Shown here: positions 1 to 64,000 of the stretch, piece by piece
Position numbering within the stretch: position 1 is the stretch's first letter
Layout of the letters: every line of letters begins with the position of its first letter
DNA from: Ectocarpus siliculosus
Taxonomy: Eukaryota; Sar; Phaeophyceae; Ectocarpales; Ectocarpaceae
Assembly (NCBI GenBank): GCA_000310025.1
Contig: FN649748.1
Coordinates: forward strand, 3,027,895-3,091,894
Reading direction: 5' to 3'
Length of the DNA: 64,000 nucleotides
Program-made: the position numbers and the translations under genes
The notes under the pieces: generated by a model
What the model saw: the letters and a program-made list of their open reading frames with translations, nothing else
The model's database searches: none
Told to the model about the DNA's origin: nothing

Positions 1-784
1 ATCGACCCAACGTTCCGGATGCACGGCAGTTCTCGGGAAAATGTGCCGTTTTCTACACATATAGCCGGGACAACTATTTTAACTATTGACACACTTGTGT
101 TGACACGTAGGTCGCTTTCGTGTTGTTGTTGTTGTTGTCTTCACATTAAACTCGTGTCAGTTGCTACTACAATCCCAAAATCTAGCAAAGACGCGGTCCG
201 TGGCCACAAAAATGCTAGAGCCATCAGAAGATCTAAAGAACACGCAAACTAGCAAGAAAAGGGTACACAAGCCCGGAGAGGTACACTTACATCCCTGCAG
301 CGTTTGCGTGCCCAAAAACTGAACTACCCGTCCACACACTACATTCGACTACAGCAGCATCATCCCCCCTGTCCCACACTTCACCAAAACGAATGTTTGT
401 CGACTACAGCGTACAGCTGTCTGGAGTGCTGCCTGTACAATATTCGTGTGGGTCCCACCGGTACTGTAGGACTACATCAACCAAGGACACACGATAGTAC
501 CGTTGTGGTACATGTGATACGCGGCAAGGAACGGATTATGGTCCGCCGCAGGAACCATCAATTCTTCATATGCTCTGTAATTTTTTTTGTTTCTCTCTTT
601 TTCTGTGCCAGATGGCCTTGTCTCTGCTTGCGTTGTGAAGTGCCAAGATTGAACCAAGGGGGTGTACCTCTTTCTCTCCGGCCCATGATAGATAGTGACT
701 GCTAGTCTCAGTTGATACCTCGCATAGCGCGAAGAGGGAGTGGAGGATCCCAGAATATCTGTCGTTGATTTCTATCTACATACG
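1..784. other. No gene recognised; short (TTG)n tract
   Basis: I see no exon-like peptide with plausible splice sites here. The one distinctive item is a (TTG)n run near 122-140 followed by TCTTCACAT. This is the reverse complement of a TGTGAAGACAAC(AAC)n motif that recurs at several other places in the window. Confidence 0.5.
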
Positions 785-1103
785 CCGGTCGCCCCGGTGG
801 TCTAGTTGGTAGCCTCGTAACCTTCTAGAGGTCAGGTCAGGGGTTCGAATCCCGGCGTAGGCGAGCTTTTCTTGCAAAGTGAGATTTTCTCTCGCTTCCG
901 CTCCTGGCCAAGTGGATAGCGCTAGTTCGTGTGTACACAGAGGGAAGAGAGTGCTGAACTCTTCTCGCATTAAAAATTGAAGGCGAAGTACCGCAGGAGG
1001 GGAGGGTAGAGAGAGGCTCTTCTGTGTGACCACGGGTTGGAATAAACGGCACTAGTGCTGTGAGCCCTGATTTGAAGTGAAGAACAAAAAAAAAAAAAAA
1101 AAA
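785..1103 (+). mobile_element. tRNA-derived SINE, copy 1
   Basis: The head looks like a tRNA gene. An A-box-like TGGTCTAGTTGG lies at 798-809 and an exact B box GGTTCGAATCC at 842-852. About 230 bases of non-tRNA body follow, then a poly-A tail ending at 1103. A closely similar copy lies inverted at 12833-13150. The internal pol III promoter, unrelated body and A tail are the usual SINE layout. I could not find a convincing target-site duplication around this copy. Confidence 0.85.
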
Positions 1104-1858
1104 TTGACTTGCGGACCCCTCGGGGCCAGTTTATTTGAGTGTACCTTTTTAGGGTAAGTTAACATGTGACCACGGGAATCGACCGCGTCGAGTGTTGGAT
1201 CGGTACGGACATACGAAGGTACTGGGTAGAGAGAGATCGGAACGGTTTTTAATGTGAAGACAACAACAACAACAACAACAACAACAATGTAGTTCCTTCC
1301 CTGTTTCGGGTTGGCGAAAAATGGAGAATGGATTCAACAAGCTCATGTTGAAACATAACGCGCAGCAAGCAGTGTCAAATGCACAGCAACCGCGGCAAAA
1401 AAATGGGAGGAGCGCGGGGAAGCGATGACTTGCAGGCCAAATTGTTGTGCTGCGGTTCGGCGTGTATTTCGACGTAGAGTATTTCGACGTAGAGTGTGCG
1501 TGAAGAAAAAGTCTGCGAAAAGTGCGCGCGCCAAACAAACGGCACCGATCATGTGTGTACCGCAGAGGAGCAGACGGAGCGACATAGCTTGCTGCTGCTG
1601 ACAGAGACGCACCAACAAGCAGCACACGCACAGAGTTTATGCATGTACTACTACAGCAGTGCTGTGCATAGATTTGCATCGATAATAAAAGATACTTCAT
1701 CAAGAAAATTCGTCATCGCAGTCTGTTGACCTCAGCGTTCCATGTATATTGGTCTCGCGGTCTCTCTCCCGCATCCTATCGGGATTTTACCTGTCTATCC
1801 CTGCCTCCCGGCGTTTGCCTCTGCTGTCTGCTGTCTCGACCTTTTGCCAACTGTGAAG

Positions 1859-1895
<37 letters not shown>

Positions 1896-3087
1896 CTGCC
1901 AATCGGGCCTGTTCTGGGTTGGTTGCGGGTGCAGACCGAAAGAGCCAAAATATTCATCGCAGATGATTTTTTCGGATAACTTCAAAGAAAACGGAAAAAA
2001 AAAAAGACACTGGACTCCGTATGCATAGGGCGGGAGGGGCGGAGAGGCAGTAGCTGCTGTGTCTTTGTGGATACGACTCTACTACTACTGGTACTGTGAG
2101 GTCACCCGCCACTCATTGTCACCAACTACTAGTGTACGATCTCCTTTTCGCCCGTTACTTTCAAGTGTTGCGTAAAGTATTGTAGATATGTAGTGGCCAA
2201 CAGATCCCGGCGCGGTACTGCTGCTGTGTACGTGGAATATGGGGTGGCAACAGCATCGTATGTTCGCGAAACGACGCACCGGGACGATTTTTCCTCTTTG
2301 CCTCTGCTACTTACCACTGCCTGGCCTGCTGGCCTTTCGCTCTTCGCAAGCACAATTGGCACACAGACAGCAGTAGGATGGGTTCGATGTGCGACACTTT
2401 CCTCGTGATCCAGGCATCCCCCATCGCGTCGCTGCAAGAATATGGTACAGGCGAACATGTGTGGTCTCTCGCCGTCTCGCTGGAGCAGCAGGAGAGCGAA
2501 TCGACATCATCCATTTTGGGTAACCAATCGGACCCCCTCTTTTTCCAACACCGCCAAAGGTCGTCGAGCGGGTTCGTCCCTGTGCCTTCCCTAACACACG
2601 CACGCATGCATGCAAGGTGACCTGGGCAAGTCCAACCAAGCAAGCATCGACTATCCATACAGCAGACACATCATCATACCTTGCCCTGACATCTCGCTGA
2701 AACTGCTGTGTTGGGTTGGTATATGATAGTCCGTCCGGGCTGCTTCTTCCTTGGGCGTGTGCCCGTCCCCTGGCACCGGCTCACAGACAGCGTCCCGTTC
2801 TCTGGCTCCAACCCACAATCCTGGCGGTGCTGCTGCACGGGGTACAATGCGCAAGAGCTCAAGAGCTGCTCGATCGTGCAGAGTGCAGAGGGTAGAAAGC
2901 GGTCCCCAGTCCACAGCAGTTGGTAGGCTGGAGGCGGAGCGTCTACGTTGTTGTAGTGTTTCGGGCGGACTGGGGAGACAAGATCCACAAAACGCGGGCG
3001 AAAAAAAAACAGCAAAAAAGAGCCGACCTGTTCAACTTGGATCTGTTCCACAGCCCACAGCCCACCGCACTGGGGAGCAGGAGCCCA
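1104..3087. other. Gene-poor stretch with (CAA)n tracts
   Basis: No confident gene. (CAA)n runs lie at about 1259-1287 and 1860-1896, each preceded by TGTGAAGACAAC. Open frames on both strands around 2311-2669 look equally protein-like and have no supporting splice sites or recognisable domain, so I do not call either. Confidence 0.45.
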
Positions 3088-4135
3088 AAAAGCAGGTTCT
3101 GCCTGTGCACCAACCATCCGAAATATTGTTCCTCGTGTCCAAGAAGGGGCGTGATTCTTTGGACCACAGCAGTCCTGACTGCCCCTCTTTGGCTCCTTTG
3201 CATATGGTGCCCGCCGTTACAGCGGGCCCTGTCAAGTCTCCCATCGGTGCAGATACATGGATCGGTTTCCCCGGTATTATACCGCGTATAGATGCATACA
3301 CATTTGCCGCGAGACCGTTACATCCGCATCTCAAAACCGTTACAAAGTTACAAAGTGTCCTCTTGGGCCTTGGGGGTATCCAACGGTGAGGACAGAGATA
3401 TCCACCATTACCGCACCACCACCACACCTGCCACACACCGCGTACGTTCTAGTGAAATAACGCAATCAGTATGTACAATAAACAGAAGAATTCTTACTTT
3501 AGAAGTGATGATTATTCCCACAGCAGTCCAAGGGGAAGACAACCTGCTGAATACTGTGGGTTCTTGTGTCTTGAAGAGGTACTCCTGTAATCTTGTGTCA
3601 TCATCGCAGAAAAGTGGAGAGGATTCACTCATCGACTCATTTTGGCCACAAAAAACATGGAGGCAGCATGTAATAATAGATTCTGCCTGGTGCACGAACG
3701 ACCTGAAATCATTCCTGTGTCAAAAGGGGCGTGGATCGTAACCTCGGGGATCACAGCACCCTGACTGCTCCTCTTGGCTCATGTGCATCTGTTGCCCGCC
3801 GTTTTAGCGTGCCCTGTAAAAAGTCTCTCATCGGTGCAGATACATGATCAGTGGGATGTTGGCCTCTCTGTGTCCAGTTGGTTCCCGATAGATCTGCCGT
3901 GAAACCGTTACAACAATCGCAATCTCCAATCCTTCACTTTCGGCCTGCGTGTCCGACGTCGAGGAGAGATCGAACTCCGTCTCTCTCTCTCTCTCTACAT
4001 GCCGCTCTCCACAACGACCACAACCATCACCACCACCACCACCACACGCCGTATGTTTCCCTATATAGAAACCATGCACTACCTGGACGACTATTAAAGT
4101 GTATCCGGTCAAGATAATACCACAGCAGTCGAAGG
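3088..4135. repeat. Diverged direct duplication of about 0.45 kb units
   Basis: A segment starting near 3096 (TTCTGCCTGTGCAC) and ending near 3535 (CACAGCAGTCCAAGGGG) is matched by a diverged segment from about 3681 to 4133 in the same order. Shared landmarks are CCCGCCGTT, CATCGGTGCAGATACATG, ACCGTTACA and a CACCACCAC-rich tract. About 140 bases separate the units. The arrangement could be an old tandem duplication or a short terminal-repeat (TRIM-like) element. I see no clear TG...CA termini. Confidence 0.6.
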
Positions 4136-5088
4136 GATGGTATTTATTTGAGTAGACCTACACTGCAGGTATATTGATTTTTTGTCTCGCGATAGCGCGG
4201 AAAAACACATGAAGCCGACGGGGGAAAATGATTTCCTCGTCTACTCTTTCTGCCACACAACAAGGAGGCAGCACGGAGGAAGCTGTTCGTGCTGTCTCAG
4301 CTGATTCGGCTGAAGAGTGCCGAGTTTACAAGGTCCGAAGGCCGTGGATAGAAGAGAGGTTGAGCTGATCTTATTTCTCTTCTTGACGTTCCATAAAATG
4401 ACCAGCACATTCTTCCAATAGTGTGCCACCCCCGTTCGTTGTGGTTTGGGATCACCGCGCCGAGATCACCGCAACAGTGTTGAGAGAGGAGAAACATTTA
4501 CCCGTGGTCCACACTGCGACAACTCTGTCGTGTTGTAACAGTCACCTGTACAGTCGTCTTGCCGAACGAAAAACAACTGACCTCTACAGTAAGTAGCGAA
4601 GGGGCAGATGGTCTGCATATACTTCTGGCTCTGGCCCGTTCGTACATCGACCAATTCATCGTAGGACAATACAGTATTATAGTCGAAGTACGACTGCTGA
4701 AAATGAAGAGGAACGTACACATGTACACGCATACGGCAGCAGCAATGCTCTAATACGCCACCTCCCATCCTGGTGAGTAACCTTGGCCACTGCGTCGGGA
4801 AGAGCAACTCCGCCACCAACGGACGACTTGCAGTAACACAATGATGCGTGTCACCCCCGCTTGGCGGCACCACGGTACGGCACACTGGTGGCGAACGCCA
4901 TCGCCATACCGTGAAGCTTGCCAAAATGAAAACCACCATACACATTCCCACAGAACGTCACAGCCATCCGTTTCGCAGTCAATCATAGTCAGGAGTTTCG
5001 TTGAACTCTTGCACGTCGAAGGTTCCAAGCGGATACGATCACATTATCAAGCAAGAAAAGGTACTCCCGTTCTGCGAAAGGCGTCGGA
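4136..5088. other. No gene recognised
   Basis: This lies just downstream of the stop codon of the minus-strand SH2 gene (5091-5089) and presumably contains its 3' untranslated region and terminator. I see no further coding exon. Confidence 0.5.
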
Positions 5089-8000
5089 TCACTGGGAGAG
5101 AAGCCCCCCAGCGAGTCCACGGCCATCATCCTCTTCGAAAGCCAAATCATCGCAGGCGTCCTTCAATGCGCCCCCCGCCGCTTCCCAGACGTCCACAAAC
5201 TCCCGACCGCGCTCCTCCGCGATCTCGAGATCTCGAAACACTGTTCCCCACTCGTCTGCGTCAACGCCGAGGGCCGACGCACCAGTGCCAACCATGATCC
5301 GTAGCAGGTTTCCCTGGTCCCGTGGCTCACGGGGAGCCAGGCCGCCGGCCACGCTTCCCCCGCCAAGCTGGTTCGAGCCGGAGAAGGAGCGCTCCGCGAC
5401 CATGCTGCTGTCAGACAAACGCCTCCCTCTGTCCGGGTACGCATCCACCCGAAACGCCGACGAGGCGGCCGCGGCGGCCTCGCGGTCACGATCGCCGACA
5501 AACGGCGAGCGTTCTCCCGGCGCGGCGTTGTCGGCCTCGTGGTAACCCAGGATTCGCTCGAAGTCGACGCAACAAGACATGCCCACAAGCCCACCATCCG
5601 GTCCTGCCGGTGCAGCGGTGGTCACAGCTGCCTCCGTTCCTCCCACCGCTGTCTGCCGGCCTTGGGGGGGGGCGGATAACGTGGTAGGGGGGGCGTTTCC
5701 TTTAATCCCCCCCAAGGTAATTTCGTTCCCGCTACGGTTGCCGTCCCCCCCGACAACACCAGCGGGAATTAAGAAACGCTGTCGGCTATCCGCCCTATCC
5801 GCGCGGAGGAACGATCGTGAAGGTGAGAGGGGACTGCCGCTTCCCTCGTTCGAAGGACCAACGGCCACCGCCGAGCTCTCGGAAGCCGACAACCCACTAC
5901 CACCACCACCACCACCGCGAGTACCGACGCCTCTAGCTCTATCACTCGTTGCTGCGGCGAGACTTCCAGCAGCGGGGCTCGTGGTCTCCGCCACGGCGAG
6001 GGCGACGGCGCGCTCGTTGAGCTCGTGAGACGACACGGCCAGCTCCTGGCGGCATGCACAAGCACGTTCCATCAACAAGGCGGCCGCCGCCGCTAATGGG
6101 GCCGTGGCAGACCCCTCGGGAGCGGCGGCTGCCCACCTTTGCTGCGGCTCTCTGCCAAGAAACGGCGCCGAAGACAGGTCGAGAGACCTCGGAGAAACGT
6201 CGCGGGAGGACGAAAAGGAAGAGGTAGGCGGCGACGATCTGCGGAACCCCCGGAAGTCGGTAGATGATGACGAAGATGTCTGGGAGTGTCGGGGAGAGCG
6301 TTGGAGCGGGGAATGCATCGGCGTTTTTCGTACCACGAGCGGGCGGAGCCGCTGCTCGAGGACCGCCGCGGCGCGATCGACGCCGGCTTGAGCCGACCGC
6401 GTTCGCTCCTCTACTTGCCGGACGTCCGGGTGGCCTCTCGCGGCCGCCATCACCGCCGCTGCTTCCGCCGCTTCGGCCATCGCTGACGTCGTGTCTCTCC
6501 TACCGCTACCGCTTCTTTTCATTCTGGGCTGGTGTTGCTGCTGATGTAAAGAGGGGCCTCGAACATCCGAAAAGATCGAAGAAGGTGAAGACATGCTGCC
6601 ACGAGCGCCGGCGTCATCCACGGCAGAACCGGACCATTTCATAGACCCCCCCCGTCCCGCCGCGGCACTGCCACGGCTGTCCAGAAGCGGTTCCGCCCCA
6701 CCCGTCCCGCGAAAGCTTCCCGAAACCACGGCAGTCCCGCCATCTGAGGACAACGAGTCGCCGTGGGGCGGCCCTGACACGTTGCTCACGCCCGTTACAT
6801 TTCTCGATGGAACCACCACCACTGCCGCCGGCCCAGATTGTTCGACCGCGGCCGCCGCCGCCTCCATCCAAAGGGAGCCCCCCGCCGAAGACGAACCGGC
6901 GCCGCTGTTCGCGACCGACCCTCCCTGCCGTGCGTTCGGCTTGCCGCGGCTGGGGACCCTGTTGTCGGTCCAGTCGCCGGTGACGCGGCGCGAAACGGCA
7001 GTTGTTGAATCGCTTCCCGCGGTGGTGTTTGGGCGGCGCCTTCGGAGCGCCTTGTCGAAAGGGTTCTCGGCGCCCGCGTTGCCCGCGTGCGGCGACAACG
7101 ACGACACCGGCGGCGAAGAAGGAGGGCTACTTCCGGCATCCACCGCCGCTGCCCCGAGCCTGCTACTGCCGGGTCCGAAGAGGTTGCCGTTGGCGGTAGG
7201 AGCAAGGGAGGACGCCGGGTTGCCGCGAATGATTCGGTCGTGTGCGGAGGCGGCCTTGTCGGCCCTAGCGAAATGATTCGTGGACGGCGACAAGTCCGTA
7301 GATGCCGTAGAAGGGGCCGGCTCGTGGGAGAGAGCCGCAGGGTTGTCTTCGTCGATCAGCACGTACCTGGCCGCGTGGAGGGACACATGAACACACCCAG
7401 CGAGTGAAGTGGGACAGAAAACGAATAGCAATGCAACAGATTTCGATGTCGAGCTCGCAGAACCGATCTAGCGACGATCGCGTCAGTCGTGTCCGATCAC
7501 ACACGACGTATCGAAGGTCGACACAACAACGCACGCCCGTTAAATATCGAGGCGATCGAGCCACTATGAACAAGGCAGGGTTCGGTGACCGCAACAACGA
7601 CGAACCACCAACCAACTCCGCCCTCTCCGGACTTCTGCGTCGCATGTGCTTCTTCTTAGTGCGACAACGTTGCGGCAGCTCATGGGGAAGAATAACGTGA
7701 ATCAAATTACGCGCAGCGTGATTAGCTAGGTAGAAACAAGACTCAAGGGTACACGCCTGGAATCCTCCTCCTGTTCTGGCTTCGCCTACGTCCAACTCAA
7801 ACCCTAAGAATTTTTGGCGAGTTTTTTTACAGTAGAGCGACCGGCACAAGACGAACATTGAAGCTCACCCATCCCGCTCCCGGCGGAAACTCAACGGGTG
7901 GCGCGCAATGGCGCTGATCTTGGACTTGAGGAGTTCCTCGAGGGTGGAGAAGCGGCCCAGCCGGCCCTTTTCGTCGCTGAAAAATCCTCCCTCGTGCACC

Positions 8001-10261
8001 AAAAGAGCATGCTGTGTATCATCGCGTGTCAACAGGGGGGCGGGGGGGGGGGGGGGGGGGCTGGCGTTGCCGACTCTGGTGCTTGACAATCGATTCGGAA
8101 AAGCTACGACTTCCGTGTGAGGATGAACCGGGGGGCAGATGCTGGCATGAATGTACGGAGTGGGCGGGGTAATGGAACAGCGCAGCATGCGTGCTCGACA
8201 ATTCTCTACATGTACCAGTTTCGAAAAACGAGTATACGAGGGGGTGTCGGGGTTGAAATACCGCCATTGACACCACCGGCATACACCCCGACCCCTTTGC
8301 CGATGCGAACGGCATTTAGTCTTACGCCGTACCACGTGGTTCCCGTCGCGGAACGCCATAGTCTACCGCTGTATCGCCGTCCATGTGTCAGGTTTGGGTC
8401 TATGACTCAAGATCCAAAACAAACACAGCAAGTCAAAACATGTGGTTGCTATCGAATTCTGCTGCAACTCCGCAAGGGCCGCGACATTCATCAACGCTTC
8501 GCGTACGACACTCGCGCCTTTTACCCGGGTCACACAGAACCCGCAACACAACGGTGAGAACATTGCACAGAACCAAGCTCCCCGTCCCCCTTGTACCTGG
8601 ACCAACGTGCTGCCGGCGAGGCCGTCTCTAACCCTCTCCAAAGAAAGACCACCTTTTCCGAGCTTCTCTCCCTGAGGACTCCCGAGCATGTCTCGCATCC
8701 GCGGCGATCGGCTCGAGGGGTAACTCTTCCGGTTTCTCGCACCATTGGTTGGTGTGGTCGCGTTGCTATTCGGCCGCTTGGCAGAGGCGACGTAAGTCAG
8801 GACAAGGAGCGACGGACCCTTGCGGCGCAAGAAAAACGTGCCGTCCGGTCGTCCGCTGAGGATGCAGGTTAGAGGTGCGATGCGGAAAAAGACAATTCGT
8901 CGAGGGAGACGCAGAAGAAAAATTCGACAGGCGGAGTAGGCCGAAACAATGATGGCATGGTTGAGATGCCGGGAAGAAATGGACAGCATCAGGCTGCGGT
9001 TGATTCGTTGGTTTACTAAATATGCCGTCGATAAATGGTGCGCGCTCGGTGTGCGGGGCCTTTGTTCGACTGTTGAGCCTGTTCATGTTGTGGCCGATGG
9101 CGGCGATTGGTTGGTGGATCACTCGTCTCGTATCTCTTATTTCCGAAAATCTCCGTCGAGTGTGAGCGATTTCCTTTTCAGCGTTTTCACTAGAGTGGAG
9201 GGCCCTCAATAACGTCGGCATGTGCCCGGCGCATCGACCGGCGCTATTCAGAGGGACGAGCGCGATTCAATGTACAGAATTACTTGGTCATTCCGTGCCA
9301 AGCAGTTTCACCGGCGCTATACAGGGCCACCGGCGCCAATCAACCAGCGTTCTTGACGCCCCCCGACTGTAACCATTTGAAATTCTGCACCAATGTCTCT
9401 CGAACGATGACATATCGTATCAAGCGCGAATGCGAAAGTATCGGGAGATCGCCGATGCGTGTGAAGTATCGAGTGACGGTCTGAGTGAAAAAAAAGGGCG
9501 GGCATCAGAAAAAGTGACCGGTTTCATTCCGAGCCACGGCCACCTCGACCGAGAACGCACCGCAACATCCCGAGAACCTAGCACTGCCGATCAGGAAGCG
9601 GCGAGATTTCACACCGGCCGAGCTCAAGAAAAAATGTATGCTGACCCTCGTGGCCGCCAAGATGTCGGGGCCGTGAGACGACGAAGAACCGATGCATCAA
9701 TCGTCACACCTACCAGTCCAGAATACCTTTGAGCGCAGAACGTTACCTACGGAGGGCACGAACTCCCATGCGGTTGACAACCCCTACCCAACTGCCACTC
9801 ATGAGCACTCCCCATACGCAGAACATCCATCAAATAACTGGACGACAAGACATTACCTGAGCAGTGCTTCGGCTTCTTCTCGTCCCATCCGCCCCGCAAA
9901 GTGTCGCCAACCAGGGTCACCGCCGTTTGCGTCGTCATCACCAACAGTCGCCACGGCCAAACCATCCCCCGGAACCCCTTGCCCCCAGCTTGGGTCCGGC
10001 CCCCTGCCCCGCTCCAACAACGGCCCCAAACCTTCAGAACGCATCTCTACTGACCGCCCCTTGGACCCATCTTCGGATCGTTCTTTTTCAGGCCAATCTG
10101 CGCACTGCCGACCACCAGAATATTCTTTCGTATAGCCATCCTTGCTGTTCTCATCTTGGACGGGGGGTGTCCCCTTACCCCCTAGCCCGAGGAGTTCCAT
10201 GGTCTCAAGGGCGTCTTGGAGGTGGTCGGAGGGGAGCGGTGTCGCTCTCCCCGCACTGGCT
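5089..10261 (-). CDS. SH2-domain protein with long low-complexity tail
   Basis: The model has four exons: 10261-9857, 8855-8597, 8011-7869 and 7366-5089. All have GT/AG borders and matching phases. SH2 domains bind phosphotyrosine. The domain is split across exons. Exon 1 ends with the start motif (GWRHFAGRMGREEAEALL). Exon 2 opens with GRPDGTFFLRRK, whose FFLR matches the FLVR signature with its phosphate-binding Arg, followed by LVLTYV. Exon 3 supplies VQHALLVHEGGFF and RFSTLEELL, with a His at the usual beta-D position. About 60 Ser/Arg-rich residues sit between beta-C and beta-D, an unusual insertion. Exon 4 encodes about 760 residues rich in Ala, Ser and Gly with poly-Ala and Ser/Pro tracts and no recognised domain, ending at TGA/TAG-type stop 5091-5089. 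The start is unresolved: an ATG lies at 10200, but the exon is also phase-compatible with upstream GTPase exons, so it may not be the true 5' end. The SH2 assignment is firm and tail function unknown. Confidence 0.82.
8035..8060. repeat. Poly-G/C homopolymer in SH2 gene intron
   Basis: A G6-C-G19 run lies in the intron just upstream of the exon starting at 8011 on the minus strand. There it is C-rich and may act as the pyrimidine tract for the acceptor. Length is likely unstable or mis-sequenced. Confidence 0.7.
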
Positions 10262-10856
10262 CTATGCGACAGGAAGCGACACACAACCGAGGGACGAGCC
10301 GAAGGGGCACAGGCGGGATCACCCCTGATACAGCGGAGGGAGGCCTTCGCGGATAGGAGGCTTGCGCGCGGTAAACGAAGCGCACCACTAGCCACCCAGA
10401 AGTGAGAATGGGGTCAAACTCTGGGCTTCGTTACGTGATATTTTTGTCACAAAAACACAAGGGCAGTTGCGGAGCGAACCTGCAACCTGGGGAGGCGGGC
10501 CATGGCATGCGCGCCCGGGAGGGTGGGGAGGCAACGGTAGCCCGTCCTCATCATGCTTCGCACGTGGGCCCGTACAGGATACGGATACGGAGGATCGAAC
10601 GAAAAAAATCACTCCGCTGGGGACCTTCGGCAGGACAGCGCCCAACCACCACCAGAGGTATTTCCCTGCCAGAAAAATAGAAGCAATCCTCGTTATCAGG
10701 CTGCTCTACCGAGTAGGCGAGAGTAGATCCATCAGTCGCACAGTCCCAGTCTAGCAAGCCACGCAGACAGACGCCAAAAAAGACAAACCAGAAAAATGGA
10801 AAAATCACAAACATCCTTGGCACCACGGAACCACACTGACACACGACTCTCCTTAC

Positions 10857-13800
10857 CCTAGGCCAAGCACCCCCGCCGGTCGACTGGCACCCCGTGCCGC
10901 CCCCCCCGATCGGAAGACGTGCCCAAGCAGAGTTCGCACGGCTTCCGACACAGAGAGTTGCTTCTCGCCGCTAAGGCTCTGGCCCTTGTGTCGAGCCCCG
11001 TGTGCTGTGGCACCGCTTCCTCCCCCCCGCCTGCAGCGTTGATATAGAAGGGGGGCGGGGAGTTGAAAAAAAAAAAAAAAAGTTCTACGATGAAATATTG
11101 CCACACTCGAGTCGAGATGAGTGACACCTCATATGAGAGATGTTCACTAATGGCACTGCGCGTTAATGGTTCGTGACTAGATATATTTCAAATTCTTGGC
11201 TCGTAGGCGATGTCTACAATGTTGGTCCCGCTGCACACGCATCGTCTGTTGATCCTTTGGGGTCGTAATCCCCCTACCATGACTCGTGCCGTCCATCCCC
11301 ATGCCGTCGCTGTTGTCCACTTCACTGTGGCAACCTCATGAAAGCATTTTGTTGTTGATCGGAGGAGAAACGGACAAGAAACAGGCACCGTCCGCATGAT
11401 GCCATGCGTCGCTCCCGAATCACAACGTGCTATGACACATGGATGCTCACTTGCACGGCTCTCTCCTACGGAAACCTCTTCCATGATGCTCACGGTCCGC
11501 GACGGTAACTCCTGTTTCCACGGTCCAACATCGCCATCCCGGAAACAAAACACCTTCGTCAGACGGCTAGCAAAACCGACACCAGCCACATGTACAGAAC
11601 AGAAAAGTACTGCACCTGGCGGCGACGTCATAGTCCCCGTACTCCGAGCTCCCCACAGTGAGGCACCACCCCCTGAAGCCGCTCGCGCCGGCCACGTAGA
11701 GCGATAGCGCCTCGTCGTTCACCACGTAGGCTGGGAGGTCGGCTTTGTGTCCAACCAAGAGCTTGCATGTCCACGGGGGATAGAACTTGCTCGGGAAAAC
11801 AATGCAAAAGGCGTTCGACGCACGGGGTGTAAGGGTGCGGGTTGGTTGTCTGGCTGTGCTGAAAACAACGCTCCGTCCCTCCACAATTCCACAAAAACAA
11901 TGCTGGATTTAGTGAGGGAGTATACACACTTCCGTGCGGTGGTGTTTGTGCACGACATGCAATACAATACTGGACACATATGGCCGAGCACTGGGATGGA
12001 GGTTTCATAGACATGTGCCAAAGACCTTGATGATTGACGCACGCAACTTGTAGATACAGCCAACCAACACATGCGCAGCGAGAGCGCATCGGGGGGCGAA
12101 GGGCGTAGCTGAACAGCTCCAACAACGATAGCCTCATCGACGCACAAAACCAGAAACCTCCTCGACCAGGAATCACTTGCCAAAATGTTCACACTTTCTA
12201 TGGTTCAAATATTGTGAAATAGGCCAACGTTCAAGTCGCCTCCGTCTCGCCACCCTTCCCCTTGGCATACGAAATATAGATCATGGTCGGACTTGAGCCA
12301 AGCAAAAAAAATAGCACAAAAAGGCGCAAAACATATGAAGCGCATATGCTGGCCACTGCAGGGTGAAGCACAAGCTAGGAAATGCCGTGCGTGAAGTGCG
12401 TGCGCGCGTGCAGCCAAAAGCAAAATACATGTGTGTTGTCTACTAGGGCAGCGAACAGCTTGAAACACAAAAAACAGGTAAACTTACTAGCTAGGAGAGT
12501 CCGTGATTGCGTTCTGCCTCACTTTAGAAAGCGCTTGGTCCCAGTCGTCGACCGCCTGTAGGCTCTCCCTGCTTGTCACGTCCATCACGTACAGCACCCC
12601 CTCTGCACCCTGCCCAATAAGTCCGTGATGACAGGGCTGCGCCGTAAGCTGCGACCCGGCTACGTCCCAGAGGTGGAGCTTCACCGGCCGTCCCTGGGCA
12701 CCCGCGGTTGAGAAATCCGCGCAACAGACGCAGAATGGGTTGTTGCATATTTGGAACGGAACAACGGGATTCTGTACGCGTGCCAGAACGCCAATCGACG
12801 CATCGGCAGTAGAATGAGTGCAAGAGAGGTATTTTTTGTTTTTGTTTTTTTTCACTTCAAATCAGCGCTCACAGCACTAGTGCCGTTTACTCCACCCCGT
12901 GGTCACACAGAAGAGCCCCTCTCCACCCTCCCCTCTTGCGGTACTTTGCCTTCGATTTTTAATTCGAGAAGAGTTCAGCACTCTCTTCCCTCTGTATACA
13001 CACGAACTAGCGCTATCCACTAGGCCAGAAGCGGAAGCGAGAGAAAAACTCACTTTGCAAGAAAAGGTCGCTTACGCCGGGATTCGAACCCCTGACCTGA
13101 CCTCTAGAAGGTTTCGAAGATACCAACTAGACCACCGGGGCGACCGGCTGAGAGAGGTATGTATTGCGATGAGAGCGACAGGTACTTCCTGCGGTCAGCC
13201 GGAGGGCGAAGGAAGCAGGGGAACAGCAAACCCTACCGGAAAAAACTTGTCGAGCACAGGGCCTGGCCCGTTCAGACTGCCAGTGCATCGAGGCCCGGAG
13301 ACAAACTCCTGGTTTGTACTCGGAATCTGAAACTACAAAGTGGCAAGAGTTTCATCAGGAAAACGCCACGCATGTGCGCCCTGCCGGGGATAACCATGAA
13401 ATTCAAATATCTCAACTCAACTTCCTGCTCAGCTGCTGGGGACGGGGCTCGGGGAGCTCCTTATCGAAAGTATCATACACCTTCCCAGAGAACCGGGACA
13501 GCGCGTCACTTGCGTGTTCTACATTGGGAGTATTTCGTACTGTAGTTAAAAAATGGCTCAACTCTACTGCATGGGTTTGATGCGGTATTGTGAAGGAATA
13601 TTGCCAAGTCTGTAATCGCGAGGAAGGCACCTTAGCCGTCTGTGTTGAGGAATTAAAAATTACTTCTTTGTGCTATTACAAGCTCGCCACAACCGTCGGC
13701 AACATCAAGCAGCCGAAGGTTTATTACTGTAAAATCTACCCCAGTTCGCCGAAGTATTTCGCACGGCCTCTCCCTGACTGGGGACAGGTGTATGCGAGCT

Positions 13801-14269
13801 ATCTCGGCGTATTTCAACAGGCCACAAGTCACCAACCAGCTTCAACAAAATAACGCTCCTCGAAAATCATTGGAGTGTCCCCCCAGGCAATGGCCAGTTA
13901 CTATGTTTTTCGTATTTGCCGTGTTCTAGGAGTGGGCAGACCAAGAAACGAGGCGAGAAACCGGTGTAGGGTTAGAGTTGGGCATGATGCCAACCCGCCG
14001 GGCGAAAACAAATGAGAGAGACAACAAACACGGAAGAACGCAGTTCGAGAAGAGAGACGACGAAAAGTACCATCACCGAAACGGCACAGACCAAAGGCGG
14101 GCAACACAAAGGGAAGGAGACAAGGAGCCTCCGAACAATAACGACGCTACCAAGCGGGGCTAACCTGGTATGTACCGTAGGGGACCACGGTGACGTCGAA
14201 ACCCAAGGTCTGCACGTAGTCCTCTCGGAAAGCCTTGTCGCACATTCGTCTCACCAAGGACGTCTTCCC
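10857..14269 (-). CDS. Divergent Rab-family small GTPase (5' exon missing)
   Basis: The exons are 14269-14165, 12693-12488, 11789-11616 and probably 11030-10857, all with GT/AG borders and compatible phases. The first begins inside the P-loop (GKTSLVRRMCDKAF) and carries a switch I-like YVQTLGFDV. The second has KLHLWDVAGSQ (the WDTAGQE position) and GVLYVMDVTSRESL. The third has LLVGHKADL (the NKxD position), GFRGWCLTVG and EYGDYDV. The fourth carries a helix-like SVSEAVRTLLGHVF that suits the last GTPase helix. Rab proteins are membrane-traffic switches; Rab28-like members are the nearest I can suggest. Two key positions are changed: the catalytic Gln of switch II is Ser, and the Asn of NKxD is His, so nucleotide handling is probably atypical. 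The exon before the P-loop was not found, and no C-terminal prenylation motif is visible. A SINE lies in the first intron. The last exon's phase fits the following SH2 exon, raising a fusion model. Confidence 0.78.
12823..13160 (-). mobile_element. tRNA-derived SINE, copy 2, with target duplication
   Basis: The body is 12833-13150 on the minus strand and nearly matches copy 1 at 785-1103. Its A-rich tail is at the 12833 side and its B box complement GGATTCGAACC lies at 13080-13090. A 10 bp direct repeat AGAGAGGTAT flanks it at 12823-12832 and 13151-13160, the mark of target-primed insertion. It lies inside the intron between GTPase exons 14269-14165 and 12693-12488. Confidence 0.9.
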
Positions 14270-16886
14270 CTGCGGTATGGAACATTACGGCCCCAAAGGG
14301 GCATTGCAGACAGCAGTGCGCGCGGAGTGTGTGGTACAGATTCACGCATGCTCGTTTTCGACGGGAATGCATGGAGCGTTAACATGTAGGGGCCGACGCG
14401 CCCACCACCGGGGTGAAAGGTCGGTGGTCTACAGTTAAGGGACGTGGAACAAGACCAGGTGAGGGAAACCTCGCCGTCGCCAGGAAACCTACCGCTAGCT
14501 TAGAATGGGCAAACCAAGGTACGTGGAGTAGAATACCCCTGGCATGTAGAGACCTGCTTCGGGTATCCCTGCACACCCTTGCGGAAGTCGGCACAATCAA
14601 ATTTGTGATGTTTTCGGTTCCTGAACTCTTGTGGTTTCCCTTAATCCACTCATAGATCGTAAGGATACTCCACTCTTACAAAGGGACATTTCTGACACAA
14701 CACCCCCACCCCACAAAGACTGGTACTTGAGTGTGCTGTAGGTGACGTAGGATATCACACCCCCGAGCCCGATCGGTGCTCGAATACTCAACGACGAAGA
14801 GGCAAATCAAACCGTGCGTTTTCGGCAAGCTCTCGACGAGGTGGTCATGGTTTCAAGGCCGCCATTTTCGAAACCGCCACTCTTTCTCCTGTGGCGTAAT
14901 CGAGCTTTGGGATTTGGTCGACGGGGTATGATATCTTACGTTACCTACGGCGGTGGTGGTATGCCCGGTGTCGGCGAATCTTGTACCATCTTTCGTACCA
15001 GTATGATGTTGTACCCCACCCCACAACAAACAACAGTAGTGTGTTGCTGAAGATGGCAAAGCTCTGTGTTGTTGACCCTGCTATCACGTGCCATCGTGTA
15101 TGTTGTAGAATCACCGGAAGGATGTCATGGACTCGATTGCTGTGTATGACTTGACTGCATTGGAATGTCAAGTCCACGTTTTCGACATTTTTCCCCAGGG
15201 GGGGAACGGATTTTGGGCATTCAACGTTTAGACGGAAGAGCAGAACGACCAAATGAGATATGATGCGCCAGTCATGGTTGCACCAGATGAGATTGGGACA
15301 AAGAGCAAAGTGGGTCTTAAAGCTGTCGGTGTACATACACATGGCACCAGTTCGTGCTGCTGCATACAAACGCCTCTCCGCATAGAGATTTCGTGCCTTC
15401 AACTTGATGGGTCTCTGCGTCGGGCATGCGTGCGTCCTCCCTGTTCATGCTTTGTCAATGTGGGCCTCTCTTTCGATATCAATTCAACGCTGCTGTGCTT
15501 TGGTGATGGAGAGTACTTGCTCTCGTGACTCAATGCGGTGCATTCAAAAGTTCAAAAACAAATGTTCTGAATAAACAACGCGCCCCCCTACTCTCACATA
15601 CCGCCTTCGGAGCTCCGACCAGCAAAACTTTCAGCACGAGCTCGGGGCTTGCCCTAGACGCTTTCATGTTCACCCCGGCTTTGCCCTCCCCACGTGCCGC
15701 TCCAGCTCGTTCCCAGCGTGCACTCTCGCTCTACGACACACCATCTGCCAACACCCTTGCATCTCCAAGGAGGGGGCACGAAGATGGAATCAGAAATTCA
15801 CCATCACCTGGTGCTGGTGCTAAAATATAACCTGCGGGTGCCCCCCTCTGTGTGTGGCTCTGTGTTGGTGTGTCGTGTGTTTTTATTAATAGCATCGACC
15901 GCGCTAACCGGCTGACCAATGAAAAGACGTCAGTCTTCGTGCGGTTGAAAACACAAAACACTTCTATCTGCCATGAACTGGGACGCCGTGAGGGGGCAGC
16001 ATGGGGGAGGCTAAACTATCCTTCGGATCAATGACAGAAACAGCAGCAACAACAGAAGAAAACTGGTCGCGTCTACCAAGACCTTGTATACTCTAGTTCG
16101 TTTAGTAGTACTTTCACCATCATCCTCCTTGTTTTCGCTACCATCCTTCTGATCCTCATTTTGACAAGAATCTCTGGGTAGTTCTTCACGAGCCCTACGT
16201 TTTTTGTTTTGGGGGAGATCATCTGGCTCAAACCCTTGCTCTCTTGTCTTCCACTCCTCCATGTTTTCCTCCTCCATCGTCGTCTTCGTCCTCCTTTCTT
16301 CCCTTTCCCTTTCCTTCGTCTCCGTCACTCCTAAAAGATCTACCCTCATTACTATCGTTGTCGCAGAGATCCCAACCGATTGGCCCTGGTGGAAGCTGGT
16401 CGATCAGTAGCCCATGTAGCCCATGTGTGTGGTGTGTGTGGTGTGTCCACGACCATGAGATATTTACTGTAGACTACACGTGTAGGACGGACCACTTATA
16501 TTATGGGTGACCTTTTCTCCCCTCTCTATTTGCTTAGACTCACACGCGCCGCCCGCGAGAACAAATCACTCCCCTCCCCGTCTCCACCAGTCAGTGCTCT
16601 CGAGGCCATCCAATTGTTCGCAGATCGCTACATGAGAGGTTCTCCTCCCGCCTCCATCGTTGGGATCCTCCTCTCATACCTGTTCTAGTGTCGTATTTGG
16701 AGATATGCAGCAACCGCTTGCGATAATTTGATCAAAATCAGTGAATCTCACATTCTTATCACTGCAGGAAATATATTTCCGGATCGGCTTGGCGGGTAAT
16801 ATAGCGGCGGATATGCCTTACAATTTGCATCTTCGGTACAGTATCTACGTGCGGGCATAGCTCTGGGCTATCTTATGTTGAGGTAG
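14270..16886. other. Mostly non-coding; one charged ORF of unknown status
   Basis: The missing first exon of the minus-strand GTPase may lie here, but I could not identify it. A minus-strand open frame at 16349-16011 is rich in Glu, Lys and Arg (runs such as TKEREREERRTKTT). It could be an exon or chance low complexity. Otherwise I see only the inverted repeat described at 14739-14950. Confidence 0.4.
14739..14950. repeat. Imperfect inverted repeat, MITE-like
   Basis: GTAGGTGACGTAGGATATCA near 14739-14758 is matched, with about three differences, by the reverse complement of the stretch ending CTTACGTTACCTAC near 14950. The arms are about 26 bp with about 160 bp between them. I see no certain target duplication, so a small DNA transposon remnant is only a suggestion. 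Confidence 0.4.
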
Positions 16887-17150
16887 TGTAATGGTATAGA
16901 CACGCGTAGCAATCCCTGAAGACGCTTCCTTGGTGAAGACTCACTTGTTGATTCATCTCGCTCTTTGGGTAACAGCAGTGCATGCTGATTCCTTGCTCTC
17001 TGTGGTAGACTGAGCATTTCGGGGCAGACCAGCTCCCTCTGACAGGGACTACAAAGGTCCTGTCCCCTGCTTTATCCTTCAATCGGGAGTTACATCTCCC
17101 GCACTTTCCTCTGGGCATTAGCCCGCACTACCGTTGGTACTTTCCTAACA
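16887..17150 (-). mobile_element. Solo LTR, diverged relative of the intact element
   Basis: The 264 bp segment begins TGTAATGGTATAGACACGCG and ends CCTAACA. It follows the order of the 268 bp LTRs at 17969 and 31187: TGTA.TGGTAT..CACGCGT, CTCACTTGTTG, AACAGCAG, GTCCCCT.CTTT..ATCCTTC, GAGTTACATCTC. Termini are TG...CA. Flanks are GTAG and GTCG, a target duplication with one mismatch at best. There is no internal domain nearby, so this is a recombined solo LTR from an older or related family. Confidence 0.75.
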
Positions 17151-17964
17151 GTCGGTTGACCGACTCATAGAATCCACCCCAGGCTTAGCCACGGCTAGGC
17201 GTTTGGTTCTGTAGATCAAGGTGGGTATCGATGTAATTTTCAACAGAAGTTGCCTCTATAGTTGAAGCAAAAGTAGGTTGCTTCCGGTGCACCATTTGCA
17301 TTATTTACTGCTGCTGCTGCTGCTGTGGTGGATGGAACACGAAGGCGTTAGTTTAGGCTGCAGGTGGTTTCTCGCAAGATCTGTGAATCATCAACTGCTT
17401 GCTGCGTGAACACTGCTCATAAGCCCACCTAAAGCCAACGTTTCTCTTTTCTGTCATACAATGGCGGCTGCTGATGTGGTCTATAAAACAGACCTTTCTA
17501 CATGTAGACATTGCAGCATACTGGAAATAGAGTCACTTCATTCACTCTTGCGAAGCACTGACCCCGCTATTGGGGAACACCGGCAAGAGAGACCTTGCTG
17601 AAGCATCACTCCACCGCCTGCAAGACTTCTTCACAAAAGATTTCGATGCGCGTCCAAACTACACACCTTCCTTCCCCCTTGGGGGGTCGTTCATACTCTG
17701 TAGTGTTGGAGGTAGGTTGGGTAGGGGTTGGGGTGAACAGTCCGGACAAAAGTAATGTCTTGGAGTAGCGAAACATGTTATGCAATTGACACACAATGTT
17801 TGATTTTGAGCCCCGCTGCAATTGGTTGTGAAGCGTGGCGTGAATATTTCATACCAGGGGGTTGAGGGGCCCCGCCGCCCTCAGTGGGCGCCGGGGCCCG
17901 AATCGCAAACCGAAGGTAGTTAAATTGATTGATTGGAAATTCTAAGATGTGTGTTATGTTGGGG
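17151..17964. other. No gene recognised
   Basis: This lies between the solo LTR and the intact element. It contains a short (GCT)n run near 17310 and open frames without domain or splice support. Confidence 0.5.
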
Positions 17965-17968
17965 TATG

Positions 17969-18236
17969 TGTAGTGGTATGCACGCGTGATGAGGTCTGGT
18001 TGACCCGTGAAGAAGAACTCACTTGTTGTTACTCTTGTAGAACAGCAGCAGCAGTAGCTGTTGCCTTGGGTATCGGTAGGAATGACACCAAGGGGCACAG
18101 GATCCTCTGCACAAGCAGGGGCTACTAGATCATGTCCCCTACTTTTTATCCTTCCGCGGAGAGTTACATCTCTCCGCGCCTTCTAGAAGGAACCAAGCTC
18201 TTCTATGTTCCGTCTACACATCTGAATCCTATAACA
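17969..18236 (-). repeat. 3' LTR
   Basis: 268 bp, starting TGTAGTGGTATGCACGCG and ending CCTATAACA on the plus strand. It is identical by eye to 31187-31454. An inverted CCGCGGAGAG...CTCTCCGCG hairpin lies inside. It is preceded by TATG (17965-17968). Confidence 0.95.
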
Positions 18237-18240
18237 CTAG

Positions 18241-18248
18241 CCCACCCT
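18241..18248 (-). promoter_or_regulatory. Polypurine-like tract
   Basis: AGGGTGGG on the minus strand lies a few bases upstream of the 3' LTR, the place where plus-strand DNA synthesis is primed in LTR elements. It is short and imperfect. Confidence 0.5.
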
Positions 18249-18795
18249 GGAGGTTCTCATACGCAGATACTGTAAAACCTCGAGTCTTGACAAGCAATTG
18301 TCGAGTCTCTAAATGAAAGTATCGAGGATGTGGAGCTCCAAAACAGCACAATTCACCCTCCCACACCTCTCACTCGATGAGTCGCAAGACCATCGTTTGA
18401 CTTCTAAAACGACAAAAAGACACAGACAGGAAGGAACTGACGGGGCTAAGAAAAGCCTACGACGACCGGAAGAAGATCGGAACCAAAGAAAGGAAGACAC
18501 AAAAAAAGGAAGAAAAACAGAAAAGAAAACAAAGGTCGTCAAAACGACAAAAAAGAAAGGATCACTGTAGGAACCACAACAAGACCGGTATCGTAAGAAA
18601 ACGACAAGATACGCCATTCACGCAGTCGCCACGGCAGTGTAGAAGGGGCATCAATGGGCGCGAAACACCTACAGGTCGTGACCAAACGCTAAAGGCACAA
18701 AATAAAGCGAGGAGAAAGCGAAAACCAACCAAGGCTAAAAAGCAACCCAAACAACGCTGAAAACAACAGAAAGCCAAGACAACTAGCACGTCGTC
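18249..18795 (-). other. 3' non-coding part of the retrotransposon
   Basis: This lies between the pol stop (TAA at 18798-18796) and the polypurine-like tract. It is A-rich on the plus strand with no domain in any frame. Confidence 0.6.
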
Positions 18796-21700
18796 TTAAT
18801 GGGGGCGCGCCACGTTATCAGGCAACGAATCAGCCCCGGGGTCACCACGCGACATGTCGACGTTGCGAAGGATCCCCTTAAAAAGGGCACTGCCGCTGTG
18901 AACTTGAAGGCACCAGGATCCGGAGACGGCGGTTTCAGCGGTGGAGTAGCGAACATCAGGAAGGGCGAGCTTGACAGGGCCAGGATCGTCCAAGAAGCGG
19001 ACGACGTAGAAGTCGGACGGTAGAGGCGGTCCAGTAATCTTGCCCAACCACCAGAATCCATCGCGAGCTTTGTACCAGAAGAAGGCGCCTGCAGGTAGCG
19101 GAGTATTGGCGAAGCGACGGTCCCAAGTTGAACGAGAGACGAGCGAATAACCCGAAGGCAAAGCTCGCTCCCCTTTAGCGCGCGCCATCTCGCGGGTGGC
19201 CGCACCAATACGCATCGCCCGATAGCGACGATTCGTTTGGCGATGTTGATCAGGCGAACCCGTCCAGTACCGGAGAATGTGGGGCTTGGAATGCTGGAGG
19301 TCCATCTCACGTTCCCAAGAAGGACGAAGAAGACCTTTCCAATGCGTTTGGTATAAAACAGCGATGGTGCCACCACGGCCACGAACAGACTGATGGCCAC
19401 TAATGCGGTCAACCTCGAGACGTTCGACCGGAGTCGACACGTCGTCTTCCGCAACATGGTAGGGAGGAGATTTATTCGCATAGGAGTTTAGCACATACGG
19501 TGTAAGGCCGGCAGGCAGGAACCGAGGCAAGTCTTCAGTGTCATGCGGATTAGCGCAAGGCTTGCAACGCGCAACTGACACACGGTTTTTCGAGTCCGGA
19601 CCCGGCAGATCCGATGGAAGGTCCAAATACAGTAATTTGGAAGCCAGAGGACAACCGTCGGGAGCGTCAGGACACGGACCCACGGCCAAGATCTTGAACG
19701 GACCAGTCCACAGGAAAGACAACTTAGCCTTGAGGACCTTGTCATCCGTGCCTGAACGAACACCTTGGCGAATGGTAGATTCGGTGTTGTACACCCAAAC
19801 CCATCCACCGACGGTGTATGAGGGGACCTTGCGCAAAGCATCCGATAGGGCGGAGTTACGCCGCTCAATCCTCGAAACGGACAGGTTGTGCTGTTCGCGA
19901 ACTAAATCGTAAGAACGACGTTGGCGATCAGCAGCCAGATCGCAATACTCAAGTTGATCGCGATGCAAGCTTTGGTGGCCTCGAGCATATGGATGCTCAA
20001 AAACCGTCATCGGCATGCGTGGCAGTCGGTTCATATGCACCTCGTTGGGCGCCAAACCAGTAGCGGCACTAAGCGAATTGTTGTAGGCAAACTCAACGTG
20101 CGGCAAATGAATGTCCCAATCATCTTGCCTCTCATTGACGACCATAGCCAACATCTGAGCCATAGTGTGATTGACGCGCTCCACACCCCCATTGCCGTTG
20201 GGATGGTAAGAGCTGGTAGCCACTTTGCGTATAGCCAGACGGGCGTATACAGCCTGCGACAGTTTGGAACAAAACTGAGAGCCATTATCAGACAAGAGAC
20301 TCAAAGGGCAACCCCATAAAGGGATATACCGATTGACAAGTACGTCAGCGGTGCCTTCGGCGGTGAATTCTGCAGCCGTAACCGCGTACATGTCAGCACG
20401 GCGGCTGAAACGGTCAGTGAAAAGCAGAATATATGTGTTTCCGCGCGGTGTCAACGGGAGGGGACCGAAATAATCGACGCTCACCGATACACCAGGGCCC
20501 GAAGGCAGCGGAAGGCACAAAGTAGGCCATCGAGGCGTTTGACGAGATGACTTGCGAGCTTGGCATCGCAAACAATGCCGTACCCACCACTTCGTGCAAA
20601 CACTCATGCCAACCCACCAATAAAAACGTTCCAGCATGCTAAGCGTGCGAGCGGCACCGAGGTGGCAGGATGCATCAGCGTGACAGGCTTGCATGATCCA
20701 CGGACGCATGAGCATGGGAACATAAATCCGAATGGGTTCGTCGTTGAGAAGGCGAGCAGCACGCCCGCCAGGACGTGTGGTCGTAGACGACGGGGGCGCT
20801 GTTTGCTTGCGAACAAGCAAGACCAAACCATCATCGTCAACATGTAACCGGCCTTTGTTAGACAGGTCACGAATCTCCGACAGAGGGGGTCGACGAGCGG
20901 ACGGAAGATGATCCAGGAAATCCGGAGGGAGAGCCGAAGGCCGACCCAGAAGGATGAAACGAATAGCTGCATCACAAACAGGTTCGTTACGTTGCTCGCG
21001 AGCCCAATCAGCATGCGAGAAACGTTCGACAGACGCCCGGAAGGCTAAATCTGCCGAGGAATGTAAAGCCGCCTCAATAGAAGAGGGGGCCGATTCCTGA
21101 GGCTCCGGCTGCAATCCACCCGAAGGCAGAGTAGCAGCGGAAACCGAAGACGAAGGCGTACAAGTGGTCGAAACCAAATGCGTCGAAGATTCCGAAGAAT
21201 CGGGAGCAGCAGAAGACTGCTGGGCAGGAGCAACCGAAGTCGCAGGATGCGTCGAAGACGCAAGATCCCTTCCACGAGCCAGAGGCGTATGGAGGTCTGG
21301 GATCGAAGTGTCAGCACCAGGAGCCGAAACCAACCTGGTCAAAACGGGGGGCGCCGTCGATGCTGATTGTGCAGGCCGGGAACGTCGAAACGATCTGGGC
21401 GAAGCGGAAATCCGAGTACGAGCAGGCGGGTCCTCAGAGAAACCATAATCCACGGGCGGGAGGGGCGTGCCTGCCACAACCGCCGTGCGACGGCGAGTTC
21501 GCGTGGAAATTAGTTGAGTAGGGTCGAGAGTCCGTCGTGATGCTGCAGTCGGCGAGACGGCCGGCGAAGACTCGGGCTCGAGAGCCAAAATGTCCTCCAC
21601 CGAAGAATGTAAGGAGCCAGACCAATCGAGGGTCCTGCCACACAGGCGTCGTAGCGAAGGAGACAACCCGCGGGAGTTGTTAGACGGCCAGGGTGCGATG

Positions 21701-24700
21701 TTCCAGACGCCAGGCGGAGACGAAAGGCCTGACGGCGAGAGACGTGGACCATGCCGACGGAAGTCGACAAAATCATCTGTAGAGGGGGCCAGCCCACCCA
21801 AGACCGAAGTCGGGGAAGTCGGGACGAGCCCACCCAAGCCAACACCCACGGCGCGATGGCCAGAAGGCGTAAGGCCACAAGAACGGATGAAGAATACGCT
21901 CTCCTCGTCGTCGTCCGGTGTCAAGCGACTGCGACCAGATCGGTCACATTCCGCCGCATCGATCGGAAGGCGAGAGAGGAAATCAGCGTTGCCATTTGCT
22001 GAACCCTTGCGGTACTCGAGAGTGTAATTGTAGGCGGTAAGAAATTCAAGCCAACGCTGAACGCGGGCATTGTTCTCCCCCACCTTGGCAAAATGCTCAA
22101 GAGATTTGTGGTCGGTAAAAATGCGAAATTTCGTGCCCCACAAATAACCGCGGAGTCGTTTGATGCACCATACGATGCTACCCGCCTCGAGGTCGAGGGG
22201 AGTCCAATGACGTTCGGAGTCCAAAGTAGCTCGGCTGATGAAAACGATGGGCCGGATGGAGCCATCCGGCTGTTCTTGTTCGAGAGTCCCGCCGAACCCA
22301 TCGCGACTAGCATCACAGTAGAGGCGAAAAGGTCGCGAGCCGTCCGTAACGGCATCCCAGTCTGGATAAACCAAGACAGGAGGATTGGCCAACTCAGACA
22401 ACAGGACGCGAACAGCTTGCTCCATGGCAGGGGTGAAGGCAAACGTCGCCTGCTTCTTGAGAAGAGTGGTCAGAGGTCGAATTCGCGTGGCCATGTTGGG
22501 AAGGAACTTGCGGTAGTAGCTGAGGCCGCCGAGAAGAGAGCGAAGTTGTTTAACATCCTTTGGCATGGGCATTTGGGTGAGGGCCGCAACCTTGGCCCCG
22601 TGAGGCCGAACACCGTCCGGGGAGATGGTGTGGCCGAGGAAATCCGCTTCGGTAGCGCCAATGGTGGCCTTCGGTGGGGTGAGTTTCAAGTTGTGTGTGC
22701 GCAAGCGTTCAAACAGAGCGCGCATGGTATCAACATGAGAAGCAGGGTTGTCGTCGAAAACGATCAAATCATCCAAGTACGATGCAACACCGTGGAGATT
22801 TTTGATGACTTCGTTGACCACCTTGCAAAACCACCCAGGGGCAGCAGAACTGCCCTGAGGCATCTTCAACCACTCAAAAAGCCCGGAAGACGTCACGAAT
22901 GCCGTCAAAGGGATTGTATCACGGTGAACCGTGATTTGGTGGAATGAAGACTTCATGTCGAAAAGGGAATAAATTCGCCCTTTCAACAACTTGTCCAAAG
23001 TATCATCAACTCGAGGAATCGGAAGCTGGCTCAAAGCACAGAGCTTGTTGAGCTTGCGATAGTTGACAGTGATACGAACACCACCAGATTTCTTCGGTAT
23101 GACTACCAAAGGACTCGAGTAGGGCGAGGTCGAATGTTGGATCAGACCAGCCGCAAGATATTGATCAAGGATCGCGTCAACTTGTTTCGCCACCGGGGGG
23201 TTAACGCGGTATGGACGAGACGTGACGGGTGCACTGCCCGGAGGAACTGTAAGCTTGAAAGGAAAAAGCGAACAAGATCCAAAGTCGGTGGGGGAACTCG
23301 AGAAGACATCATGATAGTCGCACAGGACGTTACCAAGCTGAGTGATGACATCCGGAGTCCAACCCGGACCATGGAGATCAAAAGAAATCTCCCGGAGATG
23401 GCAGGGGAGCTTATCCCATACGTGGGAAAAACTCTGACGTTGTTCAGACGTCAACCGCTCGAGAAGAGCAGGCGGAGGCGACGAAAGAGAAGCACTGGCA
23501 GAACCAGGGTCCTCTTTGCCGCTTTGCGACGGCGTGGGTCGCTCATGCAAATTATACACGAAGGGGTCATCAATGCGATGCGTGGCAGACGAATCAATGC
23601 CATCTGTCGAAACAGGACCCGGAACCCAGCTGCCCGAAGCAGTGGTGGGATCTTGAGCCGCAGGTTGAAGACCATCGCTCAAACTGTGGTGAGACACAGC
23701 ACTGAGAGGCACGCGAAGAAGGGGAGCCGAAGCTGTACCCAGAACGTCGCCTGGTTCGAGTGAAGAGATACCCGCGAGCGGGAGTCGTTGGCAACCATTT
23801 TGCACAAAGTGTTCCTCGGAAGAAAACATAGCACATTGTGGAAGCATATCCACGAGATAGTTACCCACGAGGGCTGGAGAGCCATCGCTGCGTACCAAAT
23901 TAACCGGAACAAGGCTATGTTCAGGGTGAAGTTGGACGGAATGTTTTCCAGCATAGCGAAGCTGGTAGTTACCATCTGTGGAAGACAAATCGTGAGCAAA
24001 TGCGGTGGCACCGCAACTGCTATGCTGAGCCAGGGTAAGCTCACCAAAAACACGGTCACCAGGGCGTTTGGCACGCAAAGTGCGGTAAGAGCGGTCGCTA
24101 AACCGCATCCAACTGTCTCTCCCAAGGAGCACGTCATGATGCATAACACCATCGGGAACAACGTACGCCCAAACAGCGAGAGAGGAAGTAGGAAGGCGCT
24201 TGCGAAGAAACTGCACGCTCAAACGGACAATAGTCGAAGTTTGAAGTGGAGCAGATTCGCCGAAACCTCCCCAACAGCGAGGTTGGGTTTGTTTCTCAGA
24301 CAACGACGAAGCGGCCGAAGCGGCTTTCATGGATTCCCACGCAGATGCACTAATAAAAGACTGCGGGGAACCCGTGTCTAAAAGAGCAACACATCCAAAC
24401 TGAACAGAAGCTGAACCACTGTGAGTGAGGATTTGGGTGGTGAAAGAGTCATCATCGATGGTAACAACACCATCAACCAAATCAGGACCTTGCTCAGGAA
24501 GCAAAGAAGAGGAAGAGGATGGCTGAGGGCACCCGGAAGACACGGCCCAAACAGCGGTGTCATGATCCGATGGAACATTCGCAGCGTATTGTGAAAACGA
24601 CGCGAATCGTTCAGTCGACGGAGGGGTTGAGGCCATCCGAAGACGCTGGTGTGTAGAAGGGCTAACTTCATAAACCGCGTTATGTTGAGACGACGTCGAA

Positions 24701-26538
24701 ACGTGGTCGTTGGGAGGCAGCAAACGAGAGCTGCGCTCGGGCGGCGGGGCATTGCACCGCAAAAGACTGCGTACTCGTTGAAGGGCATTGCCCAACAAAT
24801 TGAGGCCACGCCATCGAGAGGTGGATAGAGCGTCGGGATCATCGGCTTGAAGGCCAATGCCCCAAATACGGTCGTAAGGACTAGCTTCGGCAAGGATTTT
24901 GTCGCCAGATCCGAGAAGATGCTCGCGCAACTCGGAGTTTTGACTAAATTTTGCGTAAGAGCCAGTGAGCACAATATTTTCGCGCTCCTGTTCCCAAAGT
25001 GATGGGTCGAAACCACGGACACCTCGGCCAAACTTCTTGTGTAAGGCAGGATCGGACACGCGCATGATGTTTTGTAAAGCGCAATGGTCTTCGAAAAGAC
25101 GAGCTTTTTCCGCAACGAAAAACTGCTCAGCACACGAGTATACCACTCCATCGACCACAAAAGTCGACGGGGTCCATTGGGAAAAGGGAGAGGGGGGCTT
25201 CCAAAAGAAGACCATATCAGGAGTACAATACTCGTTAGATGGGTCGAAGACAGCGGGAACTGCAGGAGTCGAAACACCTGGAGTGCGGTCAGCCGAAGCT
25301 GAGGTTGCAGCCGAAGCTGATGTAGTCGAAGCGGAGGCAGCCGAAACGCCCGCATTGTAATTTACGGCGTGAACATCCATGGGGACGGTCTCGGACATGC
25401 CAGAGACCGGCGAAGAATCGGCCGGAGCCGGATTGGTCGCAATAATTGGGCCAGCGACATGACGTTGGGTGCGCCCCAATTCTAAACCTGAAGAAACGCC
25501 TCGTAAGGTGTCATTCAACAGGTTGCTTTCGCTAGGAACGGCCGCCAAGGCCGGGTCGGTTAAAGAACCACACCGGGCGTGGTGCTCCTGGCCATTCCTC
25601 CGTGACAAGGTACGCGAGACCGCCAGCTGTTCGGAGGTCACTCCGGGAGGGTCCTCCCGAAGCGGTGGTGTCAACACTGTCGACGTCGGTCGCGGCGGCC
25701 TGGTATCGGGCGCCGTGGGGCGAGCGTGCGTCGGAAGGGATGGAGCGTCCGAAGACGATCCATGGTCGAAATATCTCGTGGCGGAATCTGATGATGTTCG
25801 GCGGTCAGGACCAAGAGAACAACGCGATTCGAAGCCAGGCGAATTTGACCCTGTAACTTGCCGGTCGGAACCAGTCAAGTTAGCTACCGGTGCAACAATC
25901 GAGGGCGAACCCTCAACGGAAGCGAGCACAGACGAGTTGAGCGTATCCGAAGATTCACCCGAGGTAACCAATTCAGGCGATTCCTCTTCAATCGTCCAAA
26001 GCGCATGGCTACGGCCGGTCTGATCTGCAGACGACGGGGGGAGCGAACGAGCGGTGCCCGACAAACGAGCGGTACTCGATGGCCCCGAAGGTCCTACGGT
26101 TCTGTTCCCGCACCTCAAGACAGCACTCGCGCCAGACTGGTTAATTTCTGACGGAGAGCCAGCCCGAAGAGGCAGAGACGCAGAGGTGGCAGATGATAAG
26201 TGCGATGTAGAAGGTGGGACGAGAGCATTTGTCTGGATACCGACCTGATCGACACTGGGGAAAACAACGGGTACCGAAGTATGGTTGTTATTGTACGGCA
26301 CCGAAGTACCAGAAGGGATAACATTCACCGAAGTGCGGTTATCGTTGCGTAGGACCGAAGTGCTAGAGGCAACAGTGTGTGACGGCGCGACAGATACCGA
26401 AGTATTGTCGTTGTTGCATAAAACCGAAGTATTAGAGGCAACAGAGCGTGACACACGAGCGTCTTGTGATGAACGAGATGAGGTCCCCGAAGATGCTGAA
26501 GGCGGTCCGGGGGAAGTAGGCGAACTACCACCGATGAG
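18796..26538 (-). CDS. pol: Pol polyprotein: NADAR-PR-RT-RNaseH-IN-chromo-Tudor
   Basis: The frame is open from the codon after the gag TGA (26541-26539) to TAA at 18796. Numbering from GTG 26454 gives 2,552 residues. Order by approximate residue: Ser/Thr-rich leader 1-405; NADAR 408-564; aspartic protease LLDTGSPQSF with the Asp near 693; reverse transcriptase with VNYRKLNKLC and YLDDLIVF near 1226; RNase H with YCDASRDGFGG near 1379 and TDHKSLEHF; a roughly 300-residue Ser/Pro-rich linker; integrase with an HHCC zinc site (HADASCH...CLRC, about 1924-1963) and a D,D-35-E core (SVDYFGPL, LLSDNGSQF, NGGVERVN); chromodomain-like VERLEVDRISGH...THWKGL near 2340-2395; and a C-terminal RDGFWWLGKITG segment resembling Tudor/Agenet folds. 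No ATG is needed if expressed by readthrough from gag. The enzymatic motifs all look intact, so the element may be active. Confidence 0.95.
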   Translation of the reverse strand, partial: LIGGSSPTSPGPPSASSGTSSRSSQDARVSRSVASNTSVLCNNDNTSVSVAPSHTVASSTSVLRNDNRTSVNVIPSGTSVPYNNNHTSVPVVFPSVDQVGIQTNALVPPSTSHLSSATSASLPLRAGSPSEINQSGASAVLRCGNRTVGPSGPSSTARLSGTARSLPPSSADQTGRSHALWTIEEESPELVTSGESSDTLNSSVLASVEGSPSIVAPVANLTGSDRQVTGSNSPGFESRCSLGPDRRTSSDSATRYFDHGSSSDAPSLPTHARPTAPDTRPPRPTSTVLTPPLREDPPGVTSEQLAVSRTLSRRNGQEHHARCGSLTDPALAAVPSESNLLNDTLRGVSSGLELGRTQRHVAGPIIATNPAPADSSPVSGMSETVPMDVHAVNYNAGVSAASASTTSASAATSASADRTPGVSTPAVPAVFDPSNEYCTPDMVFFWKPPSPFSQWTPSTFVVDGVVYSCAEQFFVAEKARLFEDHCALQNIMRVSDPALHKKFGRGVRGFDPSLWEQERENIVLTGSYAKFSQNSELREHLLGSGDKILAEASPYDRIWGIGLQADDPDALSTSRWRGLNLLGNALQRVRSLLRCNAPPPERSSRLLPPNDHVSTSSQHNAVYEVSPSTHQRLRMASTPPSTERFASFSQYAANVPSDHDTAVWAVSSGCPQPSSSSSLLPEQGPDLVDGVVTIDDDSFTTQILTHSGSASVQFGCVALLDTGSPQSFISASAWESMKAASAASSLSEKQTQPRCWGGFGESAPLQTSTIVRLSVQFLRKRLPTSSLAVWAYVVPDGVMHHDVLLGRDSWMRFSDRSYRTLRAKRPGDRVFGELTLAQHSSCGATAFAHDLSSTDGNYQLRYAGKHSVQLHPEHSLVPVNLVRSDGSPALVGNYLVDMLPQCAMFSSEEHFVQNGCQRLPLAGISSLEPGDVLGTASAPLLRVPLSAVSHHSLSDGLQPAAQDPTTASGSWVPGPVSTDGIDSSATHRIDDPFVYNLHERPTPSQSGKEDPGSASASLSSPPPALLERLTSEQRQSFSHVWDKLPCHLREISFDLHGPGWTPDVITQLGNVLCDYHDVFSSSPTDFGSCSLFPFKLTVPPGSAPVTSRPYRVNPPVAKQVDAILDQYLAAGLIQHSTSPYSSPLVVIPKKSGGVRITVNYRKLNKLCALSQLPIPRVDDTLDKLLKGRIYSLFDMKSSFHQITVHRDTIPLTAFVTSSGLFEWLKMPQGSSAAPGWFCKVVNEVIKNLHGVASYLDDLIVFDDNPASHVDTMRALFERLRTHNLKLTPPKATIGATEADFLGHTISPDGVRPHGAKVAALTQMPMPKDVKQLRSLLGGLSYYRKFLPNMATRIRPLTTLLKKQATFAFTPAMEQAVRVLLSELANPPVLVYPDWDAVTDGSRPFRLYCDASRDGFGGTLEQEQPDGSIRPIVFISRATLDSERHWTPLDLEAGSIVWCIKRLRGYLWGTKFRIFTDHKSLEHFAKVGENNARVQRWLEFLTAYNYTLEYRKGSANGNADFLSRLPIDAAECDRSGRSRLTPDDDEESVFFIRSCGLTPSGHRAVGVGLGGLVPTSPTSVLGGLAPSTDDFVDFRRHGPRLSPSGLSSPPGVWNIAPWPSNNSRGLSPSLRRLCGRTLDWSGSLHSSVEDILALEPESSPAVSPTAASRRTLDPTQLISTRTRRRTAVVAGTPLPPVDYGFSEDPPARTRISASPRSFRRSRPAQSASTAPPVLTRLVSAPGADTSIPDLHTPLARGRDLASSTHPATSVAPAQQSSAAPDSSESSTHLVSTTCTPSSSVSAATLPSGGLQPEPQESAPSSIEAALHSSADLAFRASVERFSHADWAREQRNEPVCDAAIRFILLGRPSALPPDFLDHLPSARRPPLSEIRDLSNKGRLHVDDDGLVLLVRKQTAPPSSTTTRPGGRAARLLNDEPIRIYVPMLMRPWIMQACHADASCHLGAARTLSMLERFYWWVGMSVCTKWWVRHCLRCQARKSSRQTPRWPTLCLPLPSGPGVSVSVDYFGPLPLTPRGNTYILLFTDRFSRRADMYAVTAAEFTAEGTADVLVNRYIPLWGCPLSLLSDNGSQFCSKLSQAVYARLAIRKVATSSYHPNGNGGVERVNHTMAQMLAMVVNERQDDWDIHLPHVEFAYNNSLSAATGLAPNEVHMNRLPRMPMTVFEHPYARGHQSLHRDQLEYCDLAADRQRRSYDLVREQHNLSVSRIERRNSALSDALRKVPSYTVGGWVWVYNTESTIRQGVRSGTDDKVLKAKLSFLWTGPFKILAVGPCPDAPDGCPLASKLLYLDLPSDLPGPDSKNRVSVARCKPCANPHDTEDLPRFLPAGLTPYVLNSYANKSPPYHVAEDDVSTPVERLEVDRISGHQSVRGRGGTIAVLYQTHWKGLLRPSWEREMDLQHSKPHILRYWTGSPDQHRQTNRRYRAMRIGAATREMARAKGERALPSGYSLVSRSTWDRRFANTPLPAGAFFWYKARDGFWWLGKITGPPLPSDFYVVRFLDDPGPVKLALPDVRYSTAETAVSGSWCLQVHSGSALFKGILRNVDMSRGDPGADSLPDNVARPH
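24761..25233 (-). other. NADAR (YbiA-like) domain inside pol
   Basis: About 157 residues between the leader and the protease match the whole NADAR pattern. It starts with MVFFWKPPSPFSQW, then DGVVYSCAEQFFVAEKARLF, KKFGRGVRGFDPSLWEQER, AKFSQNSELREHLLGSGD, LAEASPYDRIWGIGL and GLNLLGNALQRVR. The conserved Glu-Gln of the first helix, the Trp of the FDxxxW block and the SPxDxxWGIG signature are all present, so catalysis is plausible. Known members cleave N-glycosidic bonds. Bacterial YbiA/RibX-type proteins act on riboflavin intermediates, and NADAR partners of DarT remove ADP-ribose from guanine in DNA. The role in a retroelement is unknown. Confidence 0.92.
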
Positions 26539-26541
26539 TCA
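26539..26541 (-). promoter_or_regulatory. Single TGA between gag and pol, same frame
   Basis: Minus-strand codons read ...CGC AGC GGA TGA CTC ATC GGT... The frame is open on both sides: gag from 28860 and pol to 18796. UGA followed by C is a leaky context in several viruses. This suggests stop-codon readthrough as the way to make Gag-Pol, instead of the more common -1 shift. Confidence 0.7.
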
Positions 26542-28860
26542 TCCGCTGCGAGAACGACCACCATTTTGGAAGTTGCCAGGTTGACGGGCATTGTGATTGG
26601 TCGAAACCATGATGCCAGACGAAGGACCGGTGTGTGCATGTGTTTGTGGTTGATAGAGGGACAGAGCACCAGTGTGGTTGGTGTTGATCGAAGGGTGTTG
26701 CTGAGCGTGAGAGTTACCCGCAGAATTTCCTGGGGCATACCCACCGTTGTGCGAGTGTGTCTGATGAGTGTGAGGGGAACTACCACCGTCGGAACGGCGA
26801 TTCCCAGCGTGGTTTCGACGCTGAGAGGACGAAGAGGAAGAGCGCTGGTGGCGTCTACCCTGATTGTTTTGGCGGTTGTCCGCACTTTTTCGTCGAAAAG
26901 ACCGCATACGGCCTTGCCAACGTCTAAAAGCAGCAGAATCGTCATTGAGGAGACCCAACTCGGGGTTCAACAACCCACTAGAATTCGTGAACGGTGCAAC
27001 GCATTGCTTCATGGAATGGTCTTCACCCGAGCAGTTCAGACAGCGATTCCTGTTTTCGCGGAAGGCTTGCGAGCGAGCCTCTTGTGTCAACAAAGGAGTC
27101 CACAAAAAAGGATCCTCCGTGTTACGAAAACTAGAAGTGAGAGCGTATACGTCAGACCAATCGGCTTGCGAAGCAGGCCAAGAATTATGGTTGCGTGTGA
27201 AAGGGTCAGCGTCGTGCGATTGTACCGGCAAAACTACAGGGTTCTGAGCGGAACCTGGTGCCCACTGGCCCGAAGGCGCGGGGGCGCGGTGTTGGGACCG
27301 CCGAGGCTGCGAGGAGCCACGCGTCGAAGACAACGAAAAATAAGATGAACCGCCGATAGCCGGGGTTTGATTTGTCGCTAGAGGCGCGAACGCCTCCCAC
27401 AAATCCGCAATCGACGCAAAGGGAGTGACGGCCGTGGCCAGAGCACCCGGGTACAAAATCGGAGACAAACTCGGAAATTGCTTGCAGACCGAATGCCGCA
27501 CAATTTCTAGAACCATGGACACGCTAGGGGCCAAAGTACGCTCAGAGCCAGTCACAGACGAAACCAACAAACGAAAAGCACGAAGGTAATCCGCGAAAGA
27601 AGTACCATCTGCTACTCCAAATTGTTGAAGCCTCAAAAACGACTCTTGACGGTCGCCGACATCAAATTGCTCCGCAAGATGACGCAACAGCAACTGAAAA
27701 GCTTCTGGTCCGGTGGCGCCGCCGTCCAAGCTTCTCTTCACCTGCTGAAAGTAATCAGCGATGGAAAGGACAAGATCGGCAGTAGAGGGCTTGTCAGGGG
27801 TGATCGCACCCGAAAGTTTCTTTTCGAGAGGCCGTTCCCATCCAGGCACGTAATCCGTACTGTCCAACCCTTCGCTTTGGTCATCACACAGCAACAATAT
27901 GTCGGACAAGGCCGTTCGTGTTGTGCGGATGAGCTGTTGGTAGCCGTCCCCAGGCAACAAAGTTGAAGGGAAGGGCATGGTAGCGACATTTCCAACTTTT
28001 TTCAAGTTCAGAGTGATGTACGCCCGTTGGACAGTAACTACGTGAGCCTTGCGAACTGCCGAAGCAGCCGCATCTACGGTGGCTTGACGAGCATGTGCAA
28101 TGTTGGAAGAAAGTGGCAAGACACTATCATCCGAAACGACAGGGGGTGCAGCAGCTGCAACCGAAGGAGCAGCAGGCGGAACACGATCCCAAGACGGTAC
28201 AACATGATGAACATCTTGTACGGGCACAAAAGTCGAAGGGGGGGTGGGGTTTGAGAACCCGGGGTTGTGTGCGATTCCTGAGCCTACAGCATAATCAGCG
28301 GTAGAAAAAACAGGAGGTGCCACAGTTTCCGAAGAAACGGGGGGGGGCGAAGCCTGTGGCATGTTCGAAAACGCAGCACGAGTTTCCGAAGAAACAGGGG
28401 GGGCCGAAGCCTGTGGTATGTTCGAAAACGCAACACGAGTTTCCGAAGAAAACGGGGGGGGCCGAAGCCGGAAGGTTCGAAAACGCAACACGAGTTTCCG
28501 AAGAAACGGGGGGGGCCGAAGCCGGAGGGACAAAATCGTCACGCAAAAGGAAACGAGCATCCGAAGTCGCGTCCATGAGGGACGGAACAACTTGCCTTTG
28601 ACGACCTGGCTTGCGGGGCAAGCTGGTGTCCGAGCCTGACCCGGTCTTGCTCTTGTTCTTGGAGCCACGAGCGCCATCCCCGCCACGCTTGGCCACCTTT
28701 CTCTCCCGGCTACCACCCACCGAAGAGGACGAAGGCGCCGGGGGTGGACGCGATGCTCCAGCCGAGCTCCAGCCAGACTCCTCGCCCGAGCTACCAGGAC
28801 CAGTCTCCCGACTCGGTTGCGCCTGCTTGACACGACCCGGCGCCGGCTGCTGGAACACAT
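26539..28860 (-). CDS. gag: Gag (capsid/nucleocapsid) frame
   Basis: This frame is open from 28860 to the TGA at 26541-26539. By repeat alignment the natural reading enters it only near 28450, coming from another frame upstream. The middle part has a helical capsid-like region (e.g. QLLLRHLAEQFDVGD, SFADYLRAFRLLVSS). A zinc knuckle CLNCSGEDHSMKQC, CX2CX4HX4C, lies at about 27042-27001, as expected for RNA-binding nucleocapsid. The C-terminal end is Asn, Gln, Ser, Arg and Gly rich (RRNHAGNRRSDGG), suited to nucleic-acid binding. It is followed in frame by pol. The stretch before about 28450 is probably a shadow frame. Confidence 0.85.
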   Translation of the reverse strand: MCSSSRRRVVSSRRNRVGRLVLVARARSLAGARLEHRVHPRRLRPLRWVVAGRERWPSVAGMALVAPRTRARPGQARTPACPASQVVKGKLFRPSWTRLRMLVSFCVTILSLRLRPPPFLRKLVLRFRTFRLRPPPFSSETRVAFSNIPQASAPPVSSETRAAFSNMPQASPPPVSSETVAPPVFSTADYAVGSGIAHNPGFSNPTPPSTFVPVQDVHHVVPSWDRVPPAAPSVAAAAPPVVSDDSVLPLSSNIAHARQATVDAAASAVRKAHVVTVQRAYITLNLKKVGNVATMPFPSTLLPGDGYQQLIRTTRTALSDILLLCDDQSEGLDSTDYVPGWERPLEKKLSGAITPDKPSTADLVLSIADYFQQVKRSLDGGATGPEAFQLLLRHLAEQFDVGDRQESFLRLQQFGVADGTSFADYLRAFRLLVSSVTGSERTLAPSVSMVLEIVRHSVCKQFPSLSPILYPGALATAVTPFASIADLWEAFAPLATNQTPAIGGSSYFSLSSTRGSSQPRRSQHRAPAPSGQWAPGSAQNPVVLPVQSHDADPFTRNHNSWPASQADWSDVYALTSSFRNTEDPFLWTPLLTQEARSQAFRENRNRCLNCSGEDHSMKQCVAPFTNSSGLLNPELGLLNDDSAAFRRWQGRMRSFRRKSADNRQNNQGRRHQRSSSSSSQRRNHAGNRRSDGGSSPHTHQTHSHNGGYAPGNSAGNSHAQQHPSINTNHTGALSLYQPQTHAHTGPSSGIMVSTNHNARQPGNFQNGGRSRSG
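28324..28545 (-). repeat. Coding tandem repeat, four units of about 57 bp
   Basis: Units encode SETRVAFSN(L/M)PQASAPPV-type peptides. Units 1 and 2 are 57 bp. The third has an extra A in GAAGAAAAC and is shortened to 55 bp, which moves the reading frame by one. Each contains a 7-9 base G run. Confidence 0.8.
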
Positions 28861-29815
28861 AGGAAGCCTCTAAAGGCGGATCGCTGCAGCCAGGGTACAC
28901 CACCGGAGCAGTGGCACGGGCGTTGGCTGTCCGCATCCCAGCGAGGAAACGGCCGGCCAGATCCCGAAGATCCAGACGGGAGGTGTTGGCCACATCCACC
29001 GCCTCCTGAATGGTGACGACCGCCGGCAACGCGATGGCCACTTCCGTGGCCAAGTCCGGAAGTTACAGCCGCGGCCGAAGCCGTGGCCGAAGCCGGGGGT
29101 ACTGCCGAAGCAGGGGTGGCGGCCGAAGCCGAGGGCGCCGCCGAAGCAGCGGTGGTGGCCGAAGCCGAGGGTGCCGCCGAAGCAGCGGTGGTGGCCGAAG
29201 CCGAGGGTGCTGCCGAAGCAGCGGTGGTGGCCGAAGCCGAGGGTGCTGCCGAAGCAGCGGTGGTGGCCGAAGCCGAGGGTGCCGCCGAAGCAGCGGTGGT
29301 GGCCGAAGCCGAGGGGGGTAGGACCATCTAGACAGGCTCGGCCGGCCGGCCGGTGATTGCAGACCTTGTTCCGCCGCCGGTGGCGGAATCCCGAAGCTCG
29401 GGAGTCGAAAGCCGAACTGAAGATGTCGGCTCGTGCTTGGGGGCCGGAGTCGTGGTCACCATGGTGCTAAGAAGGCCGTGGAGATGGCGATTGTAGCGCT
29501 CTGCGATTTCGAGACGATGAAAAGCCTCAGCCGTAGCAGCACGTTCATGCGAAGAAGAAAGCATGGGGGGGGGTGGGGGCACGGCGTAAGGGTAAGGGGA
29601 AAGGGTAGGGGCAGAGGGTACTGCTGAAACAACCGAGGTCGCAGCTAGGGGCGCCGAAGCAGGAGCTAGCATGGCAGAGTCGGTCGAAACGGTAGGATCG
29701 AAACCCGCCGTGTGAACACGTGAATCTGTGGAAAATGCGAGCAGAGGCGTATCTACTGGCATAGAAACAGCGGTGTTTACAGCAGCCGAAGCCGCTGACA
29801 CAGGGTTCTGTGTGG
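28450..29815 (-). pseudogene. N-terminal gag region split between two frames
   Basis: Ala/Ser/Pro-rich peptide continues first in one frame (29815 to about 29060) and then in a second (about 29060 to 28450). Protein-like segments are EAFHRLEIAERYNRHLHGLL and LDLRDLAGRFLAGMRTANAR. A TAG at 29330-29328 interrupts the first part and is followed at once by an ATG (29327). Frame moves occur near 29815, 29060 and 28450, each in a repeat or a homopolymer. Either this part of gag is decaying, or the assembly has indels, or translation really shifts. The single original frame is inference from composition. Confidence 0.55.
29098..29320 (-). repeat. 36 bp coding minisatellite, about six units
   Basis: The unit GCCGAAGCCGAGGGTGCTGC plus 16 further bases repeats with few changes. 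On the minus strand it encodes the 12-residue unit PSASATTAASAA. It sits in the broken N-terminal part of gag, and copy number is likely variable. Confidence 0.85.
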
Positions 29816-31051
29816 AAGTAGTGTGGCGGGGAAAGGGGCAGACGACACTGTACGCAGGGTCGAAACGGTGCGAAGAGGCGGAGCTGCAGGAATATTAGCA
29901 TCGCCAGCAGTCGAAACTGTGAGCAGGGGCGGAGCTAATGGAATGGGCAAAAGTACACGTGCAGCAGTCGAAACCGCAGAGACAGGTGCACCAGTAGTGG
30001 GAACATGATAGGCATGTGGGGGGGCAGACGTCACAGCAGTACGCAGCGTCGAAACGGTACGCAAAGGTGGGGCGGCTAAGGCAGCAGCACCGCGAACAGT
30101 CGAAACTGTGGGTAGCGGCGGAGCTAAAGGGATGGGGGCAAACACACCTACAGCAGTCGAGACCGCAGGGACAGGCACATTAGCAGTCGAAACTGCACGT
30201 GTAGTCGAAACTACTGAAGCTAAAGCATCGGAGGCAAACGAAATGGCCTGTGTGGGCGAAACCACGGGATCAGATGCAGTAGAATCAACCGAAAGAGCTG
30301 GGGTAGACGAGGCTACTGTGGGGAGTGTACCAGAGGCAATCGAAATCGCCCGTGTAGTCGAAACTACTGGAACAGTGGTTGGTGATGCGGCGGAATCTGC
30401 AAGCGGTGATGTCACTGAAGCAGATGCACGACGGTCACGAAGCCGTTGAGCGCGAGCCGCTGCTTGTACACGATCGCTACGAGAAGAAAAAGGGGGAATC
30501 GCCGGCACTGTATAGTCGAACTGCAACGTGCTGCGAGAAGCCGAGCGACTGGACAAGCGTGGTACTACAGGGCCAGCAACATGGTCGAAACCGATGTCGG
30601 TCCCAAGAGCAGGGTGCTCAACGGTGGATGGGGCGAGAGGAAAATTCGAGTCGACATGTGGTTCACGCGGGAATTCAGAAAGCTCATCACCAGCAGCCGT
30701 CGAGACGGACTGCTGTTGTACACCCAAAGACACAGAGGCAGAAACCGAAGTTCCAGGTGTGGGTGCTGGCGGTTTGAGGACAGCACCCACGGGGTTAGCG
30801 TCGACCGAAGCCGGCGAGGCGAACCTCTCCCGAATGCGTTGAGCGCGAAGCTCTGACAAACGAGCGGCATCGGCAACAGGGTCAGCGGCACGAGCACCGT
30901 CCGAAGACAGCAGCAGTTGTGTGGTCTGACGACCAGCTGCTGGGGACCCGAAGGTCGCTACACGGGGCGATGACACTGGCGAACGCGAACGTTCCGAATG
31001 CTCAGGACTCGCCGAAGCAGAGTCTGATGAGCCGACGCTAGGTTGAGACAT
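29777..31051 (-). CDS. Low-complexity 5' ORF of the retrotransposon
   Basis: The start is set at ATG 31051-31049 (MSQPSVGSSDSASAS), the first ATG after the primer-binding site. An in-frame open stretch reaches into the LTR but is unlikely to be translated. About 424 residues, rich in Ser, Thr, Ala, Val and Pro with a recurring VSTxR/VSTA pattern. One Arg/Ala-rich motif recurs (ARLSELRAQRIRERF, AARAQRLRDRRAS). No known domain. It may be a matrix-like Gag N-terminus, separated from the rest by a frame change near 29815. Confidence 0.65.
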   Translation of the reverse strand: MSQPSVGSSDSASASPEHSERSRSPVSSPRVATFGSPAAGRQTTQLLLSSDGARAADPVADAARLSELRAQRIRERFASPASVDANPVGAVLKPPAPTPGTSVSASVSLGVQQQSVSTAAGDELSEFPREPHVDSNFPLAPSTVEHPALGTDIGFDHVAGPVVPRLSSRSASRSTLQFDYTVPAIPPFSSRSDRVQAAARAQRLRDRRASASVTSPLADSAASPTTVPVVSTTRAISIASGTLPTVASSTPALSVDSTASDPVVSPTQAISFASDALASVVSTTRAVSTANVPVPAVSTAVGVFAPIPLAPPLPTVSTVRGAAALAAPPLRTVSTLRTAVTSAPPHAYHVPTTGAPVSAVSTAARVLLPIPLAPPLLTVSTAGDANIPAAPPLRTVSTLRTVSSAPFPATLLPHRTLCQRLRLL

Positions 31052-31170
31052 ACCGATAAGCGAGGCAAAGCTAAGCTGTGGTTGGGGCGAAAGCGCAAAA
31101 AACTGCAGCAGCAGTCTAAAGCACCAAACCGCGCCAAGACACAACCAAGCCAGACAACACCGTACGAATA

Positions 31171-31184
31171 AGCCGACAACGCCA
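31171..31184 (-). promoter_or_regulatory. Putative primer-binding site
   Basis: Two bases downstream of the 5' LTR the minus strand reads TGGCGTTGTCGGCT. TGG pairs with the CCA end of a tRNA. I cannot assign the tRNA by eye; it does not look like the common initiator-Met site. Confidence 0.6.
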
Positions 31185-31186
31185 AG

Positions 31187-31454
31187 TGTAGTGGTATGCA
31201 CGCGTGATGAGGTCTGGTTGACCCGTGAAGAAGAACTCACTTGTTGTTACTCTTGTAGAACAGCAGCAGCAGTAGCTGTTGCCTTGGGTATCGGTAGGAA
31301 TGACACCAAGGGGCACAGGATCCTCTGCACAAGCAGGGGCTACTAGATCATGTCCCCTACTTTTTATCCTTCCGCGGAGAGTTACATCTCTCCGCGCCTT
31401 CTAGAAGGAACCAAGCTCTTCTATGTTCCGTCTACACATCTGAATCCTATAACA
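31187..31454 (-). repeat. 5' LTR
   Basis: 268 bp, indistinguishable from 17969-18236 and followed by TATG (31455-31458). It would carry the promoter and the RNA start for the minus-strand element. Confidence 0.95.
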
Positions 31455-31548
31455 TATGGTCGTGCCCAACGTATAGTAGTCGTCGATGACACCGCTGAGC
31501 TCTGGGTGACCCGGTGGGTAACCTACACTATTTGACAAATAGAATAAG

Positions 31549-32489
31549 CTTCCATGGAAGTCGATTTCGACTTCCATGACAGTGGTTCACTGCTTCCATG
31601 GAAGTGGTTACCCCTTCCATGGAAGTCACTTTTACTTCCATGCAAGTCAATATCGGCTCCATGGAAGTTAGTTGGCTTCCATGGAAGTCAATTTCACTTC
31701 CATGGAATCTGTTCGTCTGTTTCAGGTTCCAGCTTCCGCGATGCTTCCATGGAAGCGGTTAACAACTTGAAGTTAATCCGCTTCCATGGAAGCAGCCGAT
31801 GGAAGTTTCATTTCGGACGTCCACGGACGCGCGACGAGCTTCCATGGAAGTGCTGCTTTCGTGGAAGCTCGTCGCTTGACAGAGTCTCTGCTACTTCCAT
31901 GGAAGCACGAAAAATCCCATAAAAGCAACTTCCATGGAAGGAAGTGGGTGACAGAGGTCGACACCGACTTCCGTGAAAGCACCGAAAATTCCATGAAAGC
32001 AACTTTCACCGAAGCGTCTGGACATGTGGTCATTCCAGCTTCCCTACCCTAACCCTAACCCTAAACAAACCCAAAGCAACACCTCGGAATAAGCGTCTGG
32101 ACATACATACAGACAGCCATTCCAGCTTCCCTACCCTAATCCTAACCCTAACCCTAACCCCGATAAGACCGTGGAAGCTAACCCGAGGCTAATACTAAAC
32201 TTCCATGGAAGCTGCCCTAAACCTCTTTTGAATAGCTGCCATGGAAGCCTAAGGTTTTACTTCCATGGAAGCTATTCCACTTCCAAGGGGCTTTCGTGGG
32301 ACTTCCGTGGAAGTTAACTTCCATGGAAGTGGCATATCCATATTTTCATATCTTCAGTTCCATGGAAGTGAATATCGCTTCCATGGAAGCTACACGTTTT
32401 GCGCTTCCATAGTATCGCTTCCATGGAAGTGTCGTTTCGCGCTTCCGCGAAACGTAGCTTACATGGAACTGGGATCACTTCCATGGAAG
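31549..32489. repeat. Array of 12 bp palindrome CTTCCATGGAAG
   Basis: I count 15 exact copies, at 31549, 31593, 31614, 31676, 31744, 31781, 31839, 31893, 31929, 32200, 32260, 32318, 32378, 32418 and 32478. About ten one- or two-base variants lie between them (CTTCCGTGGAAG, CTCCATGGAAG and similar). Spacing is irregular, 21-68 bp within each block, and the DNA between copies is not itself repeated. A gap at 31941-32199 holds the telomere-like repeats. The array begins about 95 bp beyond the retrotransposon. Confidence 0.9.
32018..32160. repeat. Interstitial telomere-type (CCCTAA)n, duplicated unit
   Basis: A unit GCGTCTGGACAT...CATTCCAGCTTCCCTA followed by CCCTAACCCTAACCCTAA occurs at about 32018-32066, and again at about 32091-32160 with CCCTAATCCTAACCCTAACC. 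Both read CCCTAA on the plus strand. They lie between the two halves of the palindrome array. Confidence 0.85.
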
Positions 32490-32592
32490 CGGTACACATT
32501 TGGAATATAGTGTGGGAGATCGGACCCGGTTGTGGTCTCCAAGGGCTGGACGGATGTGGTATAAATAGTCGAAACGCCCATCACCCAATGTT

Positions 32593-34300
32593 TCATTGTG
32601 TGAGCATGTTTGTTTTGTGCTGTTGCAGCACTCGTGAGATGGCCATCGCTTCTTCCGTGAGTTTTTTCGCCTGACCTGCAAATCCATCGCTGAAACTGAA
32701 CGGTATGATAACTCTATCGACTGGGGCAGATGTACAGTAGTCCCGAGGGATTTTGGTATCCGTGACACCGCCGAATTGTGAGTGGTGTAATGACGTGCGG
32801 TACTTGTCTTGGTTGTCTTGGTTATGTACGTGAAAGGTGAGTCGTTGATCCTCGACGCAGCTCAATACGTCGATGAGGAATTCGTTCACCAAAGGGCCAA
32901 GGACCAAGTTGTTGAAATCAGAGTTTCCCGTACCAACAACTGTGCTACTGTGATTATATTCATTCCCAGTTGTGCTTTTCATGGCAACGTGCACCCGGAT
33001 GCCCTGCCTTGTGGGAAAAGCAATGGGAACGTGAACGGCAAAGAATCCTTGTCGTAAGCGGAGATGACGTTTTCCTGGCCGGTTAGTGTCCTGGTCATTG
33101 CTGCTCTGCCACGTGGCATGACCCCTTTAGCGCGTGTGTCGACGGCCATTATTTCCGCAGAAGGAGAATCAGGTGACGAAAACGCCAAGGAGTTAGATAT
33201 CGTTCTGGGTCGAGGCCTAAGGCGACAGGCGAAAAAAAAGAAGAGTACATTTTTCGAATTTTGGCGATTGAGTGTTTTCTTTTCAGATAAACGTATTGCA
33301 ATGCATATATTTAATTATTTCTGATGCTACTGCCATCATTGTGTCACCATGCTAGTTTTTTTCTGAGGAAGGAAATGAAACAGATGTTATTGACACATAT
33401 GTACAATTGTTTGGTATCAATAGAAAGGAAAATATGTAACTGTGTTCGTTTCACACCGCACGCACCGGTTGCTCATTGCAGCTGTAAGGCGGCCAATATA
33501 CGGCGAAACCTGTTGTAAAGCCGTGTCCATATCTTGGTCATCATAGCTTCATCGAGTTCACCGTAGCCGTAGTTGGGATCGTGCAGTAGCCTTTGAACGT
33601 TAGAATGCGAGCTTCCCTCAGAGGTAAGTCCTGCAATTTATTCGGGGATGGAGAGGGCAACGTCGATAAAAATCGAGGTTAAATTTTCAATAATAATCAA
33701 CTAACGTATGTAGGTCGATCGGCGAAATGCGCGGTGTATTGACATACACACAAGACGTTGAAGATGTTTACACTGTGGACGGTAGTAGCAATGGAACGTA
33801 GAAATAAAGCACGGTACCTCACCTTCCTTGGACGGACATCAGAGATGGTCTCCAAACATCCGTTTTAGTTCTCCGTCTTTGACATTCATTGACGCGAAGT
33901 TGGAACGGCAATTGTGCGCCCGGGATTCTTGACGGAATTTTTGTGCGGATGGATGAGCGGATGCAATGTGCAGAGGTCTTGGAGAATGCGTGGTAGGCGT
34001 GGTAGTCGTGGAAGAACGTATTTATTTCCAATTTTTGCAGCATGTCTCTTTAGACTCCTTGGCGAACAGCACATGTGGCTCCACAATGTCTGCAAGGAAG
34101 GGTCAGCGCGTTCCACCGTTGTACCCATTTCGTCGCACACGCATAAAAGAGCGCTTCACGTCGCTGGGTAATGGCGGTGTTCAGACGTGATATATCTCCT
34201 CGCGAAAGCATGATGTTGTGGATCGTCGATGCAGTTCCTGGAGAACGTGGCGAACTCAAAATATCGTCCAGACGATCCCTCCTCGCCGCAAAAATATCTC
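32593..34300 (-). pseudogene. Degraded Helitron Rep/helicase-like remnant
   Basis: Fragments in several minus-strand frames follow the Helitron Rep order. They are CRHCGA (34095-34075), ESKETCCKNWK and KYVLPRLPRLPRILQDL, and an FRQESRAHNC block. Near 33060-32980 comes DKDSLPFTFPLLFPQGR, matching the PLxYPLLFPxG motif. Then come LVNEFLIDVLSCVEDQRLTF and VIIPFSFSDGFAGQ...EEAMAISRVL, matching the VDxYxxIExxRLxF and ILPSSFTGxPRY..DAMAIVR motifs. Frameshifts between blocks and the lack of the helicase part show it is dead. I saw no Helitron termini. Family assignment rests on remembered motif order. Confidence 0.6.
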
Positions 34301-37300
34301 ATCTGCGTTTCTTCTGATGGATTTGACGTTTCCTGTTGGAGGATGGTTTGGGGTGGGTGGCGCTGAGTCGTGTCCCCGTGTTCACGGCGCAGCACTATTG
34401 TTCGGTTGTAGTGCGCGTCCCCCCTTCGCATTTAGAGCCAATTTGTTCCGAGCATGATATGCACGATTTTGGTCGTTCTTGCGCAAGTCGCTGTCGTCCA
34501 TTCATTGTTTGTCCTCTTTGGTTGTTGGCATGTCCGTCCGAACAGTAGACTAATGCAATTGTAGCTCGGAAATGCCAAAGTGTAGTGTAGATGTCATTGA
34601 CAGTGGCGGTTTCGAGAACAGAGCAGAACTCTACTTTGCACGTGTTGCAGCAACGTTTCAAAGAGGTACTTATTTGTTTACCTTCAAGAAGGCGGTCTGC
34701 ATATATATATTGCTCATGATTGTTGATTCGTTGGACGAGGACACGCTTGCTTGTGATGCTATTGGCGGGGGACCCACACATAGAAGTCGCTTGCATGTCT
34801 GCTACCCACATTCAAATTCTGTTGCATGATAGATATACTTGTAGCAATGCCAAGTGGATGTAGGATTGTGTGGTACGTGGAATGTATTTCCAGGGTGTGC
34901 AAGGTACCCCTGTTGTATACTGCGTCGCCCCCTCATGGTGGTGCGTGCTCGCGTGCGTGCAGTTCATGTCTGTTCATGTCTGTTCATGTGTTCATGTGTT
35001 CATGTGTTCATGTGTTCATGTGTTCATGTGTTCATGTGTTCATGTGAGACCATGTTTTTCATGTGAAGAAGAAGTCTAACAACAAACCCAGCGCATCTTT
35101 CCTCCTTGGCGCGAGTTCGCCGAGTTGCCGACACCCTATTCAACACACGTCTTGCGACAAGCTACCCCCAGTTCGGATCATCCTAACATTGCACAACGGT
35201 ATACAGAAGCGTGGACTGCTGTGTGCGTCATAGAAAATTACAAGCTGTTTACCTTCGTTGTCGTACTCTACATACTTCGTAGTACAGTTGTAGTGTGATG
35301 GCCATCGCCCGGGTGCATGTTGCGTGGACAGCACCTGCTTGGGACAGCAGCAGCAGCAGTGCATAGACTGACATGCCTGGACGCTGTGCACGTCGACGAG
35401 TTACCATTACCTGCAGTGACAAACACATTAAAGGTCGTAATACCCGTCTGCTGCACCGCAGAGGGACGGTAAGAGGTTGTGTGTATCATACAGTCTTGCT
35501 CGTGAATCGCGTATGTGTCTGGTGTCCTTCGACGCTGTATTGTTGTTGTGCACATCACACGCTGCAAGCTACTCCTACATACTACTACAGTCCTGTGCGT
35601 TTCAGCCCCCGTGACCTGCAATGACACACCGGCAGAAGGGCACATGTTCGCTGTACAGCACTCAGTGGGAAGCTGTGTGGATCGCGAAATTACTTTTTTA
35701 ACATCAACACAGACCTCGGGTTTTGTCCACTCATTATGCAAGCACCAAGAAACACTGAAAAATTGTGTGCATAAAATCTTTCAGTATTTTTTAGTGGTGC
35801 GTCCGACGATGACATTCCTATAAATAATTACCTGATCGTTGTCGGTGACTTCTCTTCAGCCACTAAAACCACGCCAGTCTTGGACCACGCATTGAGGGGA
35901 TGAAGGGGAAATGCAACACAAGCCTTCATACTCTTACAGATTTAACGATCCATTAATGGATGGGGTACCGTGGTTCACTCTCCCTGTGACCGAAAAAGTA
36001 CGACTTGGTCTGCGCCCGCCCTGGTAATCAGATGCCGGGTCGCTGGCATCCAGTTGTCATTTCGAGTTTTACCCAGATACTTTGCTGGGTAGGTGTCGGT
36101 GATGGTGGCCATTGGTGCTATGGTGTTGATGTTGTTTTACCCGGACAATGACGTTATGATTTCCTCTATCCTAGACGTCGCTTTCTGCATAACCGACAAG
36201 GTTGGAAGCGAACCTTCACACCAACCATCCAATTCAAGCACGACAGTCCAAACTGCAGCCCAAACAAAGTACGGCGCTGGCGAAGGACATAACGTGGACA
36301 ATGCGCAAGGGCACACGCTAAAGCTGAAACACCCCGCACCACCAGGGTTCATCGCTCAAACCTCTGCGGATTATTGATCAAGGCCCTACCGCGTCACACC
36401 AAGGGTTGTTTGCACCATACTCACTCAACCGATAGGTGTTCCATCCAACCATGCTCTCCAGGTTCATTCGCGACTTTAGCAGAAAAAGATTTCTCACACT
36501 ACAGAGTATTTCCCCAATATATGCAAGCCCCGATGAAATGATAGTATATACCCTCGAACACAACAGAATACCACATCCCTCAACAGGTCCTAATTCACCA
36601 TTGAGAACACGTTCACTTCCCTATACTGCTTACGAAAGATCCCCCCTTCCATTCACAGGATTTCCACTACTGCAGCTTGTGTGTCTCAAACCATTGTCCA
36701 TCGGAGGGGGTTGAAAGTAGGTCGCCGCATTTGTTTGCAGCCCAAATAGACTCTCTTGGACACCTGGGTCACCAAAAAAACTAGTTAGCAAGACACGTAC
36801 ACCAACAGGCCAACAGTCACCAGGTGCATGGGTGAATAATACACTACTCCAGGTGTTTCGTCATTCACCATAGCATTTTCGGTATTCTTCTCCTCGAGCT
36901 ACTTCTGTGCCAACCCCCCATCCATATACCCCTCTCACATCACATGAATGATCCCTGAGGCACGCCCCCAATATCGCTCTCCCTAAACGTTTGGTTCACT
37001 CGACCTCCTCTACTCGTACCTCATTCATTGTGGAAAGCGCTCGGGCCGATACTTCGAACAGCCGAACAAAATATAGACTTGTGAATATATGGTACTTCGC
37101 TCGTCACACTCCCCACCTTACACCACGTCACGTAGTGCTCTTTTAGGGGCCTACATTTTGTCCATTGCAGAACATAATTACTCTATTGGGGCATGCAGTG
37201 ACTTGAGATAATCATCAATTCGTCTGGTTCTCCAGGAACGTGGTCCTGCACCATCTATACTACAACCCGTTTCGACTACTACTCTCAAACTCGTGCCGCC

Positions 37301-37777
37301 TACGACATTACAAACAATAATTTTTCGTACAACGCTACAATCGATTTCGTACAATGAATCAACAATCAATTTTCATACAATACAACAATTTCGTACAATG
37401 AATCAGCAAGCAATTCCTGAATGTATAGACTACCACGGGGAAGAGCCTTAGAAGCAACAACCCTTTTTGTTACACGTATAGGCCATCATGGGTAGAGAGT
37501 ATTCTTTCGGAGAAATGTTACAGCCGTTTCACTTCGCTGGCACAAAAGCTTGAGCCTTTCTGCGATACGGCAATGGCGACCCCCCACCGTGTCACACTCT
37601 CGCAGTGATTGAAACCGCCAGGGCGAAAGGTGCATAGCACCAGAAGAATGGGATTGTGACCGAACATCCAGTCAGTAAACCCATAGCCGTCCTCGAGCCA
37701 CGTAGCACCCGCTGGTATGGTCACGTTTCACGCATCTAACTCCATCGAACCTTGTTTTCCAGGTCTTGGGGGGGTGG
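34301..37777. other. No gene recognised; repeats and orphan frames
   Basis: An AT-richer stretch. It contains the minisatellite at 34974-35047. Open frames at 36093-36377 and 36436-36714 (plus) have no domain, no splice support and no repeat match that I can see. Confidence 0.45.
34974..35047. repeat. 8 bp minisatellite (TTCATGTG)n
   Basis: Nine or so head-to-tail copies of TTCATGTG. Because 8 is not a multiple of 3, it gives periodic open frames in all phases, so the frames here are not evidence of a gene. Confidence 0.9.
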
Positions 37778-40700
37778 TCAGACAACGTCGAAAGCGAGGT
37801 TATCGCCTTTGCCGGCGCTGGTAGCCACTTGCAGCACGCGCTCGAAGGACACAGTGCGGCAGCACATATTGCCAACGGAGGCAAGCTGGGCTCCCGCCGG
37901 AACAACCATTGCCCCAATCTGGAGATCGCCAGACAGGAAGGCTCCGGGGAGCATGGGCTCACCTGAATGCGGGGTTCATTGGCGAACGTCAGAAAATGGC
38001 AATCACGGTCGAGCCGTAGTGACTCCCCGGGTGGGATTCGACAAATGATACAAAAACTGCGACCGATTCTGCTACTGTTGCTGCCCTTTTTCCGGTTCTA
38101 TTCTACGCTATTGTTGTTGTTGTTTTCACCGTTAACCTGCTGCTGCCGATGTAGTGCTCGTCGTCATTCTCACAAGTACCACGATCTGAAATGCATCCTG
38201 TACGAAAGTACCTGTAGCATCGTGTTCATTTCCCTCGTTCAGACAAGATTTCTTGGCCACATCTCACCCCATCAGGGTACGCGCGAAAGAACGTGAGTAC
38301 ATCCAGAAAGAAGTTGTAGACAAAATTCACAAAACATTTTACAGACGGTTTCGAGGAATATGACAGCGAGTGTCAAGTCGGGATCGGGGTATGAACATTG
38401 AGCGCTCCTTCGAAGCATGGAGTTCGCTTCCGACTGGTCGGAAATCCAACATGACCATGCATGCAAAAGCAACGTCTAATTTCTTGCCTGGCACGTGACC
38501 CCGTGACCCTTGGTCTTCCTGCTCCCGTCCCTTGGGATCCAGGCGTTCTGCGGCCTTCGCTGGTCTGAGCCTCAGGACGCACAGGGTTGATCCTTTCGCG
38601 CGTTTCTCCCACCAGAGTGGCCGCTTTCTCAATTTCTTGCGCTCGGCGCGTCTTTGTGCCGCCGCTGCCGCTGCGGCCGCTGCCGCCTCCACCGATATCT
38701 GGGGGACAGCATCCATCGGTGACGCCTCGTCCCACCTCTAGAGGCACCGGAGGGCAGGGGTTGAATTGAAGCGTGCACAACTCTTGAAGCAGTAGGCCGT
38801 GCACCACGTCCAAAGACGGAAGCACCGCTAATTCTAATTACGACTCCGCACTATATTGGCGCTCTCTGCTGCAACATCAACATGAAACTCTTGGGTCGGA
38901 AGGTAGGGGAGGTATGCCTATCGTACTGCGCAGCCATCAAGTTCGATTCCAACGTCATTGCACCCCTCCAAAGGTACGTACATAGGGGGGCTTCACCGAG
39001 TGGGAATAGTGAGTTCGAGTGGTAGTGAGTGAATTGGTGCAAAATGGAGGAGTATTCTGCGCATGGAACCTTGTCTCACGCTTCTACAAGCCCTAGAATG
39101 TGCGATTTGCGCACTTCAGTTCAAGCAAGCCACGAAGAAGCGGTTTCTCCGTCCGCCGGGGTTATGTTCACTACCTCGGCATGAGATACAGAATGGTGAA
39201 CGGCAAACTCAATATTATGATACCTTTCATCACCGTTCACTCTAAGAGCGCCAAGGAGACTACCCTACCAGTGCCTCCCTGGATGTGACAGTTCCGTCGG
39301 TGACTCAGTGATGAAAAAGAAGAAGCGGCCAGGCAGGATGACGCCGGAGTATACAGAGGCCTACAGGAACACCTCGCTGACCTTGTAGTGTTGCTGTCGG
39401 TCCTTGCGCCTTGCCCTAGTCTGCGGGCGCGGCGCTCTCTTCGCCCGGGGGGGGCGGGCTGGAGCCTTGGGCACCTCATTTGCCTCCCAGGGGGGCGAGG
39501 GACTTGGAGAGGCTCTGCTTTTGGAGATCTGCGCTTTCGTGAGGAGTGGAGGCGACTTGCTCTTGCGGACGAGGAAGAATCGCAGGACACCACCGCTCGG
39601 AGTCCCGGAAGCGCATGTGGTAAGGGCCTTGGCGACCTTTCCGAGAAATCTTGAGAGGCGGGTACACGCGATGCACAAGGTTGGTTTGGCAATCAACAGG
39701 GGTTGGGACACGAAGGACGAGCAATGATGAGGCCAGCACACACCATATCGTTCGAGTGAACAGGAACAAGAACGGTTCATGCGGACATGTCCGGACCTGA
39801 TAGCTGTTGACGCAAAAAAACACAGAAATGAAAAGCTGGTAGACATACGCCATCCTCCTCCTCACACGAAGGTATTCTTGGCGTTTTCAACACCGTCATT
39901 GCACGTAAAGCCCCCTAGAGAAAGCGTGGCGCTCCGACGCTTTGTCCGATCGGCCAGCGGTGCACTATTCGCTTACAGTTTGGCAGGTGCACCACAAGAA
40001 TTGAATTTTACACCCGGCCATTCCCGAAACAGTTTGTTGTGGCCAGACGCCTGTTCTAGCAGAATCATGCACTATCAAACTTTTGATACCCGTGCTAGCC
40101 AAATCTTCGCCATACGCTCATAGCCGCACTCACCCAGCCCTCGATAGCCGAACCAGTGGGTACCCGTTTATGCCCACGAGAGCGTCTTGGACCCGCACGC
40201 CGTAAAAGTCCGCCAGGGACTCGGGTGCCACGCTAATGACCTGGAACATTGGTGTCACCATGTAGATGGTATTCTCCATTGTTGTTATCGACTAGGCCAT
40301 CACCAAGTGCGGTTTGTGGTGTCGCAAGCAAGACATAAACCTGAGTGCTAGCAGGAATGAAAGAAATGATTGTAGAAAATGAAGCTCGGCATCGCCATAC
40401 GTTCAGCGCACACCAACCACAACCGACGAAAAGCTCGACGTCGTGACAACCGACCTGAATCAATCCCGAGCGCCCTCGACCCTCTTCCCCTCCTATCACA
40501 TCAAGCCCAAGCTTGCCGGGAAGGCTGTCGAGAAACGCCTTTTTCCTGGCGGCGAGGACTGTGCGCTCGGCTTTGCCGCAGGGGGGTGAGAGCTCGGCGT
40601 CCGTCTTGTAGCTAAAGGCGCCCTCCAGAAGAGTTTCATTCGCCGTGAAGTACATGGAAAGGAGCATCTCGGCAAACGAGTTTCCGTACTGTAGCCAGTG

Positions 40701-43105
40701 GGGAGCGAAACCAAACGCCACAGGCCGGAAGATTGAATGAAGGCGTGGGGCGTTAGCGTCCTCATGTGCAAGCAGTACCCCAACGCTTTGGTGCAAAAAG
40801 AACGATCGAGTCGCACTACCAGTTCCTTTCGTGGCATGATCTAGGACTCCGCGTTCCGGTGACCGGAAAGAATATCAGTGAATCCCTTCTGTGTCCCAAC
40901 AGGAATGAACGCCGTTCACAACTGTAGGAGTGAATTGCAAAAAATAATCGCGTCGTCGATTCTATCTTGGACAGCTCCTGACCTGGTGGGTAGTCAATGC
41001 AATTCCTCCAACGTACGCCGGCGTCGGCGGAGGTATGTTTTCCTTTTCTTCGTCAACGTCCGATAAATTTCCGATAGGCCTGAAGGGGGTCTCCATGGCT
41101 ATTGTGACGTGGCCTTTGCCCCCCTGCAGTAAACGTTGCGGAGGCGACGGTGACAGACCTCGTTAACAAACCCCAAGCCCCACATCAAAATAGAACACCA
41201 ACAATATATACTGTCGAAGGTTTGGCGTGCCAAGCGCATGGCAGACCACAGGGGCAAGAAACAGAGACCACAGAAAGGAAGAGAACGGATAGCGCAGGAG
41301 ACGGTGGGGTACTTCAATGGTGACAACGTGGAGTCCAGAGAAGAAGAATGGGCAATACTCACACTGATACTCTATTCTACTCGAGACGGTGGGCTAGCGT
41401 ATGCGATGGACCTAATACAGGAGTTTCGAAACAGGATATGAACTCATTTGCTTTAGAGAGCAAAGACGTTCTAGTGTGAATAAGGGGGAGGGGGGCGACG
41501 CTGTCAAGGTTCTGCCCATGTCGCAAGATAATCAAGAACAGATAATGGAGACTCAAACGTTTCTACATAGCTGAACAAAATGTTAGGTTGGTTTGGCACA
41601 TCGGGCGTTGACACGTACAGAAGGCCGGTGCCATGCCTGGTCTTATTCATCCATTTCGGGGTCAGGCTATGACCACCCAAATCCGTTTCATACCGTCATC
41701 GCACGGACGAACAGGTATCGGGTGGAGGTGTGGCACAGCTACAAGGCCAATGGCATTTCAAACACTGCAAATGCGTGCATGCTATGAAGCATCGATAGAC
41801 CAGAACCAGCGTCGAAAGTGTCTTCTTTATGCGAGGGCAATGCACCACAGGGGCAAATGACAGGCAAGATCACCGATACCCTGAAAGGTGCCCCCACCCT
41901 CCTAAGGGTTCAGCAGCCGGTCGTACGAGGCCGAGAGTGAAATGAAAATCATGGCTCTCACATCATCGATGACCTCCATGCCGGGAGCCACACCCCACTG
42001 GGAGAGAAGCCCCCCTTCAACGACCGAAGCCACGGACGAAGCGACGGTGCCGCCGCGAACCTCCTGGTCCACCTCGAGTCCAAGGCTTTGGAAAACCGAC
42101 TGATCATCACGCTACGCGGCATCATGCGTCACGGCATAGGTAGTGTAAGTAGACTGCGGCCAAGGTGTAGTGAAATACGTCCATCTATTTTCGCGCATGG
42201 ACTCCGCCGCCAACTGTTGATATTCGTTGCATTGCTCTGGCCACGTGCATAATGAAAGGTAGGTCTGGGCTTGCCGTGCACATGCGAATTCGGCATGTTT
42301 AGAACGCTTCTCTCTGCGATTTTCAAGTATGGGGCTGGATATTTGGTTCTTACTGCTGCCGGATGCCAAAACACTTCGTGCGGTTCTCGACAATGTCCTC
42401 ACAGTTGATACAATCTATCGTATCTTGTTGTTGCGAGACATCTTGGGAAATCGATGGTCACTGCCACTATTGTCTCATGCTCAGCATGAAGATTACTGTA
42501 GCTTTGCTGGAGGTTCGAGCCGACAATTTGGGGATATGCCGTCGCCCGACACATGTATCGGGATTCGATCCCCGCGGCAAATGGCCGCCGCCGGGTTTGG
42601 GTGTGTGCCATACGTTGGAAAACGAATGCGCTCACAACGCTCCATCTTGGCGGAAACTTGTATCTGGGGATTAGAGTTGGTGCATGGACAGCGGGGCAGC
42701 ATTCTGCTGTGTGGTCAAAAGACAATGTCGTCATGGCACCGTGTTCTGCACCTCACCTCCGACGTCTTGCGCGGCTGAAATTGCACCAAAGCTTGCCAGC
42801 ACCCCTCTTCCTCCCCAATCGCGCCGACAGTTCCAATCTTACGTATCGCATCAACGGTGACATGCTCGGTCTCCCTAGCACGGGCTACTCCCACTGGATA
42901 CGCCTCCTCCACGCGTCCCGCTCCAACAGTCCCCTTCCCCCGCAGAAAGGCCCGAACATCCCTAGCGAATCTCGTCAACGGGGGCTGGGGTCTGCCTGCC
43001 CCCATGGGCACCCCGAAGGCGGGGGAATGGTAGATGTTGGGGCGCCTCCTCACTTTGTCCACCGGTTTCAGATACTCCTTCGGTTCCATCCTGGTGTTCA
43101 GTTGT
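37778..43105 (-). CDS. Multi-PDZ scaffold-like protein
   Basis: Exons with GT/AG borders and matching phases are 43105-42757, 42099-41962, 40688-40455, 40240-40134 and 39649-39361. PDZ domains bind C-terminal peptides. PDZ 1 spans exons 2 and 3: SLGLEVDQEVRGG, SVVEGGLLSQWGVAPGMEVI, then DDYGNSFAEMLLSMYF across the junction. PDZ 2 spans exons 3 to 5: KLGLDVIGGEEGRGRSGLIQ, VISVAPESLADFYGVRVQ, DALVGINGYPL, then RFFLVRK. A further exon at 37962-37778 (AGAQLASVGNMCCRTVSFER, stop 37780-37778) looks like the second half of a third PDZ. An Ala/Lys/Arg-rich frame at 38698-38339 could link it if 39649-39361 is spliced at GTCAGC rather than ending at its TAG. Exon 1 is basic with no known domain. The 5' end is not found. 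PDZ 1 and 2 are confident; the third and the join to it are tentative. Confidence 0.75.
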
Positions 43106-46077
43106 CTGTGGGGTGAAGTTCACGATAGGGTTTCATTCCGGCTGGGAGAGGAAGCATGCGTGTGTTTTGTAACACAGACGTGCTGGACGCAGAAATGGCT
43201 ACAGCGGTGACGATTAACGGGCCGATCTGAACCCCGGAGACCTCTTGCGTATTGTGTGGCAGACTCTCCCCACATGTTTGCCAAAAGTGACTGTCGTAGA
43301 TTCACGAGTCATATGCAAGAAGAGTCCGTTTGGTTTCATGCTTTGTTTACGTGCACGGGTACGGCGGAAGCGGCGCGATAGCTTCATGCTCCCTATTTCG
43401 GGTGACAGTGCTGCTTCACCAATACTCGGCTGCGCGTTCTGCGGCATTCCATTCCATTGAAGCATGGCTCAATAATGTGGCAGGTCCTGCATGTTGGTAC
43501 ATGCAGCTCACGTAGACCCTTGCCCTCGCAAAAGGTGTAGCGGACAGGATAGGGCGGGAGAGAGGCAGAGTTCACGGCCTGCACCTGCAACCAGTTTGCA
43601 GCCGCACAACCAGCACCGTGCATGCACTGGCAATGGCACACGGGTGGGAGCGTCGCATGCCTTGAGCCCTCCTTTCACACCCAATAACCCTTTCTGTAAA
43701 CTCTCATCGAAACTTCATGCTGCTTCACCTTTTTTTGCACTGGGCCTTGTTGATGTGAGTGACCGCGAAAAGAGAGTCACAAGGCTACCTCCAACTATGT
43801 TGGTGTGGATGTTTATGAGCCAACCAGGTTCAGAGTTGCAACTACCACGCACTCTCGGACGAATCCCACAAGGAAGGCCCCCATCTTGATGCTTTTGGAC
43901 CCCCACCTTCCTTGCTGTCCAGTGTTCGAGAACGATCCTCGGTTTGCTTGCTCGCGCGGTCAGGTAGGATCAACGGCGGCTTGGTGTTGGCTCGTTCCAA
44001 GGTAGGATCTTGGAAGTTTCACCCCGCCCTCATCCAACAGGTACGTTGTGTGCTCAGCGCTGGTCCCTTGTTGGCCACACTTGCATCGCCCGAGGGAAAA
44101 ACTCGCTGTTGTCCTTTCGACCCGCGGAGACAAGCAATCACACTTTGGGGTGCGGAATTGGCGGAATGATTGCCGGTAGGCCGGGAGTACAACAGTCCCG
44201 CATGATAACGCCGTCCAGCCGCATACACACTCCCCAAACCCTCGGTTGACCAACCACATCTCATTGATTGCTGCTTGCCAAAGTTGTTAGGCCTGGGATA
44301 CCCCACTATCGTGGCCGACTTAGCGATGTCCTTCGCTGCCGAGCACCAGGCCTGTTGGTTCACATTGCAAAACATGGAGTACTGCAGTAGATGACTTTGT
44401 ACTCCATGCAATTTCATGAAAAAAAAATTGCTCAAGGTCACGCAACAGCTGTCACGTTTTTGTTCTGGGGAGAAGGCATGTCACAGCGTGCTGAGGTTTT
44501 GGGCTTGGCAGACAAGGGAGGCTGGTTGAACCACGTGCATGTCTGCCTCCCATCATCGCATCGAGATTTTGGTCGCTGCGTTGCAGACTCATGTACGTGG
44601 TCTACCCCTCGCTGTACAAGTCTCTACAGCAGTAGGCACACGAGGTTTGTTACAACTGCTGGGAGTACATTGCAGAGTCCGCGACACCCATATCAAAATA
44701 ACCGCTTGTTTTCGCTCTCCGTTACGGTCTGATCTTTGCAACCTCCATTCATGCCCTCACTGACAAAGTCATGATCAGCGCCGATTCACGGGGAGCCAGA
44801 CTCCGGCATTCATCCAAACACCGTCCGCTCGTCTGTCTCACGCGTCAGACCACGGGGATGAAAAATTCACCAGAATAAAGCCATCGAGCCATTGCAACGC
44901 CCTCGGCTCCGCTTTCAGCTTACAGCCAACAACCAACATTACCTGCTGTCGCATCGCCTACTTGGAGCACAAGTGCGCCACTACTGGGGTGCTCCGCCAA
45001 TGTTGTTGGTGCCTCTGTTGAAGCCGCGCCACCGCCTTGAACGCAGCGATGTCCTTCCCTGATCCCGAAGCTGAGGAACAAACGCTCCACACTTTCTTTG
45101 GCGAGCACATCCCTGGAGGAGAGACATCCAAGCTACGCCCCGCTTGCACGTTTGTGCAGCAGTTTATCGCACAGGAGCTGTGGTGGGTGCCTGTACGCGA
45201 TCGTCGACATTCTCTAGTGCTTGCTACAGCAGTAATCCCATCACACAGCGTTGCTTTGGCCCTTGTTGGCGATGACCTGCACACTGCACACATCGCCAAA
45301 CATGCGGCAGGCCGGGTCTGCTTTGCCCGTTTGGCAACTTTCGTACCGTAGGCAGCGTAGGTCTAGACTACGGGTGCGGAACAACGTTGGTGCTGCCCGC
45401 GAGCGGATGCTCTCGAGCGTTGGAGGCGAATATCTCTCCCTCCTACTGCAACCGATTTTGCTGAGAGTTTGTACTCCCAGCAGTTGGCGTGGCACGGAAC
45501 GATGGTATGTCTGTGTCTCGCGTGCGTTTTTGCCGCAACTCTCAGCAGGACGCGGAGAGGCAGCTCATGCACGTTTGTCGTTTTGTTTTCCGTCACGCGA
45601 GCCAAAACACCCGCATCAAGACGTGGGTGCAGAAATGTGTAGTGCATTGCGATTCCTGTGCGAACTTGAGGGCATCATCTGTCTCCAGCATGAGCTCATC
45701 GTCTCACTGCTGCGTTGCTATTGCTACTGATCGTCAAGGCAAGGATGCAAGGGATCGGTGCCGTCCTGGCGTGTGCATGACTGCAACCTCCCTGCTGACT
45801 TCACCCGACAGCAGTTGATCCCGACCACAAAGGCACGGCGGGACATCCATGTGTTTGGAAGCTGTAGCGTGTTAGAGTTCCGAAACAGCGGTAGGGATGG
45901 GAATCATGACGAAGTGACGGTGTACCAGATACCTCGCACCACTCGAAGCAACGATGATGGTGTACAAATTGTGCTGGGTGCGTACAACCACCTCGCCTTC
46001 CTCTCCGCCACTTCGACCCGGCGGTGCCCCCTTCCTTCCCTCCCTTTGCCGTGGTGTTTACACGATTTTTTTTTCAG
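43106..46077. other. No confident gene; likely holds 5' exons of both flanking genes
   Basis: The first exons of the minus-strand PDZ gene and of the plus-strand SMPD4 homologue should lie here if the two share a divergent promoter region. Protein-like open frames (44441-44019 minus; 45037-45351 and 45489-45818 plus) match no domain I know and may be transposon debris. Confidence 0.4.
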
Positions 46078-61142
<15,065 letters not shown>

Positions 61143-62862
61143 CCTGTGAATCATTCCAATCGGACAGACAGCAGGCGCTGCTTGAGGTAGACCGTGGACT
61201 ACGAGTCGATGGGTGAATCCGACCGGGTTACTACAGGCGCCTTTGAGAGGTAGTGATGGGAGGGAGCTTCTGTGTGGGGCCCCGGGGGGGGGCTTCGCGA
61301 GTACACAACCGTCTTGCCGGAGAGGGTGAATCAAGGACGAAATGGCGTTTTGTAACCCTACCCTGCTTTGTTTTTGTGTACACGGAGTTTGTTGTCTTGG
61401 CAAGCGGTGGGGTTTGCTCTGGGCCTTTCGTAGGGTGAGTTGACGCTTGTCCCTTTGTTAACTATATGGAGGAGGTGATATCTCGAGAACAAGGGCTGGG
61501 TAGAGGTCGTTTTTCAGTAAAACATATGGGGTGACGACAATGCTGGGCTGGAAAGGTTGAATACTGAACATAGGATGAGGAATGACTACGAAGGTCCTGC
61601 TTGAAAGAGTTTGCCAATTCTTTGTCCGTGGAATAGAGGACGGAACGTGAGTCGCGCTCAGCAGCATTTTTATTGAACGGCAGACAAGTAGGACTTGGGA
61701 TCTAAAAGCCATGGGTGGGGCGACGACATAAGATAGAGAGGGGGAGGGCTATGTATACGAAGACAAAGCTCGCTGTGACTGATTCACTCGAGACTTGAAA
61801 GCACCAGTCGGAGGAAACATGACTTGATCGACCAATTGGAAACCTAGTTGTCGTTCGGTGTACGTTGTTACAGACTTGAGGGAAGGCTCGTTCGAGTTTC
61901 ACTTGTGGAGGAAGTCCGCTTTCTCGCGGCAGCATGGTGTGGCTGAGTGCAGGTTTCCTCGTCAACAATTTCATCAACCGACCCTTGCTCTCTGTTCAAG
62001 GAAACCAAAGCATGTTGAGACACATGGAACACGAAACGAAATTGACGACGAAACGCAGGCTCGAAGCCTATTCTCGTATCCCCCGCGAGACACGGGAGAG
62101 ATACTTCTGAGGCACATACAAGTAGTCGTCGCAAATCCCAACGTGCTCTGCATCAAAAGCGTGCTGGAGGCTACTACCGCTAGCCATTTCACTCATCACA
62201 ACCGCGCGGAGAACACACATCGTACATGTTCTTAACTCCTACCACACTCTGTGGCATCATCCATACGCTCAACGATTGAGAATCCCACTACACACAACCA
62301 GCATTTCGTTTTTGTTCTCCCTTGAATAGTTCAAACCTACGCAGGAAAAACACTTGCTTCCTGATGCTGGAAGCATCGCCAGACAACCTACACGGCCGAT
62401 AGAAAAAGCAAACCAGCATGAGGAGACAGGACCCGCGTACACGGTCATGGACCCCCAAGCGCGACTAGGCAGAGATGAGACATCTAACGCGAGGAAAACA
62501 CGCCGCACCGTATAACGGTTTACCCCCCCACTCGTGTTTCCTCCGCACCCATCACGAAAAGGTCGGCAAGGATAAGACAAACCAGTCACTCCCCAGCTGA
62601 GTATACAAAGCACTGCATGACACACCTTGCGCTCTGGCGCGGATCCAATCTCAACATCTTCGCCTCGTTAGGGTGGAGTCCATGGCGTGCAGTAGGCCGT
62701 TCGTTCGTTTTGCATGCGTGGTAACTTTCGTTCAGCGGGAAACGTGCAGATGTGTGCACTTCTTCCTCCCTTGGCTGCCTCCGCCCAAACAGGGAGTCGC
62801 CCCCCCCCCCCCCACGAGACTCGGAACGGCAGTGTTTCACACACAGAATGTCTAAAATATTA
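61143..62862. other. Intergenic space between convergent genes
   Basis: This lies between the SMPD4 stop (61142) and the transporter stop (62863) and should hold both 3' untranslated regions. I see no exon with domain or splice support. Confidence 0.5.
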
Positions 62863-64000
62863 CTAGAGGTCGAGGTGCTCATGCCACTCGTGAAACATGT
62901 CCATGCCCTTAGAGTCGTCCATCCCCTCCCACTCCAGCAGCCTCTTGCCCTGCAAACGGCGGTTGATGCGGTAAAAAACCGCCCCGAACACGATCAGCAT
63001 CCCCAGGAGTCCCAGCTCCGTGACAGGGTGGTCGTAGATGAGGCACGACACAAGGATGCTGAGGGCTATCCTCGTCTGCAGTAGTAGCAGCAGCAGCAGC
63101 AGCAGCAGCAGCATGCAAAAAACGTACGACGGGCGGCGGAAAACAATTGAGCTGCAGCGAACACGAGGCAGCTTGCGGATGGTATATCGCGCTTGCCGAG
63201 AAAGCGCTGGGTGTGACAAGGCGAGCGGGTGATCCAGCAAAGGACAGCAGGACTTCCGCAGGTGGGGTGATTATCCATGAGATATAGCTGCCCGTGACGC
63301 ACAAACGCAGCGCATAATCGTCCAGACTATGCCTTCTCCGACCAGATCCAACTAAGGATGTGACACACGGTCTTGAACTGGCCCAAACAGCCTGAGAGCA
63401 AGGAACGAAAAAACGCTCACGCATTATCTGAGCTCGACCCAACAGTCCACTATTGCCTGACAAGGAAACCAAAAGCAGTCAAGACCTGCCAAGGCCGAAT
63501 CCAAAGCTCTCCATCGACCAACAATTACTCGTGCTCAAAGGAAAACCCGAAACCACAACAACTGTCTGTCAAAAGCCATCCGCCACGAACAATACATATA
63601 ATGTATATATAACCATTGCGGGGTGAAACGACCACCGAAGGCGTTCGCGTCAGTTGGACCAGTCAGTTACGGATGCTGGAGGTACTGAACAGACTCTAGG
63701 ACGGTTTTCAGTACGGAGACAATGACACAGTTTCTACTGTGAAGGCAACAACAAACAACACAACAACTTACAAACAAACAACAACAACCACTACCACAAC
63801 AACCGAAGCAACAATCCACAAACAACAACATGGACATCGATACGGCGGTGCCTCCTCCTTACCGTCATGATGATCGCGAACACAACCGCCCCGAACGACC
63901 GGATCGTGTGGAAGATGAGGAGCTGGCCGATGGTCGAGCACACCCCGAAGGCCACGAAGTGAAGGTGGATCTCCGGATGGTCCGACACGAAGGCGAAGAA
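62863..64000 (-). CDS. SLC35B/UAA-type nucleotide-sugar transporter, 3' end
   Basis: Two exons are visible: 64000-63863 (its start is beyond the window) and 63075-62863, joined in phase 0, with stop TAG 62865-62863. The first encodes EIHLHFVAFGVCSTIGQLLI and FGAVVFAIIMT. The second starts TRIALSILVSCLIYDHPVTE and continues LGLLGMLIVFGAVFY. This is the C-terminal pair of helices around the (T)TR signature of the UAA family, which exchanges nucleotide sugars for nucleotide monophosphates in the ER or Golgi membrane. The soluble tail has a Lys/Arg stretch (RRLQGKRLLEWEG) and ends HEWHEHLDL, without a clear KKxx signal. Substrate cannot be told. It is convergent with SMPD4. Confidence 0.85.
63080..63113. 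repeat. (CAG)n microsatellite beside the transporter acceptor
   Basis: GTAGTAG(CAG)n lies just inside the intron, next to the acceptor of exon 63075-62863. On the coding strand it is a (CTG)n tract and may serve as the pyrimidine-rich region. Confidence 0.85.

What the first reader, a model, noticed from the sequence alone, without database searches (positions are those of the whole stretch)
24761..25233. NADAR domain built into a Ty3/Gypsy polyprotein
A complete NADAR domain with its diagnostic blocks (CAEQ, FDPSLWEQER, SPYDRIWGIG) lies in the same open frame as protease, RT, RNase H and integrase, just upstream of the protease. Intact pol and identical LTRs suggest it moved recently with the domain. 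NADAR enzymes act on ADP-ribose-type N-glycosides, and some strip ADP-ribose from DNA. One hypothesis is that the element carries it to undo ADP-ribosylation of its cDNA or proteins by the host. I do not know of a described retroelement with this arrangement, but I could not search.
Basis: partly seen in the sequence, partly recalled or inferred. Interest (0 to 1): 0.92.

Follow-up and report, generated by a model that had tools for sequence, protein, structure and literature searches.

The report
Retrotransposon carrying an ADP-ribose eraser
A recently inserted jumping gene in a brown alga carries, inside its replication polyprotein, an enzyme domain that is predicted to strip ADP-ribose tags, and selection among its copies has kept that domain about as strictly as the element's own protease, so it likely helps the element copy itself, perhaps past a host defence that has not been identified.

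Summary
A 13,486-bp Ty3/Gypsy element (17969-31454, minus strand) has identical 268-bp LTRs, a TATG target-site duplication, a Gag-like frame, and a 2580-codon Pol frame with NADAR (24757-25209), protease, RT, RNase H and integrase. NADAR scores 155 bits (cut-off 35). It is no one-off: the same genome gives at least 150 NADAR matches, and all nine Pol regions that I fetched have RT downstream. Catalytic residues are kept. Among 30 copies, shared variants give pN/pS 0.12 in NADAR, 0.10 in protease and 0.74 in the upstream linker, so the domain is under purifying selection.

This is a new member from a brown-alga genome. Added here: the selection test; a shared origin of this clade's NADARs near myxobacterial and planctomycete ones; and NADARs in a distant kind of Gypsy (once with a Macro domain) and a Copia-type protein, probably separate captures. 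Likely function, untested: removing ADP-ribose from the element's own nucleic acids or proteins.

The parts
31187..31454 (-). 5' LTR, 268 bp (TG...CA), identical to the 3' LTR
17969..18236 (-). 3' LTR, 268 bp
31455..31458 (.). target-site duplication TATG (+ strand), right copy
17965..17968 (.). target-site duplication TATG (+ strand), left copy
26539..28869 (-). Gag-like open frame (776 codons; no Pfam hit); CCHC zinc knuckle CLNCSGEDHSMKQC at 27001-27042
26539..26541 (-). TGA stop between the Gag and Pol frames, which are in phase; TGA followed by C; likely read through
18796..26538 (-). Pol open frame, 2580 codons
24757..25209 (-). NADAR domain (Pol 444-594); predicted catalytic E471, K478, E551
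24115..24390 (-). retropepsin region (LLDTGS at 24367-24384); weak profile hit
22624..23100 (-). reverse transcriptase (YLDD at 22768-22779)
22030..22437 (-). RNase H
20545..20721 (-). integrase zinc-binding domain (H2C2)
20200..20496 (-). integrase core (rve)
19264..19416 (-). possible C-terminal chromodomain, below the Pfam cut-off (E 0.0053, 17.1 bits against 25.1)

Best explanation
The element is a 13.5-kb Ty3/Gypsy retrotransposon whose Pol frame holds a NADAR domain just ahead of the protease, which is predicted to hydrolyse ADP-ribose-guanine linkages and likely protects the element's own nucleic acids inside its particle during reverse transcription. Shown: the open frame, the domain, its catalytic residues, its presence across several subfamilies, broadly matching NADAR and RT trees, and purifying selection about as strong as on the protease. 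Inferred: the TGA between the in-phase Gag and Pol frames is read through at a low rate, so NADAR would be made only as part of Gag-Pol and packaged with RT. Inferred: once packaged, it would strip ADP-ribose that host ADP-ribosyltransferases place on guanines of cDNA or RNA, or on particle proteins. The enzyme that would make this mark in the alga is unknown.
Against: I know of no assay of a retroelement NADAR. No DarT in the genome (0 of 1 genome; the control rang in 1 of 14); other guanine-modifying families were not searched, and the PARP matches are short fragments. NADARs may have other substrates: E. coli YbiA cleaves riboflavin intermediates (PMC11543638 passage). The adenine-ribose contact D86 of 8BAU is not conserved (P in 30 of 47 rows). 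Among close copies NADAR has a higher dN than the protease in 9 of 10 pairs, and more premature stops were seen in NADAR (7 cells) than in protease (1). One copy (L040), with LTRs 99% like the window's and protease, RT and RNase H 98-99% identical, has a NADAR scrambled in the middle. Readthrough is not shown.
Confidence: 0.45

Rival explanations
1. NADAR would process or cleanse the RNA intermediate (the suggestion of the Ectocarpus authors), for example by removing NAD- or ADP-ribose-type groups from genomic RNA, with no role in defence.
For: Proposed in PMC12477816 (section 5). NADAR also sits in a protein with mRNA-capping domains (P0143) and in an RNA-virus protein (P0152, medionivirus).
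Against: The published activities that I saw concern guanosine-ADP-ribose, tested on DNA (passages); I know of no RNA-processing step of Gypsy elements that needs it (recalled).
Confidence: 0.18
2. NADAR serves as an ADP-ribose-binding module that would steer the pre-integration complex to chromatin carrying ADP-ribose, alongside the possible C-terminal chromodomain.
For: Ectocarpus Gypsy lineages carry chromatin-reader domains (PMC12477816); a weak chromodomain match here; most pocket residues conserved.
Against: The catalytic E, K and E are kept nearly throughout, whereas a pure reader could lose them. The domain lies before the protease, not by the integrase.
Confidence: 0.14
3. NADAR would act as a general N-glycosidase for damaged or reactive metabolites (YbiA-like damage control) that are harmful to reverse transcription.
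For: E. coli YbiA cleaves riboflavin-pathway intermediates (PMC11543638 passage).
Against: No evident reason why such a housekeeping activity should be carried by the element; the nearest sampled bacterial relatives are myxobacterial and planctomycete, and a myxobacterial YbiA is a guanine-ADP-ribose hydrolase.
Confidence: 0.1
4. The domain is a passenger captured once and hitch-hiking without function.
For: One young copy (L040) has a scrambled NADAR; 7 premature-stop cells in NADAR among 30 copies.
Against: Shared variants give pN/pS 0.12 in NADAR against 0.74 in the linker; present across diverged subfamilies with catalytic residues kept.
Confidence: 0.03

Closest known systems
NADAR-bearing Ty3/Gypsy lineage of Ectocarpus sp. 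7 (Gypsy-12_Ec32; PMC12477816)
   Same: Gypsy Pol with a YbiA-family NADAR near its N-terminus, in a brown alga; C-terminal chromodomain in the published example (only a weak match here).
   Different: The published consensus was not at hand, so I compared only with P0014, a protein named as Ectocarpus sp. CCAP 1310/34: 57.8% identical to the window in NADAR and 62.5% in RT-RNase H. Another subfamily of the window's genome (L044) is 93.9% identical to P0014 over 621 residues. A word search of the paper's main text found no synonymous/nonsynonymous analysis and one unrelated use of 'purifying'.
Phytophthora nicotianae NADAR (PDB 8BAU; PMC11543638)
   Same: Fold and the catalytic residues E43, K50 and E125; an active guanine-ADP-ribose hydrolase (passages).
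   Different: 31% identical in the Foldseek alignment; called stand-alone in PMC11125620 (passage), not part of a retroelement in the passages that I saw.
Myxobacterial YbiA of the YarT-YbiA toxin-antitoxin pair (Chondromyces crocatus; PMC11125620)
   Same: YbiA-subfamily NADAR; Myxococcota and Planctomycetota NADARs are the nearest sampled relatives of the retroelement clade.
   Different: The published protein itself was not in the tree; it is a stand-alone antitoxin (section 6).
Tx1 LINEs of Crassostrea gigas with NADAR in ORF1 (reported in PMC12477816)
   Same: A retroelement with NADAR.
   Different: A non-LTR element; not examined here.

Membership tests
Ty3/Gypsy LTR retrotransposon | Order protease - RT - RNase H - integrase in Pol | tested here: met
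   (protease by its LLDTGS motif and a weak profile hit)
Ty3/Gypsy LTR retrotransposon | Paired LTRs (TG...CA) with a short target-site duplication | tested here: met
   268-bp identical LTRs and TATG on both sides
Ty3/Gypsy LTR retrotransposon | tRNA primer-binding site after the 5' LTR | tested here: inconclusive
   The sequence after the 5' LTR was read but not matched to an algal tRNA; no tRNA gene found in the window
NADAR, YbiA subfamily | Profile PF08719 above its cut-off | tested here: met
   155.3 bits against 35.1
NADAR, YbiA subfamily | Catalytic glutamate in the last strand (E125 of 8BAU) plus E43 and K50 | tested here: met
   Window E551, E471, K478; kept in 46, 47 and 45 of 47 rows
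NADAR, YbiA subfamily | Hydrolysis of ADP-ribose-guanine | not testable with these tools
   Needs an enzyme assay
Ectocarpus NADAR-Gypsy lineage | NADAR at the N-terminal part of Pol, upstream of protease | tested here: met
Ectocarpus NADAR-Gypsy lineage | C-terminal chromodomain | tested here: inconclusive
   PF00385 E 0.0053, 17.1 bits against 25.1
Ectocarpus NADAR-Gypsy lineage | RT groups with the Ectocarpus element | tested here: inconclusive
   RT of P0014 (Ectocarpus) falls in the same 22-row set as the window, apart from P0017 and P0142 (98/99); the tree has no other named Gypsy lineages and not the published consensus

The most novel reading that the evidence does not exclude
Retroelements have repeatedly armed themselves with ADP-ribose hydrolases: NADAR in this Gypsy lineage, in a distant kind of Gypsy (once together with a Macro domain), in a Copia-type element and perhaps in a tyrosine-recombinase element. 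That would mean that eukaryotes restrict retroelements by ADP-ribosylating their nucleic acids or particles, an anti-transposon defence not yet found, and that NADAR in Gag-Pol is its counter-defence.
Probability: 0.3. Interest if true: 0.87.

Novelty: new member of a known kind. Interest (0 to 1): 0.58.

Why it matters
NADAR-bearing Gypsy elements were reported in 2025 in Ectocarpus with their role left open. The selection signal here says that the domain matters for the element's spread, and its kept catalytic residues point to chemistry rather than binding. If the mark that it removes is found, it would reveal ADP-ribosylation as a way in which eukaryotic cells fight their own transposons, comparable to what DarT-type enzymes do against phages in bacteria.

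Tried and rejected
Rejected: chance or a one-off capture; a dead passenger domain; no precedent. Not taken as evidence of NADAR loss: proteins P0011, P0013, P0015 and P0016 lack NADAR but align to Pol from 682, 694, 803 and 773 on, downstream of it, so their gene models may be cut; P0012 has other sequence upstream. Led nowhere: DarT in the genome (none); Macro in the genome (one fragment); Pfam on seven of the window's 23 frames of 200 codons or more, six outside the element and one in its 5' part (no family); a short LTR-bounded copy on C92 is a deletion derivative that keeps two internal pieces and lacks NADAR, not informative; viral contigs gave one relative; open frames beside the bacterial NADARs L055-L058 were printed but no partner gene was tested. 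A paper search for macrodomain, retrotransposon, ADP-ribosylation and Gypsy listed one unrelated paper. De Souza and Aravind 2012, which I recall as the paper that defined NADAR, is not held, so whether it mentions retroelements is unknown to me. A search for 18S rRNA in the genome did not complete.

Weak points: the NADAR tree has prokaryotic, one viral and polyprotein NADARs but no stand-alone eukaryotic ones, so the bacterial origin is provisional. For all 19 Gypsy rows the tree needs two changes and 0% of 200 bootstrap trees need one, but well-supported branches force only one, and P0017 and P0142 are long branches, so separate captures are probable, not proven. dS between subfamilies is saturated. 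The 30 copies include four at 85-90% identity, its variants are counted as independent, and pieces under 84% identity were dropped there, which leaves 27 copies for the linker.
Full report
What is there. On the minus strand, 17969-31454 is an LTR retrotransposon of 13,486 bp: two identical 268-bp LTRs with TATG on both outer sides, a Gag-like frame with a CCHC knuckle, a single TGA, and in phase with it a 2580-codon Pol frame. Pfam finds NADAR (Pol 444-594, 155.3 bits, cut-off 35.1), RVT_1, two RNase H models, integrase zinc-binding and integrase core, all over cut-off. The protease shows LLDTGS with only a weak profile hit, and a C-terminal chromodomain is suggested below cut-off. NADAR is the only non-standard domain over cut-off and lies just before the protease.

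The host. The window's genome (189.5 Mb, 492 contigs) has a mitochondrial COX1 whose best named matches are brown algae: Macrocystis pyrifera 96% over 95% of its length, Cutleria multifida 92% over all of it; a partial Ectocarpus sp. 12 entry is 87%. The species is not resolved. A protein named as Ectocarpus sp. CCAP 1310/34 (P0014) is 93.9% identical over 621 residues to one subfamily of this genome, L044.

It is a family, not a one-off. PF08719 gives 150 scored matches in the genome out of 230 candidates, each over cut-off, a lower bound. The window's NADAR protein gives 150 scored of 259 candidates; 25 rows, the window's own included, cover at least 151 of 158 residues at 93% identity or more, and the others go down to 53%. 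I examined 48 sequence records: the window plus L001-L047, of which L009 is the window's own copy and L041, L045 and L047 repeat copies already held, so 44 distinct copies. NADAR is in 48 of 48 and the protease region in 47 of 48 (not in L026); RT and RNase H are in 9 of 9 regions that I chose across subfamilies and fetched to reach them, one RT with a stop. Most of the nine were chosen for long open frames. A copy with one of the lower-scoring full-length NADAR matches, L097, is also a Gypsy element. Forty full-length LTR matches at 99-100% (the window's two included; 40 of 157 candidates scored) show that the family moved recently.

Selection. Among 30 copies (the window and L010-L038), I compared single-base codon variants shared by two or more copies, which were likely passed on by moving elements, with private ones, which mostly arose after insertion. 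Shared N:S is 9:24 in NADAR (pN/pS 0.12), 4:14 in protease (0.10), 11:17 in the short linker after NADAR (0.23) and 49:27 in the long upstream linker (0.74). Private N:S is 67:36 (0.59), 45:21 (0.74), 43:16 (0.96) and 108:62 (0.71) (copies per region 30, 29, 30 and 27). Premature stops, left out of these counts, were 7, 1, 1 and 6 cells. Fisher: NADAR shared versus private p 0.00022; NADAR versus linker, shared, p 0.00040; NADAR versus protease, shared, p 0.75; linker shared versus private p 1; protease shared versus private p 0.00084. Pooled pairwise pN/pS is 0.20 for NADAR (25 copies, 300 pairs) and 0.28 for protease (22 copies, 231 pairs). In single pairs, dN is lower in NADAR than in protease in 8 of 8 comparisons between distant subfamilies (for example window versus L042 0.276 and 0.441), where dS is mostly saturated, but higher in 9 of 10 comparisons of closer copies (for example window versus L039 0.172 and 0.119; one copy is in two of these pairs); RT is usually more constrained than either. 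On the test with shared variants, NADAR is thus kept about as strictly as the protease. Against this, copy L040 has protease, RT and RNase H 98-99% identical to the window's, and LTRs 99% like it, yet a scrambled stretch inside NADAR.

Expression. The Gag and Pol frames are in phase across one TGA followed by C. The same TGA-CTC stands at this place in eight other copies (L011, L013, L014, L015, L016, L018, L024, L029); other copies meet another stop or the edge of the locus first. In a distant subfamily (L097) a TGA followed by C also ends the frame with the CCHC knuckle, and a TGA followed by C is the first stop upstream of NADAR in L003, L004 and L007, 336-374 codons away. Readthrough is thus likely, not shown. 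It would make NADAR a Gag-Pol product that travels with RT in the particle.

Origin and spread. In a 66-row tree the 17 NADARs from Gypsy proteins of this type group together (92/92) and lie next to three Myxococcota and one Planctomycetota NADARs (88/87); the supports are moderate. The RT tree (24 rows) shows broadly the same groups, with P0010 placed differently; congruence was not tested formally. That fits one capture and joint descent. Two other Gypsy proteins, P0017 and P0142, have RTs only 30-35% identical to the window's, and their NADARs fall elsewhere, so they are probably separate captures; one origin for all is not ruled out. In P0017 a Macro domain and NADAR both follow the integrase; P0019 is a Copia-type protein (RVT_2) with NADAR near the N-terminus; P0018 has NADAR with OTU, DUF4326 and a sub-threshold tyrosine-recombinase match. 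Their organisms are unnamed.

How it likely works. NADARs of an oomycete and of a myxobacterium remove ADP-ribose from guanine (PMC11543638 passages; PMC11125620 section 6), and related bacterial pairs are toxin-antitoxin systems. A packaged NADAR would meet single-stranded cDNA during reverse transcription. I therefore favour removal of ADP-ribose from the element's own nucleic acids (confidence 0.45), with RNA-intermediate processing, chromatin reading and metabolite damage control as rivals. The genome holds four PARP catalytic fragments and no DarT match; the writer of the mark is unknown.

What is known. [quoted passage not shown] it suggests RNA processing. Of the searches for NADAR or YbiA with retrotransposon or retroelement (104, 1,404, 1 and 3 papers held, 20, 20, 1 and 3 listed), this was the only relevant paper that I saw in the listings. 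The window's element is thus a new member of a known kind. I saw no selection test of the domain and no report of Macro plus NADAR in a Gypsy element in these listings or passages, but most subscription papers are not held.

Noticed in passing
P0017 (protein from an unnamed ENA assembly): Gypsy Pol with a Macro domain (1226-1343) and a NADAR (1422-1570) after the integrase: two unrelated ADP-ribose-handling folds in one retroelement.
   Followed up: partly
P0019 (unnamed ENA assembly): Ty1/Copia-type polyprotein (RVT_2) with NADAR near its N-terminus and a Tudor-type domain after the integrase.
   Followed up: partly
P0018 (unnamed ENA assembly): 3614-residue protein with OTU, NADAR, DUF4326 and a sub-threshold tyrosine-recombinase match; perhaps a DIRS/Ngaro-like element.
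   Followed up: no
P0143 (jgi, ena): NADAR in a protein with mRNA-capping-enzyme domains, perhaps of a large DNA virus.
   Followed up: no
L040 (G000:C89:158400-162000): A young copy whose NADAR is scrambled in the middle while protease, RT and RNase H are 98-99% identical to the window's.
   Followed up: partly
window 784-1112 and 12820-13148: Inverted repeat of 329 nt, 92% complementary, 11.7 kb apart, enclosing a 792-codon open frame (5089-7467, minus) without Pfam hits; perhaps a DNA transposon.
   Followed up: partly
window 29023-29351: Array of 18-nt repeats in the 5' part of the element.
   Followed up: no
G000:C92:94862-99374: Short LTR-bounded copy that keeps only two internal pieces; a deletion derivative without NADAR.
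   Followed up: partly
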